Shown here: piece by piece, positions 1 through 64,000 of the stretch
Layout of the letters: every line of letters starts with the position of its first letter
Numbering within the stretch: position 1 is the first letter of the stretch
NCBI RefSeq assembly: GCF_008641105.1
Contig: NZ_VTTI01000006.1
Location: forward strand, 238,139 to 302,138
Length of the DNA: 64,000 bases
Direction: 5' to 3'
DNA from: Halopseudomonas salina
GTDB lineage: Bacteria; Pseudomonadota; Gammaproteobacteria; Pseudomonadales; Pseudomonadaceae
Program-made: the position numbers and the translations under genes
The notes under the pieces: model-generated
What the model was told of the DNA's origin: nothing
Databases searched by the model: none
The model's input: only the letters and a program-made list of their open reading frames with translations

Positions 1-65
1 AACAGGGAGGCAACAGACAGGCACAAGCCAGCCATGACGGCCAGCGGACGTTTTGAGATCGACAT
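1..65 (-). CDS. 5' end of an exported protein (partial)
   Basis: An ATG at 65 on the minus strand opens a frame that runs off the window edge. The 21 visible codons read MSISKRPLAVMAGLCLSVAS and onward: a positively charged start followed by a hydrophobic stretch, which is what a Sec signal peptide or lipoprotein leader looks like. A GGAG ribosome-binding site lies a few bases upstream (about 72-76). It is divergent from the isomerase-like gene at 225. Only the leader is visible, so the product cannot be named. Confidence 0.6.
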   Translation of the reverse strand, partial: MSISKRPLAVMAGLCLSVASL

Positions 66-224
66 GTATTTCTCCGGTTCAATAGCGGAAGACTCCCAAC
101 CAGGTGTCGAGTCCGGCCGGGGCGTGGCGCGATTGTAGCATGGGCATCTGCCAGCGGCTGCCTTTGGTCCGCAGGCTTGTTGCGCTTATCATCGCTGCAT
201 TGATCATCAAGAGGTGTTCACGTC

Positions 225-1037
225 ATGTCCTGGCCACTGTCTGCCAATCTGTCCATGCTTTTTAACCACTTACCCCTGATCGAGCGCACCGGGGCAGCAG
301 CGCGCAATGGTTTTGATGGTGTGGAAATCCAGTTTCCTTATGCGGTACCGGCGCAGCAGCTCAGCGAGGCAATGCAGCAGGCCCGGATGCCTCTGGTGCT
401 GTTCAATCTGCCCGCAGGTGATCTGCTTGAGGGCGGGGCAGGGTTGGCCGGGGTGCCGGGTCGGGAAGAGCTGTTTCAGGCGGCGCTGGAGCAGGCGCTG
501 GCCTACGCAGCGATTGCGCGGCCACAACGGGTCAACGTGCTGCCGGGCCGTTTGCTTGCAGGCACCACCCGCGACAGCTCCCTGGAAACCCTGGCGAGGA
601 ATCTGGCCACTACGGCAGAGGCTTTTGCCGGGTTGGATGTAAAGGTGGTATGCGAGGCGATCAACCGGATCGATATGCCCGATTTTCTGCTGGCCACTGG
701 CGAGGAGCTGGCGCAGATGATCGACTGTGTCGGTCACCCGAATCTGTCGGCGCAGTTGGACTTTTACCATATGCAGCGCATGGGTGAGTCATTGCCCGCG
801 GTTATAGGGCGGCTGAAGGGCAAGATCGGGCATGTGCAGTTCGCCGACACGCCGGAACGGGGCGCACCGGGGACCGGGGATCTGGACTTTGCAGCCGCTT
901 TTGCAGCTCTGGCGGCCAGCGACTATGCAGGCTGGATAGGCGCCGAGTACCACTCGGCTCAGGATTCAGATGATCTTGCCTGGCTGCCACTGTGGCGTCA
1001 GACAGGCTTTATCAGGCAGCCGGGCCGCAACGTATGA
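225..1037 (+). CDS. hyi: Hydroxypyruvate isomerase-like TIM-barrel protein
   Basis: Cytoplasmic sugar-isomerase-family enzyme of 270 residues, the usual length for Hyi/OtnI proteins that interconvert hydroxypyruvate and tartronate semialdehyde or related 2-oxo-tetronates. The opening LSANLSMLF, the metal-site segment CEAINRIDMPDFLL and the late HVQFAD...PGTGDLDF and GAEYHS segments are typical of this branch of the xylose-isomerase-like superfamily; the two Glu residues are the expected metal/base ligands. The start has an AGAGGTG ribosome-binding site. The 3' end overlaps the convergent lipoprotein gene by 26 bases. No glyoxylate-pathway neighbours (gcl, glxR) are in view, so the substrate is inferred from family only. 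Confidence 0.75.
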   Translation: MSWPLSANLSMLFNHLPLIERTGAAARNGFDGVEIQFPYAVPAQQLSEAMQQARMPLVLFNLPAGDLLEGGAGLAGVPGREELFQAALEQALAYAAIARPQRVNVLPGRLLAGTTRDSSLETLARNLATTAEAFAGLDVKVVCEAINRIDMPDFLLATGEELAQMIDCVGHPNLSAQLDFYHMQRMGESLPAVIGRLKGKIGHVQFADTPERGAPGTGDLDFAAAFAALAASDYAGWIGAEYHSAQDSDDLAWLPLWRQTGFIRQPGRNV

Positions 1038-1470
1038 CTTGTGCCTCTGCCAGTTTTTCGCCGTTGGCAGAGCGCAGCGACCCCGACGCTCGAAACCCCA
1101 TGGGTTGTGCCTGAAAAATGTAATCCTGGCCCCCGTCAAAGCCCGCATAGCGCACGCCGAGAATGCAACGCTCCCATCGAGACTCCCCGAGTGAGCCCGC
1201 GCCGCCAGCGGAGCCGGGAATTTCGAAATAATAACGTACCCGAAGGTCGTGGTTACCAGGCGCCAGATCATCAAAATGCAGACCACTAACCAACTGGCCA
1301 TCCAGCCTGTAAGCTTCGATGCGATCTTGGGGCCGGGTTTCCAGCGTTACCCGCGCAAGCTTCTCGCTTAACGGGCCCTTGGGTTGCGGCGCAGCGCAGC
1401 CCACAAGCAGAACCCCGGCCGCCAGCATAAGACTGCAAGCGGTCGTGATGCGTTGGCTGGTGCGCATCAT
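1012..1470 (-). CDS. Putative lipoprotein of unknown function
   Basis: A 152-residue protein with a lipoprotein signal: basic start (MMRTSQR), hydrophobic core and lipobox LLVGC with the cysteine near residue 25. The mature part (HFDDLAPGNHDLRVRYYFEI) resembles small beta-rich outer-membrane lipoproteins, but no named family is recognised. The start overlaps the stop of the upstream binding-protein gene by 4 bases (ATGA), so the two are almost certainly co-transcribed. The lipoprotein may serve the same periplasmic function, but there is no direct evidence of interaction. Confidence 0.6.
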   Translation of the reverse strand: MMRTSQRITTACSLMLAAGVLLVGCAAPQPKGPLSEKLARVTLETRPQDRIEAYRLDGQLVSGLHFDDLAPGNHDLRVRYYFEIPGSAGGAGSLGESRWERCILGVRYAGFDGGQDYIFQAQPMGFRASGSLRSANGEKLAEAQVIRCGPAA

Positions 1471-2699
1471 AACTTGCCTCCAAGATCCGATTTCAAAAGG
1501 GCACGCTCAATATTCAGACCGATAATCAATGTGCCTATTACTTCCTTGGTGTCAGGGTCACGGATCTGCTCACTTATATGCACCTGATAGGCCTGGCTCG
1601 ACTGGTCATATTGCAGCGTACCGATATAGGCCTCGTTGTTGATAGCAAAAAACGCCTCGGAAAACTTGGCCTCATCGCCCTGCCAGTAATCGGTGGTCCG
1701 CTCGCTGGCGGCCACCAGCAAACCCAGTCGGTCCGTGGCCATTATTTCGGTTATCAGACCGTTGCTCTCTGCCTGCTGAGTCTTGAGCCATGCCGAGAAG
1801 GGTCGCGCCAGCAGCCCATCGGCTATGGGGGCGGAGCCGGTTTTGGTCTCTTTAACCCATTGCCTGTCCAGTGCCAGAATCTCCCTGGTGTGAAGCTGCA
1901 CATGCTCCCTATTTTGCTGGCGCACAGCGTCAATCAGGACCCGATTGTCTGCCCAACTCTGGTAAAGGTCGCGATGCAATTGGGCAATCTGTTTTTTCTC
2001 CGCAGCATGCAGCGCGGGCGTCTCTGCCAGGCAGTAGTAAACCTGCCGGTTAAAGCGTTGCAGCAAATCAGGTTCGCGTGCCAGCAAGCGATTGGAGAAG
2101 TAGACACCGAGCGTGGCGTATTTGTAAAACTGCTCGAAACCAGGCCGCAGTTGGACGGGTTGCTGGGTAAGAACAGTACGCAGGGTGCTCTGATCGGCCA
2201 GAAATCGATCAATCCGACCGCGATCCAGTAATTGCAATAATTGCTCGGTGGTGCCAACCACCTGGTCTACCTCGGTGCCCTTTTCCAGCAACCAGGCCAG
2301 TTGATTGCTGCCTCTAATAGCTCCGGTTCGCGGGCGGGCGGTTGGTTTTACAGCGCTATCTGTATTGCTATACCAGAACCATTTTTCCAACGCCAGCGGC
2401 GCGGACAGCGTGGCATAGGGCTCAGCCCGGGGCATCTGGGTTGCAGAGAAAAAGCCATCTGCCCGGTTCTGCTCCACCTCATAGATGGCCCGCTCCCAGG
2501 GCAGAATCTTTATCTCGTACGCTTGCTGCATGGACTCGAAAACACATTCCAGTGTGCGCACTGATGAGCCTTCCAGGCCCTCGGGCGTACGAATCTGATA
2601 GGGCGGGGACACATCGGTATTGAGGATGATGGGCGCGGCCTCCGTGGTCAGCGCAACCAGCGACAGTGCCAATAGAGATATCGAGCGGGCCATGCTCAC
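1467..2699 (-). CDS. Periplasmic SBP3-like binding domain fused to a PDC/Cache sensor domain
   Basis: 410 residues with an N-terminal signal peptide (cut near LTTEA). Residues about 20-240 look like a family-3 solute-binding domain (ILNTDVSPPYQIRTPEGLEG, PWERAIYEVEQNRADGFFSA), of the amino-acid-binding-like type without ABC genes alongside. Residues about 255-405 look like a single PDC/Cache sensor; GLLVAASERTTDYWQGDEAKF is the characteristic stretch. There is no transmembrane output domain, so it would act as a free periplasmic sensor or binding protein. The start is GTG at 2699, chosen because an AAGGAA site lies about 7 bases upstream; an ATG follows at 2693. It is the first gene of a pair with the lipoprotein. 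Confidence 0.65.
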   Translation of the reverse strand: MSMARSISLLALSLVALTTEAAPIILNTDVSPPYQIRTPEGLEGSSVRTLECVFESMQQAYEIKILPWERAIYEVEQNRADGFFSATQMPRAEPYATLSAPLALEKWFWYSNTDSAVKPTARPRTGAIRGSNQLAWLLEKGTEVDQVVGTTEQLLQLLDRGRIDRFLADQSTLRTVLTQQPVQLRPGFEQFYKYATLGVYFSNRLLAREPDLLQRFNRQVYYCLAETPALHAAEKKQIAQLHRDLYQSWADNRVLIDAVRQQNREHVQLHTREILALDRQWVKETKTGSAPIADGLLARPFSAWLKTQQAESNGLITEIMATDRLGLLVAASERTTDYWQGDEAKFSEAFFAINNEAYIGTLQYDQSSQAYQVHISEQIRDPDTKEVIGTLIIGLNIERALLKSDLGGKL

Positions 2700-2908
2700 A
2701 GTGCATTCCTTTTATTGTTTGAAACAGATGACTGACTATAGCCTAAGAGGAAGTTCGTGCGACTTCCGGCGTCCGACCAGCACGGGCTGATAAACGCTGA
2801 TCAACCTGGATGATAGATCTGGTCTGGGTAGGGCAATGCGGGCATGCTATTCATCAAATCAATAATCTGGCTGCGGGTACGGCTTGCGGCCCCACAAGGA
2901 GAGAGCAC

Positions 2909-3763
2909 ATGCAAAACCTGAAAGGTAAAGTAGCGGTCATTACCGGTGGTGGTAGTGGTCTGGGCCGCGAATTCGCGCTGCGTTGTGCCGCACGGGGTAT
3001 GAAACTGGTACTGGGGGATGTCGACGAAGCCGGCATGCAAGAAACCCTGAATCAGGTCAATGAGTTGGACTCCAGTATTGAATCCGTAACCATGCGCTTG
3101 GACGTCTCCAAGCTAGAGCAGGTTCAGACTTTTGCTGATCTGGCAAAAAGCCGGTTTGGTGGCGCACATCTATTGTTCAATAACGCCGGTGTCAGCGTCG
3201 GCGGGCCCGTATGGATGAATACCCAGGCGGACTGGGAATGGGTGGTTGGCGTCAATATGTACGGAGTAGCTTGGGGTCTCAAGGCCTTTATCCCGATGAT
3301 GATCGAGCAGGGCGAAGGCCATGTCGTCAACGTCGCCTCCGCCGCTGGTTGGGTAAACGGCCCGAGCATGGCGGTTTATAACGCGACCAAGCATTCTGTC
3401 GTGGCGATCTCCGAGACGCTGGCGCTGGATTTGCATGACGTGGGCGCTAATAACGTTGGTGTGACCGTTCTGTGCCCGGCTTTCTTCCCCACCGGCATTC
3501 ACGACTCAGCCCGTAACCGCCCTGCGGATATGGCCGACACGCTCGCTCCGAGCGCGATCGATCAGGAACGCGCCGCGGCTCTCAAAGCAGCTGTAGAAAA
3601 AGGCCGAGTCAAAGCCCAAGACGTAGCCGAAATGACACTTAAGGCCGTCGAAGACGATCAGTTCTACGTCTTCCCGCATCGCAAGATCAAACAACTGATT
3701 GCCATGCGTGCAGCGGCTGCAGACAGGGAAACGACTGTATTTGACTCGATGAATCCGCAGTAA
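2909..3763 (+). CDS. Short-chain dehydrogenase/reductase (SDR)
   Basis: Classical NAD(P)-dependent SDR of 284 residues. The cofactor motif is GGGSGLG, the NNAG motif is present, the catalytic serine region is NVASAAG and the active site is YNATK. The start was moved to the ATG at 2909 because a strong AAGGAGAG site lies just upstream and the SDR fold begins at once (MQNLKGKVAVITGG). The longer open frame upstream lacks family similarity. The substrate is unknown. It stands alone between the divergent binding-protein gene and a repeat-bearing gap. Confidence 0.85.
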   Translation: MQNLKGKVAVITGGGSGLGREFALRCAARGMKLVLGDVDEAGMQETLNQVNELDSSIESVTMRLDVSKLEQVQTFADLAKSRFGGAHLLFNNAGVSVGGPVWMNTQADWEWVVGVNMYGVAWGLKAFIPMMIEQGEGHVVNVASAAGWVNGPSMAVYNATKHSVVAISETLALDLHDVGANNVGVTVLCPAFFPTGIHDSARNRPADMADTLAPSAIDQERAAALKAAVEKGRVKAQDVAEMTLKAVEDDQFYVFPHRKIKQLIAMRAAAADRETTVFDSMNPQ

Positions 3764-3770
3764 TCGCCCT

Positions 3771-3846
3771 TGGGAGGGTCGAGTTCCACCTCGATCAAAT
3801 GTGCGCTGAAAGCACCCTGGCCGAGATGGAACTCGGCCGTTCCCGG
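3771..3846. repeat. Palindromic repeat element, copy 1
   Basis: Imperfect inverted repeat. The left arm is GGGAGGGTCGAGTTCCACCTCG and the right arm CCGAGATGGAACTCGGCC with TTCCCGG, separated by about 26 bases. The arms pair over most of their length, so the RNA would form a strong hairpin directly behind the SDR gene and may terminate it. It is the same family as the copies at 5970-6229 and near 7690-7830. The rest of the gap to 4142 shows no gene or other clear signal. Confidence 0.75.
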
Positions 3847-4142
3847 TAATTTAAATCAAAGTGTTGCACCAGAAACCCGCTCACCCGGCGCTCAATGGGC
3901 GTATCCCTCACTACCCAGCTAGCCAAGCTCCCCACAGATCCTCTCACCAGCAACAGGTGCAGGGCGATGAAACTTGAAAATATCGCAAAACGGATCCAGT
4001 CTGATTTAATCCATGAGGCGCATTGGATAAATGTGCAGATTTGTTAAGCGTCCCGGTTCGACCTGAAGGCAAAACGCAAAACCTGACCCTGATCTTTTGG
4101 CCCCGAGCTCAATCGTCCGGAAGGTTTTCGGAGTTACAGACC

Positions 4143-5891
4143 ATGCCAGATAAACAGGATCCTGCGGCATCGCCCACATCGGCCAGCGCCTCACCAACGG
4201 CGGTTGTACAGAGCGAACAAAAGTTCTATGAGCTGATCGAGAGCCTACCCATGGTCGCGGTGCAGGGCTACGACAAAAAACGCCAGGTCATTTATTGGAA
4301 CGAAGCGAGCAGGCGCCTCTACGGATATACCCGGGAGGAAGCGCACGGCCGGTTGCTGGAAGACTTGATCATTCCTGACCAGATGCGCAAGGGCGTAATA
4401 GAAGCCCACCAGGGTTGGTTAGATAACAACGTCAGCATTCCCGCGGCAGAAATCGAACTGCAGCACAAGGAGGGTCACCTCGTCCCGGTTTATTCCAGTC
4501 ATGTCATGATCAAACAGGATACCGGCGAATGTGAAATGTTCTGTATCGACATTTCCTTGCAGGAGCAGAAAAAGGCCAGGGATGAGCTAATTAGGGTGGC
4601 GAGTTTCGACGATTTGACTCAATTGCCGAACCGGCGAATGATGGAATTTGAATTGTCGGAGCGTCTGGCCGAAGCAGACCGCATGAATCGCGCATTGGCA
4701 GTGGTGTTTATCGATCTGGATAATTTCAAGCTGATCAACGACACCCTGGGCCACCATTATGGCGATGAGCTACTGAAGGCCGTTGCTGAAGCCCTGAAAA
4801 CCGAAGTGCGTACCTATGATCTGTTGAGCCGCTTTGGCGGTGATGAGTTTGTTTTGCTGCTGTTTGATCTCGATAGTGCAGAGCGTATTCATGAACTCCT
4901 CAAACGGCTGATCGTTAAGCTCGATCAGGGCTTTTTTCTGGATGGAGACTGTTATCAGGTAACCGCCAGTTTCGGCGTCAGCCTGTATCCGGCCGATGGC
5001 ACTACGGTGGCCGAACTCATGGGCAATGCTGATGCAGCCATGTACCAGGCCAAGGAAAAGGGTAAAAACAGTGTGTGTTTTTATACTTCAGACATCAATG
5101 AGCGTCTGATTCGATATCAGGAGGTCACTGCAATCCTGCAGCGCGCCATCGTAACTGATAGTTTGCAGCTCTATTTTCAGCCGCAAGTCGATTTGAGAAA
5201 TGGGCGCATCGGAGCCTGCGAAGCCTTGCTACGGTGTTTCGACGAGCGATCTCAAGCCATATCCCCGGCCGTTTTTATTCCCGTAGCGGAGAAGTCCGGT
5301 CTGATCAATCGTATTGGTGAATGGGTAATCCAGTCGGCCTGCAAACAGCTCAAGGCCTGGCAAGGCACAGCACTCGAGGCGTTGCGGGTGGATATTAATT
5401 TATCCGGCAAGCAACTGATCAATCAGCACCTGGCGGATCATATTCTGCAGACGCTCCACGATTACGGCTTGACCCCCGGCCAGCTGGGCGTGGAACTGAC
5501 GGAAAACGAGGTGTTTGGGGGAGATGAAGCGCAAATAAGGCAGCTGGAGCGGTTGAAACAGGCCGGGGTGCACATTTCGATAGACGATTTTGGTACTGGT
5601 CATTCGTCCCTGGTGTATTTGCGAAAGCTGCCGGTCAGCAGCCTCAAGATTGATATGAGCTTTCTGCATCATGCATTGGAAAACGAGAGTGACCTGGCCA
5701 TCATGCAGGCCATTATTACCGTTGGGCACTCGCTTGGCCTAAATGTAGTAGTGGAGGGCGTGGAAACCCCAGAGCAGGATGAGCTGGTTAAAAACCTGGG
5801 CTGTGACCAGGCCCAGGGGTATCTATATGCCAGGCCGATGCCGGCGGATCAGATGCCGGCATTCATGGCTGGTTTCGATTCGGACAACTGA
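4143..5891 (+). CDS. PAS-GGDEF-EAL cyclic-di-GMP signalling protein
   Basis: Soluble protein of 582 residues from the ATG at 4143; a TTG 120 bases upstream could extend it but adds nothing recognisable. Residues about 25-140 form a PAS domain (WNEASRRLYGYTREEA), about 155-315 a diguanylate cyclase domain with intact GGDEF at 232-236 and an RTYD inhibitory-site motif just before it, and about 335-575 a phosphodiesterase domain with the EAL motif (CEALLR, Glu360), DDFGTGHSS and EGVET. Both catalytic signatures look intact, so the net activity cannot be predicted. No transmembrane segment is seen. It may sense a cytoplasmic cue through PAS and affect motility or biofilm; that link is inference. 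Confidence 0.88.
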   Translation: MPDKQDPAASPTSASASPTAVVQSEQKFYELIESLPMVAVQGYDKKRQVIYWNEASRRLYGYTREEAHGRLLEDLIIPDQMRKGVIEAHQGWLDNNVSIPAAEIELQHKEGHLVPVYSSHVMIKQDTGECEMFCIDISLQEQKKARDELIRVASFDDLTQLPNRRMMEFELSERLAEADRMNRALAVVFIDLDNFKLINDTLGHHYGDELLKAVAEALKTEVRTYDLLSRFGGDEFVLLLFDLDSAERIHELLKRLIVKLDQGFFLDGDCYQVTASFGVSLYPADGTTVAELMGNADAAMYQAKEKGKNSVCFYTSDINERLIRYQEVTAILQRAIVTDSLQLYFQPQVDLRNGRIGACEALLRCFDERSQAISPAVFIPVAEKSGLINRIGEWVIQSACKQLKAWQGTALEALRVDINLSGKQLINQHLADHILQTLHDYGLTPGQLGVELTENEVFGGDEAQIRQLERLKQAGVHISIDDFGTGHSSLVYLRKLPVSSLKIDMSFLHHALENESDLAIMQAIITVGHSLGLNVVVEGVETPEQDELVKNLGCDQAQGYLYARPMPADQMPAFMAGFDSDN

Positions 5892-5969
5892 GCATGTTTG
5901 GTGATTCAGATTCAGTGGTCGGGACCTCGTTCGCGCCCTGGCCTTTGCACCTACTACCAACAGGAAAGC

Positions 5970-6037
5970 GTCGAGTTCCAGCTCGATAGCGAAGCAACCT
6001 GAATCCACACAGGCCGAGATGGAACTCGGCCACTCCC
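5970..6037. repeat. Palindromic repeat element, copy 2
   Basis: Left arm GTCGAGTTCCAGCTCGA, right arm GGCCGAGATGGAACTCGGCC with CACTCCCG. Same family as copy 1, with a different loop. It follows the GGDEF-EAL gene stop by about 80 bases and leads straight into the 95-base tandem units. Confidence 0.75.
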
Positions 6038-6039
6038 GC

Positions 6040-6229
6040 AAGTCGCCAAGCTCCGCCCTGGGAGTGTCGAGTTCCACCTCGACAAAAGGGGAAAAGCTGC
6101 ACCCAAGGCCTAGATGGAGCTCTGCCACTCCCGGAAGTCGCCAAGCTCCGTCCTGGGAGTGTCGAGTTCCACCTCGACAAAAGGGGAAAAGCTGCGCCCA
6201 AGGCCTAGATGAAACTCGGCCACTCCCGG
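6040..6229. repeat. Two tandem 95-base units, each carrying a palindromic repeat (copies 3 and 4)
   Basis: Unit 1 is 6040-6134 and unit 2 is 6135-6229. Both begin AAGTCGCCAAGCTCCG, contain GGGAGTGTCGAGTTCCACC, an AAAAGGGGAAAAGCTGC loop and a degenerate right arm, and end CACTCCCGG. They differ at only a few positions, so the duplication looks recent. Several open frames cross this block on both strands, but they are just translations of the repeat. The block separates two convergent genes (GGDEF-EAL and phaG-like) and could serve as a bidirectional terminator. Confidence 0.85.
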
Positions 6230-6304
6230 GTGTATCGGCCGTTACCCAGCTTCCGACCCCATCGTCATTCCCGCGAACGCGGTAAACCATTTTGATTTTG
6301 AGTG

Positions 6305-7174
6305 CTACCCAGCCATCGCCAACCGCGGCTGCTGCCCTTCGGCAACACGTCCACGCAACAAGAATCTCTCAACCACCGATTGCACATCCTGCAGCGCGGT
6401 CTTGTGTTCCATCTCCAGAAAATGCCCGGTATGCGCGATAGTGGCAAAATCTGACTGCGGTGCCAGCGCCCGGAAATGCCTGGCATCTTCCGGTGAGGTA
6501 TAGCGGTCCCACTCGCCGTTGATGAACAGCAAAGGCACATCGATATTGCCCACGCAACTCATATACTGCGCCGAGTCCAGCTCGCGCACCTGCCGCACGT
6601 GAAACAGCATCTGGGCGTATTCGAACTCTTCCAGGGAGCTTACATGTCTGAAGTTGCAGCGCTTGAACAGTGAGGGAAGGTGCTCGCCAATAGTCCCGTT
6701 GATCAGGTCACCGATTGCCTGCCGGTCACACGCGGCCAGGCTGTGTTGTGCACGATCCAGATAGGACTGCATGGCGGGATTGAGCACAGGTGAAAAGGAG
6801 CTGATCACCGCACTGCGTATCCGTTCTGGCCGTTGCGCCAGCGCCAGCAGAGTCGCCACACTGCCCCAGGAAAACGCCAGCACATGGTCAGCACGAAACA
6901 ATTCGATAAGATCCAGCAGAATCAGCGCTTCATCCTGCTTGTCGATCAACGGCATGCCGGGATTGTATTGCCTCGACTGACCCTGATAGGGCTGATCAAA
7001 CAGCACCACGTTGAACAATGGCTGCAGATAACGCGCTGATTGACTGAACGAAGCGCTGGTCGCCAATGAGCCATTGACCAGAATGATGGTCGCGCTGGTG
7101 CGCGGGTTGGGATAGAGCGTTGTGTGGACTTTCAGGTCGCGATGCACGCGAACAACGGATTTTTCGGCATACAT
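6305..7174 (-). CDS. phaG: PhaG/RhlA-family 3-hydroxyacyl-ACP acyltransferase
   Basis: Alpha/beta-hydrolase-fold protein of 289 residues, matching the PhaG/RhlA family. These proteins take 3-hydroxyacyl-ACP from fatty-acid synthesis towards 3-hydroxyacyl-CoA/acid for mcl-PHA (PhaG) or hydroxyalkanoyloxyalkanoate (RhlA). Diagnostic stretches are VNGSLATSASF, FNVVLFDQPYQGQSRQYN, the nucleophile site AFSWGS, LPSLFKR, RHVSSL and GHFLEME. As recalled, these are closer to PhaG than to RhlA. No rhlB or pha genes are adjacent. The start at 7174 has a GAGGTGA site. It is monocistronic, flanked downstream by the repeat block. Confidence 0.8.
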   Translation of the reverse strand: MYAEKSVVRVHRDLKVHTTLYPNPRTSATIILVNGSLATSASFSQSARYLQPLFNVVLFDQPYQGQSRQYNPGMPLIDKQDEALILLDLIELFRADHVLAFSWGSVATLLALAQRPERIRSAVISSFSPVLNPAMQSYLDRAQHSLAACDRQAIGDLINGTIGEHLPSLFKRCNFRHVSSLEEFEYAQMLFHVRQVRELDSAQYMSCVGNIDVPLLFINGEWDRYTSPEDARHFRALAPQSDFATIAHTGHFLEMEHKTALQDVQSVVERFLLRGRVAEGQQPRLAMAG

Positions 7175-7389
7175 GGTTCACCTCATGACATCAGCTGGGT
7201 TTTGTCACAGCTAACCTCATGCGGATGTCAGCGGCATTTCAGTTGCCTGCCGCTGATCGACTTTCACCTAACTGTCACGCTGTATCCTTGCTCCAATCAC
7301 TGCTTCCTTGATCAGGATCAACAGCTGGATGAGTGCAAATGGCTGATAGTGGTGAAGAGTTATCCACCCCAACCACAGAGGCTGTCTGC

Positions 7390-7653
7390 ATGTCATTGGA
7401 AAAGCACGATCTGATTCACGAAATGCCCGAAGCAAAAGAAGCGATTCACCAGCTGAAAACCAGTAACAATCACTTCGCAAAGCTGTTTGAGGAATACCAT
7501 GAGGTTGATCATGCGGTGCATCGATTTGAAACAGGTGCAGAGAACTGCTCTGATGAGCACCTGGAGAATCTCAAGAAGCAGCGTCTCAGCCTCAAGGACC
7601 AGTTGGTTGGCATGATTCGCGAGTATGAATCTTCAGAGCTGTCTGGGTCCTGA
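7390..7653 (+). CDS. DUF465 (YdcH-like) small helical protein
   Basis: 87 residues from the ATG at 7390, where the conserved family start begins (MSLEKHDLIHEMPE). DUF465 proteins are short helical-hairpin proteins with the pattern H-x-LI-x-EFPE at the start and a central ...F..L..EYHEVDHAVHR segment, both visible here. Function is not established. A GAGG element about 10 bases upstream supports this start over the upstream in-frame ATG at 7333. It stands alone. Confidence 0.8.
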   Translation: MSLEKHDLIHEMPEAKEAIHQLKTSNNHFAKLFEEYHEVDHAVHRFETGAENCSDEHLENLKKQRLSLKDQLVGMIREYESSELSGS

Positions 7654-7690
7654 GTTTCCCCGGGCCAGGCGGTTGTCTGGCTCGACACGC

Positions 7691-7830
7691 CTGGCCGAGA
7701 TGGAACTCGACCACTCACAGGATGCCCCTCCCGGCCTGTGCCTTTTCTTTCACGCCACGCTGCAATTGCTCAGGCTGGCGATGGATTTTCCATGAAGTCC
7801 GGTACCTGGGAATTGTCGAGTTCCACCTCG
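7691..7830. repeat. Separated palindromic repeat arms, degenerate copy 5
   Basis: A right-arm sequence (GGCCGAGATGGAACTCGACC) is at about 7691-7710 and a left-arm sequence (TTGTCGAGTTCCACCTCGAC) at about 7812-7831, about 100 bases apart and in the opposite order to the other copies. Each arm is a partial palindrome by itself. The gap 7654-7952 separates convergent genes (DUF465 and rmlD); apart from these arms I see no gene in it, and a short open frame across it has no protein-like features. Confidence 0.6.
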
Positions 7831-7952
7831 ACAGCAGCGCCAGCAGAGCTCACCCCGACCGAACCGGGACTCGGATGCTCGCGGGCGCCTCTCATATTCA
7901 AAACGTAGGACCCCGGTCAGCACTCCTTCGGCCCGCGCGCTCCTTCCCCAGA

Positions 7953-8834
7953 CTAATCCTGCCTCAGCTCTTCCAATAATTTATCCAGGTCGACTCGCCA
8001 GTCGGGCTGACAGATGCCAAAGGTATTTTGAATCAGCGAACAATCCAGTACAGAGAACGCTGGGCGTTGGGCGGGAGTTGGATAGTCCTGCGTTGTGATC
8101 GGACGTAAGGCGGGCAGCTTGTCGAGCAGTCCTGACTGAAGGGCTCTGTTGAGGATTTCCTGAGCAAAGTCATGCCAGGTACAGGCTGGCGAACCAGCAA
8201 AATGGTAGGTGCCCCACTGAAGATCCCCGGCTTTCTGATAACGCACTGCCAGTTCCCAGAGGCAGTTGGCGATGCTCGCTGCCGACGTCGGACAACCTCT
8301 CTGGTCCGCGACAACCCTCAACTCTTCCCGCTCATTACTCAGTTTGAGCATGGTCTTGACGAAGTTCTTGCCGTGTACGCCGAATACCCAGCTGGTTCGC
8401 AGGATCAGCGATCTTTGCAGCTGAGCCAGGAGCGCCTGCTCGCCTGCCAGCTTGCTGGCACCGTAGACCCCGGTGGGTCCTGTGGAGTCTGTTTCCCTGT
8501 ACGCATGATTCAGATCACCTGCGAATACGTAATCCGTCGACAGATGAAAAACAACAGCGCCGACACTCTGTGCGGCCTTGCCCAGATTGGCAGGCCCTAT
8601 TTGATTAACGCTCCAGGCGCGTTCTGACTCGCTTTCGGCCTGATCCACTGCGGTGTAGGCAGCGGCATTCATGATGATGGCGGGTTTATATTCTGATACT
8701 GCTGTTTGCACTGCACTGGCGTCCGTTATACCCAGCTGGGAAGACGTTCGTGCCAGAAGCTCGAAGCCAGTCGGGGTCAGGCGTTCGATTTCATGGCCAA
8801 CCTGCCCTGAGGCGCCTGTGAGCAGGACCCTCAT
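7953..8834 (-). CDS. rmlD: dTDP-4-dehydrorhamnose reductase
   Basis: Final step of dTDP-L-rhamnose synthesis: NAD(P)H reduction of dTDP-4-keto-L-rhamnose. 293 residues, the family length. The Rossmann motif is LTGASGQVG at the N-terminus; FHLSTDYVF and YGASKLAGEQ (YxxxK) form the active site. The start overlaps the rmlC stop by 4 bases. It is the last gene of the minus-strand rmlB-A-C-D operon and ends in a repeat-bearing gap. Its likely use is supplying rhamnose to the flagellin glycan and/or LPS. Confidence 0.95.
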   Translation of the reverse strand: MRVLLTGASGQVGHEIERLTPTGFELLARTSSQLGITDASAVQTAVSEYKPAIIMNAAAYTAVDQAESESERAWSVNQIGPANLGKAAQSVGAVVFHLSTDYVFAGDLNHAYRETDSTGPTGVYGASKLAGEQALLAQLQRSLILRTSWVFGVHGKNFVKTMLKLSNEREELRVVADQRGCPTSAASIANCLWELAVRYQKAGDLQWGTYHFAGSPACTWHDFAQEILNRALQSGLLDKLPALRPITTQDYPTPAQRPAFSVLDCSLIQNTFGICQPDWRVDLDKLLEELRQD

Positions 8835-9373
8835 CTGGCGTGTTTTGCCAGGTCAGCGAGTGACGGCAGCGCCAGATCCTTGGCTGAAAGCAGAGGCTCC
8901 GTAATGGGCCACTGAATGTTCAGATCAGGGTCGCTCCACAGCACCCCGCCTTCATCCTCGGGGTAATACAGGTCGGTGCACTTGTATTCGAAATCAGCCA
9001 CCTCACTCAGTACGCAGAATCCGTGGGCATAACCCGGTGGGATCCACATCTGGCGATGGTTCTCGTCTGATAGCGTAACGCCGACGTACTGACCGAAGCT
9101 AGGGGAGGCGGGGTCGATGTCTGCGGCAACATCAAATATCGAGCCTCGGCTGGCACGTACGAGTTTCCCCTGGGGATGTAGGCGTTGGAAATGCAGACCG
9201 CGAAGCACGCCTTTTCTGGAACGCGAATGATTGTCCTGCACAAATGCCATATCCATTCCGGCGTCACGATAACGCTCGGCATGAAAGCTCTCCAGGAAGA
9301 AACCTCGCTCATCGCCAAATACGGTGGGTTCGATAATGAAAACGCCAGGCAGTGCTGTTTCAATAATCTTCAT
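8831..9373 (-). CDS. rmlC: dTDP-4-dehydrorhamnose 3,5-epimerase
   Basis: Cupin-fold epimerase of 180 residues converting dTDP-4-keto-6-deoxyglucose to dTDP-4-keto-L-rhamnose. [13 protein letters not shown], the RGLHFQ segment carrying the catalytic histidine, FDVAADID and [12 protein letters not shown] are family signatures. It overlaps rmlA upstream by 14 bases and rmlD downstream by 4, consistent with translational coupling in the rml operon. Confidence 0.95.
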
Positions 9374-10247
9374 TGCTCGGCCCCTGGGCGAGGACTTTAC
9401 TCAGATACTGGCCGTAGCCTGTTTTGCTGAGTGCCTGGGCCTGGGCTTTCAGTTTGTCAGCCGACAACCAGCCCTGATTGAACGCGATTTCCTCAAGACA
9501 GGCGACTTTCAAACCCTGGCGCGCTTCAATGGTCTGCACAAACTGGCCGGCATCCATCAGAGACTCATGGGTACCGGTGTCGAGCCAGGCAAATCCCCGT
9601 CCCAGCAGACTGACGTTGAGATCTCCTCGTTCCAGATAGGCACTGTTCACGTCGGTGATCTCCAGTTCGCCGCGCGGTGATGGCTTGATGTTTCTGGCGA
9701 TTTCTATCACGTCGTTGTCGTAAAAATACAGACCGGTCACCGCGTAGTTGGATTTGGGAACGGCTGGCTTTTCTTCGATAGAGATAGCACGGCCTTCAGC
9801 GTTGAAATCCACCACGCCGAAGCGTTCCGGGTCGCTCACGTGATAGCCGAACACAGTGGCACCCGAGCTGCGAGCTGCGGCCTCTTTGAGCATCGCGCTG
9901 AAGCCGTAACCATAGAAAATATTGTCGCCCAGGATCAGGCACACATTGCTGTCGCCGATAAAATGCTCACCAATCAGAAAGGCCTGGGCCAGGCCGTCTG
10001 GTGAAGGTTGCTCGGCATATTCCAGACTGATGCCAAAATCCGATCCATCACCGAGTAACTTGCGAAAGCTGGGCAGGTCCTCCGGCGTCGAGATGACCAG
10101 AATCTCCCGAATGCCGGCAAGCATCAGCACCGACAGGGGATAGTAGATCATCGGTTTGTCGTAGATCGGCAGCAGTTGCTTGGATACGCCCCGTGTAATC
10201 GGATGAAGGCGGGTGCCCGATCCGCCTGCCAGAATGATGCCTTTCAT
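9360..10247 (-). CDS. rmlA: Glucose-1-phosphate thymidylyltransferase
   Basis: Makes dTDP-glucose from dTTP and glucose-1-phosphate, the entry step of the rhamnose pathway. 295 residues, as usual for RmlA. The nucleotidyltransferase signature [11 protein letters not shown] with [17 protein letters not shown] is at the start; LGDNIFYG and [10 protein letters not shown] follow. The start is preceded by an AAGGA site that overlaps the end of rmlB. Second gene of the minus-strand operon. Confidence 0.95.
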
Positions 10248-10252
10248 ATTGG

Positions 10253-11353
10253 TTAATCCTTTTCCACTGTGGCGGTAGCATATTCTGCTGCCCCCAGACG
10301 GGCGAGCTGATAGTCACCACTGAGTACGCGCTGCCACCAGGCACGATTGATCAGATACCACTCTACGGTCTTGCGGATCCCGGAATCAAACGTTTCGCGC
10401 GGAACCCAGCCGAGCTCGCGCTGGATCTTTGACGCATCTATCGCATAGCGCTGATCGTGCCCTGGGCGGTCCTTCACAAAGGTGATCAGCTCTTTATAGC
10501 TTTCCAGGGTCGCGGGTCTCTCATCTGCGGCCAGTTCGTCGAGCAGCGTGCACAGCGTCTCGACCACTTCCAGATTGCGTTTCTCGTTGTGCCCGCCGAT
10601 GTTGTAAGTTTCTCCCACCCGGCCACGTGTCGCCACCTCCACCAGTGCGCGAGCGTGGTCCTCTACATAGAGCCAGTCCCGAATCTGCCCGCCATCGCCG
10701 TACACCGGCAGCGGCTTGCCCTGGATCGCGTTGAGGATCATGTGGGGAATCAGTTTCTCGGGGAAGTGGTAGGGTCCGTAGTTGTTCGAACAGTTGGTGA
10801 TAACAACAGGTAACCCGTAAGTGCGCTGCCAGGCTCGAACCAGATGGTCTGAGCTCGCCTTGGTCGCCGAGTAGGGTGAGCTGGGCGCATAGGGCGTTTC
10901 TTCTGTAAACAGCGCTTCGACGCCATGCAGATCGCCGTACACTTCATCAGTCGAGACGTGGTGGAAGCGGAAGGATGTCTGGCGAGACCTGTCCAGCGTT
11001 TGCCAGTAGGCTCGGGCAGCCTCAAGCAGACTGTAGGTGCCGACGATATTTGTCTGGATGAAATCGGATGGGCCATCAATCGACCTGTCTACGTGCGACT
11101 CAGCCGCCAGGTGCATCACCACATCTGGTTGGAATGCGGACATGAGCTTCGACATTGCCGCCTGGTCGCATATGTCCAATTGATGGAAGTTGTAGCGGTC
11201 ACTGCCCGCAAACTCGGCGAGTGAGTCGAGGTTGCCAGCGTAGGTAAGCTTGTCGACGTTGGCGACGACCTGCACAGTGTTCGCCAGAAGGTGGCGGATC
11301 ACGGCGGAGCCTATGAAGCCGGCGCCGCCGGTGATTAGGAATCTCAAACCCAT
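10253..11353 (-). CDS. rmlB: dTDP-glucose 4,6-dehydratase
   Basis: Extended SDR of 366 residues that converts dTDP-glucose to dTDP-4-keto-6-deoxyglucose. GGAGFIG near residue 9, the catalytic STDEVYGDL segment, [10 protein letters not shown] (YxxxK) and NCSNNYGPY are all present. The start was placed at 11353 because the fold begins there ([10 protein letters not shown]) behind a GAGGAGCAAGC ribosome-binding site; the open frame extends 58 codons further without family similarity. First gene of the rmlBACD-type operon, divergent from the plus-strand sugar operon with about 260 bases between them. Confidence 0.95.
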
Positions 11354-11391
11354 GCTTGCTCCTCGCATTCGGCACCCATCCGAAGGGGGTT

Positions 11392-11405
11392 CGCCGATAT
11401 TGGCG
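11392..11405. promoter_or_regulatory. Near-palindrome CGCCGATATTGGCG upstream of rmlB
   Basis: A 14-base near-palindrome about 40 bases upstream of the rmlB start, in the rmlB/rfbF divergent region. Its position would suit an operator for the rml operon, but no known regulator site is recognised and a chance occurrence cannot be excluded. Confidence 0.25.
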
Positions 11406-11521
11406 ATAGTTTGATACAGGGCTGTGGTGAGGGCAAATGGATCTATTTGCGCCTGATTGACCGGGGCTCGTTTGCGCCCCGTGTTGTCAGACAGAGGCGC
11501 TGATAGCAAAATGATTTCGAT

Positions 11522-11537
11522 TGGCAAGATTCTTGCT
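11522..11537 (+). promoter_or_regulatory. Sigma54 (RpoN) -24/-12 promoter for the sugar operon
   Basis: TTGGCAAGATTCTTGCT carries GG and GC exactly 12 bases apart with TTGC at -12, a good match to the sigma54 consensus TGGCAC-N5-TTGC. It lies about 80 bases upstream of the rfbF ATG in the right orientation. The same element precedes fliD, fleS, fliE, fliK and fliL in this window, so activation by the enhancer-binding proteins FleQ or FleR is the natural inference. A 5-bp hairpin (GCCAA/TTGGC, 11572-11585) lies in the leader. Confidence 0.75.
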
Positions 11538-11615
11538 CAGACTCGGGTAACGTCCTCTTAGTCAACAATATGCCAAGATGTTGGCGATCAGTAGCCTCAG
11601 AATAAGGATTGAACA

Positions 11616-12386
11616 ATGAAGGCAGTCATTCTGGCTGGTGGTCTCGGTACCAGAATCAGCGAGGAGTCGCATCTCAAGCCCAAGCCCATGATTGAGGTGG
11701 GTGGCAAGCCGATAATCTGGCACATCATGAAAATCTACCAGCATTACGGGATTACCGACTTCGTGATCTGCCTGGGTTACAAGGGATATGTCATCAAGGA
11801 GTATTTTGCCAACTACTTCCTGCATATGTCGGATGTGACCTTCGACATGTCGGAGAATCGCATGCACATTCACCAGCGGCATGCAGAACCCTGGCGTGTG
11901 ACATTGGTTGATACCGGTGAGATGTCCAGCACGGGCGGGCGTCTCAAGCGAGTGCGTGACTACCTGGGTGACGAGAGCTTCTGCTTTACCTACGGGGACG
12001 GTGTATCCAACATCAATATTCCTGAGCTAATCGCATTTCATCGTAGGCACGGCAAACTTGCGACTGTTACTGCTGTGCAGCCCCCGGGCCGTTTCGGTGC
12101 TCTGGATATTAAGGGTAACCAGGTCAATGGCTTTCAGGAAAAGCCGCTCGGTGATGGCGGCTGGATCAATGGCGGCTTTTTTGTGCTGGAACCAGCGGCA
12201 CTCGACTATATCGCTGATGACAGCACAACCTGGGAGTTCGAGCCCATGCGCCAGCTGGCCAGCGATGGTGAGCTGATGTGCCATTTTCATCGGGGCTTCT
12301 GGCAGCCCATGGATACGCTGCGTGACCGCAATTTTCTGGAAGAGCGCTGGGCCAGTGGCAACGCGGAGTGGCGCTTATGGGAGTGA
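11616..12386 (+). CDS. rfbF: Glucose-1-phosphate cytidylyltransferase
   Basis: Makes CDP-glucose from CTP and glucose-1-phosphate, the entry to CDP-3,6-dideoxyhexoses and related sugars. 256 residues, the RfbF length. [18 protein letters not shown] with [14 protein letters not shown] is the RfbF signature; [10 protein letters not shown] and [13 protein letters not shown] follow. AAGGA ribosome-binding site. It is the first gene of the plus-strand sugar operon and overlaps rfbG by about 10 bases. Confidence 0.95.
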
Positions 12387-13444
12387 ACACTGATTTCTGG
12401 ACTGATCGGCGGGTGCTGTTGACTGGTCATACGGGTTTCAAGGGCAGTTGGCTGGCCATCTGGCTGCGGAGCCTCGGCGCCGAGGTATACGGTATTGCCC
12501 TGGCTCCTGAAAACGAACCCTCACTGTGGAGCACCGCAGGTCTTGCAAGTTGTGTGGATGGCAGTTTTACCGACATACGCGATCAATCAGCGCTGACCGA
12601 CAAGGTGCTGGCGTTTGCGCCGGAGATTGTCTTCCACCTGGCGGCGCAACCGCTGGTACGTGCCTCCTACCGTGATCCGGTAGAAACCTATTCGACCAAT
12701 GTCATGGGCACAGTGCATCTGCTGGAAGCATTGCGCCAAACCGAGTCGGTCAAGGCCATCGTCGTGGTAACCACAGACAAGTGCTACGAGAATCAGGAAT
12801 GGCAATGGCCCTACCGCGAGACCGATCGACTTGGCGGATTCGACCCCTATAGCAACTCCAAAGCCTGCGCAGAACTGGTATGTGCGAGCTACCGCGATGC
12901 GTTTTTTACTCCAGCGGGAGTGGCACTGGCAACAGCCCGCGCGGGCAACGTAATAGGCGGAGGCGACTGGGGTGCGGAACGGCTGCTGCCAGATGTGCTG
13001 CGTGCCTGGGACGCGGGTGAGGAACTGACCTTGCGCTACCCCGGGGCCACCCGTCCGTGGCAACATGTGCTGGAGCCCCTGAGCGGTTATTTGAAGCTGG
13101 CGGAGTATTTGCTGGCTGTGGGGACGAGCGGTCCCAGCGCCTGGAACTTCGGACCGGACAATGACAGTGTTGTCAGCGTGGAGTCGGTGGTGGCTCGAAT
13201 GGCAGCGCTCTGGACGTACGATCAAGCACGTTGGCGATGCGTCGAGGCCAGTCAACCGCATGAAGCCGGAGTGCTTGCGCTGGACTCGTCCCGTGCCCGT
13301 AGTCAGCTGGCCTGGCGCCCGCACTGGACTCTCGACATGGCACTGCAGCGAACGCTCGACTGGCACAGCGCCTGGCGCAAGGGTGATGACTTGCAGGCGC
13401 TCTGCCTTCAACAGATAGCCCTCCATCAAGGCGAGTCAGTATGA
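12377..13444 (+). CDS. rfbG: CDP-glucose 4,6-dehydratase
   Basis: Extended SDR of 355 residues forming CDP-4-keto-6-deoxyglucose. The motif [10 protein letters not shown] is diagnostic of Rfb[24 protein letters not shown] (YxxxK) and [12 protein letters not shown] support it. The ATG at 12377 was taken; a GTG at 12368 or 12383 is possible. It overlaps rfbF upstream and rfbH downstream (ATGA at 13441), so the three are translationally coupled. Confidence 0.95.
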
Positions 13445-14763
13445 GTGATGCCCGCAAGCAGCAATTGCGTGAAGAAATAGCGATAAAAGTGAAGGAGTAT
13501 GCCGAGCTCAGCCTGGCGCCCACACCGTTTATTCCCGGCAGCTCGCTGGTGCCGCCCTCGGGGAAGGTGATCGGTGCTGGCGAGCTACAGATGATGACTG
13601 AGGCTGTGCTGGATGGCTGGCTGACCACCGGGCGTTTTAATGACGCCTTTGAGAAACGTCTGGCCAAATACCTCGGACGACGCAGCGTGTTGACCACCAA
13701 CTCTGGCTCGTCGGCCAACCTGCTGGCGTTTTCGGCATTGACTTCACCGCGCCTGGGCGAGAGGGCGATTGTTCCCGGTGATGAGGTTATCGCCGTTGCT
13801 GCGGGCTTTCCAACTACGGTAAATCCGATTATTCAGTGCGGTGCGGTGCCGGTCTTTGTGGATGTTGATCTGGTGACCTGCAATATTGATCCGGCACTGA
13901 TCGAGGCGGCCATATCGCCGCGTACCAAGGCGATAATGCTGGCTCATACCTTGGGCAATCCCTTTGACCTTGGCGTGGTCCGGGCGTTGTGTGACAAGTA
14001 CCGGCTGTGGCTGGTCGAGGATTGTTGCGATGCCCTGGGCGCCACCTATAATGGCCGAATGGTGGGCTCCTTCGGAGACATTGGCACCTTGAGCTTTTAT
14101 CCGGCGCACCACATCACCATGGGAGAGGGAGGTGCCGTCTTTACCGATAAGCCGTTGCTCAAACGTATCATGGAGTCCTTCCGCGACTGGGGACGCGACT
14201 GCTACTGTCCGCCTGGAGAAGACAATACCTGCGGGAAGCGCTTCGGCTGGCAACTGGGCGGATTGCCCGAAGGCTATGACCACAAATACACCTACGCACA
14301 TCTGGGCTACAACCTGAAGATCACGGATATGCAGGCGGCCTGCGCTTTGGCGCAAATGGACCAGGTGGATGATTTCATCACGGCGCGCAAGCGCAATTTC
14401 GCTTGGCTACATGAGCGACTGAGCGCCAGCAGCGACTATCTGATTCTGCCCGAGGCGACGCCCAACAGTGATCCGTCCTGGTTCGGCTTTCCGCTCACGT
14501 TGCGTGATGGGGAGCGCCATCAGCGTGTCGACCTGCTCCGTTTTCTTGATGCCCAGGGCGTCGGAACTCGCTTGCTGTTCGCCGGTAACCTGGTCCGTCA
14601 GCCTTACATGCAGGGTCGCAATTTTCGTGTGGCCGGATCGCTTCCGGTAACCGAGAAGGTTATGCGCGACACCTTTTGGGTAGGCGTCTGGCCTGGTCTC
14701 AGCGAGGAGCATCTGGAGCACATTGCCAGCAGCATAGAAACCTTTTTCGCGAGGATCATCTGA
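13441..14763 (+). CDS. rfbH: CDP-4-keto-6-deoxyglucose 3-dehydratase (E1)
   Basis: PMP-dependent, [2Fe-2S]-containing dehydratase of 440 residues that removes the C3 hydroxyl of CDP-4-keto-6-deoxyglucose. The feature that separates E1 from aminotransferases is visible: the PLP lysine is replaced by histidine (PAHHITMGEGG, His223/224). The iron-sulfur cysteines are present at about 195/196 and in DCYCPPGEDNTCGKRF (254, 256, 264). E1 normally works with an iron-sulfur flavin reductase (E3, AscD/DdhD), and no such gene is in the window. The product would be CDP-4-keto-3,6-dideoxyglucose, the acceptor used by YerE-type enzymes. Confidence 0.93.
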   Translation: MSDARKQQLREEIAIKVKEYAELSLAPTPFIPGSSLVPPSGKVIGAGELQMMTEAVLDGWLTTGRFNDAFEKRLAKYLGRRSVLTTNSGSSANLLAFSALTSPRLGERAIVPGDEVIAVAAGFPTTVNPIIQCGAVPVFVDVDLVTCNIDPALIEAAISPRTKAIMLAHTLGNPFDLGVVRALCDKYRLWLVEDCCDALGATYNGRMVGSFGDIGTLSFYPAHHITMGEGGAVFTDKPLLKRIMESFRDWGRDCYCPPGEDNTCGKRFGWQLGGLPEGYDHKYTYAHLGYNLKITDMQAACALAQMDQVDDFITARKRNFAWLHERLSASSDYLILPEATPNSDPSWFGFPLTLRDGERHQRVDLLRFLDAQGVGTRLLFAGNLVRQPYMQGRNFRVAGSLPVTEKVMRDTFWVGVWPGLSEEHLEHIASSIETFFARII

Positions 14764-15458
14764 TGCGCGCCTATGTGCTGTGTGGTGGCCTGGGCACGCG
14801 TTTGCAGTCTGTGACAAAGGGTGGACAGAAAGCGGTGGTAGATGTTCAGGGCGAGCCCTTTCTGCTACTGGTATTGAAGGAGCTCAGGGCGGCCGGGATT
14901 GAGGAAGTGGTGCTCTGTGCCGGACATCGGGCAGATCAGTTGCAAAGCCTGCTTGAGTCCCTGGCCAAGCGAGCCGAATTGCGCCTGCACTTGGTGGTGG
15001 AGGAATCACCGCTGGGTACCGGGGGAGCTTTGCTGCATGCGCTGCAGTACTGGCCGGTTGATGAGCCTTATCTAGTCCTCAATGCCGATACCTACCTGAG
15101 CAGCGAGGCCTTTTCCTTGCTTGCTGATGGCAAGCGTAATTTGATTCTGGCCGCCGATGTTGCGGAGCGTACGCGTTACGGTAGCCTGTGTATCAATGAC
15201 GACGGGCTGGTCCTTGCCTTGTGCGAGAAGGGCAGCGCAGGCGCTGGGCCGGTCAATGCCGGTGTCTACTGTTTTACTGCTGACGCGCTGGCTGCGGAGC
15301 ACCCGCGTGCCTGCTCGATGGAACTGGATATCCTGCCCGGGCTGATCGAACGCGAGCAGTTGTTCGCCGTTCACTACGACGGCCCCTTTGTCGATATCGG
15401 CACGCCATCCTCTCTGGCTGCCTTCACACAATCAGAGCAATGGAGTCCGTCGCGATGA
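14763..15458 (+). CDS. HddC-like sugar-1-phosphate nucleotidyltransferase
   Basis: 231 residues with the nucleotidyltransferase signature GGLGTRLQSVTKGGQKAVV, LNADTYL and a terminal VDIGTPSSL. Closest in character to HddC (D-glycero-alpha-D-manno-heptose-1-phosphate guanylyltransferase) and short RmlA-like proteins. It starts at the ATG overlapping the rfbH stop (TGATG) and ends overlapping the CBS-kinase start (ATGA). Next to a heptose-kinase-like GHMP kinase it probably activates the kinase product; the nucleotide (GTP likely) and sugar are not known. Confidence 0.75.
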   Translation: MRAYVLCGGLGTRLQSVTKGGQKAVVDVQGEPFLLLVLKELRAAGIEEVVLCAGHRADQLQSLLESLAKRAELRLHLVVEESPLGTGGALLHALQYWPVDEPYLVLNADTYLSSEAFSLLADGKRNLILAADVAERTRYGSLCINDDGLVLALCEKGSAGAGPVNAGVYCFTADALAAEHPRACSMELDILPGLIEREQLFAVHYDGPFVDIGTPSSLAAFTQSEQWSPSR

Positions 15459-16819
15459 GCCGCCTATTGGAAACGCTCACGGTAGGGTCCGAGCAATCTA
15501 TCCTCGATGCGGTCAAGTGCATCGAATCGGGTGATTTGCAGATCGCTTTCGTCGTCGAGTCGGACCAGCGGTTGGTGGGGGTGGTGACCAACGGCGACGT
15601 GCGGCGCTATTTGTTGCAGGGCGGCGATACCAAGCTGCCGGTGGTTGCCTGCATGAACAGCAACTTCCGTGCAGTTGAGGTCGGGGCGACGCGCGAACAG
15701 TTACTGAAAACCTTCGACCTCGGCTTCAATGCTCTGCCTGGGCTGGATGCGCAAGGTCGTCTACAAGAAATCTACACCCGCCAGATGACGGCGAGCCCTG
15801 AAGTGCCTGTACTGGCGCGCGCCCGCGCACCGGTGCGCATGAGCTTTTGTGGTGGTGGGGCGGATTTGACCTATTTCTTTGTTGATCATCCTGCAGCCGT
15901 ACTGAGTTGTACGGTGGGTCTGTATGCGCACGCCACCCTGGTCCCACGGGATGACGCCAGCGTGCATATCTTTTCCGAAGATCTGGGATGTGAAGAACAC
16001 TACGATAGCTTGGCCCAGTTGCTAGTGAGCGAAAACAAGAGCCTGCTCGGCACCATCGTTTCGGTGATTCGCCCTGCTTACGGCTTTGATCTCTATCTGC
16101 GCTCGGATTTTCCGGTGGGATCTGGGTTGGGCGGCTCATCTGCAGCCACCACGGCAATCATTGCCGCTTTCAACGAGCTGCGGCAGGATCGCTGGAATAC
16201 CTATGAAATTGCCGAGCTGGCGTTTCAGGCTGAACGTTTGTGCTTCGGCATTGCTGGGGGTTGGCAGGACCAGTATGCGTCAGCTTTCGGCGGTTTTAAT
16301 CTTATTGAGTTCGAAAATAAGCGCAATCTGGTACACCCGATTCGCCTCGAAGACGCGGCCCGTTTCGAGCTGGAAGCTTGCCTGGTGCTCTGCGACACCG
16401 GCCTTGTTCATAATTCGGGGCAACTGCACGAAAGGCAGCGCCAAGAGATGGAAGCGGAGTTGTCGCAAACTGATCTGCTGCGCGAAAGTGTGACGCTCTG
16501 CCGGCGCATGCATCGGCACCTGATACGCTGTGAACTCCACGACTTCGGTTTGTGTCTGCACGAGGCCTGGATGCTGAAGAAGCAGTTTTCGTCTGCAGTG
16601 AGCGACGCCAAACTGGATGAAATCTATGCCATCGCTCAAGCGGCAGGTGCGCTTGGTGGCAAGTTGCTTGGCGCCGGAGCCGGCGGTTTCTTCCTGTTTT
16701 ATGTGCAGCCTCAGCATCGACAGGCGGTGGTCCGTGCGGTGAATGAACTGGGCTGTGCGACAACCAATTTCCGATTTGAATCGAGTGGCGTGACTTCATG
16801 GCGAACGAAAATACAATGA
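15455..16819 (+). CDS. CBS-pair / GHMP sugar kinase fusion (HddA-like)
   Basis: 454 residues. Residues about 5-118 form a CBS-domain pair (FVVESDQRLVGVVTNGDVRR, FNALPGLDAQGRLQEI); residues about 125-454 are a GHMP kinase with APVRMSFCGGGADLTYF, the ATP-binding loop PVGSGLGGSSAATTA, GGWQDQYASAFGGFNLIEF and the C-terminal GGKLLGAGAGGFFLF. The kinase resembles HddA, which phosphorylates heptose-7-phosphate at C1. HddA does not normally carry CBS domains; a CBS pair is better known on PtmE-type nucleotidyltransferases of flagellin-sugar clusters. No gmhA or gmhB is in view, so the substrate may not be a heptose. Confidence 0.8.
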   Translation: MSRLLETLTVGSEQSILDAVKCIESGDLQIAFVVESDQRLVGVVTNGDVRRYLLQGGDTKLPVVACMNSNFRAVEVGATREQLLKTFDLGFNALPGLDAQGRLQEIYTRQMTASPEVPVLARARAPVRMSFCGGGADLTYFFVDHPAAVLSCTVGLYAHATLVPRDDASVHIFSEDLGCEEHYDSLAQLLVSENKSLLGTIVSVIRPAYGFDLYLRSDFPVGSGLGGSSAATTAIIAAFNELRQDRWNTYEIAELAFQAERLCFGIAGGWQDQYASAFGGFNLIEFENKRNLVHPIRLEDAARFELEACLVLCDTGLVHNSGQLHERQRQEMEAELSQTDLLRESVTLCRRMHRHLIRCELHDFGLCLHEAWMLKKQFSSAVSDAKLDEIYAIAQAAGALGGKLLGAGAGGFFLFYVQPQHRQAVVRAVNELGCATTNFRFESSGVTSWRTKIQ

Positions 16820-18711
16820 CTCCCGCAGTGATGGATGTCGGTGGCTTCACTGTCGGCGGCGACCAGGTCTTCGTGATTGCCGAGGTGGGTAATAATCACA
16901 ACGGCTCGCTGCCGCTGGCCAAAGAGCTGGTCGACGCCGCCATTGCCGTAGGTGCCGACTGCGTCAAGTTCCAGCTGCGTGACCGGGCCGCGCTGTATCG
17001 TAGCAAGGCAGATGGCTCCCGGGCTGAGGACCTGGGTGTGGAGTACATCCAGGATCTGCTGGACAAGGTAGAACTGACGCTGGCGGAGCATCGTGATCTG
17101 CGCGACTATTGCGCCAGCAAGGACATGCTTTATCTCTGCACACCCTGGGATGAGTCCAGCGTCGACGCGCTTGCCGACTTTGATCTCCCGGCCGTCAAGC
17201 TGGCCTCGGCAGACCTTTGCAACCCCTATCTGATCGCCAAGGCAGCCTCCCTGGGCAAGCCCATGATTCTCTCCACGGGTATGTCATTCGAGCATGAGGT
17301 CGTTGCTGCTATCGCTCAGTTGAGTGAGCTGGATGTTCCCTTCGCATTGTTGCACTGCAACAGTGCCTATCCAGCCCCGGAAACCGATATCCAGCTCAAC
17401 TACATCGGGCGCATGCGTGAACTGCACGGCTTGATCGGCTACTCCGGCCATGAGCGGGGTATCGCCATTTCGCTAGCCGCAGTGGCGCTGGGTGCCAAGC
17501 TGATCGAGCGACACATCACGCTCGATCGCGGTATGGAAGGTCCGGACCACCTGGCCAGCCTTGAGCCTGCAGAATTCAGACAGCTGGTGGAGGGTGTGCG
17601 TCAGTTGGAAAAGGCATTGCCCTGCCCGGGCATGCGGCGCCAGGTCAGTCAGGGCGAGCTGCTGAATCGCGAAAACCTTGGCAAGAGCGTGATTGCCGTG
17701 ACTGCGATCAAATCTGGCGATGTATTCACCCAGGACAAGCTGCGCGTCGCGAGTCCCGGTCAGGGCCTGGCACCTTATCGCCTGGCAGACCTGCTTGGCC
17801 GGAGCGCCTGTCGTGACATTGAGCAGGGAGATTTTCTGTTTGAAAGCGATATTGACGGCGCCGAGCAGAAGACCTTGAAATTTGATTTGCCGGTTCGTTG
17901 GGGCGTTCCTGTGCGCTACCATGATTTTCTGCAGTATCATTCGCGCATAGCACCGGATCTATACGAGTTTCATCTGTCCTATCGTGATTTGTCGGTTGAC
18001 CCCGAGCCCTATCTCAAGCCGGTGGCATGCAGCCGTCTGGTCGTGCATGCGCCTGAGCTGTTCGAGAACAGTGAGCTGCTTGACCTGGTGGCAGATGACG
18101 AAGCGTACCGCCAGCGTTCAATCGCCAACCTGCAACGTGTTGTCGATGCGACGCAACGTATTGCCGCCTTCTTTCCTCAGGCTGACGCGCAATTGATCGT
18201 GGCCAATGTGGGTGGTTTCTCCGCCGACGCTCCTCTTCCCGTCGCGCGGCGCGAGATGCTGTACCAGCGTTTCAGCGAGTCCTGCGCGCAAATTGATTTT
18301 GGCCCCACTGAACTGATCCCACAGAACATGGCGCCGTTCCCGTGGCACTTCGGCGGACAGCGGCATCAGAATATCTTCATGATGCCGGACGAACTGGCGC
18401 AGAAGGCAGAGGCCCTTGGTTTGCGCCTGTGTCTGGACCTGTCCCATCTGCAGATGACCTGCTTTCACTTTGAGCTGGATTTTCAGGCCGCGTTGCGGCG
18501 CCTGCTGCCGTTGTCCGCGCATCTGCACGTGGCGGATGCCAAGGGCACCAATGGCGAGGGTGTGTTGATGGGTACTGGAGATGTCGACTGGCCGGCGACC
18601 TGGGCGCAGATCAGGGAGGCAGATGCCAGCTTCATTCCCGAAGTCTGGCAGGGCCACAAGGACCACGGTGCGGGTTTCTGGGCGGCCCTGGTCTACTTGC
18701 AATCATTATGA
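16798..18711 (+). CDS. NeuB-like synthase with SAF domain fused to a xylose-isomerase-like TIM barrel
   Basis: 637 residues. Residues about 20-285 are a NeuB-type condensing domain (VIAEVGNNHNGSLPLAKE, GADCVKFQLRD, YSGHERGIAISLAA, IERHITLDR...GPDH), which joins PEP to an aldose in sialic/legionaminic/pseudaminic acid synthesis. Residues about 295-355 are the SAF/antifreeze-like lid (KSVIAVTAIKSGDVF, GRSACRDIEQGD). Residues about 360-637 form a second, AP-endonuclease-2/sugar-isomerase TIM barrel with probable metal ligands in LIPQNM, CLDLSHLQM, HLHVADAKG and FIPEVWQGH. Standard NeuB proteins are about 350 residues, so the fusion is unusual. No CMP-sugar synthetase (NeuA) is in the window. Confidence 0.85.
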   Translation: MANENTMTPAVMDVGGFTVGGDQVFVIAEVGNNHNGSLPLAKELVDAAIAVGADCVKFQLRDRAALYRSKADGSRAEDLGVEYIQDLLDKVELTLAEHRDLRDYCASKDMLYLCTPWDESSVDALADFDLPAVKLASADLCNPYLIAKAASLGKPMILSTGMSFEHEVVAAIAQLSELDVPFALLHCNSAYPAPETDIQLNYIGRMRELHGLIGYSGHERGIAISLAAVALGAKLIERHITLDRGMEGPDHLASLEPAEFRQLVEGVRQLEKALPCPGMRRQVSQGELLNRENLGKSVIAVTAIKSGDVFTQDKLRVASPGQGLAPYRLADLLGRSACRDIEQGDFLFESDIDGAEQKTLKFDLPVRWGVPVRYHDFLQYHSRIAPDLYEFHLSYRDLSVDPEPYLKPVACSRLVVHAPELFENSELLDLVADDEAYRQRSIANLQRVVDATQRIAAFFPQADAQLIVANVGGFSADAPLPVARREMLYQRFSESCAQIDFGPTELIPQNMAPFPWHFGGQRHQNIFMMPDELAQKAEALGLRLCLDLSHLQMTCFHFELDFQAALRRLLPLSAHLHVADAKGTNGEGVLMGTGDVDWPATWAQIREADASFIPEVWQGHKDHGAGFWAALVYLQSL

Positions 18712-18721
18712 GGCTCCATCT

Positions 18722-19912
18722 ATGAATACCGACGATCTCACCCAGCGTTTGGAGTCGTTGCTATGCGAGCCGTTGGAGTCCATCCGCGAGCGCCAGGCCA
18801 CTACTCTGGAGCGCCTGATAGGAGGCCTCGACCGTCCCTTCGCACTGTTTGGAGCCAGCCACCTTGGTCGCAAGGCTCTGATGGTTCTGAAGGAAAAGGG
18901 CTTGGCCCCTTGCGCCCTCATGGATAACAATCCGGCACTGTGGGGGACCTATATCGAATCGGTGCCGGTGTATAGCCCCGCGCAGTTAGTCGATCAATGG
19001 AGCGGCGAGCTGCCAGCAGTGATATGTACCATCTGGAGTGGCCATATCCACGATTGCATGGAAGATCGACTTAAACCGCTGCGTGAGTTGGGGTTTAAAC
19101 GCATCGCACTGTTTGGGCACCTGGCTTGGCGGTATCCGCAGGATTTCTTGCCACACTATTGTATGGATTTGCCAGAGTACGTGGTGCCGGAGGCTGATGC
19201 TATCCGCCGCGCCTTCGCTCTGCTGGGAGATGAGACTTCGCGTCGGCTGTTCGTTGACCATGTCGAGTGGCGGCTGCATCTGGATCACGATCTGCTGCCG
19301 GTCTCTTCGCCGCTGCAGATTTACTTTGACGCCCGGTTCAGTACCGATTTCGCCGAGGAGGTAGTGTTCGACCTGGGCGCCTTCAACGGCGATACAATGG
19401 AGGGCTATCTGGCCAGCGGTCGCGGCTACCGCGAGTATCATTGCTTCGAGCCAGTGGCACGTAACTTCGCCGAGCTGCAGACTTGCCTGAAGCGACTGGC
19501 GCGCCCCGACCTGTATGTCCACCGCCTGGCGGTCGGCGACAACGTTGGCGGAGTGCTGATTGAAGCGACTAACGGCCCCTCGTCCAGGGTTGGTATGGGT
19601 GACGAGCGGGTGCCCATGACTACTTTGGACCACCTTGCGGCCCAGGGCATGCTCCCTACTTTCATCAAGATCGACATCGAAGGCCACGAACCTCAATGTC
19701 TCGCCGGTGGCCGTCGGCTGATTGCCGAGCTCCAGCCGCTGATCGCGGTGAGCGTCTACCACGAACAGAACCACCTATGGCGCATTCTGCTGCAGCTGCA
19801 CGAATACCACGAGGGCTACCGCTACAGTCTTTGCCCCCATGTCAGTGATGGTTGGGACCTGGTTCTCTACGCGGTTCCTGCTGATCGTATCCCCGCCCCA
19901 TTACCGGTATGA
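18722..19912 (+). CDS. FkbM-family methyltransferase with N-terminal Rossmann-like domain
   Basis: 396 residues from the ATG at 18722, behind a GAGG site 11 bases after the previous stop. Residues about 35-140 form a nucleotide-binding-like domain (FALFGASHLGRKAL, ALMDNNPALWG). Residues about 215-395 form the FkbM SAM-dependent methyltransferase (VVFDLGAFNGDTMEGYL, CFEPVARNF, IKIDIEGHEP). FkbM enzymes usually O-methylate sugars or polyketides. In this cluster it probably methylates a glycan sugar. The N-terminal domain resembles the C-terminal domain of the pyruvyltransferase encoded at 27392. Confidence 0.85.
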   Translation: MNTDDLTQRLESLLCEPLESIRERQATTLERLIGGLDRPFALFGASHLGRKALMVLKEKGLAPCALMDNNPALWGTYIESVPVYSPAQLVDQWSGELPAVICTIWSGHIHDCMEDRLKPLRELGFKRIALFGHLAWRYPQDFLPHYCMDLPEYVVPEADAIRRAFALLGDETSRRLFVDHVEWRLHLDHDLLPVSSPLQIYFDARFSTDFAEEVVFDLGAFNGDTMEGYLASGRGYREYHCFEPVARNFAELQTCLKRLARPDLYVHRLAVGDNVGGVLIEATNGPSSRVGMGDERVPMTTLDHLAAQGMLPTFIKIDIEGHEPQCLAGGRRLIAELQPLIAVSVYHEQNHLWRILLQLHEYHEGYRYSLCPHVSDGWDLVLYAVPADRIPAPLPV

Positions 19913-21714
19913 GTACCAATTCCATGCGTGTTGCCGATTACATCTTTGATTTCATCGCCAGACAGGGCGTTAACCACATTTTTTTCCTGCCTGGTGGTGG
20001 TGCCATGCATTTGAACAATGCGCTGTATCGCCGGACTGATCTGACGCCTGTGAGCATGTTGCACGAACAGGGCGCCGCTATTGCTGCGGAGGGCTACGCG
20101 CGTACGTCTGGTGGCCTCGGGGTATGCCTGGTGACCTCCGGGCCGGGGGCCACCAACGCCATGACGGGGCTGGCCGGGGCGTGGTTCGAGTCGACCCCGA
20201 CGCTCTTCGTGTCCGGGCAGGTCAAACGTGCGGACCTGAAAGGCAACACTGGCCTGCGCCAACTGGGTACTCAGGAACTCGACATTGTCAGTGTCGCTGG
20301 GCCGCTGAGCAAATACGCGGTCTGCCTGCTGGATCCGTTGCGCGTGCGCTATGAATTAGAGAAAGCGCTGCATCTGATGCTCAGTGGCCGCAAGGGACCG
20401 GCCTGGATTGACGTGCCTTTGGATGTGCAGGCAACCGAGATAGATCCTCAGGAACTGGAGGGGTTCGTGCCGGAACAGGCAGAAGCCTCGCTTTGGCCCG
20501 AGGAGGCCGCACTGGCGCGTCTGATGGGCCGGCTGCGGGCTGCCCAGCGCCCGGTACTGTTAGTGGGCAATGGCGTGCATGCCGCCGGGGCGGAAGTTGA
20601 GCTGCGCCAGTTGATCGAGGATCTGGGTATCCCGACGCTGACGACCTGGATTGGTGCCGACCTGCTGGAGCATGGGCATCCGCTTTACGTCGGACGGTGC
20701 GGCACGGTGGCACCTCGCGGACCGAACTTTGCAGTGCAGAATGCCGACCTGGTGATCGCCATCGGCTGTCGGATGGATTTTTCCATCACCGGCTTCAATC
20801 GCGCCCATTTTGCTCGCGCAGCTGAGATAGTGGTGGTTGATATCGATCCGGCAGAGATACTGAAGCTGGGCGACATGCCGGATGAGAGTTTTGTCTGTGA
20901 TGCAAAAGAGTTCATTAAGCAATTGCACAGTATCAATGACGGCGGGTCGCTGGACTGCGAGGCATGGCGTGCACGCTGCGCTGCCTGGAAGGAGGCTTAT
21001 GCGGTGGTGTTGCCCGAGTATCGGCAGGCGGGCGCCTACGTCAATACCTATGTATTTACCGAGCTGCTCTCTGAGTTGATGTCCGAGGGAGACCAGATCA
21101 TCCCAGGTAGTTCTGGCGCGGCGCTGGACACCTTCTGGCTGGCGCTGCGCCTGAAGCGGGGGCAACGTGCGGTGGCCACTGGGGGGCTGGGCTCCATGGG
21201 TTATGGTCTGCCGGCGTCCATCGGCGGCTGCCTGGGCAGCGGCGGGCGTCGCACGGTTTCAATTGATGGTGATGGCGGCTTTGTGATGAATATTCAGGAG
21301 CTGGAAGTGGTCCGGCGCCTGAAGCTGCCGATTAAGTATTTTGTTCTCAACAACAATGGTTATGCTTCGATTCGGGCATCTCAGGGTGGGTATTTCAAAC
21401 AGATCATAGGCTGCGATCCGGCCTCTGGCTTGACCTTGCCAGATATCTCGGCGCTGGCTGCAGCTTTCGGTCTGCCGGTTATGCAGGTAGATGGCACCGG
21501 TGATTTGCGCTCTACCATTGAGCAGGCTCTGGCGCTCGACGGGCCTGTGGTCTGTGAGGTCATGGTTGAGCCTGATCAGGCAATTGGTCCACGGATAACG
21601 TCGCGAATCGAACATAACGGCGTCATGGTTTCAAGTCCTCTGGAAGACCTTTTCCCCTTTCTGGAGCGCGATGAGCTGCGCGCCAACATGTTGATTCCCC
21701 TGGTGGAGGAGTGA
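19909..21714 (+). CDS. ThDP-dependent acetolactate-synthase-like enzyme (YerE-like candidate)
   Basis: 601 residues with the full ThDP-enzyme layout: Pyr domain with catalytic glutamate in MLHEQGAAIAAEGYAR (Glu53), central domain, and PP domain with GDGGFVMNIQELE...LNNNGYASIRASQ (GDG to NN motif). Sugar-cluster homologues include YerE, a ThDP/FAD enzyme that adds a two-carbon unit from pyruvate to C4 of CDP-4-keto-3,6-dideoxyglucose in yersiniose synthesis. RfbF-G-H in the same operon would make that acceptor, so a branched-sugar role is a reasonable inference. A true acetolactate synthase is less likely: there is no ilvN and no branched-chain amino-acid context. Confidence 0.8.
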   Translation: MSTNSMRVADYIFDFIARQGVNHIFFLPGGGAMHLNNALYRRTDLTPVSMLHEQGAAIAAEGYARTSGGLGVCLVTSGPGATNAMTGLAGAWFESTPTLFVSGQVKRADLKGNTGLRQLGTQELDIVSVAGPLSKYAVCLLDPLRVRYELEKALHLMLSGRKGPAWIDVPLDVQATEIDPQELEGFVPEQAEASLWPEEAALARLMGRLRAAQRPVLLVGNGVHAAGAEVELRQLIEDLGIPTLTTWIGADLLEHGHPLYVGRCGTVAPRGPNFAVQNADLVIAIGCRMDFSITGFNRAHFARAAEIVVVDIDPAEILKLGDMPDESFVCDAKEFIKQLHSINDGGSLDCEAWRARCAAWKEAYAVVLPEYRQAGAYVNTYVFTELLSELMSEGDQIIPGSSGAALDTFWLALRLKRGQRAVATGGLGSMGYGLPASIGGCLGSGGRRTVSIDGDGGFVMNIQELEVVRRLKLPIKYFVLNNNGYASIRASQGGYFKQIIGCDPASGLTLPDISALAAAFGLPVMQVDGTGDLRSTIEQALALDGPVVCEVMVEPDQAIGPRITSRIEHNGVMVSSPLEDLFPFLERDELRANMLIPLVEE

Positions 21715-21715
21715 T

Positions 21716-22603
21716 ATGACCGACTACCTGGCAGCTTATGCCGAGGGCGGCTTGTATACCATGCAAGGCCGACTCAGCGAGCCTGAAGAGGGCCGCTTTC
21801 AATCCTTCCCGCGTAGCCAGTGGCGTTTGGAAATCGAACGTGCCGCGCAGATCGGGCTGCGGGGTATCGAATGGATCTACGACCTTTACGGAGAAGGCAG
21901 CAACCCGATAGAAACCCAATCCGGACGTCGAGAGCTCGGCGGACTGCTGGAGCAGCATGGTCTTGCTGTGGTGTCCGTCTGTGCCGACTACTTCATGGAT
22001 CGTCCACTTTTGCGTTGCAGTCCCGAGGAGCACGGGGCCTTGATTGACCGGCTGGAGTGGCTGCTCGGCGTGTGTGCCGAGCTGGGGGTCGGGCGGGTGG
22101 TGTTGCCATTCGTGGATGCGTCCAGCATCCGCAATGCTGCGGAGCGCGCCCAGGTGGTTGCGGCGCTGCGGCAAGTGCTGCCAAGCGCCGAGCGTCAGGG
22201 CGTGGAACTGCACCTGGAAACCGATCTCGGCCCGGAGGCGTTCCGCCAGCTGCTTGCGGAGCTTGAACACCCGCTGATTTGCGTCAACTACGATGCGGGC
22301 AACAGCGCCTCGCTCGGGTACCTACCCGAGGAGGAGTTCGCGGCCTATGGTGCGCGGGTCGGTAGTGTCCACATCAAGGACCGTCAACGGGGCGCCGGCA
22401 CGGTGGAGCTGGGGCAGGGCGATACGGACTTTCGCAGCTTGCGCGAGCAACTGCTCAAATACGACTATCACGGTGATTTTGTGCTTCAGGTCGCTCGTGG
22501 CGAGGCTGGGGATGAGCCGCGCTGGCTTTCAGAAATGGCGCATCTCGCGGCTGACTGGTTGCGTGGTTGCGCCCTGAATGATGAAAAGAGAGATATAACG
22601 TGA
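21716..22603 (+). CDS. Xylose-isomerase-like TIM-barrel sugar isomerase/epimerase
   Basis: 295 residues of the AP-endonuclease-2/sugar-phosphate isomerase superfamily. Probable metal ligands lie in LHLETDLG, CVNYDAGNSASLGY, SVHIKDRQRG and the final VLQVARGE segment. It starts one base after the ThDP gene stop and overlaps the next gene by 4 bases. It is similar in type to the TIM barrel fused to the NeuB-like protein, so the operon encodes two such barrels. Substrate unknown. Confidence 0.75.
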   Translation: MTDYLAAYAEGGLYTMQGRLSEPEEGRFQSFPRSQWRLEIERAAQIGLRGIEWIYDLYGEGSNPIETQSGRRELGGLLEQHGLAVVSVCADYFMDRPLLRCSPEEHGALIDRLEWLLGVCAELGVGRVVLPFVDASSIRNAAERAQVVAALRQVLPSAERQGVELHLETDLGPEAFRQLLAELEHPLICVNYDAGNSASLGYLPEEEFAAYGARVGSVHIKDRQRGAGTVELGQGDTDFRSLREQLLKYDYHGDFVLQVARGEAGDEPRWLSEMAHLAADWLRGCALNDEKRDIT

Positions 22604-23661
22604 AGATTCTGTTCTGTGGACTGGGGGGGATTGGTCAGCGCCATCTGCGTAACCTGCGCCTGTTGCTGGGTGATGCGCTGGAGGTGCACGCCTATCGTGT
22701 GCGGGGCCAGCGCATCAAGTTGCTGGACAACCTGACAATCGATGAAGGTGCGGATCTGGAAAAGGATTACGCCATCCAGGTACACCATGAGCTGGCTGAG
22801 GCGCTGGCGCAACAGCCAGCGGCGGTCTTTATCTGCAATCCCAACGCGCTACACGTGCCGGTAGCACTGGAGTGTGTGCGTGCCGGTGTTCCCGTGTTCA
22901 TGGAAAAGCCGTTGGCCAGTGATCTGACAGATGTTGACCAGCTGCTTGCCGAGGTAGAGAAGCGCAAGCTGCTGTTCCATGTTGGCTACAACTTCCGTTT
23001 TCATCCCGGGTTACAGCGGCTCAAGACCTTGCTCGAAAAGGGATTCTTTGGGCGGCTTGTCAGCGTGCGCTCGGAGATCGGAGAGTATCTGCCTAACTGG
23101 CACCGCTATGAGGATTATCGGCAGATGTATGCCGCTCGGGCCGATCAGGGCGGTGGCGTCATCCTCTCGCAGATTCACGAAATGGATCTGATCTACTGGT
23201 ATTTCGGTCTACCTCGCAGCCTGGTCTGCCATGGTGGCCATCTCAGCGGGTTGGAAATCGATGTGGAAGACACTGCTTCATCCTTGATGCGTTTCGAGGG
23301 TGACAATGGTTGTTTTCCTCTCATGCTGCATCAGGATTTTGTGCAACGTCCACCGTCGCGCAGATTCAAGATCGTCGGCGATGCTGGCTGCGCCGAAATG
23401 GATCTGATTGCCAACTGCTTGTATGTCTACGATGAGGTGGGAGAACTCTGCGAGCAGAACGACTTTGCCGGTTTTAACCGCAATGACATGTTTCTGGCGC
23501 AGGCCAGGCATTTTCTCGATTGTCTGACTAACGGCACCAAGCCCGTGGTGGATATCACCGAAGGTGTGCAGAGTCTGCGTATGGCACTGGCTGCACGGCG
23601 CTCGTTGCGCGAAGGGTGCGAGGTGCAATTGAGTGAGGTGAACATCCATGGCCAGCGTTGA
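22600..23661 (+). CDS. Gfo/Idh/MocA-family NAD(P)-dependent oxidoreductase
   Basis: 353 residues. The N-terminal Rossmann motif is FCGLGGIGQRHLRN, followed by FICNPNALHVP and the family catalytic motif EKPLA (VFMEKPLAS). The C-terminal alpha/beta domain includes GGGVILSQIHEMDLIYW, where the His serves catalysis. Members reduce or oxidise keto/hydroxy groups on (nucleotide) sugars. It overlaps its upstream neighbour by 4 bases and its downstream neighbour by 14. The step in this pathway is unknown. Confidence 0.85.
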   Translation: MKILFCGLGGIGQRHLRNLRLLLGDALEVHAYRVRGQRIKLLDNLTIDEGADLEKDYAIQVHHELAEALAQQPAAVFICNPNALHVPVALECVRAGVPVFMEKPLASDLTDVDQLLAEVEKRKLLFHVGYNFRFHPGLQRLKTLLEKGFFGRLVSVRSEIGEYLPNWHRYEDYRQMYAARADQGGGVILSQIHEMDLIYWYFGLPRSLVCHGGHLSGLEIDVEDTASSLMRFEGDNGCFPLMLHQDFVQRPPSRRFKIVGDAGCAEMDLIANCLYVYDEVGELCEQNDFAGFNRNDMFLAQARHFLDCLTNGTKPVVDITEGVQSLRMALAARRSLREGCEVQLSEVNIHGQR

Positions 23662-24478
23662 AACGCTGTTTCGCCTGGATGACCGGGTGGCGTTGATTAC
23701 CGGCGGCGCAGGTTTACTGGGCTATCAGCATGCAGCCACCATTGCGGCGCTGGGCGGCTTGCCGGTGCTGCTTGATATCAACGCCGCCGAGCTGATGAAA
23801 AACGCCGCGAGGCTTGAAGCTGAAACGGGATACAAGGCGCTGACGCTGGTCGCCGATATCACGGACGTGGACGCGCTACGCTCGGCGGATGAGCAAGTGC
23901 AGGCACATCATGGGCGATTGGATATTCTGATCAATAATGCCGCGCGTAATCCCAAGGTAGAAAAGGCTGGTGATCAGGACTTTTCCCGTCTGGAACACTT
24001 TCCCTGGGAACAGTGGCGTCTGGATCTGGATGTTGGCCTGGGTGGAGCCTTCAACTGCGCCAAGGTATTTGGTTCGCAGATGGCGCGGCAGGGTAGTGGG
24101 GTGATCATCAATATCGCCTCCGATCTTGGCGTTATTGCGCCGGACCAGCGCCTCTATCGTGTCGAGGGCCTTGAACCGGATAACCAACCGGTCAAGCCGG
24201 TGACTTACTCGGTGGTCAAGCATGGCCTGATTGGCTTGACCAAGTATCTGGCGACCTATTGGTGTGAGCAGGGCATACGCTGCAATGCGCTGTCGCCGGG
24301 TGGTGTCTATGCCGGCCAGAACGACGTGTTCGTCGCCAAGCTGACGCAGCTTATACCCCTTGGCCGCATGGCTGGCGCTGATGAATATCGCGGCGCTATC
24401 GCGTTCCTCTGCTCGGACGCCTCCTCTTATATGAATGGTGCCAACCTGGTAATCGACGGGGGTCGCAGCACATGGTGA
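23648..24478 (+). CDS. SDR-family oxidoreductase (PtmA-like)
   Basis: 276 residues, classical SDR: GGAGLLG cofactor loop, NNAAR, NIASDLG (catalytic Ser) and YSVVK (YxxxK), ending IDGGRSTW. The long insertion around PDQRLYRVEGLEPDNQPVKPVTYSVVK is typical of PtmA/flagellin-modification-type SDRs. It overlaps the Gfo/Idh gene by 14 bases and the following methyltransferase by 7. A redox role in making the operon's unusual sugar is likely; substrate unknown. Confidence 0.83.
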   Translation: MASVETLFRLDDRVALITGGAGLLGYQHAATIAALGGLPVLLDINAAELMKNAARLEAETGYKALTLVADITDVDALRSADEQVQAHHGRLDILINNAARNPKVEKAGDQDFSRLEHFPWEQWRLDLDVGLGGAFNCAKVFGSQMARQGSGVIINIASDLGVIAPDQRLYRVEGLEPDNQPVKPVTYSVVKHGLIGLTKYLATYWCEQGIRCNALSPGGVYAGQNDVFVAKLTQLIPLGRMAGADEYRGAIAFLCSDASSYMNGANLVIDGGRSTW

Positions 24479-25341
24479 GTCGCGAACTGATTGCTCGTCA
24501 CTGTATCTGTTGTGGTGGCGGTAATTTGGAAAAGTCTCCGGCAGTATTGATGCCCTTCGTTGCGCTACGCGTTTTTGGTCATGAGCCGGTGGAAATCACC
24601 GCAGACTGGGGGCTGCGTGATTTGCGTCAAGGGATGGCCTACACCCTGTGCAACTCGCTGCAATGTCAGGAGTGTGGCGCCCTTTTCCTTGACTACCGCT
24701 TTACCGATGAGCAGATGGCAGCGCTGTACCACAACTATCGCGATGCGCAGTACAATGCGCAACGCATTCGTTTCGAGCCGGACTACGTTAAGGTCGTGCC
24801 GCATTACCATCAGCGCGCCGCCTATCTGGATGAGGTGGAGACGTGGCTAGCGCCACACTTGCCCGAGGCCCCTGCCGTACTGGACTGGGGCGGTGATAGC
24901 GGCATCAACAGCTTGTTCCGAGAGCGTAAACGCCTACTGCATATCCATGATATTTCTGGTGTAGAGCTGGTACCCGGCGCCGAGCAAGTCGACATTGAGC
25001 AAATCAGCCAGAATCACTACGATCTGGTGACTTGCAGCCAAGTGTTGGAGCATGTGTCGTTCCCACTGGAGCTTGTGGAGCGGATGCTGCCGGCCCTTGA
25101 TTCTGGGGCACTGCTCTATCTGGAAGTTCCCCACGAGGCTCTGATGCGCGAGCACCCGGGCAATCTGGATCTGGCACACCGTAAGCGACACTGGCACGAA
25201 CACGTTAATTTCTTTACCGAAACTGCCATGCGCCGGCTTCTGGAGCGCCTGGGCCTGACGGTGCTGGATGTGCTGCACCTGCCGGTAGACGTGGGTTGGA
25301 CTCGCGGCGAGGTAATGGGCGTGTTGGCGAGGTCGACCTGA
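24472..25341 (+). CDS. Class I SAM methyltransferase with N-terminal zinc-ribbon-like cysteines
   Basis: 289 residues. The N-terminus has HCICCGG and CNSLQCQECGALFLDYRF, a CxxC...CxxC arrangement suggesting a zinc-binding domain. Then comes a Methyltransf_23-like fold: AVLDWGGDSGINS (motif I, variant glycines), CSQVLEHVSFP and LYLEVPHEALM. Zinc-ribbon methyltransferases of this kind include sugar C-methyltransferases (TylCIII-like), but those carry a C-terminal domain that is missing here. It starts inside the end of the SDR gene. Confidence 0.75.
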   Translation: MVSRELIARHCICCGGGNLEKSPAVLMPFVALRVFGHEPVEITADWGLRDLRQGMAYTLCNSLQCQECGALFLDYRFTDEQMAALYHNYRDAQYNAQRIRFEPDYVKVVPHYHQRAAYLDEVETWLAPHLPEAPAVLDWGGDSGINSLFRERKRLLHIHDISGVELVPGAEQVDIEQISQNHYDLVTCSQVLEHVSFPLELVERMLPALDSGALLYLEVPHEALMREHPGNLDLAHRKRHWHEHVNFFTETAMRRLLERLGLTVLDVLHLPVDVGWTRGEVMGVLARST

Positions 25342-25342
25342 C

Positions 25343-26407
25343 ATGGAGCCGCTTCTGGACAGTCCAAAGCGTCACCCCGTGATCACCGAGGACCTGGCGC
25401 TGATCTTCTCACGGCCTGAGGATTGGCGTCGCTTCGCCGGCAGTCATGTGCTGATTGCTGGCGCCACCAGCTTTCTGGCGGCCTACCTAGTCGAGTTCTT
25501 TGCCTCGCTGAGCGAATGTTGGCCGGAGCAGCCAGTGGTAATTCACGCCTTGGCGCGGAACTCAGATAAATTACACTCGCGCTTCCCGCACCTGAGCAAG
25601 CAAAGCTGGTTCCGGCCAATAATTCAGGACGTCTGCGACCCTCTCCCGGCAATGGATCACGTGGACTTCATCGTCCATGCGGCTGGCGCGGGCAGCCCAA
25701 AGCAGTACTTGGCCGACCCCATAGGCACTACCCGCTCTAACGTTCTAGGCGTGCTCAACCTGCTTGAATTGGCGCGCCAGCATCAGTCACGCTTGCTGTT
25801 CATGAGCAGCGGTGCGGTCTACGGCCATGGAGATAGCGATAGCCCCATCACTGAAACCGATTATGGCGCCCTGGATCCCTTGGATATCTCCGCCTGCTAC
25901 GGCGAGGGCAAACGAGTAGCTGAGACGCTCTGCGCCGATTACCACCGGCAGCACGGCGTGACGGCTGTCATGGCACGCATCTCCCACACCTATGGTCCGG
26001 GCATCGCGCTGGACGATGGAAGGTCTTTCGCCGATTTCATTGCCGACGCGCTGGCGGGACGAGACATTGTGCTCAGCAGTGATGGCTCTGGCAGTCGGCC
26101 GTTCTGTTATGTGGCTGATGCGACCGCCGCCTTTCTGATCCTGCTACTGCGGGGAGAGGGAGGTAACGCTTACAATGTCGGTCTCGATCAGGAGACGACT
26201 ATCCTCGATCTGGCCAGACTGATCGCGCGGCTTTCACCAACCCCAGGCCTTGAGGTGAGGTGCCCCCCGCATAGTTCGACACGGCAAGCGCTGTTCCGGA
26301 CCGGCGGACATTTCTGCCTCGGCAAGATGGAACGCCTGGGTTGGCGGCCGACCATTTCGCCTGAAGTGGGGTTTGAACGGACCCTGCGCTATTTCATTCA
26401 GTCCTAA
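25343..26407 (+). CDS. NAD-dependent sugar epimerase/dehydratase (extended SDR)
   Basis: 354 residues, beginning one base after the methyltransferase stop. Extended-SDR features are DFIVHAAGAGSPK, FMSSGAVYG, ACYGEGKRVAE (YxxxK), ARISHTYGPG and NVGLDQETTILDLA. The nucleotide loop is altered: GATSFLA (from Gly40) instead of GxxGxxG, so cofactor binding may be unusual. Candidate roles are nucleotide-sugar epimerase, or the reductase acting after a YerE-like step (YerF is also an NAD(P)-dependent sugar reductase). Neither can be decided from sequence. Confidence 0.8.
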   Translation: MEPLLDSPKRHPVITEDLALIFSRPEDWRRFAGSHVLIAGATSFLAAYLVEFFASLSECWPEQPVVIHALARNSDKLHSRFPHLSKQSWFRPIIQDVCDPLPAMDHVDFIVHAAGAGSPKQYLADPIGTTRSNVLGVLNLLELARQHQSRLLFMSSGAVYGHGDSDSPITETDYGALDPLDISACYGEGKRVAETLCADYHRQHGVTAVMARISHTYGPGIALDDGRSFADFIADALAGRDIVLSSDGSGSRPFCYVADATAAFLILLLRGEGGNAYNVGLDQETTILDLARLIARLSPTPGLEVRCPPHSSTRQALFRTGGHFCLGKMERLGWRPTISPEVGFERTLRYFIQS

Positions 26408-26420
26408 ATGGAAGCTCGAA

Positions 26421-27380
26421 ATGGAAAAAATCAATAATAATCGCCTGGTTTTGGCCAAGGTAAAGTTCGATGCCGGCGAAATAGACAAATTTCAGTATGC
26501 TGAATACATCAATGATCAGCACGCCAGACTCTTCGACTATCCGCAGTTCCTGGCGGGGACCGATGTTCAGGAAATTCGCATTACCGCACAAGGGGTCGTG
26601 GTGACCTCTGCCGCTCATGGCATCGCCATGTTTATAGATGCCGTGGATCTGCACGCCACGCCCTACACCCTGCTTGACTTCGGTAGCTATGAGACAGATG
26701 AAACCAGTTTCCTTAAATCGGTGCTCTGTGATGGAGAGGTATTTCTCGACATCGGCGCCAACCTCGGTTGGTACTCTCTGGTGCTGGGCCGCAACTGCCC
26801 CAAGTCAAGAATCTATGCCTTTGAGCCGATTCCGTCCACGGTGGAGGTGCTGGAGAAGAATATCCGCCTCAACGGCCTTGAGAATATCGAGACGGTCTGC
26901 ATGGGTATGTTCAACAAGGAAGACGAGCTGAACTTCCTCTTCGCCCCCGACGTGTCCGGCGCCACCTCGCTGAAGATGACTGGACAGTCCAGAGGACGTA
27001 CTTCAATCCAGAATGTGACGTGCCGAACAACCACCCTGGACGTCTTTTGCGCCAGCCGCGACATAGTACCTTCGCTGCTGAAGATCGATGTGGAAGGCGC
27101 GGAGTTGATGGTAGTGCAGGGCGGCGAGAAGATCTTGGAAAGCACCCCGATCATCTTGATGGAGCTGTTGCGAAAGTGGTCCCGCGAGTTTGGTTACCAC
27201 CCCAACGACGTGTTCACTCTGTTGGAGAGATACGGTTATCGAGCCTGGGTGTTCGCCGAGGATCACAAGCTAGAGGGCTGTCCTCGCGTTACCGAAAACA
27301 CCATGCAGACAAACTACGTCTTCATGCATCCACAAAAGCACGCAGATGTGATTTCCCAGTGGGAATTGCCCGCCCGATAG
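26421..27380 (+). CDS. FkbM-family methyltransferase
   Basis: 319 residues from the ATG at 26421, where the protein-like sequence begins (MEKINNNRLVLAK). The SAM-binding motif I is VFLDIGANLGWYSLVLG, followed by YAFEPIPSTVEVLEKN and LLKIDVEGAELMVVQGG, all typical of FkbM enzymes. It is the third methyltransferase in the operon and probably O-methylates the glycan. It lies 13 bases after the epimerase stop. The longer open frame from 26373 overlaps the epimerase and is not needed. Confidence 0.85.
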   Translation: MEKINNNRLVLAKVKFDAGEIDKFQYAEYINDQHARLFDYPQFLAGTDVQEIRITAQGVVVTSAAHGIAMFIDAVDLHATPYTLLDFGSYETDETSFLKSVLCDGEVFLDIGANLGWYSLVLGRNCPKSRIYAFEPIPSTVEVLEKNIRLNGLENIETVCMGMFNKEDELNFLFAPDVSGATSLKMTGQSRGRTSIQNVTCRTTTLDVFCASRDIVPSLLKIDVEGAELMVVQGGEKILESTPIILMELLRKWSREFGYHPNDVFTLLERYGYRAWVFAEDHKLEGCPRVTENTMQTNYVFMHPQKHADVISQWELPAR

Positions 27381-27391
27381 AGGTTTGTCCC

Positions 27392-28696
27392 ATGCTCGCG
27401 CCAACGGCCATGAAATACGGTCTTATCACCAATGTAATGACATTTGGCCACCTTACGGCCGGAAGCCGGAGTAATCTTGGCGACGATATCCAGACTCATG
27501 CGGTCGAGCATTTGTACGCTTTTATGGGTATTACGCCAGACCAGATTGTGCGGCTGAACCGATATGAATTCCAGGAGTATGACGGGCGCCACGGCTATAT
27601 CCTCATGCCGATGTGTGGCTATTTCACCTTGGGTAACGCGCAAAGTCCATTGCCTCTATCGCCCTACATCATTCCGGTATACTTCAGCTTTGGGCTCTCC
27701 AGCGATGTCGATGATCCTGCAGACTTGGACCATTTTCGCCGCTACGAGCCCATAGGTACCCGAGACGAACGGGTTATGCAGATGTTCCGCTCGCGCGGCG
27801 TTGCTGCCTTCCTTTCGGGATGTTTGACCATCATTTTCCCTCGCCGCGAGCATGCCCCGGTAAAGGGCAAGGTGTTTCTTGTAGATGTGCCGAACGAAGT
27901 GCTGGAGCACATGCCCCGGGAGCTTCTCGACAAGGCGGAGCATCTGACACACGTATACCCATACGAGCGCATTCCCTCCGACCAGAAGGAAGCTGATCGT
28001 CTGGACGCTCTGGCGCGTGAATTATGCAAACGCTATGCGGACGAGGGCGTTCTGGTCGTGACCAGCCGTCTGCATTGCGCTGCTCCCTGTATCGCGATGG
28101 GGATTCCTACAATCGTTGTTGCTCACAATATCAGTGATCGTTTCGCGTGGCTGGATCGTTATGTGAAGATCCACACTCACGAAACCTTTGCCCAGATCAA
28201 CTGGAATCCTAGCGTGCCTGATCTGGAGGAAACCAAGCAGATGATACTTGGCGCGGCTGCCAGACAGATTGTCCGGGCTCGCGAGCGCTGGGCACCATGG
28301 GCTGAAATCAGCGCGTTCTACGAAAGCCGTGAGTCTAGTCAGTACAACCATATGATGACGCAAGCTTTGGAGCAGATGCTGCCTCCTGGTCGAGTTCCCC
28401 TGCGCTTTGCTTTTTGGGGAGCCAATACCCACGGTGTTCGCCTGAGTCGTGCCATCGGAGAGCTGCGGCCGGGCAGCGAGCTGGTCGCAGTAATTGATGA
28501 ATATTTGCAAGCAGATCGCTTCTGTGGCGTATCGGTGGTGCGCTCGGATGCTCTGGATGGACTGCGGCGTGAGGGCGTATACGTTTTTATCTCGACGTTT
28601 GCAGGACGGGAATATGCCGAGACGCGCCTACAGGAAAAAGGGGTCGAGCATGGCTGTTTGTTCCACGACCTGTTGACTTTTCATGCGCTCTCTTAA
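27392..28696 (+). CDS. Polysaccharide pyruvyl transferase-family protein
   Basis: 434 residues from the ATG at 27392 (an ATG at 27410 is also possible). Residues about 10-330 are a PS_pyruv_trans domain with NLGDDIQTHAVEHLY and the family signature VVTSRLHCAAPCIAMGIPTIVV. Members add a pyruvate ketal to a sugar, or act as related GT-B transferases. Residues about 340-434 form an extra Rossmann-like domain (FAFWGANTHGVRLSRAI, VAVIDEYLQADRFCG) similar to the N-terminal domain of the FkbM protein encoded at 18722. An open frame extending upstream to 27020 overlaps the methyltransferase gene and is a shadow. Confidence 0.8.
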   Translation: MLAPTAMKYGLITNVMTFGHLTAGSRSNLGDDIQTHAVEHLYAFMGITPDQIVRLNRYEFQEYDGRHGYILMPMCGYFTLGNAQSPLPLSPYIIPVYFSFGLSSDVDDPADLDHFRRYEPIGTRDERVMQMFRSRGVAAFLSGCLTIIFPRREHAPVKGKVFLVDVPNEVLEHMPRELLDKAEHLTHVYPYERIPSDQKEADRLDALARELCKRYADEGVLVVTSRLHCAAPCIAMGIPTIVVAHNISDRFAWLDRYVKIHTHETFAQINWNPSVPDLEETKQMILGAAARQIVRARERWAPWAEISAFYESRESSQYNHMMTQALEQMLPPGRVPLRFAFWGANTHGVRLSRAIGELRPGSELVAVIDEYLQADRFCGVSVVRSDALDGLRREGVYVFISTFAGREYAETRLQEKGVEHGCLFHDLLTFHALS

Positions 28697-28818
28697 GCAA
28701 GTTGGCGGTATAGAACAATTGCCTGACTGGTATGGGCACGTATTGGCTGAAGGCATCTGGCTTGTGGCGAAGTCACTTGCAGGGATGTCTTTCCAGGTAC
28801 AAAAGAAGGAAGTTGGGA

Positions 28819-31800
28819 ATGATGGAGTTTGACTTGATGGCCGGAGGTCGTTGCCACGGCAAGCCGTGGCGGGTAGGGATCGCAGGCGTCAGCAGTGCCG
28901 ACCCGGAGCGGCCTTTCGTTCTTAGCGACGCACTCTGGCTGGATTTGATGCGTCAACTGCCCTGGCAACAGCTGAAAGCTTATGCCGGAGTCCATGGATT
29001 GATCTTTGAGCCGATTTTGCACGGCGACAATGTTGATCATGATGCCCTGTTATTAGTGCTGAGCGATCATTCCGGGCAACTGCTAACGGGGTTGAGTTCG
29101 CAGGTTCGTCGTTACCTACTGCTACGAGGCAATCAAGCACGCGTGGCCCCCGAACACGAGACTTCGTTCTCACGAGTTTTTCTTCCTCTCGGCGAGCCAT
29201 TCACCGATGGCCAATTGGTTTCCCTGAATCAAGCATTTACCCTGCCGGCATCCTCGGTCAGCAAATATGAATGGTTACCCTGTGATGATGAGCCTGAATT
29301 GCCAGGCTTACTCCCGCGGCAATGGTGCGAATGTCTGGAAACTGGTCGCGTGCCGGTGCATCTAGGCAACTGGTCGGTTCCTGAATGGGTCCCGCAAGGT
29401 AGCTATATCGAGGGACATGATCGGCATGGTCAAACCTCGCTGCAGGATTACTGTAACGCGCGTGTGCAGGCCGCTGGCGAAAAGCTTTATGCTTTTTTTG
29501 CGAATAAGAGCAGCTACCCCTATTCTAGCGATTTCTGGGTTACAGCGCTAACGGCTGCTATTGCTGGTGATGCCGCTACAGTTCGCGACTCGAGACCTTT
29601 GCTCAGTGTCATCATTCCGGCCTACAACTATGGTCGGTTCCTGAAGCAAACCATCTTGTCGGTATTGGATCAGGGCTATAAAAACATAGAGATCCTGGTG
29701 CTCGATAACGCATCAACCGACAACACCGCTGAGGCTGTGCGCTCGTTTGCCGATGAGCCTCGTGTCCGCTATATCCGCAACTCACGCAATGTGGGCCCCA
29801 GCTATAACGTACTCAACGGTATCCAGATCGCTCAGGGGCACTACCTGTCGCTGCTGATGGCTGACGATTATTACAACCCTGGTTTCTTGTCCAGCCTGCT
29901 GCCCCGCATGCTAGAAAATCCTGAAGTGGTTGTTGGATATACGGCGATCCGCTGGGTGAATGAGCAGGGAAATATGCTCAATATGCCCAGGCATCCGGGT
30001 TACAAAGATCAGGATTATGTGGGAGGTCGCAACGAGGTCGCGGACTTGTTGGTTCATGACAGCTACATCCCCCCGTCTGCCACGCTGATCCAGCGTGATC
30101 CCTTCTTGCAGGTTTGGCGGAGAGATTCAAAGCTCAATGGCGCCGGTGACTGGCTCTCGATGTTGCAAGTGGCAGAAAAATATCCTGACTTTATCTTCCT
30201 GAGCAAACCTGGGGTCACCTATCGAGCCCACTCTGCTCAACTCTCGACCGAGTTCTATTCTTCCAGTGCGCCGCTAGCTGACCATATACGCATAGTCGAG
30301 GGAGTCTTCGAGCGCGGGGCGGAGAATAAGCTCCGAGATCATGAACTCAGTGTTGCCGCGCATCTTCGCCGGCGCCTCGCTTTGTATCCAGGTGAACAGT
30401 CCTCGTCTTTGGGATTGCGAGTGAGTCAGCTATGTGAACGGCTAGAAGCGTTGGCTGAGTCTAATGGGCAGCCTCTGTTCGCTATCGTGCTTACCACCTA
30501 TAACCGCCCAGCCATGCTGATGGATGCCCTGCGTAGCCTGGCCGAGCAGAGCCTGCAGGATTTTGAAGTCATTCTGGTCAACGATCACGGTGATCCGGTC
30601 GAGTCGTTGCTTGATGGCTTTGATTTTCCCCTGACCTACTTGCGCCAGGGCGCGAATAGAGGCCCGGCTGCCGCTCGTAATGCGGCGCTGCGGTTAGCGA
30701 GGGGCCGCTATGTTGCTTACCTTGATGATGATGACGTCTTCCTGCCCGACCACCTTCAGTCGCTGGCTATTGCGATAAAGAGCTATCCTGACGCCGTCGT
30801 TTACGCGAATGCGGTGTTTGTTACCGAGAAGCTGGAACAGGACTCCCGTATCGAGTTGGTTCGTGAGGATCGCTATGTTCACGATATCTACTCGAAGGAA
30901 CGGCTGTTCGTCGACAATTACATACCGGTCAACACCTTTGCATGCGCAAGAAGTCTTGCGATAGCGGCTGGTGATTTTGATGAAACCTTGTCAGGGCTGG
31001 AGGACTGGGATTTTCTTCTGCGCCTGGCCTCCCGTGCACAGTTCATACACCTGCAGCAGACCACCGTTGAAGTCAGGATGCGCGTGGCTGACGAAACGTC
31101 TGAACGGCGATCAGAGCAAGCTGCAAAGAACTACGCCGAGCTTTACCAGGAAATCTACCGTCGCCATTCTGATCTGGGCAGCGAACAGGTTCGCCAGGGA
31201 CGCGCCGCGCAGTTGCGTAGACTGGGAGTCGTTGCAAAGGGTGCCCCGGCATCCGTACGCACCTGGCTGGCTGCCAGAACCCTGACGCCAGTGCAGCAGC
31301 GTTTGATCGCCGAGTATACGGAGAAACAGAAGGATCATACGGCGCAACTGGGAGTGGTGATCATTGATCTGGATGGTGACACTGAGGGGCTGACCCGCAG
31401 TCTCGATTCGATACAGAATTTTGTCGCGGTCAATAATGTCAATCCCCTGGTGCTGAGCACTTCATCCAAGCCGGAAGGTCATCTGGGCTCCTGGTTTCAG
31501 GTTCAGCCGGATAACTGGGTCGCTACACTCAACGAGCTGCTCGTGGCCGATAACAGTGACTGGATTATGCTGGTGCGCGCAGGCGACGAATTGACCGCCA
31601 GCGGTTTGCAGATGACTTCGCTGGAACTCCTGGCCGATCCGCAGTGCCGCGGCATCTACTGCGACGCACTTTATCGTCAGGACGACGATGACTATGGCGC
31701 TGCGCTGCGTCCTGACTTCAATCTTGATTACCTACTCAGCTTTCCACGTGGGGTTGCGCAGCATTGGCTGTTTAATCGCAAACACCTACTCAGTCTTGAT

Positions 31801-33879
31801 GGCTTTGACGAGCAGATGGGCGAGGCCATGGAACTGGACCTGATCCTGCGTCTGGTCAATCAGGAAGGTATCAGCGGCCTTGGCCATATCCCCGAACCTC
31901 TCGTCATTTCGGCAGCGCCTACCCTGCGCGACAGCCCGGACGAACGCTCAGCGATACTCTCGCATCTCCAGGCTCGCGGCTATTCAAAGGCACAATTGAG
32001 TAGCGTCCGTCCTGGCCAGTACAGGGTGGAATATGGGCATTCGGAACAACCAATGGTCTCGGTGGTGATTGTTGTGCGCGACGATTTGGCGATGGCCCAG
32101 CGCTGTGTCATGAGTGTTCTCGAAAATACTCACTACCCCAACTACGAAATTTTACTGATCGATAATCAGAGCCAGAGGTCGCCGACACTCGATTGGTTGA
32201 AGGGTGTCGAGCAAATGGGTAGCGAACAGATAAAGGTAATGCGCTCCCCGGAGCGTTTGAGTCACAGCGAAGCCTGTAATCAGGCCGCATTGAACGCCAG
32301 CGGTGATTACCTGTTGCTCTTGCGCCCAGATGTAGCGGTGATTGATGCAGATTGGCTGGATGCATTGATGAATCACGGTCAAAGACCGGAAGTCGGCGTA
32401 GTGGGTGCGCGTACGGTGAATTCGGAAGGTCTGGTTACGCACGCGGGCCTCGTGCTCGGACTGGAAGGCCCCGCTGCCGGCATGTTTCTGGGTGAGTCAC
32501 TGGATGCTACAGGATACATGCAGCGTCTACAGGTAGATCAGAACATCAGCGCTGTGGCTGACAGCTGCCTGTTGGTGCGCAAGTCGCTATATGTTGACGT
32601 GGGCGGCATGGATGCCAAGCACTTTGCTGATCAGGGGAGCGATGTCGATCTCTGCCTGCGTATTACTGATAGCGGACATATGCTGGTCTGGACGCCTAGA
32701 GCTACCTTGCTTCATAGCGCTGAAAAAAAGGCTATGCCAGTTGCGGTCGAAGATGCGCTTTTCGCTCGCTGGTTGCCTCGTTTAGCGCGGGACCCTGCTT
32801 ATAACCCCAACTTCTCGCTAGCCAAGCCGGGCGGCTTCAAGCTGGCTGATCCGCAGATATCCTGGCGACCTCTGAATGTCTTTCGTCCGGTACCTGTCAT
32901 CTTGGCGCATCCTGCTGATGAAACCGGGTGTGGGCAGTATCGGGTCATTCAACCTTTTAGCGCGTTGAAGACAGCTGGTTTGATTGATGGTGCCCTTTCT
33001 CGCGGGCTGATGCATGTCACTGATCTTGAACGCTACGATCCGGATGTGGTGGTTCTGCAGCGACAAATAAGCAACGAACGGCTTGAGGCGATGCGGCGGA
33101 TGCGTGCATTTTCCAGGGCCTTCAAAGTCTATGAGCTGGACGACTATTTGCCGAATCTACCGCTTAAAAGTGTGCATAGAAGTCACATGCCCAAGGATAT
33201 TGTCAAATCCTTGCGGCGTGGCTTGTCTTTTGTCAATCGTTTTGTCGTTTCCACAGACGCCATCGCCGAAGCTTTTGGCGACTTCCATTCGGATATACGT
33301 GTCAGGCAGAACACGCTCGATCCGCTACTGTGGAGGGGGAGTTTACCCGTCAGCTACAGGCGTACCGCCAAAAAGCCGCGTGTGGGGTGGGCAGGTGGGG
33401 CGAGTCACACGGGTGATCTGGAAATGATTGAGGATGTAGTCAAAGCGCTTTCTGACGAGGTGGAATGGGTGTTCTTCGGGATGTGCCCTGACAAATTAAG
33501 GCCCTATATCCATGAGTATCATCCTGGTGTTCCGATCGCACAGTATCCGGCGGCGTTGGCGCGGCTAAATCTAGACCTGGCTCTTGCCCCGGTAGAACAG
33601 AACTTGTTCAACGAATGCAAAAGTAACCTAAGGCTTCTGGAATACGGCGCATGCGGCTATCCGGTGATATGTAGCGAACTGCGCTGTTATGAAGGCGACT
33701 TGCCGGTTACACGGGTCAAAAATCGCTACAAGGACTGGGTCGAGGCAATACGGATGCATCTTGCAGACCTTGACGCCAGTGAGGCCATGGGCGACGCCCT
33801 TCGAGATGCGGTGACTAGCCAATGGATGCTTGAAGGGGCGAATCTCGATCTTTGGCGTAAGGCGTGGTTGCCGGAATGA
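28819..33879 (+). CDS. Giant multi-module glycosyltransferase (FgtA-like)
   Basis: 1686 residues from the ATG at 28819 (AGAAGGAAG site upstream). Residues 1-255 are not recognised. GT-A (family 2) modules are at about 260-480 (SVIIPAYNYGRFLKQTI, LLMADDYY), 552-760 (AIVLTTYNRPAMLMDAL, YLDDDDVFLP), a weak one at 843-1030 (VVIIDLDGDTEGL, no clear DxD) and 1078-1300 (VSVVIVVRDDLAMAQR, LLLRPDVAV). A GT-B-like module is at about 1355-1686 (ETGCGQYRVIQP, VYELDDYLPN, SNLRLLEYGACGYPVI). It sits immediately before fliC, as the fgt genes do in Pseudomonas, and probably builds and attaches the flagellin glycan in the cytoplasm. Confidence 0.85.
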   Translation: MMEFDLMAGGRCHGKPWRVGIAGVSSADPERPFVLSDALWLDLMRQLPWQQLKAYAGVHGLIFEPILHGDNVDHDALLLVLSDHSGQLLTGLSSQVRRYLLLRGNQARVAPEHETSFSRVFLPLGEPFTDGQLVSLNQAFTLPASSVSKYEWLPCDDEPELPGLLPRQWCECLETGRVPVHLGNWSVPEWVPQGSYIEGHDRHGQTSLQDYCNARVQAAGEKLYAFFANKSSYPYSSDFWVTALTAAIAGDAATVRDSRPLLSVIIPAYNYGRFLKQTILSVLDQGYKNIEILVLDNASTDNTAEAVRSFADEPRVRYIRNSRNVGPSYNVLNGIQIAQGHYLSLLMADDYYNPGFLSSLLPRMLENPEVVVGYTAIRWVNEQGNMLNMPRHPGYKDQDYVGGRNEVADLLVHDSYIPPSATLIQRDPFLQVWRRDSKLNGAGDWLSMLQVAEKYPDFIFLSKPGVTYRAHSAQLSTEFYSSSAPLADHIRIVEGVFERGAENKLRDHELSVAAHLRRRLALYPGEQSSSLGLRVSQLCERLEALAESNGQPLFAIVLTTYNRPAMLMDALRSLAEQSLQDFEVILVNDHGDPVESLLDGFDFPLTYLRQGANRGPAAARNAALRLARGRYVAYLDDDDVFLPDHLQSLAIAIKSYPDAVVYANAVFVTEKLEQDSRIELVREDRYVHDIYSKERLFVDNYIPVNTFACARSLAIAAGDFDETLSGLEDWDFLLRLASRAQFIHLQQTTVEVRMRVADETSERRSEQAAKNYAELYQEIYRRHSDLGSEQVRQGRAAQLRRLGVVAKGAPASVRTWLAARTLTPVQQRLIAEYTEKQKDHTAQLGVVIIDLDGDTEGLTRSLDSIQNFVAVNNVNPLVLSTSSKPEGHLGSWFQVQPDNWVATLNELLVADNSDWIMLVRAGDELTASGLQMTSLELLADPQCRGIYCDALYRQDDDDYGAALRPDFNLDYLLSFPRGVAQHWLFNRKHLLSLDGFDEQMGEAMELDLILRLVNQEGISGLGHIPEPLVISAAPTLRDSPDERSAILSHLQARGYSKAQLSSVRPGQYRVEYGHSEQPMVSVVIVVRDDLAMAQRCVMSVLENTHYPNYEILLIDNQSQRSPTLDWLKGVEQMGSEQIKVMRSPERLSHSEACNQAALNASGDYLLLLRPDVAVIDADWLDALMNHGQRPEVGVVGARTVNSEGLVTHAGLVLGLEGPAAGMFLGESLDATGYMQRLQVDQNISAVADSCLLVRKSLYVDVGGMDAKHFADQGSDVDLCLRITDSGHMLVWTPRATLLHSAEKKAMPVAVEDALFARWLPRLARDPAYNPNFSLAKPGGFKLADPQISWRPLNVFRPVPVILAHPADETGCGQYRVIQPFSALKTAGLIDGALSRGLMHVTDLERYDPDVVVLQRQISNERLEAMRRMRAFSRAFKVYELDDYLPNLPLKSVHRSHMPKDIVKSLRRGLSFVNRFVVSTDAIAEAFGDFHSDIRVRQNTLDPLLWRGSLPVSYRRTAKKPRVGWAGGASHTGDLEMIEDVVKALSDEVEWVFFGMCPDKLRPYIHEYHPGVPIAQYPAALARLNLDLALAPVEQNLFNECKSNLRLLEYGACGYPVICSELRCYEGDLPVTRVKNRYKDWVEAIRMHLADLDASEAMGDALRDAVTSQWMLEGANLDLWRKAWLPE

Positions 33880-34000
33880 TCTTCCAGTTGCCGAGTTAAA
33901 GAATGTCCGAATGTGGACGATAAGAGGGTAGGGCTGGTTGGTATCTCGGCCTCGCCACATTAGGTGCAGGCGGGTTGACAAAGATTTTTTTCAAAACCCC

Positions 34001-34027
34001 TAAAGCTTTGGTGAGTGGCGTCGATAC
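34001..34027 (+). promoter_or_regulatory. FliA (sigma28) promoter for fliC
   Basis: TAAA (34001-34004), a 15-base spacer, then GTCGATAC (34020-34027): very close to the sigma28 consensus TAAA-N15-GCCGATAA, with exact spacing. It lies about 95 bases before the fliC start and fits late-class flagellin expression after hook completion. Confidence 0.88.
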
Positions 34028-34120
34028 AGTACTTGAATGCGAACTCAATGGGTGCCTGGGCAAAGCCGGCCCTGAGATCGCTGCTCAGGCAAACATAACC
34101 AAGTTTACGAGGTACTTACC

Positions 34121-35323
34121 ATGGCTCTTACAGTCAACACAAACGTAGCTTCACTCAACGCCCAGCGTAACTTGGGTGCATCTTCCAACAACCTGCAGAC
34201 TTCCCTGCAGCGTTTGTCTTCCGGTTCGCAGATCAACAGCGCCAAGGACGACGCGGCTGGCCTGCAGATCGCCAACCGTCTGACCAGCCAGATCAATGGT
34301 CTCGGTGTTGCTACCAAGAACGCCAACAACGGCATCTCGATCGCTCAGACTGCCGAAGGCGCTCTGCAGGAATCCACCAACATCCTGCAGCGTATGCGTG
34401 ATCTGTCCCTGCAGTCGGCAAACGGCTCCAACAGCGACACCGAGCGTGACGCCTTGAATTCTGAAGTGACCGAGTTGAAGAAAGAGTTGGACCGGATTTC
34501 CAACACCACTGCATTCGGTGGCAAGAAGCTGTTTGATGGCAGCTTCGGAACCGAAACCTTCCAGGTTGGTAGTGCTGCGAACGAAGCGATCAGTCTCAAG
34601 CTGGACGAGGTTAGCACCAAGGAATTGAAATCCGATTCCATCAGCAGCGGTACCATTGCTACACAAGCCGCAGCAACGGCTAGCGGTGCGGTTGCTGTAA
34701 GCTTCACTGTGGAGCAGGGCAGTGCAGACGGTACTGATCGCGTATTTACCATCAGCGCTGAATATGCCTCCGGCGCCACCGCTGCCGAGCAGACCCAGCT
34801 GCTGGCAACAGTTATCAACGATGCCAACATGGGTGTAGGTGCGTTCGTCAACGACGCTGGTGGAATTGACGTCATCACTGATGCTGATCTTGGTACTGCC
34901 AACAAGGGTGAGCTGTCGATCGCATTCGCTACTGACACCACTGCTGCTGCTGCCGAAACGGCCGCCAGCGGTGGGACTGCAGTGGCGCTGGCCGATGTTA
35001 CATCTAATAACTCTGTGAAAGATATCGACATCACGTCTGCCAAAGGTGCTCAGGAAGCCGTCTACATCATCGACGCCGCCCTGCAGTCCATCGATAGCCA
35101 GCGTGCGGACCTGGGTGCTGCCCAGAACCGCTTCCAGTCGACTATCAGCAACCTGCAGAACGTGTCCGAGAATGCTTCTTCCGCTCGCGGCCGGATTCAG
35201 GATACCGACTTCGCTGCTGAAACTGCGAAGCTGACCAAGAACCAGATCCTCCAGCAGGCTGGTACTTCAATCCTGGCCCAGGCCAACCAGCTGCCCCAGG
35301 CCGTCCTCAGCCTCTTGGGCTAA
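34121..35323 (+). CDS. fliC: Flagellin
   Basis: Filament subunit of 400 residues. Conserved D0/D1 ends are at residues 1-165 ([38 protein letters not shown]) and about 315-400 ([20 protein letters not shown], ending in [10 protein letters not shown]). The [10 protein letters not shown] stretch is the region recognised by TLR5 in gammaproteobacterial flagellins. The middle (about 170-310) is short, variable and rich in Ala, Thr, Ser, Gly and Asp, the expected surface for O-glycosylation by the products of the upstream operon. It is followed by a strong terminator. Secreted by the flagellar export apparatus. Confidence 0.97.
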
Positions 35324-35343
35324 GGTCGAATAGGAGCTAGACT

Positions 35344-35379
35344 GCGGGGGGAGGGCTGAAAGCCTTCCCTCCGCTTTTT
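35344..35379 (+). terminator. Rho-independent terminator after fliC
   Basis: A GC-rich hairpin (GCGGGGGGAGGGCT, loop GAA, AGCCTTCCCTCCGC) is followed by a T run, about 20 bases past the fliC stop. It separates the highly expressed flagellin from flaG. Confidence 0.88.
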
Positions 35380-35398
35380 CCTTTGCGAGGTAAGCACC

Positions 35399-35803
35399 AT
35401 GGAAATGGGCGTTCTCAAACCGTTTGAAGTAACTAGCACTGCACGCGCCGGTGTTTCGGTTGAGGCGGGTAGTGTCGGCAGGGCTGCCGGCAAGCAAACG
35501 GATGTTGCATCAGCAATCAGCTCGAACAAAACGGATGAGGCTACTCGCTCATCTTTGACAGATCAGCCCGTCGAAGCAGACCGTGAAGCAATAGATGCGG
35601 CCGTTTCTGACATGCAGAATTTCGTCCAGTCGGTCCAGCGTGACATCAACTTCAACGTGGATGACAGCAGCGGCCGGGTGGTAATCAATGTAACCGAGGC
35701 TACCAGTGGCGAAGTGATTCGCCAGATTCCCTCGGAAGAAGCGTTGCGACTCTCGGAGAGCCTTTCCGAAATTCGCAGCTTGCTGTTTAAAGCAGAAGCC
35801 TGA
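35399..35803 (+). CDS. flaG: FlaG-family protein
   Basis: 134 residues, with a variable N-terminus and the conserved C-terminal FlaG core (INFNVDDSSGRVVINVTEA, VIRQIPSEEALRLSE). FlaG is a small protein found next to fliC in polar flagellates and linked to control of filament length. GAGG ribosome-binding site; an ATG two codons downstream is also possible. Placed between fliC and fliD as in Pseudomonas. Confidence 0.92.
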   Translation: MEMGVLKPFEVTSTARAGVSVEAGSVGRAAGKQTDVASAISSNKTDEATRSSLTDQPVEADREAIDAAVSDMQNFVQSVQRDINFNVDDSSGRVVINVTEATSGEVIRQIPSEEALRLSESLSEIRSLLFKAEA

Positions 35804-35827
35804 GGGCTTGCTGCTGGCCGGTTCTAC

Positions 35828-35843
35828 TGGCACATAACTTGCC
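35828..35843 (+). promoter_or_regulatory. Sigma54 promoter upstream of fliD
   Basis: TGGCACATAACTTGCC has GG and GC exactly 12 bases apart and the full TGGCAC and TTGC half-elements. It is located 25 bases after the flaG stop and about 65 bases before fliD. Confidence 0.85.
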
Positions 35844-35906
35844 TGCATTACCGGGACATTCTATTCGGTACGCAGACCGCCAAAAAACGGTCGTAGGGGC
35901 AGGCTT

Positions 35907-37379
35907 ATGGCTATTCAAGGTTTTACAGGTGTTGGTTCCGGTCTCGATATCAATAATATCGTCAAGGCAATGGTGAATGCGGAAAGCGCTCCCAAAACCG
36001 CTCAACTGAATCGTCTGGAGCGGGACACCACGGCCAAGTTCTCCGGGCTTGGACAATTTCGGAGTGCGATTTCCGACTTCCAGAGTGCGATCAAGGATCT
36101 CAACGATCCCGCCCTGTTCGAGAAACGTAGTGCCACCTCCGCCAAGCAGGACATCTTTACCGCCAAGGCAGATGGAACGGCAACCGCAGGCAACTTCAGC
36201 GTCCAGGTCTTCAATCTGGCGCAGACCAGCAAATTGTCCCTGCAGGGGTTGGATAACGCCACTGACCCCGTTGGTACCGGTACACTCACTATTTCTGTGG
36301 GTGGAGAAGCTCTCGATATTTCCATCGGTGAAAACGACAGCAGTCTTGCCGGGATCCGCGATGCGATCAATGCGGCCGGAAAAAACAGCGGCCTGTCCGC
36401 CACGATCGTAAGCGACCCCAGCGGTGCAGGCGGAGCACGTCTGGTACTGAGTTCGGACAAGGCGGGTAACGGTAACGATATCAGCGTCAGCTCCAGCAGT
36501 ACTACCGGCAACCTAGGTCAGTTGGACTTCACCCCCCCAGATCCGACCCTGATTGATTACGAACCTGCAGCGTACGACCCGGCAAATCCCCGTGCGGCCC
36601 GTGTGATCAGCTACGCCCGGGACGCCAATCTGGCAATTGATGGCATCCCTCTCTCGAGTGCCAGCAATACTGTTGAAGACGCTATTGCGGGGGTCACGCT
36701 GACCCTTAAGTCTGCGCAATCCGCAGAGGACTTGCAGAACGCCAGCACTATAAGTCTGGGTGTTGCCGAGGATCGGGCGGGCGTCAAGGGATCGCTGAAG
36801 AAATTTGTCGATGCCTACAACAAGATGATGGGTACGATCGGCAGCCTGACAAAGGTAACTTCGGTAGGTGGTGATGACGGAGAGCCATTGGCTGCAGCCC
36901 TTGTTGGTGATGCTTCGGTGCGGTCATTTTCCTCTGCTATTCGAAATGAGCTCGGTTCTACCCAGGGCGGAACCAATGGCCTTCGCCTGCTCGCCGACCT
37001 GGGAATTTCCACCCAGCGCGATGGCACGTTGAAAATCGATGATCAGAGAATGGATACGGTACTTGAGGAAAACTTCGAGGAGCTGAGCGGGTTCCTCACT
37101 GGCGACTCAGGTATCCTTTCGAGACTGGAAGCCAAGACTGACCCTTACACCCAGGGTGGTGGCATTCTCGAGTCGCGCACCAAGGCACTGCAAAATACGC
37201 TTTCCAGCGTGGATGGTCAGCGTGAACAACTGACACGCCGCATCGACAAGCTTGAAGCGCAGCTATTTTCCCAGTTCAACGCCATGGATGCCTTGGTGGC
37301 TCAGCTCTCGGGCACCAGCGACTATCTAAGCGGTGCACTCAGTAATCTCCCAGGCGTTGTCAGACAGGATAGACGTTAA
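35907..37379 (+). CDS. fliD: Flagellar filament cap protein
   Basis: 490 residues. The N-terminal FliD_N region begins [17 protein letters not shown] and the C-terminal FliD_C region includes [19 protein letters not shown] and the coiled end ([23 protein letters not shown]). FliD (HAP2) caps the growing filament and folds flagellin. It overlaps the fliS start by one base (TAATG), so fliD and its neighbour are coupled. Confidence 0.96.
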
Positions 37380-37777
37380 TGAAAAGCCCAATCGATACCT
37401 ATAAAAAAGTCAGCATTTCCCAGGAAGTGTCGCAATATCGCGCGGTACAACTGCTGCTCAACGGCGCGATTGAACGCGTCAAGCTGGCTCGCCACGCCCA
37501 GGCGACGGGTAACCCCGAACGCCGTGGTGTCGCTGTAAGCAGCACCCTCAGTATCATTGGTGCGCTGCAGGCGGCGCTAGACAAGGATCTGGGTGGCGAG
37601 ATCGCCGAAAACCTGGATGCCCTGTATGACTATATGACCCGTAAGCTCGCGGGTGTCGCGTTGGATGATACGCCGCGTAGCCTGGACGAGGTGCAGGGTC
37701 TGCTCGAAGAAATCAAAGACGGTTGGGATGCGATCGAACCGAATTTGCACGCTGAACAGGAAACACCCCCCGCTTGA
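37379..37777 (+). CDS. fliS: Flagellin export chaperone FliS
   Basis: 132 residues, all-helical FliS family ([39 protein letters not shown] near the end). FliS binds the C-terminus of flagellin in the cytoplasm and prevents premature polymerisation. Its start overlaps the fliD stop. It is the first of two FliS-like genes here, as in Pseudomonas. Confidence 0.93.
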
Positions 37778-37843
37778 CGGATACGGGCGCATTGCGCTCG
37801 TTTTTGTTGAGACACTCCCGCTGTGTTTTTTGCATTTTGCCCC

Positions 37844-37869
37844 TCAAGTTTTCCCGGGATCGCCGATAC
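37844..37869 (+). promoter_or_regulatory. Possible FliA-type promoter before the second fliS
   Basis: GCCGATAC at 37862-37869 is a near-perfect sigma28 -10 element. The upstream TCAA (37844) is a weak -35 and gives a 14-base rather than 15-base spacer. It lies about 35 bases before the second fliS-like gene. Confidence 0.4.
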
Positions 37870-37902
37870 AGAGGTATGTGTTCTTCACCTCAGGATATCG
37901 CC

Positions 37903-38286
37903 ATGAATGCTTACGCAGCGATGAAGCAGTACCAGACAGTCAATGTTAACGCCCAGGTCAGCGAAGCTGCCCCACATCGGCTGATCCAGATGTTGCTGGA
38001 AGGCGGTTTGCAGCGTATTGCTCAGGCTCGGGGCGCCATGCAGTTTGGCAACATCCCCCTTAAAGGCGAATTGATCGGCAAAAGTATGGGCATCGTCTCC
38101 GGTCTGCGCGACGCACTGGACCTGGAGAAAGGCGGCGAAGTGGCGGCCAATCTGGATAGCCTTTATGCTTACATGCTGCAGCGCCTGAGTATGGCCAACC
38201 TGCACAATGATCCGGCCATGCTGGATGAAGTCGCGGCGTTGCTGCGGGACGTGAAAGAAGGCTGGGATGGCATTGCCCAACACTGA
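37903..38286 (+). CDS. Second FliS-like flagellar chaperone
   Basis: 127 residues from the ATG at 37903 (AGGA site upstream; the longer frame from 37774 overlaps fliS and has no family match). NAYAAMKQYQTVNVNAQV, PHRLIQMLLEGGLQRIAQA and LYAYMLQRLSMAN are classic FliS sequence, arguably nearer the FliS consensus than the first copy. It probably chaperones flagellin, while the first copy may serve another substrate or be redundant. About 125 bases separate the two genes. Confidence 0.9.
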   Translation: MNAYAAMKQYQTVNVNAQVSEAAPHRLIQMLLEGGLQRIAQARGAMQFGNIPLKGELIGKSMGIVSGLRDALDLEKGGEVAANLDSLYAYMLQRLSMANLHNDPAMLDEVAALLRDVKEGWDGIAQH

Positions 38287-38296
38287 GGAAAGCATC

Positions 38297-38593
38297 ATGA
38301 CGGTTGCGGTCAAGCAATTGGAAGATACCCATCGCGCGCTGGTCGAGGCGGTGCATGCCGGTGACTGGCAGCAGGTCAGTAGCCTTGATGGTGTGTGTCG
38401 GGAACTTGTCGCCCAGGCCATGGCCCAGGAAGACCGCGACGATCAGGCCTTGGCAGATGCCTTGGACAATCTTTTGACTACCTATCGGGAAGTTGTGGCG
38501 CTATGCCAGGCAGTGCAGGGCAAGCTTGCCGAAGAGCTTCAGGATCTTCAGCGCAGCAAGCAGGGTGCCAAGGTCTACCAGATGTTCGGCTGA
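38297..38593 (+). CDS. fleP: FliT-like small flagellar protein (FleP position)
   Basis: 98 residues from the ATG at 38297, mostly helical (VKQLEDTHRALVEAVHAGDW, LDNLLTTYREVVALCQAVQG), ending KVYQMFG. It occupies the place of PA1096 (FleP), between the fliS pair and fleQ, and is FliT-like in size and character. FliT proteins chaperone the cap protein FliD. The name rests on position and length rather than strong motifs. Confidence 0.7.
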   Translation: MTVAVKQLEDTHRALVEAVHAGDWQQVSSLDGVCRELVAQAMAQEDRDDQALADALDNLLTTYREVVALCQAVQGKLAEELQDLQRSKQGAKVYQMFG

Positions 38594-38733
38594 GGGCTGT
38601 GCCATAAAACTGCGCCAACTATTTGACTCGCACGTTAAATCTGACTACCTTTAACCAGAGATTATAAGTGTGGCACTACGCTATCAAAGCGCAGTGCCCT
38701 ATAACGTGTGTTTACAGGACGCCCACCCCGCCT

Positions 38734-40200
38734 ATGTTGCCCAACAGCCATATTTTGCTGATCGATGATGCGCCCAATGGTCGCCAGGACCTGAGCGTGA
38801 TTCTCGCCTTTCTGGGTGAAGAGGTTGTTCTGGCCACCTCTGCCGGTTGGCAAAAGGAAGTGGAAAAACAGGACACCAGCGCGGGTACCTTCAAATGCGT
38901 GATCCTTGGTCATTGCGAACAGACCACAGGAGTTCAGGGTCTGATCGGCCAGTTGGATAAGTGGGATGAAAATCTCCCGGTTATTCTGCAGGACGTCGAG
39001 CAGGCTGCTCACTGGCCTGAGCATCTGCGCCAACGGTTGCTGGCGGTCTTGTCGCCACCACTGGGCTATAACCAGTTGCTTGATGCCTTGCATCGCGCCC
39101 AGGTATACCGCGAGGTGTTCGACGAACGTAGTCGTCAGCGTCAGCGCGAACCAAACCTGTTTCGCAGTCTGGTAGGCACCAGCCGCAGCATCCAGTCTGT
39201 ACGGCAGATGATGCAGCAAGTTGCCGACACCGAGGCGACCGTGCTGATACTCGGTGAATCCGGTACCGGCAAGGAAGTGGTTGCGCGCAATCTGCATTAC
39301 CATTCCAAGCGCAAGGATGAACCTTTTGTGCCGGTTAATTGCGGCGCCATACCGGCCGAGCTGCTGGAAAGCGAGCTTTTCGGCCATGAGAAAGGTGCTT
39401 TCACTGGCGCTATCACCAGCCGTGCTGGCCGCTTCGAACTGGCCCAGGGTGGCACTCTGTTCCTTGACGAAATCGGTGACATGCCGCTGCCGATGCAGGT
39501 GAAATTGCTTCGCGTACTGCAGGAGAGAACCTTCGAGCGCGTTGGCAGTAACAAGGTACAGACTGCCGACGTACGGGTGATTGCAGCCACGCACAAGAAT
39601 CTCGAAACCATGATAGTGGACGGCGGGTTCCGTGAAGACCTCTACTATCGCCTGAACGTGTTCCCGATCGAGATGCCGGCCATGCGTGAGCGTATCGAGG
39701 ATCTTCCTCTGCTGCTCAATGAGCTGATCACGCGTCTGGAAAAGGAAAAGCGGGGCTCGATCCGCTTCAGCACCTCGGCGATCATGTCCCTGTGTCAGCA
39801 CGACTGGCCGGGCAATGTGCGCGAGCTTGCCAATCTGGTGGAGCGCATGGCCATTATGCATCCCCATGGCGTGATTGGTGTGGGTGAGCTACCTCGCAAA
39901 TTCCGTTATGTGGAAGACGACCAGGAGGATCTTCGCAAGCTGCGTACCGATGAGGACGAGCGCGATGAGGCCTTCAGCGGCCTGGTTGGACTCGATAGCC
40001 CGGCTTATCTGCCTCCGGAAGGTCTGGATCTCAAGGAGTACCTGGGCGGGCTTGAGCAGACACTGATTCAGCAGGCGCTGGATGAGTGCAATGGCGTGGT
40101 TGCCCGGGCCGCCGAGAGATTGCGTATCCGTCGAACCACCCTGGTTGAGAAGATGCGTAAATACGGTATCAACCGTGGTGTCGATCTGTCAGAAGACTGA
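38734..40200 (+). CDS. fleQ: Flagellar master regulator FleQ (sigma54 enhancer-binding protein)
   Basis: 488 residues from the ATG at 38734, matching the start of known FleQ. Residues 1-120 are a degenerate receiver ([20 protein letters not shown]) without the phospho-acceptor Asp. Residues about 145-380 form the AAA+ domain with [10 protein letters not shown], the sigma54-contact loop GAFTGA and [11 protein letters not shown]. The Fis-type HTH is at the end ([20 protein letters not shown]). FleQ activates sigma54 flagellar promoters and, in Pseudomonas, responds to c-di-GMP and FleN. It would be the activator for the sigma54 sites listed in this window. Confidence 0.97.
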
Positions 40201-40254
40201 CGCGAAATAACTCAACGGCTTGTAAGTATCTGATATAAAAGGATACTGGCCTTG

Positions 40255-40270
40255 TGGCACAAGCCTTGCT
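40255..40270 (+). promoter_or_regulatory. Sigma54 promoter upstream of fleS-fleR
   Basis: TGGCACAAGCCTTGCT is a perfect -24/-12 pair (GG and GC 12 bases apart), about 45 bases before the fleS start. It fits FleQ-dependent expression of fleSR as known in Pseudomonas. Confidence 0.9.
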
Positions 40271-40312
40271 TTGTCACCCCTGACTAGACGTATTGTAATC
40301 AGGGGATACCCA

Positions 40313-41560
40313 ATGGTTCTGACTGCCCAACACCTGCCCGCTACCGAAACCGACCCACAGGTTACCGTGCCCGGCGCCCGCCCGCAGCGTAGCGAAGCCC
40401 AGCTGGAGCGGGCCCATGCGTTGTTCAAGGAAATGTCGGACCGGCTGTCCTCCTCCCACACGCTGTTGCAGGCGCAGGTCGCTTCTCTTCAGGGTCAGCT
40501 GGATCAGGCCCGCGTGCAGCGTGATCAGGAACTGGCTGAAAAAGCCTGCCTGGCCTCACGCTTGCAGAATCTGCTGGATCTGTTGCCCGGCGGTGTCGTG
40601 GTGCTGGACGGCAATGGCCGCGTGCGCGAGGCCAATCCTGCCGCCCGTGAACTGCTCGGTGAACCCCTCGAAGGCCAGCTCTGGCGGGATTTGATCCGGG
40701 AACGCTTTGCCCCGCGAGATGATGATTACCATGAGGTGTCCCTGCGCAGCGGTCGCCGTGTATCCCTGGCAACCCGCTCGCTCAATGGCGAGCCGGGTCA
40801 GATCATCCTGATCAACGATCAGACCGAAACCCGCCAGCTGCAGAGCCAACTGGCCCGCCATGAACGCCTCTCTGCCCTGGGGCGCATGGTCGCCTCGCTA
40901 GCCCACCAGATTCGTACCCCACTTTCCACTGCCATGCTGTATGCCAGTCATTTGAATGACAGCGCTTTGCCGCTGGAACACCGCCAGCGTTTCGGCGAGC
41001 GTCTGACCTGCCGGCTGCAGACCATCGAACACCAGGTGCGGGACATGCTGCTGTTTGCCAAGGGTGACCTGCCCCTGACAGATCGGCTGACCATTACCGA
41101 GCTGTTTGATGCCTTGCGCCAGCAGGCCGAACCCATGCTGGGTCAGGCGGGCGCTACCTGCCGCTGGGACAACCGTTGTGACAGCCAGGCATTGCTGCGC
41201 TGTAATCAGGACACCCTGATTGGTGCGATGACCAACCTGATAGATAACGCCATTCAGGCTGGCGGGCACTATCCGCAGCTCAAGGTCTGTGCCCGGCTGA
41301 TCGAAGGTCAGCTTAGTCTGGCCGTGGTCGATACCGGATGCGGCATGGATGCATCCCAGCGCGCCCAGATTGGCGAGCCCTTTTTTACCACGCGATCCCA
41401 GGGCACAGGTCTTGGGGTTTCGGTAGTCAAATCCGTTGCGGCAGCCCATGGCGGCGCATTCTTTCTACGCAGCAAGGCCGGTTGGGGTACCTGCGCTGAA
41501 CTGCTGTTGCCCTTGCAGGCGGTTGTGGCAGACGGTACTTACCGGGAAGCACACCCATGA
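40313..41560 (+). CDS. fleS: Soluble sensor histidine kinase FleS
   Basis: 415 residues from the ATG at 40313. A coiled stretch (about 20-90) and a PAS domain (LLPGGVVVLDGNGRVREANPA) precede the HisKA domain with the phospho-accepting His in MVASLAHQIRTPLS, and a HATPase with NLIDNAIQAGG, DTGCGMD and GTGLGVSVVKS. No membrane segment is visible. FleS phosphorylates FleR to turn on hook-basal-body genes. It overlaps fleR by 4 bases. Confidence 0.95.
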   Translation: MVLTAQHLPATETDPQVTVPGARPQRSEAQLERAHALFKEMSDRLSSSHTLLQAQVASLQGQLDQARVQRDQELAEKACLASRLQNLLDLLPGGVVVLDGNGRVREANPAARELLGEPLEGQLWRDLIRERFAPRDDDYHEVSLRSGRRVSLATRSLNGEPGQIILINDQTETRQLQSQLARHERLSALGRMVASLAHQIRTPLSTAMLYASHLNDSALPLEHRQRFGERLTCRLQTIEHQVRDMLLFAKGDLPLTDRLTITELFDALRQQAEPMLGQAGATCRWDNRCDSQALLRCNQDTLIGAMTNLIDNAIQAGGHYPQLKVCARLIEGQLSLAVVDTGCGMDASQRAQIGEPFFTTRSQGTGLGVSVVKSVAAAHGGAFFLRSKAGWGTCAELLLPLQAVVADGTYREAHP

Positions 41561-43035
41561 GCAAGCCTCGCATTCTGCTGGTCGAGGACGATCGCGCCCT
41601 GCGTGAAGCCCTGGCCGATACCCTGACCCTGGGCGGCTATGACTATATCGAAGCAGGCGACGGCGAAAGCGCCCTGGCGTTACTGCAGCGCGAATCGGTC
41701 TGCATGGTGGTGAGCGATGTGAACATGCCGGGTATGGATGGCCATGGCCTGCTGCGGGCCCTGCGCCAGCAGCACCCGCATCTGCCGGTGTTGTTGATGA
41801 CCGCCTATGGCACTGTGCAGAACGCTGTTGGCGCGATGCGCGATGGCGCGGTGGATTATCTGGTCAAGCCCTTCGAGCCCAAGGCTCTGCTTGACCTCTT
41901 GGGTCAGTATGCATTGGGACGACTGCAGTCGGGCAAGCTCGAAGGTCCGGTGGCGGTGGAGCCGGCCAGTCAGCAGCTGTTGCAGCTCGCCAGCCGGGTT
42001 GCTGCCAGCGATTCGACAGTGTTGATCTCCGGCGAGTCCGGCACGGGCAAGGAGGTACTGGCGCGCTACATTCACCAGGCGTCCTCCAGAGCCCGGCAGC
42101 CCTTCATTGCGATCAACTGCGCCGCTATTCCCGATAACATGCTCGAGGCCACTTTATTCGGTCACGAGAAGGGCGCCTTTACCGGAGCGGTAGCCGCGCA
42201 GTCCGGCAAGTTTGAACAGGCCAACGGCGGCACCCTGCTGCTGGATGAAATATCCGAGATGCCCCTGGCCCTTCAGGCGAAGCTGTTACGCGTCCTGCAG
42301 GAGCGGGAAGTGGAACGCGTTGGCGGTCGCAAGCTCATTCAGTTGGATATCCGCGTGATCGCTACTACCAACCGTGATCTGCCTGCGGAAGTGGCGGCGG
42401 GGCGGTTCCGGGAAGACCTCTACTATCGTCTTGGCGTGTTTCCGCTGCAGTGGCAGCCGCTGCGCGCGCGGGTAGGGGACATAGTGCCAATCGCCCAGCG
42501 TTTGCTCGACAAGCACATTCGCAAGATGAACCAGTCTCCAGTGCGATTTGCGGAGGATGCCTGCCAGGCGATGCGTGAGCATGGCTGGCCGGGGAACGTT
42601 CGTGAGCTGGACAATGCCGTGCAGCGCGCGTTGATCCTGCAACACGGTGGCGTTATTCATGCCCAGGATCTTTGTCTGGCAGTACTCCCGGGCAGCCCTG
42701 TTACTCCGGGTGCTATCGGTGCCTCAGAGCGTCCGGCATTCAGTGCGCCGACACTGCCGGTCATGCCATCGACCGTGTCGTCAGCCGACCATGACGGCAA
42801 TCTGTCGCCGGCGTATGACCTGGCTGAACCGGCAGGTTCGGCTGCCAACAATCTGACAACCGATCTCGGGGCTGGTGTGCGTCAGCGCGAGTTCCAGTTG
42901 ATTCTCGATGTGTTGCGGACCGAACGCGGCCGCCGCAAAGAGGCGGCCGACAAACTGGGTATCAGTCCACGCACTCTGCGCTACAAGCTGGCCCAGATGC
43001 GTGATGCGGGGCTGGACATCGAGATGCGCTTTTAG
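41557..43035 (+). CDS. fleR: Sigma54-dependent response regulator FleR
   Basis: 492 residues: receiver (LLVEDDRALREALAD, phospho-Asp in VVSDVNMPGMDG, Lys in DYLVKPFEP), AAA+ domain with [16 protein letters not shown] and LLLDEISEMPL, then a Fis HTH (RRKEAADKLGISPRTLRYKL). Partner of FleS; activates class III flagellar genes with RpoN. The linker between AAA+ and HTH (about 385-440) is Pro/Ser rich. Confidence 0.95.
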   Translation: MSKPRILLVEDDRALREALADTLTLGGYDYIEAGDGESALALLQRESVCMVVSDVNMPGMDGHGLLRALRQQHPHLPVLLMTAYGTVQNAVGAMRDGAVDYLVKPFEPKALLDLLGQYALGRLQSGKLEGPVAVEPASQQLLQLASRVAASDSTVLISGESGTGKEVLARYIHQASSRARQPFIAINCAAIPDNMLEATLFGHEKGAFTGAVAAQSGKFEQANGGTLLLDEISEMPLALQAKLLRVLQEREVERVGGRKLIQLDIRVIATTNRDLPAEVAAGRFREDLYYRLGVFPLQWQPLRARVGDIVPIAQRLLDKHIRKMNQSPVRFAEDACQAMREHGWPGNVRELDNAVQRALILQHGGVIHAQDLCLAVLPGSPVTPGAIGASERPAFSAPTLPVMPSTVSSADHDGNLSPAYDLAEPAGSAANNLTTDLGAGVRQREFQLILDVLRTERGRRKEAADKLGISPRTLRYKLAQMRDAGLDIEMRF

Positions 43036-43052
43036 TTGGCATCGATCTTGCT
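43036..43052 (+). promoter_or_regulatory. Sigma54 promoter upstream of fliE
   Basis: TTGGCATCGATCTTGCT begins right after the fleR stop, with GG and GC 12 bases apart and TTGC at -12. It lies about 55 bases before fliE and would drive the fliEFGHIJ operon. Confidence 0.88.
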
Positions 43053-43106
43053 GTATCAATCTTAAAGCTACAGTCGCCGTCAAAAAAATACGGTTTGGAG
43101 ATTGGT

Positions 43107-43445
43107 ATGACCCAGGGTGTCGAGTTCAATCGTTTGATGTTGCAGATGCGTTCCATGCAGATGGAAGCCATGGGCCGGCCGCAAGCGCCGACGCCCCTGG
43201 AGCAGAACGCCGACGTCAAAGGCCCCGCCTTCGACGATCTACTGAAAAATGCAGTGGACCGGGTAAGCGAATTACAGAAGACTACCTCCGAACTGCAAAC
43301 CGGCTATGAGCGTGGCGATGCCGGCATTGATCTCACCCAGGTTATGATTGCTTCGCAGAAATCCAGCGTTGCGTTCCAGGCTGCATTGCAGGTCCGGAAC
43401 AAGATGGTGTCTGCCTATGAAAGCATCATGAACATGCCCATCTGA
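43107..43445 (+). CDS. fliE: Flagellar hook-basal body adaptor FliE
   Basis: 112 residues from the ATG at 43107 (GGAG site upstream). The conserved C-terminus (IDLTQVMIASQKSSVAFQAALQ, VRNKMVSAYESIMNMPI) is typical of FliE, which joins the MS ring to the rod. First gene of the fliEFGHIJ operon. Confidence 0.95.
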   Translation: MTQGVEFNRLMLQMRSMQMEAMGRPQAPTPLEQNADVKGPAFDDLLKNAVDRVSELQKTTSELQTGYERGDAGIDLTQVMIASQKSSVAFQAALQVRNKMVSAYESIMNMPI

Positions 43446-43472
43446 TTTGCCGTGATTGACCGAGGGTAGAAA

Positions 43473-45206
43473 ATGGATTCCGCGAACACTGCAAATACAC
43501 CGGCCACCCGGCCCGAGGCTTCCGCTGATCGCAAGCCGTTTCTGGGGATGAGCTTTCTTGACAACCTGGCCCAGCTCCCGATGCTGCGTCAGTTTGGATT
43601 GCTGGTCGGTCTGGCGGCCAGCGTGGCCATCGGTTTTGCGGTTGTGCTCTGGTCACAGCAGCCTGACTACCAGATCCTCTACAACGATATGCAGCGTTTC
43701 GATTCAGCCCAGGTAACCGAAATACTGCAGACCAGCCGTATCGAATACCGTATCGACCCCAATACCGGCGCCCTGCTGGTTGCCAGTGCGGATATCAACG
43801 ATGCCCGCATGCGCCTGGCCGGCGCTGGCGTAACACCCCGTGATGACAATCTGGGTTTCGAAATTCTTGATCGTGAGCGGGGCCTGGGCACCAGTCAGTT
43901 CATGGAGGCGGCGACTTACCGACGCGGTCTGGAAGGCGAAATTGCCCGCACCATTTCCAGTATGTACAACATCAAATCAACGCGGGTGCACATCGCCATG
44001 CCCCGTTCCACCGTTTTTGTGCGTGATGAACGCAAGCCCAGCGCTTCGGTATTGCTCGAAATGTATTCCGGCCGCTCGCTCGAGCCGGCCCAGGTGATGG
44101 CCATCGTCAACCTGGTGGCCACCAGCGTTCCCGAGCTGGACAAGGATCAGGTCACCATCGTTGACCAGGCAGGCAATCTGTTGTCCGACCAGAGTGAGCT
44201 GAGCGAACTGACCGTGGCCGGTCGCCAGTTTGACTACGCAAGACGCATGGAAGAGAGCTACGAGCGCCGCGTGAACGGAATTCTGCTGCCGATTGTCGGT
44301 GAGGGACGTTACCGCGCAGAAGTTTCCGCGGATGTTGATTTCAGTACTGTCGAGTCCACTGCCGAAATGTACAGCCCCGAGTCGGCCCTGCGCAGTGAGC
44401 AGGTCATGACCGAAGCCCGCGGTGCCGGTCAGGAGGCCCGTGGTATTCCCGGCGCCCTGACCAATCAGCCCCCCGGCGCGGCGCAGGTTCCCGAGCAGGC
44501 CCCCGAGGTTGATGAAGATGGCGCGCCACTGCCGGCGCCTGTCCCAATGGACACTCGCGAACAGGCCACGCGTAACTTTGAACTCGATCGCCAGATCAGC
44601 TATACCCGCCAGCAGCAAGGTCGGCTTGCCCGGTTGTCGGTAGCGGTGGTGGTTGATGATCCGGTGACAGTGAACGCGGAAACCGGTGAAACCACCCGCG
44701 TACCCCTGACCGAAGCGGATCTTGCCCGGTTGACCCGACTGGTTCAGGATGCAGTGGGTTATGATGTGAGTCGTGGTGACAGCGTCAGCGTAGTCAACAG
44801 CCCCTTTGTTGCCCAGGCAGCCCTGGAGCCGCTACCCGAGGTTCCGTTGTGGTCGCAGCCCTGGTTCTGGGATGTGGCCAAGCAGATTCTGGGTGTGCTG
44901 TTCATCCTTATTCTGGTGTTCGGTGTGCTACGCCCGGTACTCAAGAATCTGACCACGACCAGTCGCGAGAGTGGTGCGGGCGGATATCCTGCCGAGTATG
45001 GTGGCACCGGTGAGCTGGATGGTGATCTGCGTGACGACCATGTCAGCCTGTCCGGGGCTGCCGCGGGAGGCGCAGGAGCCGCCATGCTGTTGCCTTCGCC
45101 CGGCGCAGATTACGAACAGCAGTTGAATGCAATCAAGGGGTTGCTGGCCGAAGATACGGGCCGCGTCGCCCAGGTAGTCAAAGAGTGGATAAACGCCGAT
45201 GAGTGA
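43473..45206 (+). CDS. fliF: MS-ring protein FliF
   Basis: 577 residues with two membrane segments (about 40-60, FGLLVGLAASVAIGFAVVLW; about 465-485, ILGVLFILILVFGVLRPVL) flanking the periplasmic ring-building domains. The Pro/Glu/Ala-rich segment around residues 330-355 is the usual variable insert. The C-terminal tail (GLLAEDTGRVAQVVKEWI) binds FliG. It overlaps fliG by 8 bases. Confidence 0.96.
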   Translation: MDSANTANTPATRPEASADRKPFLGMSFLDNLAQLPMLRQFGLLVGLAASVAIGFAVVLWSQQPDYQILYNDMQRFDSAQVTEILQTSRIEYRIDPNTGALLVASADINDARMRLAGAGVTPRDDNLGFEILDRERGLGTSQFMEAATYRRGLEGEIARTISSMYNIKSTRVHIAMPRSTVFVRDERKPSASVLLEMYSGRSLEPAQVMAIVNLVATSVPELDKDQVTIVDQAGNLLSDQSELSELTVAGRQFDYARRMEESYERRVNGILLPIVGEGRYRAEVSADVDFSTVESTAEMYSPESALRSEQVMTEARGAGQEARGIPGALTNQPPGAAQVPEQAPEVDEDGAPLPAPVPMDTREQATRNFELDRQISYTRQQQGRLARLSVAVVVDDPVTVNAETGETTRVPLTEADLARLTRLVQDAVGYDVSRGDSVSVVNSPFVAQAALEPLPEVPLWSQPWFWDVAKQILGVLFILILVFGVLRPVLKNLTTTSRESGAGGYPAEYGGTGELDGDLRDDHVSLSGAAAGGAGAAMLLPSPGADYEQQLNAIKGLLAEDTGRVAQVVKEWINADE

Positions 45207-46221
45207 AGACGCAGCCAAGCGAGCCACCAAGCTGTCGAAGCTGGACAAGGCCGCCATCTTTCTATTGAGTCTGGGGGAGTCCGACGCCGCAGCAGTGCTC
45301 AAGCACATGGGGCCCAAGGAGGTCCAGCGGGTCGGTAGCGCCATGGCTGGTTTGCGCACCATCAACCGTGAACACGTGCATCAGGTGATGGGCGACTTCA
45401 TTGAAACCGTTGGTGAACAGACCGGCCTGGGTGTTGGCGCCGACAGTTATATACGCACCATGCTTACCCAGGCCCTGGGTGAAGACAAGGCCAACGGGCT
45501 GGTTGATCGTATCCTGCTTGGTGGCAGCACTTCGGGTCTGGACAGTCTCAAGTGGATGGAGCCCAGGGCCGTAGCCGATGTGATCCGATTCGAGCACCCG
45601 CAGATTCAGGCCATTGTGGTGGCCTATCTGGACCCTGACATGGCGGCTGAGGTGATCAGCTATTTTGATCACAAGGTCCGCCTGGATGTGTTGCTGCGCG
45701 TAGCCTCCCTCAACACCGTGCAGCCTTCGGCACTCAAGGAGCTCAACGAGATCCTTGAAAAGCAGTTTGCCGGCAACTCCAATACCACCCGCGCCAATAT
45801 GGGCGGCGTGAAGCGCACCGCAGATATCATGAACTTCCTCGAGTCGAGCACCGAGTCGCAGCTGATCGAAGCTATCCGTGATATGGATGAGGATCTCTCA
45901 AGCAAAATCGAGGATCTGATGTTTGTGTTCGACAACCTGGCAGACGTGGACGACCGGGGTATTCAGGCATTGCTGCGCGAAATTTCTTCCGAGGTGTTGA
46001 TCGTTGCCCTCAAGGGCGCTGATGAGGCAATCAAGGACAAAATTCTCAAGAATATGTCCAAGCGCGCATCCGAGTTGTTGCAGGATGATCTTGAAGCCAA
46101 GGGCCCGGTCCGTATCAGCGAGGTGGAAGCGGCGCAGAAAGAGATTCTCACCATTGCGCGGCGCATGGCCGATGCCGGCGAGATTGTGCTGGGCGGCAAG
46201 GGCGGCGAGGAAATGATTTGA
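45199..46221 (+). CDS. fliG: Flagellar motor switch protein FliG
   Basis: 340 residues. The middle-domain EHPQ motif (RFEHPQIQAIVVAYL) and the charged torque helix (DDRGIQALLREISSEVLIVALKG region) are intact. FliG forms the rotor ring contacting the stator and FliM. The start overlaps the fliF end, so the pair is translationally coupled. Confidence 0.97.
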   Translation: MSEDAAKRATKLSKLDKAAIFLLSLGESDAAAVLKHMGPKEVQRVGSAMAGLRTINREHVHQVMGDFIETVGEQTGLGVGADSYIRTMLTQALGEDKANGLVDRILLGGSTSGLDSLKWMEPRAVADVIRFEHPQIQAIVVAYLDPDMAAEVISYFDHKVRLDVLLRVASLNTVQPSALKELNEILEKQFAGNSNTTRANMGGVKRTADIMNFLESSTESQLIEAIRDMDEDLSSKIEDLMFVFDNLADVDDRGIQALLREISSEVLIVALKGADEAIKDKILKNMSKRASELLQDDLEAKGPVRISEVEAAQKEILTIARRMADAGEIVLGGKGGEEMI

Positions 46222-46246
46222 TATGCCGGTACTGGGAAGCTTGTAA

Positions 46247-47086
46247 ATGAAAACCCCGAGCACCACCGCAGCGAGAACGGAAGGTAGCGAGTTGCTGCGC
46301 GGTGGCGAACAGTCCGCTTTCGCCCGTTGGGACTTGCCCAGTTTCGATGCCGAACCCCATCATGTTCCGCTGGATCGCGAGGAGCCGGAGGCCGACATCA
46401 GGGCGCCTCTGGACGAAACCGACGTGGACGCCGACCAGGAGCCCCAGGAGGAAGCGCCCAAGCCCTTCACCGTGGAAGAGCTTGAGCAGATCCGTGAGGA
46501 AGCCTACAACGAGGGCTTTGCCACGGGTGAGAAGGATGGTTTTCATTCTGGTCAGCTCAAGGGGCAGAAAGAAGCAAAAACCAAAGTCGATGCTCGCCTC
46601 GCCGAGTTGGAAGCATTGATGACGCAGTTGATGGAGCCCATGCACGAACAGGACGACCAGATTGAAGACATGCTACTCAAGCTCGTCGAAACCATGGTGC
46701 GCCAGGTTGTGCAGCGCGAGCTCCAGACTGACTCCAGCCAGATCATCAAGGTACTCAGAGGCGCGTTGAAAGCACTGCCTATGGGCGCCGAGAATATTCG
46801 TATCTATCTCAATCCGGTTGACTTCGATGCTGCCAAGGCGCTTCGCGAGCGCCATGAGGAAAAATGGCGCCTGCTTGAGGATGATCAGTTACTGCCCGGC
46901 GGATGCCGTCTGGAAACCGAGCACAGCCAGCTTGATGCCACAGTAGAGACACGTTTGCAGCAGATCACCGAGCAGCTTTTTGAACAGCAACGCGAGCAGC
47001 GAGCTCATCCGCCAGAGCCCGATATCAGTGTTGAGCCGTCAGGTGCTGATGATGGCAACGAGGTGCAGGGCGATGGTCAGGCCTGA
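46247..47086 (+). CDS. fliH: Flagellar export ATPase regulator FliH
   Basis: 279 residues with a variable acidic N-terminus, a Glu/Gly-rich helix ([20 protein letters not shown]) with GxxxG repeats characteristic of FliH, and the conserved C-terminal domain binding FliI ([38 protein letters not shown]). Overlaps the start of fliI by 14 bases. Confidence 0.94.
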
Positions 47087-48425
47087 GCGTATCAGCTTCG
47101 CCCGTCGCCTGGCCTCATACGAGCCGGTATTGACGCTGCCTGATGAACCGATAGTCGAGGGGCGCCTGATTCGCATGGTTGGCCTTACCCTGGAAGCCGA
47201 GGGTTGCAAGGCGCCAGTGGGCAGCCGTTGCCTGGTGATCAGCGAAACGGCCCAGGGTCGCAGCCAGATCGAGGCCGAGGTCATGGGTTTTGCCGGCAGC
47301 AAGATTTATCTGATGCCAGTGGACAGCCTGCAGGGTGTGCAGCCTGGAGCGCGCGTGGTGCCCTCCAAGGGCGGTGGCAAGCTGCCGATGGGCACGGCCA
47401 TGCTGGGCCGCGTGGTGGACGGTATCGGTCGGCCACTGGATGGCAAGGGTGATTTCCGGGCTGATGACTGGGTGGACCTCAATGGCCCCAGCATCAACCC
47501 TCTCAAACGCCATCCGATCGAAGAGCCGCTGGATGTGGGCATTCGCTCGATCAATAGCTTGCTCACCGTCGGGCGCGGCCAGCGTCTGGGCCTGTTCGCC
47601 GGTAGTGGCGTGGGCAAGAGTATGTTGCTGGGCATGATGACGCGCTTTACTGACGCCGATATCACTATCGTGGGTCTGGTCGGTGAGCGGGGCCGCGAGG
47701 TCAAGGAGTTCATCGAGCAGATCCTGGGCGAGAAGGGCATGGCCCGTTCGGTAGTCGTGGCTTCGCCCGCCGATGATGCGCCGCTCATGAGGCTGCGTGC
47801 GGCGATGTATTGCACACGCATCGCCGAGTATTTTCGTGATCAGGGTAAGAATGTATTGCTGCTCATGGACTCCCTGACCCGTTTTGCCCAGGCCCAGCGT
47901 GAAATTGCCCTGGCCATTGGTGAACCGCCTGCCACCAAGGGCTACCCGCCTTCGGTATTTGCCAAGCTGCCACAATTGGTGGAACGGGCGGGTAACGCCG
48001 AGCAGGGCGGAGGCTCGATCACCGCCTTTTACACGGTGCTGTCTGAAGGGGACGATCAGCAGGACCCGATTGCCGACGCCTCGCGGGCGATTCTGGATGG
48101 TCACGTGGTGCTGTCACGGCGGTTGGCTGAAGAAGGTCATTACCCGGCCATCGATATCGAAGCCTCCATCAGCCGGGCCATGCCGCAAATTGTCAACGAA
48201 ACCCAGATGCAGGGCGCCCAGCGCTTCAAGCAGATCTATGCCCGGTATCAGCAGAGCCGCGATCTGATCAGTGTCGGCGCCTATTCCGCCGGGTCCGATC
48301 CGCTGACTGATATGGCCATGGCGAAAATGCCCGAGATGCAGGCTTTCCTGCGCCAGGGTTTGCACGTCAAGGTCAACCTGGCTGACAGCCGCGCCGCCCT
48401 GGAACAGTTGATCAGCCATGAGTGA
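47073..48425 (+). CDS. fliI: Flagellum-specific ATPase FliI
   Basis: 450 residues from the ATG at 47073, which restores the usual N-terminus ([17 protein letters not shown]); a longer frame lies inside fliH. Walker A is [34 protein letters not shown] and [18 protein letters not shown] are FliI signatures. Energises loading of export substrates. Overlaps fliJ by 8 bases. Confidence 0.96.
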
Positions 48426-48867
48426 AAGCCGCATACGGCGTCTGGCGCCGGTGCTGGACATGGCTCTTGAAGAGGAACGCAAGGCGGCAGGTAGACTGGG
48501 CGAGGCCCAGCAGCAGCTTGATAGCGCCCGCGCACGCCTTCAGGACCTGGAATATTATTGCAGCGAGTATCAGAAAAGCTGGGTTCAGCGCGGCCAGCAA
48601 GGGGTCGGGCGTGACTGGCTGCTCAATTATCAGCGGTTCCTTGCGCAGATGCAGACGGCAATCGAGCAGCAACAGCAGACGGTTACATGGAATGGTCAAA
48701 GCCTGGAAAAGGCCCGCGAACAGTGGCGTCTGCGTTATCAGCGCCTTGAAGGTATGCGCAAGCTGATTGAGCGTTATCGGGATGAAGCGCGACTCAAGGC
48801 GGACCGTCAGGAGCAGAAATTGCTCGATGAATTATCCCAGCGGGCTTTCGAAAGAGGCCCCAAATAA
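48418..48867 (+). CDS. fliJ: Flagellar export chaperone FliJ
   Basis: 149 residues, coiled-coil throughout ([40 protein letters not shown]), as in FliJ, which forms the stalk inside the FliI hexamer. Last gene of the fliE-J block; its end is followed by the hsb-like genes. Confidence 0.92.
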
Positions 48868-48870
48868 TTC

Positions 48871-48899
48871 CTGACAGGTTATGCTCCCTGTGCTAGTAA
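48871..48899 (+). promoter_or_regulatory. Possible sigma70 promoter before the STAS gene
   Basis: CTGACA (48871-48876), a 17-base spacer and TAGTAA (48894-48899) make a fair sigma70 match about 35 bases before the STAS gene. It would allow hsbA-hsbR-hptB expression independent of the flagellar operon. Confidence 0.4.
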
Positions 48900-48933
48900 T
48901 TAGCATTGTGTGCAGACTCAATAAGGAAGTTAT

Positions 48934-49239
48934 ATGCCCATCAAGGCCACCCTGTCCCCCGACGGCCAGGAACTGACAATCAAGGTATCTGGGCGATTCG
49001 ATTTCAGCGCGCATCAGGATTTTCGCGAAGCATACGAACGCGGAGGTCTGTCCCCCCAACGCTTCGTAGTAGACCTCCATGACACCGACTATATCGACAG
49101 TTCAGCCCTGGGCATGCTGCTGCTGCTGAGGGATCATGCCGGCGGTGATGCGGCAGACATACGCATCATTCATTGCAACCAGAATGTGCGCAAGGTTCTG
49201 AGTATCTCGAATTTCGAACAGCTCTTCAGTATCGAATAG
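48934..49239 (+). CDS. hsbA: STAS-domain anti-sigma factor antagonist (HsbA-like)
   Basis: 101 residues, a single STAS domain with the phosphorylation-site pattern DTDYIDSSALGMLLLLRDH. In Pseudomonas HsbA is dephosphorylated by HsbR and switches between FlgM (anti-sigma28) and the diguanylate cyclase HsbD, tuning swimming versus biofilm. The following two genes are the HsbR-like phosphatase and an Hpt protein, the same set. Confidence 0.85.
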   Translation: MPIKATLSPDGQELTIKVSGRFDFSAHQDFREAYERGGLSPQRFVVDLHDTDYIDSSALGMLLLLRDHAGGDAADIRIIHCNQNVRKVLSISNFEQLFSIE

Positions 49240-49242
49240 CCC

Positions 49243-50982
49243 GTGGCTGACAACGGGGCCAAGGGGCATCCACTGGCGCAGCAGGTCACCCCGCTGAAGG
49301 TGTTGATTGCGGACGACAACCCCACCGACCGGATGATTCTCGCCCGACTGGTTGCCCGGCTCGGGCATGAGGTGGTCAGCGCCGAAAATGGCCTTGAGGC
49401 GTTGGTCCAGTTCAGCGTGCAGCGGCCTGATCTGGTCTTGCTGGATGCGCTGATGCCTGTAATGGACGGCTTCGAGGCCGCCCGCCGGATGAAATTGCAG
49501 TCCGGCGAGAATCTCATCCCGATCATCTTTCTGACCAGCCTGACCGACACTGGCGCCCTGGTGAAATGCCTTGAGGCCGGTGGTGATGATTTCCTCACCA
49601 AACCTTACAACCCGGTCATCCTGCAGGCGAAGATTCAGGCCTTCAATCGCATGCAGGAGATGCATCAGACCCTGCAGGATCAGCGTGATCTGATCAGCAG
49701 CCAGCATGAGCGTCTGCTGCACGAGCAGGAGCTGGCGAAGATCATCTATGACCGGGTCGCCCATGCGGGGAGCCTGGGTGCCGACAATCTGCGCTACGTA
49801 CAGACCGCTTTTGCCATGTTCAATGGCGATATTCTTCTTGCTGCCTACCGCCCTTCAGGCGGCATGCATATTCTGCTGGGCGATTTCACCGGCCATGGCC
49901 TTTCTGCGGCCATAGGCGCGATGCCCCTGGCTGAGGTCTTCTATTCGATGACCGCCCGCGGTTTCAATTTGAGCGATATTCTGCTTGAAGCGAACAGCAA
50001 GTTGAGTCGGATACTCCCGACAGGTATTTTCTGCTGCGCGGTGCTGATTGAAATCAATCCAGACAAGGGCTTGGTGGGTATCTGGAATGGCGGCCTACCT
50101 GAAGTGCTGCTCCTGGACCGCAGGGGTGCTCTCCTGCATCGGGTACCCTCCACCCACCTGCCGTTGGCAGTGGCTACATCAGAGCGATTCGATCCCACGC
50201 CAACAGTGTTGCCAATGGCAAGCGGTGAGCGGTTGTTGTGCCTGACCGATGGTGTGATCGAGAGTCGGAATCAGGCTGGCGACCAATATGGCGAAGAGCG
50301 GGTGATCGACCTCATCAATCGTTATCAGGGTCGGCCCGAAGCAATATTCGAAGGTCTACTCGGCGCGCTTGAAGCCTTCCATGGGAGCCCTGAGGACGAT
50401 ATCAGCTTGCTGGAAGTGATCATGCAACCGCTCGCAGCGCCACCCGCGACGCTCCTCCATGAAGATGCCAGGCACCTTGACAGTCAGGATTGGCAACTGG
50501 CTTACACGTTCCGCGCGGCGTCGATTCGAGAGCACAACCCTCTGCCTTTTCTGCTTGAGGTGCTGATGGAGGTCCCCGGTCTGCGTGCCCATGCCGGCAG
50601 GCTGTTCACCATTCTCAGCGAACTGTACAGCAACGCCCTGGAGCACGGTCTGCTGCAACTCGATTCCTCCCTGAAGCTGGACTCCAAGGGCTTCAATCGT
50701 TACTACCGGGAGCGCAATCAGCGCTTGCGGGTGTTGCGTGATGGCTGGATACGCGTGGTACTTGATCATCAACCGAATCCCGACGGTGGGGTTCTGGCTA
50801 TAGAAGTCGAAGATAGTGGTGACGGTTTTGTCGAACAGAGTCCGAGCGATAGCCTGGACGGCTATGCGGGCCGTGGCCTGGAGTTGGTACGCGCGCTTTG
50901 CGATGAGGTACGCTTCAATCGCCGGGGGAACCAGGCCAGGGTAGTGTTTGCCTGGGAGCTTGGGCATACTGCCGGCATCTGA
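49243..50982 (+). CDS. hsbR: Response regulator with PP2C phosphatase and kinase-like HATPase (HsbR-like)
   Basis: 579 residues, starting at GTG 49243, three bases after the STAS stop. The receiver (about 18-135) has LIADDNPTDRM and the phospho-Asp in LVLLDALMPVMDG; a coiled linker leads to a SpoIIE/PP2C domain (about 185-395; LLGDFTGHGLSAAIG, LCLTDGVIES, EDDISLLEV). A C-terminal HATPase (about 440-575) has the N box ELYSNALEHG and VEDSGDGF. HsbR acts on HsbA as phosphatase or kinase depending on its phosphorylation by HptB. Confidence 0.9.
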   Translation: MADNGAKGHPLAQQVTPLKVLIADDNPTDRMILARLVARLGHEVVSAENGLEALVQFSVQRPDLVLLDALMPVMDGFEAARRMKLQSGENLIPIIFLTSLTDTGALVKCLEAGGDDFLTKPYNPVILQAKIQAFNRMQEMHQTLQDQRDLISSQHERLLHEQELAKIIYDRVAHAGSLGADNLRYVQTAFAMFNGDILLAAYRPSGGMHILLGDFTGHGLSAAIGAMPLAEVFYSMTARGFNLSDILLEANSKLSRILPTGIFCCAVLIEINPDKGLVGIWNGGLPEVLLLDRRGALLHRVPSTHLPLAVATSERFDPTPTVLPMASGERLLCLTDGVIESRNQAGDQYGEERVIDLINRYQGRPEAIFEGLLGALEAFHGSPEDDISLLEVIMQPLAAPPATLLHEDARHLDSQDWQLAYTFRAASIREHNPLPFLLEVLMEVPGLRAHAGRLFTILSELYSNALEHGLLQLDSSLKLDSKGFNRYYRERNQRLRVLRDGWIRVVLDHQPNPDGGVLAIEVEDSGDGFVEQSPSDSLDGYAGRGLELVRALCDEVRFNRRGNQARVVFAWELGHTAGI

Positions 50983-51022
50983 ATGATGACAGTCTGATGA
51001 AAGCCAGGGAGACATAAGCTGC

Positions 51023-51373
51023 ATGGCGGATTTGCCCATCGACATTGATCCCTCCGTGCAGGACGCGCTTCGCGAACTGATGCAGGAGGATTATGCGCTG
51101 TTGATCGACACCTTCAGTCGCGATGCCCACAAGCGTCTTGCTCAATTGCGGCTGTGCCTGAGCGGCTCGGACTGGGAGGGATTTCGCCAGGCGGCCCACA
51201 GTTTCAAGGGCAGCTGCGGCAATATGGGCGCCATTGCGTTGCAGGAGGCTTGCGAGAAAGCCGAGCTTGCTGGTCTGGAAGCAGATGCGTTTAAAGCGCA
51301 GCGCAGCTACCAGGACGTTCAGCGTTGCTTCCAGCGGGTTGCACCCTTGCTTGGTATTCCAGCGTCTATCTGA
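51023..51373 (+). CDS. hptB: Histidine phosphotransfer protein HptB
   Basis: 116 residues with an Hpt domain; the phospho-accepting His is in AAHSFKGSCGNMGA. HptB relays phosphate from hybrid kinases to HsbR in the Pseudomonas Gac-linked network. Gene order hsbA-hsbR-hptB followed by fliK matches what is known in several non-aeruginosa Pseudomonas. Confidence 0.9.
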   Translation: MADLPIDIDPSVQDALRELMQEDYALLIDTFSRDAHKRLAQLRLCLSGSDWEGFRQAAHSFKGSCGNMGAIALQEACEKAELAGLEADAFKAQRSYQDVQRCFQRVAPLLGIPASI

Positions 51374-51412
51374 TCTGCAAAACTGACTCGTCTTTTGCGC
51401 TACCTATAAAAC

Positions 51413-51428
51413 TGGCGCGTGCCTTGCA
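51413..51428 (+). promoter_or_regulatory. Sigma54 promoter upstream of fliK
   Basis: TGGCGCGTGCCTTGCA has GG and GC 12 bases apart and TTGCA at -12; it lies about 50 bases before fliK. Confidence 0.82.
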
Positions 51429-51476
51429 TTAATAAAAGTCAGGCTTCATCCCCTTTCTTGCAGTGGAGAGTACGCA

Positions 51477-52922
51477 ATGTCGGTCAGTCAGAATCTGCTG
51501 GCGTTTTTCAGTGGCGCATCGCCACAGATCAAGTCCTCGGCGACGCCTGCAAACGCGGCAGACAGCGGCCAGTTGGAGGGTCTCGCCAGTTTTGCCGAGA
51601 TCCTAACGGACCAGCAGCCCGGCGATGTCGAGGCTCTTATGCAGCTGCTGGGAGGCGCCGAAGGCGATCAGGCACAAGGTCTGTTGGACCTGGCCGAAAT
51701 TGCCGCCGACGGCAAGAACTTGCCGGCAGGCATGCAGGAATGGTTGGCGCAGCTGGATGAGCTGCGCAGCGAAACCGAAGATCAGACTGCTTCGCTGCAC
51801 GCAGGTGCGGTGTCGGATGAGCAGCAGCAGGAATTGGGTGCCCTGGTGGAAGATTGGTCCCAATGGCTGGATCAGGCCCGCCAGTTCATGGACAAGGCCC
51901 AGGAAGGGCAGGGCCCCAACGCGTCGCTTGACGCAGATGCGGCTGACGCCCTGGCTACCATGGCGGAGCTGGTGGGCGCCCAGCTGGCATCCAAGGCAGC
52001 GGAAGCAGCCAGTACCGCCCTGGGATCGCCTGGTGCTGCCCAGACTGCTGTGGCTCCACCTCTGGCACCCGCCGCCGTCACCGGGACCACTGGTGAGCCG
52101 CTCCTCGACCCGGCCAGAAAACTCCGGTGGGACACTTCTAGCGCGGGTCTGCAGTTATCCCAAGAGCAGGCTACCCGTGGTGAGCGAGATATGCGCCAGG
52201 AGCCAGCCGGTAACAATGGACTGCGGGCCATGGCCGAGCGCGGTGCTGCAGCCGAGGGTCAACAGCCGGTACAGCGTAATCTGGATATGACACCCGCTGC
52301 GATGGATGGCAGGGCGGCCTTTGCCGGCAAGCTCGCCGAGACCCTGGAAACGCTGGGCGGTCGGACGGCAACCTCTGACCCTGACGCCGCTGAAGCGATG
52401 TTACGTCCTGGTACGCAAACTCAGGCTGCAGCCCAGGGCGCGTTGGCGGCGCGGCCGGTGTTGGCGGCCAGTCAGACGCTGAACGTGCCCTTCGGTCAGG
52501 CAGGCTGGGGCGATGCAGTAATGGACAAGATGATGTGGATGTCCAGTCAGAATCTGCGCAGTGTTGAAATTCGCCTGGATCCGGCGGACCTCGGACCTCT
52601 TGAGATCCATATCCAGACGCGGGGGCAGGAGCATCAGGTTCAGTTCGTGACACAGAATCCATCCGTGCGCGAAGCGCTCGAGGCGCAGATGTTCCGGCTG
52701 CGTGAGGCGTTCAGCCAGCAGGGTATGGACCTGGTCAATGTCTCCGTCGGTGACTCGGCCGTTGACCAGCAGGCCCACCATAGCCAGGAGCAGGGGGCTG
52801 AGGGGCGCAATCGTGGCGTTGCCGGTGCCCAGACCCTGGAAGCTGACGAGGCAGGCATGATGCTGGCCTCCGCCGCCGCAAGCCAGGCGGAGTCCAGCCG
52901 CCTCGTGGACTATTACGCCTGA
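51477..52922 (+). CDS. fliK: Flagellar hook-length control protein FliK
   Basis: 481 residues. The N-terminal two thirds are low-complexity (Gln, Ala, Asp, Glu rich), as expected for the molecular ruler. The conserved C-terminal domain (about 350-450) contains SVEIRLDPADLGPLEI, VQFVTQNPSVREALEAQ and LREAFSQQGMDLVNVSV. GGAG ribosome-binding site. Followed by a terminator. Confidence 0.93.
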   Translation: MSVSQNLLAFFSGASPQIKSSATPANAADSGQLEGLASFAEILTDQQPGDVEALMQLLGGAEGDQAQGLLDLAEIAADGKNLPAGMQEWLAQLDELRSETEDQTASLHAGAVSDEQQQELGALVEDWSQWLDQARQFMDKAQEGQGPNASLDADAADALATMAELVGAQLASKAAEAASTALGSPGAAQTAVAPPLAPAAVTGTTGEPLLDPARKLRWDTSSAGLQLSQEQATRGERDMRQEPAGNNGLRAMAERGAAAEGQQPVQRNLDMTPAAMDGRAAFAGKLAETLETLGGRTATSDPDAAEAMLRPGTQTQAAAQGALAARPVLAASQTLNVPFGQAGWGDAVMDKMMWMSSQNLRSVEIRLDPADLGPLEIHIQTRGQEHQVQFVTQNPSVREALEAQMFRLREAFSQQGMDLVNVSVGDSAVDQQAHHSQEQGAEGRNRGVAGAQTLEADEAGMMLASAAASQAESSRLVDYYA

Positions 52923-52945
52923 CGTCAATATTGGCGCAGTACTGC

Positions 52946-52974
52946 AAACCGGGCCCAGGCCCGGTTTTGTTTCG
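52946..52974 (+). terminator. Rho-independent terminator after fliK
   Basis: A perfect 10-base stem AAACCGGGCC / GGCCCGGTTT with a 2-base CA centre, followed by TGTTTC, about 25 bases past the fliK stop. It separates fliK from the fliL operon, which has its own promoter. Confidence 0.82.
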
Positions 52975-53060
52975 TCTGGAATCCTGTAACCTGCAGGCAA
53001 AGACATTTGTCTCGCTTGGCTTTATCCTTGGCGCTCATATACTGCACTGATCCTGGAAGT

Positions 53061-53076
53061 TGGCACATTCAGTGCA
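53061..53076 (+). promoter_or_regulatory. Sigma54 promoter upstream of fliL
   Basis: TGGCACATTCAGTGCA: a full TGGCAC -24 element with GC 12 bases after GG (GTGCA rather than TTGCA at -12), about 72 bases before fliL. It would drive fliLMNOPQR-flhB. Confidence 0.75.
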
Positions 53077-53147
53077 GCATTCAGTGCAAAGTGCTACTCA
53101 ACCACCTGTGAAAAGGCTTTTCACGGCATAAGTGACGGTATTCTGGC

Positions 53148-53663
53148 ATGGCAAAGCAGGAAAAGGTTAAACCGGCGGCGGCTGAAGGTGAAGAAGCTCC
53201 GGTCAAAAGCAAGAAAAAACTGCTGATTCTGGTTGGCGCCGTTTTTCTGGCGGTCTTGTTGTCGGCAGGGGGCGCGGCTTTCTTTCTGATGGGTGGCGAG
53301 GAAGAGCCGGAAGAGGTTGCGGCAGATACTGCGCCAGTTCAACAGACGGCCCTGTATCAGCCGATGGACCCCGCATTCGTCGTCAATTTTACCCATGAGG
53401 GCCGTCGACGTTATATGCAGGTCAATGTGGTGTTGATGGGTCGTGACCCCGAGTTGATGGCTGCGCTTGCCCAGCATATGCCGCTGATACGCAACGAGCT
53501 GGTCCTGCAATTCAGCAGTGAAGAGTTCACTTCGCTCTTTACGCCCGAGGGCAAGGAAGCTCTGCGAGAAAGTGCGACCCTGGCGGTCAAGTCGACGCTC
53601 GAAAAAGAGTTGGGTAATCCGGTTATCGAAGCCCTGCTGTTCACCAACATAGTCTTGCAATAG
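53148..53663 (+). CDS. fliL: Flagellar basal-body protein FliL
   Basis: 171 residues: Lys-rich cytoplasmic start, one membrane segment (LLILVGAVFLAVLLSAGGAA, about 25-45) and a periplasmic stomatin-like domain (PAFVVNFTHEGRRRYMQVNV). FliL surrounds the stator and supports torque. The encoding gene opens the second export/switch operon, 10 bases before fliM. Confidence 0.94.
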   Translation: MAKQEKVKPAAAEGEEAPVKSKKKLLILVGAVFLAVLLSAGGAAFFLMGGEEEPEEVAADTAPVQQTALYQPMDPAFVVNFTHEGRRRYMQVNVVLMGRDPELMAALAQHMPLIRNELVLQFSSEEFTSLFTPEGKEALRESATLAVKSTLEKELGNPVIEALLFTNIVLQ

Positions 53664-53672
53664 GAATTACCG

Positions 53673-54644
53673 ATGGCCGTACAGGATCTGCTGTCACAGG
53701 ACGAAATCGACGCGCTTTTGCACGGTGTCGACGATGGGGCAGTCGATACGGAGGTCGATTCCGAGCCCGGCTCGATCAAGAGTTACGATCTGACCAGTCA
53801 GGACCGTATCGTCCGTGGACGCATGCCGACCCTGGAGATGATCAACGAGCGCTTCGCCCGCTATACCCGCATCAGCATGTTCAATCTGCTGCGTCGCTCC
53901 GCTGACGTTGCCGTGGGTGGCGTACAGGTGATGAAGTTCGGCGAATATATACATTCACTTTACGTACCGACCAGCCTCAACCTGGTCAAGATGAAGCCTC
54001 TGCGCGGCACCGCCCTGTTCATTTTGGATGCCAAGCTGGTCTTCAAGCTGGTCGACAATTTTTTTGGCGGCGATGGCCGGCATGCCAAGATCGAAGGCCG
54101 GGAATTTACCCCGACGGAATTGCGCGTGGTACGCATGGTTCTGGACCAGACTTTTCTGGATCTCAAGGAAGCCTGGCAGGCAGTCCAGGAGGTGAATTTC
54201 GAATATGTGAACTCGGAAGTCAATCCGGCCCTGGCCAATATCGTCAGCCCGAGCGAGGTGGTGGTCGTGTCGACTTTCCACGTGGAGCTCGATGGTGGCG
54301 GCGGCGATATGCATATCACCTTTCCCTATTCCATGATTGAACCCCTGCGCGAAGTTCTCGACTCGGGTGTGCAGTCCGACGTGGACGATCACGACGAACG
54401 CTGGGTACGCGCACTGCGCGAGGAGATCACTGCGGCTCGCGTGCCGCTCAGTGCCACCGTGGTGCGACGCCAACTGAAACTCAAGGACCTACTGAGCATG
54501 CAGGCCGGAGATGTGATTCCGGTCGAACTGCCCGAGCATATGGTCCTGTGCGCCAACGGTGTTCCCACATTCAAGGCCAAGCTCGGTTCGGTCAAGGGCA
54601 ACCTGGCGTTGCAGATACTGGGGCCGGTTACTCGGCCGCGTTGA
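53673..54644 (+). CDS. fliM: Flagellar motor switch protein FliM
   Basis: 323 residues. The N-terminal CheY-P-binding peptide is present (DLLSQDEIDALLHG), followed by the CheC-like middle domain and the SpoA C-terminal domain (VIPVELPEHMVLCANGVP). Part of the C ring that reverses rotation. Confidence 0.97.
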   Translation: MAVQDLLSQDEIDALLHGVDDGAVDTEVDSEPGSIKSYDLTSQDRIVRGRMPTLEMINERFARYTRISMFNLLRRSADVAVGGVQVMKFGEYIHSLYVPTSLNLVKMKPLRGTALFILDAKLVFKLVDNFFGGDGRHAKIEGREFTPTELRVVRMVLDQTFLDLKEAWQAVQEVNFEYVNSEVNPALANIVSPSEVVVVSTFHVELDGGGGDMHITFPYSMIEPLREVLDSGVQSDVDDHDERWVRALREEITAARVPLSATVVRRQLKLKDLLSMQAGDVIPVELPEHMVLCANGVPTFKAKLGSVKGNLALQILGPVTRPR

Positions 54645-54713
54645 ACGCGAGCGCCAGACGTATTACAGAACTCGATAAAATCACGCCAATAATCAGCATT
54701 GAGGAATAACAAG

Positions 54714-55184
54714 ATGGCCGATGACAAAACGTCCGGCGACGTAACCCCCGAAGAGCAGGCTCTGGCGGATGAATGGGCTGCGGCACTGGATGAGTCGGGC
54801 GACGCCAGTCAGGACGATATCGACGCCATGCTAGCGGAGAACGAGAAATCGCCGCGCATGCCGATGGAGGAGTTCAACGCGCCGACGATTCAGCCCGGTG
54901 ATAACTTCGAGACGGGAGGCGATACGCCCAATCTGGATGTCATCCTGGATATTCCGGTGACCATTTCAATGGAAGTGGGAAACACCGACATTACCATCCG
55001 CAACCTGTTGCAGCTCAACCAGGGGTCCGTGGTGGAGCTGGATCGACTCGCTGGAGAGCCGCTGGATGTGAAAGTCAACGGTACTCTCATCGCCCACGGC
55101 GAAGTAGTAGTGGTGAACGAGAAATTCGGTATTCGTCTGACCGATGTGATCAGCCCTTCTGAACGAATCAAGAAGCTTCGCTGA
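54714..55184 (+). CDS. fliN: Flagellar motor switch protein FliN
   Basis: 156 residues from the ATG at 54714, chosen for its GAGGAATAAC site and MADDKTS start. Acidic N-terminal extension, then the SpoA domain (LDVILDIPVTISMEVGNTD, LLQLNQGSVVELDRLAGEP, IRLTDVISPSERI). Its stop overlaps the fliO start by one base. Confidence 0.96.
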   Translation: MADDKTSGDVTPEEQALADEWAAALDESGDASQDDIDAMLAENEKSPRMPMEEFNAPTIQPGDNFETGGDTPNLDVILDIPVTISMEVGNTDITIRNLLQLNQGSVVELDRLAGEPLDVKVNGTLIAHGEVVVVNEKFGIRLTDVISPSERIKKLR

Positions 55185-55612
55185 TGCCGGCCGCACGCAT
55201 ATCTGGGGTATGTACTCTGGTGCTGCTGTTTTCGCCTGCGGTTCTTGCACAGCAGGCGGCAGAGGGCGGTCAGATCAATGTCCTGGCGCAACTCGGCCAG
55301 CTGGCCTTGGGGCTGGTGCTGGTAGTTGGGCTGATATTTCTGATTGGTTACCTGATGCGCCGCGTGGGTCCCCTCGCGCCCCACGGCAGACAACAGATCA
55401 AGCTGGTCAGTAGCCTCGCGCTAGGACCGCGTGATCGATTGATCCTGATTGACGTTGCCGGCAAGCAACTGCTTTTGGGCGCTTCTCCAGGGCGGATAAC
55501 GACTCTGCATACATTTGAAGAGCCTGTGGCAGAGGTGCCGGATGGGCCGGGGATGAACAGCGACTTCGCCAAAACCCTGCGCACGCTGCTCAAGCGGGAG
55601 CCACAGCCATGA
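55184..55612 (+). CDS. fliO: Flagellar biosynthesis protein FliO
   Basis: 142 residues with a cleavable signal-like start ending VLAQQ, one membrane segment ([19 protein letters not shown]) and a cytoplasmic domain ([20 protein letters not shown]). FliO helps assemble the FliP pore. It overlaps fliP by 4 bases. Confidence 0.93.
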
Positions 55613-56361
55613 TCCGCTGGATGCTGCTGCTTATGATATTTCTGGCGCCCAATGTGTTTGCCCAGGGCGCGGGTGATCTGCTGAGCATGGATGCGATCAC
55701 GCTGAGCACCGATGAGGAGGGTGGCCAGACCTATTCGGTCAGTCTGCAGATTCTGCTGCTGATGTCGGCGCTGACCTTCATCCCGGCGTTCGTCATGATG
55801 ATGACCAGCTTTACCCGGATCATCATTGTCTTTGCCATTCTGCGTCAGGCCCTGGGTTTGCAGCAGACGCCGTCCAGTCAGATCATGATTGGTCTGGCCA
55901 TATTTCTGTCGATCTTCATCATGGCACCGGTGTTCGAGCGGATGAACGAGACCGCACTGCAGCCGTATCTCAATGAAGAGCTTTCTCCGCAGCAGGCTCT
56001 CGAGCGAGCCAGTATCCCTCTGCGGGGTTTCATGCTGGCTCAGACACGCGAAACGGATCTGGAGCTTTTCGTGCGCCTGGCCCGCCGGGATGACATCACC
56101 AGCCCTCAGGAAGTACCTTTTCATATTCTGGTGCCGGCCTTTGTTACCTCGGAGTTGAAAACGGCATTCCAGATAGGTTTCATGATCTTCATTCCGTTTC
56201 TGGTGATCGACCTGGTGGTGGCCAGTGTATTGATGGCCATGGGTATGATGATGCTGTCGCCGCTGATCATTTCCCTGCCTTTCAAGATCATGCTGTTCGT
56301 GCTGGTTGATGGTTGGGCCTTGATCATAGGTACCCTGGCCGCCAGCTTTGCCGTGACATAG
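55609..56361 (+). CDS. fliP: Flagellar export gate protein FliP
   Basis: 250 residues: signal peptide ([16 protein letters not shown]), then the four-helix export-gate core with [20 protein letters not shown] and [16 protein letters not shown] signatures. Five FliP subunits line the export channel. Confidence 0.97.
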
Positions 56362-56371
56362 GAGCCGGACA

Positions 56372-56641
56372 ATGACACCCGAAGTTGCTGTGGAGCTGTT
56401 TCGTCAGGCACTCTGGCTGACCACTGTGCTGGTGGCCATTATTGTGGTGCCAAGCCTGCTTGTGGGTCTGGTGGTTGCGATGTTCCAGGCCGCGACCCAG
56501 ATCAACGAGCAGACACTGAGCTTTCTGCCCCGTTTGCTGCTGACCTTTCTCACCCTGATTGTGCTCGGGCCCTGGATCGTGACGCAGTTGATCGAGTACA
56601 CCGACAGCCTGTATCGCAGCATACCAGGCCTGATCGGCTGA
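56372..56641 (+). CDS. fliQ: Flagellar export gate protein FliQ
   Basis: 89 residues with two membrane helices (about 17-37 and 55-75); LVGLVVAMFQAATQINEQTLSF is the family signature. Its stop overlaps the fliR start by one base. Confidence 0.96.
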   Translation: MTPEVAVELFRQALWLTTVLVAIIVVPSLLVGLVVAMFQAATQINEQTLSFLPRLLLTFLTLIVLGPWIVTQLIEYTDSLYRSIPGLIG

Positions 56642-57417
56642 TGATCGAGCTCTCCGGTGGGGATATCAGCCGTTGGGTATCCAGCTACATGTGGGTGTTT
56701 TTTCGTATTGCCAGTGTGATGATGACCATGCCGGTGATCGGGACGCAACTGGTGCCGGCGCGCATTCGTCTGTTTCTCGCCGTGGCAGTGACCTTTCTTG
56801 TCGCTCCGCATATTCCGACCCCGCCGTCCCTGGATCCATTGAGTCTGAACACCTGGGCGATTATTGCCGAACAGATACTCATTGGGGCCACCATGGGCTT
56901 CGTTCTGCAGTTGCTGTTCCAGGTCCATGTGCTTGCTGGTCAGATCGTTGCCATGCAGATGGGTCTGGGCTTTGCCTCGATGAACGATCCGACCATGGGG
57001 ATTTCGGTCGCGGTGGTTGCCCAGGTATTTACCATGCTGACTACCTTGCTGTTTCTGGCTGTCAATGGTCACCTGGTAGTGATCGAGGTCCTGGTCGAGA
57101 GCTTCACCACCTTACCCCTGGGTGAGTTCTTTCTGGTCTCGGATTTCCAGGCAGTTGTGCTGCGTTTTTCCTGGGTCATGGCAGCAGCATTGCTGATTGG
57201 CCTGCCGGCTATTACCGCGCTGTTGATCGTCAATCTGTCCTTTGGCGTGATGATGAGGGCCGCGCCGCAATTGAACATTTTCTCGATCGGTTTTCCGCTC
57301 ACCTTGGTCTTCGGGATATTCATACTCTGGGTTCTGATAGGCAGCGTGGGAGAGCATTACCAGATCGTGGTCTCCGACACACTGATCTGGTTGCGTGAGC
57401 TGGTGAGGGCTAGCTGA
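56641..57417 (+). CDS. fliR: Flagellar export gate protein FliR
   Basis: 258 residues, six predicted membrane helices, with VMMTMPVIGTQLVPARIRLF, GLGFASMNDPTMG and PQLNIFSIGFPLTL signatures. It overlaps flhB by one base; FliR and FlhB work together as gate and substrate switch. Confidence 0.97.
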   Translation: MIELSGGDISRWVSSYMWVFFRIASVMMTMPVIGTQLVPARIRLFLAVAVTFLVAPHIPTPPSLDPLSLNTWAIIAEQILIGATMGFVLQLLFQVHVLAGQIVAMQMGLGFASMNDPTMGISVAVVAQVFTMLTTLLFLAVNGHLVVIEVLVESFTTLPLGEFFLVSDFQAVVLRFSWVMAAALLIGLPAITALLIVNLSFGVMMRAAPQLNIFSIGFPLTLVFGIFILWVLIGSVGEHYQIVVSDTLIWLRELVRAS

Positions 57418-58556
57418 TGTCGCAAGAATCGGATAGCGGTCAGGAAAAAACCGAAGACCCCACGGAGAAACGCCTCAAGGAGTCCCGTGACAAGGGCCAG
57501 ATTGCCCGCTCCAAGGAGCTCAATACCCTCGCGGTAGTCATGTGCTCGGCGGTGGGTCTGATCATGTTTGGTCCCGCCATGTTCCGCCTGCTGATTGATC
57601 TGATGACCTATAACTTTTCCCTGGAGCGCGATGCACTCTTTGCTACTGACAGCATGGGCTTACATCTGCTCGAGTCGGTAAACATGGGGCTGATGATACT
57701 TGCGCCGCTGTTCTTCATTCTGTTTGTCGCATCTATCGTGGGACCGATCATGCTGGGCGGCTGGTTGTTCAGTGGCAAATCCCTGGCGCCCAAATTCAGC
57801 AGGATGAATCCGCTGGCGGGTCTCAAGCGGATGTTCTCACTGAAGGCTTTGGTAGAGCTGCTCAAGGCCCTTGCGAAGTTTCTGGTAGTGCTAGCGATGG
57901 CGCTGCTGGTGCTTGCCTTTTTTCAGAACGACATGCTCGAACTCGACAGTGAGCCTCTGCCCGATGCGATTGGTCACAGCCTGTGGATTCTGGGTACGGC
58001 ATTGTTTTTTCTGGCGTGCTCTCTGATTCTGATTGCGGTGGTGGATATTCCGTTTCAACTCTGGGACAACAAGCAGAAGTTGAAAATGACCAAGCAGGAA
58101 GTGCGCGACGAATTCAAGGACTCCGAAGGCAAGCCAGAGGTGAAGGGGCGTATTCGCCAACTGCAGCGCGAGATGGCTGAGCGGCGGATGATGGGCGAGG
58201 TACCCCAGGCAGATGTGGTCATAACCAACCCGACCCACTTTGCCGTAGCTTTGAAATATGATCCGCTGAATGCGGGCGCGCCTGTTCTGGTAGCCAAGGG
58301 GGCCGACTTCGTGGCCCAGCGTATTCGCGAGGTGGCAACCGAGCACAATGTCGTGGTGCTCGAGTCCCCGCCGCTGGCGCGGGCGGTGTTTTACAGCACG
58401 GAGCTGGATCAGCAGATTCCCGCCGGGCTTTATCTCGCGGTGGCGCAGGTCCTGGCTTATGTATTCCAGCTGCGCCAATATCGGGCGGGTCAAGGCAAAC
58501 GGCCAGGGCCAATGCCCAATCCGGACATCCCCGAAGACCTGCGAAAGGATGAATAA
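57417..58556 (+). CDS. flhB: Flagellar export switch protein FlhB
   Basis: 379 residues: a start typical of the family (GQEKTEDPTEKRLKESRDKGQ), four membrane helices, and the cytoplasmic domain with the self-cleaving NPTH motif (VVITNPTHFAVALKYDP). Controls the switch from rod/hook to filament substrates. flhA does not follow; the cluster ends here in this window. Confidence 0.97.
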   Translation: MSQESDSGQEKTEDPTEKRLKESRDKGQIARSKELNTLAVVMCSAVGLIMFGPAMFRLLIDLMTYNFSLERDALFATDSMGLHLLESVNMGLMILAPLFFILFVASIVGPIMLGGWLFSGKSLAPKFSRMNPLAGLKRMFSLKALVELLKALAKFLVVLAMALLVLAFFQNDMLELDSEPLPDAIGHSLWILGTALFFLACSLILIAVVDIPFQLWDNKQKLKMTKQEVRDEFKDSEGKPEVKGRIRQLQREMAERRMMGEVPQADVVITNPTHFAVALKYDPLNAGAPVLVAKGADFVAQRIREVATEHNVVVLESPPLARAVFYSTELDQQIPAGLYLAVAQVLAYVFQLRQYRAGQGKRPGPMPNPDIPEDLRKDE

Positions 58557-58633
58557 GCCGTTGCTGCCAAGGGAAGCTGCAGCGTATACATACCGCTCAC
58601 AGTGGCGCGCTATTCAAAACAGGAGTTAAGGCA

Positions 58634-59347
58634 ATGACAGGCAGATCCGGCGCAATATGGCAGATGCTGGCAGGCGCGTTTATCGCACTGGCGTTGGCAT
58701 TCATGGCGGTCAATATCAAGAGTGGCATGCTGCAGTTCCGTGATGCTGACCGCGTGGTGAGTGTAAAAGGGTTGGCCGAACGCACTGTAAAGGCCGATCT
58801 GGCGCTGTGGCCGATCAATTTCTCCGTGCTTGGTAATGGCCTGGACCAACTCCAGAACGACATCGAGGCGCAGCAGAGCCTGATCAGGTCATTCCTGCTG
58901 CTCAAGGGGTTTGCTGAGGATGATATCCAGTTATCCATGCCCAAGATCACCGACCAGCACGCTAATGTTTATGGCTCTGCGCTGCCGGCGGAGCGTTACA
59001 GAGCAGACGCGACAGTGCTGGTCCGCACTGAAGATGTGGAGCGGGTCAAGTCGGGTATGCAGTCGGTTGGCGAACTGGTGAAATCGGGTGTTGCCCTGAC
59101 CCAGAGCTACGAGTTTCAGCCCAGTTTCGTATTTACCAAGCTGGAGTCGATAAAGCCGGAAATGATTGCCGATGCCACGCGCGATGCGCGCGCCGCGGCA
59201 GATCAGTTTGCACGTGATGCCGAGGCCAGCGTAGGAAGCATCCGGCGTGCATCCCAGGGCTACTTCTCGATCGAGGACGTAGATCCTTTCACGCCCGAGA
59301 CCAAGCGGGTGCGAGTGGTAACCAGTGTTGATTACATACTGCGCTAA
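58634..59347 (+). CDS. SIMPL-domain (DUF541) periplasmic protein
   Basis: 237 residues with an N-terminal membrane anchor or signal (about 10-28) and a SIMPL domain (VVSVKGLAERTVKADLALW, FAEDDIQLSMPKITDQHA, ATRDARAAADQFARDA). Function in Pseudomonas is not established; related proteins are linked to oxidative stress tolerance. AGGAG ribosome-binding site. It lies about 75 bases after flhB, so it may be co-transcribed with the flagellar operon. Confidence 0.8.
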   Translation: MTGRSGAIWQMLAGAFIALALAFMAVNIKSGMLQFRDADRVVSVKGLAERTVKADLALWPINFSVLGNGLDQLQNDIEAQQSLIRSFLLLKGFAEDDIQLSMPKITDQHANVYGSALPAERYRADATVLVRTEDVERVKSGMQSVGELVKSGVALTQSYEFQPSFVFTKLESIKPEMIADATRDARAAADQFARDAEASVGSIRRASQGYFSIEDVDPFTPETKRVRVVTSVDYILR

Positions 59348-59731
59348 TCACTCCAGGCGCTGAATAACGAAGGGGATGAAGTTTTCCCCTTCCACTTCCT
59401 GCTCTTCACCCAACTCACACCACACGCGTTCAACCATCACCGGCTCGGGGAGGCTGACGTGAAAGGGTGGCATTTGCCCATTCACTTCCTCCAGAAAGGC
59501 CTGTTGGGCTTCGGGACTCAGACGGCTCAACAGCTCCAGAAGAATTTCCTGATCGAAGTCCAGGGACAGCGCATGGGCTTCACCCTCCTCTCCCCAGGGC
59601 ACATCGAATAGCGTTGTGCAGAGCTCATGGCTGACAAAGTCGATTTCACTGAACCGGATCTGCAGAAATTCCACAGGTTGATTGGAGGCCAGTGCTTGCA
59701 ATTGGTACGTCAAACCGAGATCGGGATTCAT
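59348..59731 (-). CDS. Conserved acidic protein of unknown function
   Basis: 127 residues, acidic, no signal peptide or membrane segment (GLTYQLQALASNQPVEFLQI, FDQEILLELLSRLSPEAQQAF). I do not recognise a family. The even protein-like composition and tight convergent fit, with its stop directly abutting the SIMPL gene stop, support a real gene. Divergent from the CobW gene. Confidence 0.6.
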   Translation of the reverse strand: MNPDLGLTYQLQALASNQPVEFLQIRFSEIDFVSHELCTTLFDVPWGEEGEAHALSLDFDQEILLELLSRLSPEAQQAFLEEVNGQMPPFHVSLPEPVMVERVWCELGEEQEVEGENFIPFVIQRLE

Positions 59732-59847
59732 GTGAGGCCGTGGCAGTTGTGTTTGTATTTATCGGCATTCTAGCAGTTGGAGGTCTCGGCGCAGAGAGAC
59801 CTGCTGTTTTATTTGCCTGAACGCCTTCTATCTGCCTGAGGAATAAT

Positions 59848-59860
59848 GTTATGTTATATC
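59848..59860 (+). promoter_or_regulatory. Probable Zur box upstream of the CobW gene
   Basis: GTTATGTTATATC differs at two positions from the GTTATAnTATAAC Zur palindrome as recalled from gammaproteobacteria. It lies about 40 bases upstream of a CobW/COG0523 GTPase gene, a class commonly repressed by Zur when zinc is sufficient. Confidence 0.6.
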
Positions 59861-59897
59861 AATATTAAACAATGTTGTCATAGTCGGAGTATGTCTG

Positions 59898-61115
59898 ATG
59901 CAGCACAGTGATTCGTTATTGCCTGTCAGCGTATTGTCAGGATTTCTTGGGGCAGGCAAGAGCACGCTACTCAACCAGATTCTGCGTAATCGGGAGAACT
60001 TGCGGGTGGCCGTTATCGTCAATGATATGAGCGAGATCAATATCGACGGGAGTGAGGTCCAGCGTGATGTGACGCTCAACCGTGCCGAGGAAAAACTGAT
60101 CGAGATGAGCAACGGCTGCATCTGTTGCACCCTGCGCGAGGACCTGCTGGAGGAAGTCGCCAGGCTCGCTGGCGAGGGACGCTTCGATTATCTGCTGATC
60201 GAATCCACGGGTATCTCCGAGCCGCTGCCGGTAGCTGAGACCTTCACCTTCCGGGACGAGCAGGGGCGCAGTCTCTCCGACCTGGCGCGGCTGGACACCA
60301 TGATAACCGTGGTCGATGGGGTCAACTTTCTCAACGATTTCCAGGCTGCCGAGACTCTGGCCAGTCGCGGCGAGACGTTGGGTGAAGAGGATGAGCGCTC
60401 GATCACCGATCTGTTGATCGAGCAGGTGGAGTTTGCCGATGTCATCCTGCTCAGCAAGGTCGACCTGATATCCCTTACTGCCCGTGAGGAGCTGCAGGCC
60501 ATTTTGCGTGGACTGAACAGCGAGGCCGAGATAATTCCGATGGTCATGGGCCAGGTGCCGTTGGACAAGGTACTCAATACCGGGCGCTTCAGCTTCGAGC
60601 GAGCGGCCATGGCCCCGGGCTGGCTCAAGGAAATGCGTGGCGAGCATGTTCCCGAAACCGAGGAATACGGCATCGCCTCCGGCACCTACCAGGCGCGCAA
60701 GCCATTTCACCCCGAACGCTTCCATGCCTTCCTCGCTCGCACCTGGGAAAACGGCAGGCTGCTGCGTTCCAAGGGCTATTTCTGGCTGGCCAGTCGGCCG
60801 TCCGAAGCCGGTAGCTGGTCCCAAGCGGGTGGTTTGATGCGCTACAGCTATGCGGGCCGCTGGTGGCGTTCGGTTCCCCGGGCGCACTGGCCAACGCAGG
60901 AGCAGGAGGTCGAGACAATCATGGCCAACTGGGATGCCGAGGTGGGTGATTGCCGCCAGGAACTGGTGTTCATCGGCCAGCACATCGACTTCGCTCGCTT
61001 GCGCCAGGACCTCGATGCCTGCTTGCTGACTGAGGAGGAAATGGCCATGGGGCAGGGTGCCTGGACGGCATTGACCGACCCCTTCGGTCCCTGGTCCGAA
61101 GAGCAGGCCGCCTGA
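59898..61115 (+). CDS. CobW/COG0523-family metallochaperone GTPase
   Basis: 405 residues. Walker [16 protein letters not shown], metal-binding CxCC motif ([16 protein letters not shown]), ESTGISEP, and SKVD in place of NKxD. The C-terminal CobW_C domain includes the stretch [18 protein letters not shown]0523 proteins move zinc to client enzymes during zinc limitation; the CxCC motif and likely Zur box point to zinc. Overlaps the DUF1826 gene by one base (TGATG). Confidence 0.88.
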
Positions 61116-61771
61116 TGCATGCGGCAGATCAGATGACGGTACCCGCCTGGGTCCAGGCAGGCTCCATGGATACGCTGCTCGAGATCTTCCGCGACGAGAT
61201 CAATCTGGCGGTATGGCAACGACCGCTGGCGACATCAGTGGAGCGCTTTTCCGACGCTCTGCTGCAGTGTGGTGGCCAGTTGGCCGAATCCCACACCCTG
61301 GATGTCATTACCGATGACTCGGGTAATTGTGCTGTGCGCATGCCGCGCCTGGCAGGGGCCATGAGTCATCTTGAGGGCTATGCCGACTTTGTTGCCGATG
61401 TGGCCCATCTGGTGGACGCTTTCGCCTGTCTGGTGGACGCGCAGATTATCGGCTTGCGCCTGCGCTCCCTTGAGCAGGCCATGTGCCCGCGCTGGCATGT
61501 CGATCATGTGCCGGTGCGGCTGGTGACTTCCTACGCAGGGCCGGGATCGGAGTGGTTGGCCGAAGGGCAGTTGCCGCGCGAGCATCTGGGCGGCCCGGGT
61601 ATAGATCGCTACGCTCGGCATGTACACGGCCAGGCCCTGGGAGTCGGGGAGGTGGCGTTGCTCAAGGGGGAGCGCTGGCAGGGTAATACGGGTCGGGGCC
61701 TGATTCATCGTTCACCAGGCGTGCGGCAGGGCGAACGCCGCCTGCTGTTGACGCTGGACTGGCTGAAGTAA
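61115..61771 (+). CDS. DUF1826 protein, partner of the CobW gene
   Basis: 218 residues, DUF1826-like (FRDEINLAVWQRPLATSVE, CPRWHVDHVPVRLVTSYAGPG, ALLKGERWQG, HRSPGVRQGERRLLLTLDW). The HxDH and late HRSP segments look like a cupin-type Fe/2OG dioxygenase metal site. DUF1826 genes travel with CobW genes in Pseudomonas zinc-limitation loci. Function unknown; a zinc-sparing or zinc-related role is inferred from context. Confidence 0.75.
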   Translation: MHAADQMTVPAWVQAGSMDTLLEIFRDEINLAVWQRPLATSVERFSDALLQCGGQLAESHTLDVITDDSGNCAVRMPRLAGAMSHLEGYADFVADVAHLVDAFACLVDAQIIGLRLRSLEQAMCPRWHVDHVPVRLVTSYAGPGSEWLAEGQLPREHLGGPGIDRYARHVHGQALGVGEVALLKGERWQGNTGRGLIHRSPGVRQGERRLLLTLDWLK

Positions 61772-61897
61772 GCCAGGCGATTGCGCCAGTCATGAGACTG
61801 GTGTGGGGGCCGGGCTGGGCCTGTCTGAGTCCACAAATCGCTGACATCCGGGCGCTGGCCCTCTAGAATGCCGCTTTAAACAAAAGAGCCGCCCCCG

Positions 61898-62776
61898 ATG
61901 CAGTTGCTACCCTGGAGTCACAATACCCGCGCCGGTTTTACTCTGAGAGGCTGGCATTCGCCGCCCTCCGGCAAGCCCCTGTTGCACTTCCTGCATGGCA
62001 ACGGCTTCTGCACTCGCAGCTATGAGCTGATGCTCGAGCACCTGGCCGCGGATTTCGATCTGTGGTTATGCGATCTGCAAGGCCACGGGGAAAGCGACCA
62101 TGGAGGGCGTTTTCTGGGCTGGAATCGGAATGCCGAGCTCGCTCTCGAGGCATTCTCAGCCGGCCGTGAGCGCTTTGGTGCGGTAGAGGCTTACGCGTGC
62201 GGACACAGCTTCGGCGGTGTTCTGACCAGCCTGATTCTGGCGGGTCATCCTGATGTGTTCCGCCGTGCGGTCCTGCTTGATCCGGTCCTGTTTCCTGTGT
62301 CCCTGATCGGGCTGCGTACCAGCCTGAGCCTGCTTGGCATGCGCCGCAATCCCATGGCCGATAGCGCGCGAGCCCGCCGTCACCATTGGCCGGACCGCGA
62401 GGCGGCCTACGCCGCACTGCATGGTCGTGGCATTTTCAGGGGCTGGGAGGAGGCTGCTTTTCGCGCCCACATCGATCACGCATTGAAAGACCATGACGAG
62501 CTTGGCGTCGAATTGAAATGCCGGCCCTCCCGCGAGGCCGAGGTGTTCGAGAGCATGCCTGAGCGCCTCTGGCCAGCGCTGAAACGCATCCGCACCGATA
62601 CCCTGCTGATTCACGGTGAAAACACCTATCCGTTCGTTCTCCAGTCCGCTCGCAAGCTGGCTGCAAGCAACGCCCGGGTGACTTCACGTGCGACCCCGGG
62701 CGGCCACTGTTTCATGCAGGAGCACTCGGTTACAGCGGCGCAGCAGGTGAAGGCCTTTCTGCTTTCCAGTAATTAG
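61898..62776 (+). CDS. Alpha/beta hydrolase
   Basis: 292 residues, alpha/beta hydrolase fold: oxyanion region FLHGNGFC, nucleophile elbow GHSFGG, catalytic His in PGGHCFMQEHS; the acid is probably the Glu in LLIHGENTYP. Substrate unknown. Its stop overlaps the stop of the convergent antiporter gene by 4 bases. Confidence 0.8.
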   Translation: MQLLPWSHNTRAGFTLRGWHSPPSGKPLLHFLHGNGFCTRSYELMLEHLAADFDLWLCDLQGHGESDHGGRFLGWNRNAELALEAFSAGRERFGAVEAYACGHSFGGVLTSLILAGHPDVFRRAVLLDPVLFPVSLIGLRTSLSLLGMRRNPMADSARARRHHWPDREAAYAALHGRGIFRGWEEAAFRAHIDHALKDHDELGVELKCRPSREAEVFESMPERLWPALKRIRTDTLLIHGENTYPFVLQSARKLAASNARVTSRATPGGHCFMQEHSVTAAQQVKAFLLSSN

Positions 62777-64000
62777 TTTTGTTGGTCTTGCGGCGCTGGC
62801 TGACGGCTGATGATGGCGCGATTCACCTGCTCGGCCAGGCCGTTGCCTGCTTCGCTCATCGTCAGGTAGGCCAGGTCTGCCCCCGCTTCCAGAATGCGCT
62901 CGGCAATGTCTTCGTACATGGCGTGGGAAACGATCAGGCCTTTGAAACCACGGCTGCGCAGCTTCTGCACCGCGATGGTCTTGGCTTCGGCGTCGTTCAT
63001 TGCCAACACCACAGAATGCACCTGGGGCATCTGCAAGCTTTGCCAGAACACCTGGTCCTCGGCATCGGCAAAAAGCGCCTGCCGTCCGGCAGCAATGCTT
63101 GCTTCTATGGCTACCGGGTCAGAATCCAGGCCTACTACCCGGTAGCCCTTGGTTGCGAGGCTATCGTATGCCGCGCGGCCGGTCCGGCCCTGGCCCATGA
63201 TCAGGATTTCAGCGTCACCCAGCGATAGTGGCTGTTCGTCAGGATGTCGGATGTCCCGCTCGAATGGGATCAAGCGATTGGCCAGACGCTCGTAAAGCGG
63301 GTGCGCAAATCGATTGATGGGGGCGGAAAAAATGAACGACAGCGATACGGTTATCGCCAGAGGAATCAACCATTCGGGTAGGACCACGCTGGCAACAATC
63401 AGGCCAAACTCGCTGTAGTTGGTCAGGCTCACGCTGCTGAGAAAGGCGCTGCGCGCACGCAGCTTGAAGAGCAGAAACAGGAAAAAGAACAATACGCCCT
63501 TGAGCGGCAGCACCACGGCCATCACCAGGGCAAAGATAATGGCATCCGCGTCGGGCAGCCCGCCTATACCGATTTGCAAAAAGAAACCGACCAGGAATAC
63601 TTCTTTCAGACTCCACAGTGATTGCGACAACTCGCCGGCACGTTTGTGGTTGGCCAGCATGGCACCAAAAGCCAGGGCGCCCAGCTCCGAACTCAACCCG
63701 ACAGATTCAAAACCCACGCCACCAATAACCAGCGCAAGGAACAGGCCCAGCAGCACCAGCAGCTCTTCGTGACCACACATATCCAGCAAACGATAGAGCA
63801 GGGGTTTGAGCAGTGGTATCGCAAATACCAGAAGCGCCCAGGCGGAGGGGGAAGTGCCGCTGGCGATACTGATGACCAACAGGGCGATCAGGTCCTGCAT
63901 GATCAGCACGCCTATAGCCACGCGGCCGTGAAAGGCCCGCAACTCGCGCTTGCTCTCCAATACCTTGGCGGCAAGTACGGTACTGGAGAATGACAGTGCG
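62773..64000 (-). CDS. CPA2 cation:proton antiporter with RCK (TrkA-N) domain, partial
   Basis: The frame is open to the window edge, so the start lies outside; about 409 residues are seen. The visible part covers the end of a KefB/KefC/YbaL-type Na+/K+:H+ exchanger membrane domain (ALSFSSTVLAAKVLE at the edge, then several helices) and a C-terminal RCK nucleotide-binding domain (ILIMGQGRTGRAAYDSL, VVGLDSDPVAIEASIAAG). Likely a K+ efflux or exchange system in the inner membrane. No KefF/G-like ancillary gene is in view. Confidence 0.88.
   Translation of the reverse strand, partial: ALSFSSTVLAAKVLESKRELRAFHGRVAIGVLIMQDLIALLVISIASGTSPSAWALLVFAIPLLKPLLYRLLDMCGHEELLVLLGLFLALVIGGVGFESVGLSSELGALAFGAMLANHKRAGELSQSLWSLKEVFLVGFFLQIGIGGLPDADAIIFALVMAVVLPLKGVLFFFLFLLFKLRARSAFLSSVSLTNYSEFGLIVASVVLPEWLIPLAITVSLSFIFSAPINRFAHPLYERLANRLIPFERDIRHPDEQPLSLGDAEILIMGQGRTGRAAYDSLATKGYRVVGLDSDPVAIEASIAAGRQALFADAEDQVFWQSLQMPQVHSVVLAMNDAEAKTIAVQKLRSRGFKGLIVSHAMYEDIAERILEAGADLAYLTMSEAGNGLAEQVNRAIISRQPAPQDQQN

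Follow-up and report, generated by a model that had tools for sequence, protein, structure and literature searches.

The operon that precedes the flagellin gene fliC in the window (the whole 64-kb stretch of Halopseudomonas salina DNA analyzed here) raises the question of which sugar is made by a gene set combining rfbF, rfbG, and rfbH with a ThDP enzyme and a NeuB fusion protein. A first-pass annotation had read it as a YerE-type route, in which a two-carbon branch is added to CDP-4-keto-3,6-dideoxyglucose. From the evidence described below, we lean slightly toward the view that this operon builds, for flagellin, a CDP-3,6-dideoxysugar with a long branch. We regard as evenly balanced the proposal that the NeuB–epimerase fusion makes a polyhydroxylated 3-deoxy-2-keto acid, which the YerE-like enzyme uses as the acyl donor on CDP-4-keto-3,6-dideoxyglucose.

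Gene organization and flagellar setting

The earlier assignment of rfbF, rfbG, rfbH, and the gene for a 601-residue ThDP enzyme to one operon is confirmed by coordinates (the ORFs in the 64-kb window lie exactly where they were first placed), equivalog scores, Pfam domains, and gene gaps. The operon, which extends to fliC, is credible because consecutive genes between rfbF and the glycosyltransferase gene are tightly packed, with gaps of −22 to +35 bases; 241 bases then lead to fliC. All of its genes are on the + strand. RfbF (glucose-1-phosphate cytidylyltransferase, 11616..12386), RfbG (CDP-glucose 4,6-dehydratase, 12368..13444), and RfbH (CDP-4-keto-6-deoxyglucose 3-dehydrase, E1, 13441..14763) score 473, 488, and 725 bits, each above its NCBIfam equivalog cut-off of 300, 278, and 423 (TIGR02623, TIGR02622, and NF011936, respectively). 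RfbH has His-His at the site of the aminotransferase PLP lysine, and its cysteines C196, C254, C256, and C264 are spaced C-X57-C-X1-C-X7-C; we take this His-for-Lys replacement and iron–sulfur cysteine spacing to be marks of RfbH.

An HddC/MurU-like sugar-1-phosphate nucleotidylyltransferase (14763..15458; PF00483; NF049965, 107 bits, under the cut-off of 300) and an HddA-like protein with CBS and GHMP kinase domains (15440..16819; Pfam; NF049969, 225 bits, under the cut-off of 600; PDB 4n3o, 195 bits) follow, a pair standing between rfbH and the NeuB gene without a clear role in the scheme proposed here. Next come the NeuB fusion (16798..18711), an FkbM-type methyltransferase with an N-terminal extension (18722..19912; TIGR01444, 62 bits against a cut-off of 37.7, scored on 18719–19912), the ThDP enzyme (19909..21714), a second xylose-isomerase-like TIM barrel (21716..22603; PF01261, 92 bits, and a weak match to the UlaE epimerase, E 0.0014), a Gfo/Idh/MocA oxidoreductase (22600..23661; PF01408; IolG model, 108 bits, under the cut-off of 355), a short-chain dehydrogenase that is PtmA-like among many (23648..24478; NF050062, 110 bits, under the cut-off of 350 and not the top of the 203 SDR models matched), and a SAM methyltransferase (24472..25341; PF13489). 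An NAD-dependent epimerase/dehydratase (25343..26407; PF01370, 139 bits), whose ORF cluster recurs in 24 of the 80 named loci surveyed below, is a candidate side-chain ketoreductase. A second FkbM methyltransferase (26421..27380; PF05050) and a polysaccharide pyruvyl transferase family protein (27392..28696; PF04230 on the longer ORF 27020–28696, with no NCBIfam match) lead to a 1715-residue multi-domain glycosyltransferase (28732..33879; three PF00535 stretches), which from its place immediately upstream of fliC we propose to be the flagellin glycosyltransferase. On the − strand, the divergent neighbor rmlD-rmlC-rmlA-rmlB (7953..11527) comprises dTDP-rhamnose genes (rmlC, TIGR01221, 251 bits; rmlD, PF04321), with rmlA and rmlB named from reading of the sequence alone.

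The locus is flagellar, as first described: fliC (34121..35323; PF00669 and PF00700), the proposed acceptor protein, is followed by flaG, fliD, fliS, fleQ, and fliF, and linkage to flagellin is found in relatives as well. In 22 of 27 genomes the ThDP gene lies <20 kb from a flagellin gene and in 2 at 40–44 kb, all 24 having NeuB. In the family sample, drawn from 398 genomes of one Pseudomonas family, every NeuB-linked copy (24/24) is within 45 kb of flagellin on the same contig, 22 of them within 20 kb, whereas this holds for none of the 11 rfbH loci that belong to other types (3 at 68–151 kb, 8 on a different contig). The product might be real and yet destined for a surface glycan other than flagellin, since the YerE-like products described in a review belong to LPS or are other sugars of the cell surface (PMC12247030); both this difference in linkage and the short distance from the operon end to fliC make such a target very unlikely.

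Family of the ThDP enzyme

The ThDP ORF contains all three TPP_enzyme Pfam domains, and its closest PDB sequence is JanthE (8rph, 439 bits, compared with 275 bits for the best AHAS). In the tree, the query and JanthE form a clade separate from AHAS, Gcl, and Oxc (support 100/100, or 98/96 when YerE is joined to it). AU tests, made on a 35-row quick tree with both tested clades picked after viewing a first tree, reject grouping of the query with AHAS (p 1.6e-85) and with YerE proper (p 1.9e-4), the YerE rows being proteins of named Yersinia species and P. simiae, with the Y. pseudotuberculosis protein itself left out. By identity alone, B. subtilis IlvB (32.6%) is as near the query as is YerE (32.2% and 29.6%), and JanthE (37.4%) is not far ahead. 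Arg117, a clade signature defined in this analysis, is present in the query and in 118/118 YerE-like rows and in 0/4 E. coli references.

The probability that the protein is a metabolic enzyme, whether an acetolactate synthase, a glyoxylate carboligase, or one of the oxalyl-CoA type, is practically negligible. It reaches 353.6 bits with TIGR00118 (AHAS), under the cut-off of 538.35, and is under the cut-off of every NCBIfam model among the matches listed (25 of 54). It also retains the catalytic Glu53, which is Val in E. coli Gcl, a replacement that is presumably a mark of Gcl, together with a GDG motif at 454. An IlvB/AHAS assignment is ruled out by the TIGR00118 score, the preference for JanthE, the tree, and the AU test, with no grouping with IlvB/oxalyl-CoA-type enzymes. 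Identity with YerE itself is likewise ruled out by the separate clade of the true YerE-type proteins (named Yersinia species and P. simiae), the AU test, and the 30–32% identity. Judged by its sequence, the ThDP enzyme is thus a YerE-like lyase, neither an acetolactate synthase nor YerE itself, and is proposed to decarboxylate a 2-keto acid and join the remainder to a ketone. Accordingly, the sugar-branching type recognized in the first-pass annotation stands, but not its equation with YerE and a pyruvate-derived branch: the clade is separate, and the operon has a NeuB–epimerase fusion and no E3. The two-carbon branch is doubtful because the enzyme is not YerE itself. At position 121 (JanthE numbering), the query has Thr where YerE and AHAS have Phe, which argues weakly in the same direction; pocket residues do not track the donor class strictly, because four NeuB-linked relatives retain Phe at this position.

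NeuB fusion, neighboring genes, and the ketone acceptor

In the protein encoded at 16798..18711, the proposed 2-keto acid donor maker, NeuB is fused to SAF and to a ketose-epimerase-like (xylose-isomerase-like) TIM barrel. It scores under the curated cut-offs of both NeuB (304.3 against 399.65 bits) and PseI (228.7 against 340.25 bits). The equivalents of E25, K53, T110, K129, S213, H215, E234, and H236 of NeuB, which we take to be the PEP-condensing active site, are retained in 27/27 NeuB–TIM proteins. Arg314, presumably the reader of the N-acetyl group and tied to sialic acid, is replaced by Ser in all 27 fusions and by Ile, Val, or Phe in 18/18 NeuB–SAF(–cupin) relatives.

Near YerE-like genes, keto-acid-making enzymes recur. 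Across many phyla, YerE-like relatives are physically linked to rfbF, rfbG, or rfbH, at least one of which is in the fetched stretch of 55/80 named loci, 6/7 of a class sample, and 21/21 of a family sample. Within 6 kb of the ThDP gene, NeuB is found in 38/80, 3/7, and 18/21, and HMGL in 22/80, 2/7, and 1/21, respectively. Neither is found within that distance in 20 of the 80 named loci (9 cut by contig ends, 11 not), and 9 of these 20 have rfb genes. A JanthE orthologue (1086 bits to 8rph) has a yerE-type gene in the same operon and, nearby, 4-hydroxy-2-oxovalerate aldolase and acetylating acetaldehyde dehydrogenase, both above the NCBIfam cut-off; JanthE itself takes 4-hydroxy-2-oxovalerate, with benzaldehyde (PMC12188165), and YerE prefers pyruvate (PMC12247030). 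The six yerE-type loci fetched all carry E3-rfbF-rfbG-rfbH-yerE, with NeuB and HMGL/aldolase in none. Among the 398 genomes, NeuB accompanies 24/24 flagellin-linked ThDP copies found and 0/14 of the remaining intact rfbH loci, a set that includes true yerE operons.

These neighborhoods bear on a yersiniose-type reading, in which a pyruvate-derived acetyl unit is transferred to CDP-4-keto-3,6-dideoxyglucose and NeuB serves a different flagellin glycan residue. YerE-like membership and rfbFGH linkage are consistent with it, and pyruvate is also accepted by some YerE-like enzymes, JanthE included (PMC12247030). We consider it rather unlikely, because grouping with YerE proper is rejected, all six yerE-type loci have E3 and lack NeuB, and NeuB is constant in the 24 flagellar-type loci while the ThDP clade varies between them. 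NeuB could serve another glycan residue, but no CMP-transferase partner for its product was found among the island genes scanned, and in 24/24 flagellar-type genomes no PF02348 (CMP-sugar-acid transferase) match lies ≤100 kb from the ThDP gene on the same contig. Elsewhere, a second strong PF02348 match occurs in 8/24 genomes (four on another contig) and a KdsB-like one in all 24.

RfbF, RfbG, and RfbH are insufficient by themselves for formation of CDP-4-keto-3,6-dideoxyglucose, which needs the partner reductase RfbI/E3/DdhD. The route to this intermediate claimed in the first-pass annotation therefore holds as to the three genes, which pass their cut-offs, and is incomplete as to the reductase, which neither a tblastn search with one E3 nor a profile built from two E3 sequences detected in the 64 kb. 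Nor was E3 found within about 9–10 kb in 24/24 flagellar-type loci, whereas it is present in 12/14 other rfbH loci; yerE-type loci have it in 6/6 cases, as does locus L151. The genomes of 27 relatives yielded only 28–35% identical ferredoxin-type reductases, besides the E3 of genome G610 itself. Because of this contrast between the flagellar-type and other rfbH loci, the ketone acceptor may be a compound other than CDP-4-keto-3,6-dideoxyglucose. The YerE-like chemistry would then act on another 4-keto sugar of the island, such as dTDP-4-keto-6-deoxyglucose from the adjoining rml genes or the unreduced RfbH product, and rfbFGH would serve a separate 3,6-dideoxyhexose; paratose-type rfbFGHS islands are predicted at Clostridium flagellins (PMC13317340). 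However, the ThDP clade accompanies rfb genes across phyla, and high-identity rmlB (76–83%) occurs only in L001 of Halopseudomonas pachastrellae, L133, and L159 among the loci searched; we judge another acceptor quite unlikely.

Predicted pathway and comparison with known systems

Returning to the long-branched sugar, the gene families, the operon, the YerE-like membership of the ThDP enzyme, its recurrent pairing with NeuB and rfbFGH, and the link to flagellin are observed, and from them we infer donor, acceptor, structure, late-step order, and attachment as follows. CDP-4-keto-3,6-dideoxyglucose would be formed by RfbF, RfbG, and RfbH together with a reductase whose gene lies elsewhere. In the fusion, the TIM-barrel half may supply or epimerize an aldose or ketose, which the NeuB half would join to PEP in a condensation that gives a 3-deoxy-2-keto acid. 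After decarboxylating this acid, the YerE-like enzyme would transfer the resulting acyl carbanion to the CDP-keto-sugar at C4, yielding a tertiary alcohol with a branch of more than two carbons. The side chain is probably longer than the two-carbon branch first proposed. Reductases and FkbM and other methyltransferases may then complete the sugar, which the large GT2 glycosyltransferase adjoining fliC would put on flagellin, perhaps with rhamnose.

If confirmed, a rare branched sugar on the flagellum would represent a novel type of flagellar decoration. In the literature searched, it would also be the first instance in which a member of the sialic-acid-synthase family makes the donor for a ThDP sugar-branching enzyme, and the first in which flagellin carries a long-branched sugar (about ten carbons or more). 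According to a 2025 review, YerE-like chemistry serves mainly cell structures, LPS among them, and the sugar structure is lacking for the vast majority of the >200 predicted members (PMC12247030); the flagellin island would carry this chemistry into protein glycosylation. If the proposal is true, the keto-acid synthase beside a YerE-like gene would predict branch length across several phyla; were this neighbor rule to hold, orphan YerE-like enzymes would acquire donor predictions, each open to assay, and an enzyme set would become available for biocatalysis of large chiral tertiary alcohols.

The operon is worth comparing with related systems. In the Clostridium rfbFGHS islands, genes for a 3,6-dideoxyhexose likewise stand at flagellin, but the reductase there is RfbS, and the word thiamine is absent from the main text of the report (PMC13317340). 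The NeuB/PseI nonulosonic acid synthases of flagellin islands share the PEP-condensing active site, the SAF domain, and the flagellar locus; the present protein differs from them in its fusion to a ketose-epimerase-like barrel, the loss of Arg314, the sub-cut-off scores, and the lack of a CMP-transferase nearby. The ddhABCD-yerE-yerF yersiniose operon (Yersinia, P. simiae WCS417), whose product is an LPS sugar (PMC4509608), also combines rfbFGH-type genes with a ThDP lyase in one operon, and YerE and the query have Arg117 in common. However, that operon has E3 and no NeuB, whereas the present one has the NeuB–epimerase fusion and no E3, and YerE, 30–32% identical to the query, forms a separate clade. 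ErwE, another YerE-like ThDP lyase, is set beside the query through the review's description alone. JanthE from Janthinobacterium sp. HH01 has a CDG motif where the query has the canonical GDG, and the neighbor in the JanthE-type locus is a pyruvate aldolase, whereas here it is a NeuB–epimerase fusion within a flagellar locus.

An rfbFGH operon running to fliC

The open reading frames were confirmed in the window at the coordinates assigned by the first-pass annotation, which also proved right on the setting of the 601-residue ThDP enzyme (19909–21714). The enzyme is encoded in an rfbFGH operon that runs to fliC, with flagellar genes after it. In profile searches RfbF, RfbG and RfbH (11616–14763) all scored above equivalog cut-offs. 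RfbH shows two marks expected of an E1 dehydrase, its cysteine spacing and a His in place of Lys. Three ThDP-enzyme domains were found in the 601-residue protein. Intergenic gaps are −22 to +35 bases from rfbF through the gene for a 1715-residue glycosyltransferase, from which 241 bases lead to fliC, followed by flaG, fliD, fliS, fleQ, a gene for a FleR-kind response regulator and fliF; rml genes lie upstream of the operon, divergently oriented. The closest species-named homologues are from Halopseudomonas. The window also encodes a short-chain dehydrogenase (SDR; 23648–24478), matched by many SDR models including flagellin modification protein PtmA, and an additional xylose-isomerase-like TIM barrel (225–1037) outside the operon.

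E3 (RfbI/DdhD), the reductase partner of RfbH, was found neither in the window nor near flagellar-type loci, and, apart from the E3 of L151, the relatives' genomes hold only generic reductases. Some E1-type enzymes, SpnQ among them, can work with general reductases instead of E3. The CBS-kinase and nucleotidyltransferase of the module are similar to HddA and HddC, which are heptose enzymes, and a related locus, L072, also carries a SIS-domain protein that reads like GmhA; from these likenesses a heptose-derived precursor is possible, as a guess.

Class of the ThDP enzyme

The best solved structure for the enzyme by sequence is 8rph (439 bits, against 275 bits for a plant AHAS), named JanthE in the JanthE paper. 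In a 65-row tree the two fall in one clade (support 100/100), which adjoins YerE-type proteins (joint support 98/96) and is separate from five AHAS proteins and from E. coli Gcl and Oxc. Grouping of this clade with AHAS was rejected in a 35-row quick tree (AU p 1.6e-85), as was grouping with YerE (AU p 1.9e-4), the tested groups having been chosen after the first tree had been seen. Arg occupies JanthE position 117 in 118/118 YerE-like rows and 0/4 E. coli references. Plain identity (37.4% to JanthE, 32.2% and 29.6% to two YerE proteins, 27.7–32.6% to three AHAS proteins) is less telling than the trees and Arg117. The bit scores, trees and AU test thus bear out the class first assigned, YerE-like and not AHAS, Gcl or Oxc.

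As YerE anchor, Yersinia-named and P. simiae proteins served, the Y. pseudotuberculosis protein itself being left out. The protein of locus L163 is 69–70% identical to Yersinia-named proteins and 99% to one named P. simiae, the species to which WCS417 presumably belongs. It was taken as anchor because of these identities, the local gene order (E3-rfbF-rfbG-rfbH-ThDP) and the homologues of ddhA-D, yerE and yerF described for WCS417 in an excerpt of PMC4509608.

Neighbouring genes and linkage to flagellin

Among relatives, profile searches for rfbF/G/H, NeuB and the HMGL-type enzyme, an alternative keto-acid-making neighbour, covered 80 named loci, the best 80 of 408. At least one of rfbF, rfbG and rfbH was found in 55 of these 80 and, within 6 kb, NeuB in 38 and the HMGL-type enzyme in 22; 20 loci showed neither, 9 of them truncated at a contig end and 9 with rfb genes. 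In 41/80 the centre of the gene for the keto-acid enzyme lies 1.3–2.7 kb upstream on the same strand. Class and family of the named Pseudomonas genome G002 were judged from that name to be Gammaproteobacteria and Pseudomonadaceae. A ThDP match was present in 8/369 sampled genomes of the class, G002 included, the other seven loci having NeuB (3), HMGL (2) or neither (2, one cut), and a YerE-like copy (E 1e-75 or better) in 27/398 genomes of the family. Six of these copies are named loci (L001, L002, L005, L008, L011 and L012), all with NeuB; the 21 newly fetched have NeuB (18), HMGL (1) or neither (2), and all have rfbH. The order rfbF-rfbG-rfbH-nucleotidyltransferase-kinase-NeuB-TIM-ThDP, where NeuB-TIM fuses NeuB, SAF and a xylose-isomerase-like TIM barrel (16798–18711 in the window; a proposed 2-keto acid maker), is kept in 12 of the 21, with FkbM genes preceding the ThDP gene in two, as in the window; their ThDP enzymes are 75 and 88% identical to the window's where they share its clade, and only 47–50% identical where they belong to a second clade.

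Comparison of match positions placed the ThDP gene within 20 kb of flagellin in 22/27 family genomes and at 40–44 kb in two; in the remaining three the two genes are on different contigs or 1.8 Mb apart. NeuB is present in all 24 linked loci and absent from the three unlinked (L131, L132, L151). As controls, rfbH was present in 39/398 family genomes, giving 12 additional loci: L159, a copy of the same island cut by a contig end in a 3.2-Mb genome with no ThDP match, six loci of the order E3-rfbFGH-yerE and five with E3-rfbFGH but no ThDP gene. Those 11 E3 loci have no NeuB or HMGL in the about 20 kb searched and no flagellin gene closer than 45 kb: it lies 68–151 kb away in three and on another contig in eight. 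NeuB therefore accompanies 24/24 flagellar-type versus 0/14 other intact rfbH loci (Fisher p 1.0e-10, ignoring relatedness), and E3 0/24 versus 12/14.

Several other arrangements were seen. In the flagellin islands L146 and L150, rfbFGH stand with a YerE-like gene of a third clade (39–40% identical to the window's enzyme); downstream of this ThDP gene, in place of the fusion, is a NeuB-like one, 364 residues long in L146. L034 of Rhodoblastus acidophilus (1–20218) holds rfbGH, CBS-kinase, NeuB-TIM, SDR, YerE-like ThDP and nucleotidyltransferase genes, adjoining genes that look like fliF and motB on inspection by eye; in Alphaproteobacteria, too, the module may therefore be a flagellar one. In loci of gut Clostridia (L021, L024, L026, L029 and L049, among others) the YerE-like gene is paired with one for an HMGL-type protein, in most cases together with rfbFGH; these loci probably make a different branched sugar. 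At L131, L132, L097 and P0127 the ThDP gene comes after rfbFGH and apparent ABC transporter genes; NeuB, HMGL and E3 are absent. Trinickia caryophylli, known for the caryophyllose of its LPS, has a protein 73% identical to that of L131, and a link to caryophyllose is worth testing.

The main text of a review on YerE-like enzymes contains neither 'flagell' nor 'neub' (PMC12247030), and among titles and opening lines of abstracts joining flagellin, glycosylation and acetolactate synthase none was on this subject. Flagellin islands with 3,6-dideoxyhexose genes have already been predicted in Clostridium, according to an excerpt of PMC13317340.

Donor and branch length compared with known lyases

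In the passages of the review consulted, YerE prefers pyruvate, and ErwE does not use it, its preferred donors being longer and functionalised, for instance 4-hydroxy-2-oxo acids (PMC12247030). JanthE accepts 4-hydroxy-2-oxovalerate, its physiological substrates being not identified according to its authors (PMC12188165). At L151 (G610:C21:140900-160800; Pseudomonas family), a JanthE orthologue (1086 bits to 8rph) lies near a 4-hydroxy-2-oxovalerate aldolase and an acetylating acetaldehyde dehydrogenase, both above cut-off, in an operon (5085–16842) of E3, rfbFGH, a yerE-type gene, the orthologue, the dehydrogenase and the aldolase. This operon suggests the natural donor of JanthE, although the aldolase is not assignable with certainty to one ThDP gene because the yerE-type gene is in the same operon.

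In the YerE/JanthE-type cases, the neighbour enzyme fits the known donor. The corresponding neighbour in the window is the NeuB-TIM fusion, and by analogy the donor of the window's enzyme is probably not pyruvate. The predicted product is most likely a longer-branched CDP-3,6-dideoxysugar for flagellin; given this neighbour and the rejected grouping with YerE, the size of the YerE-type two-carbon branch that the first-pass annotation had proposed on CDP-4-keto-3,6-dideoxyglucose is probably wrong.
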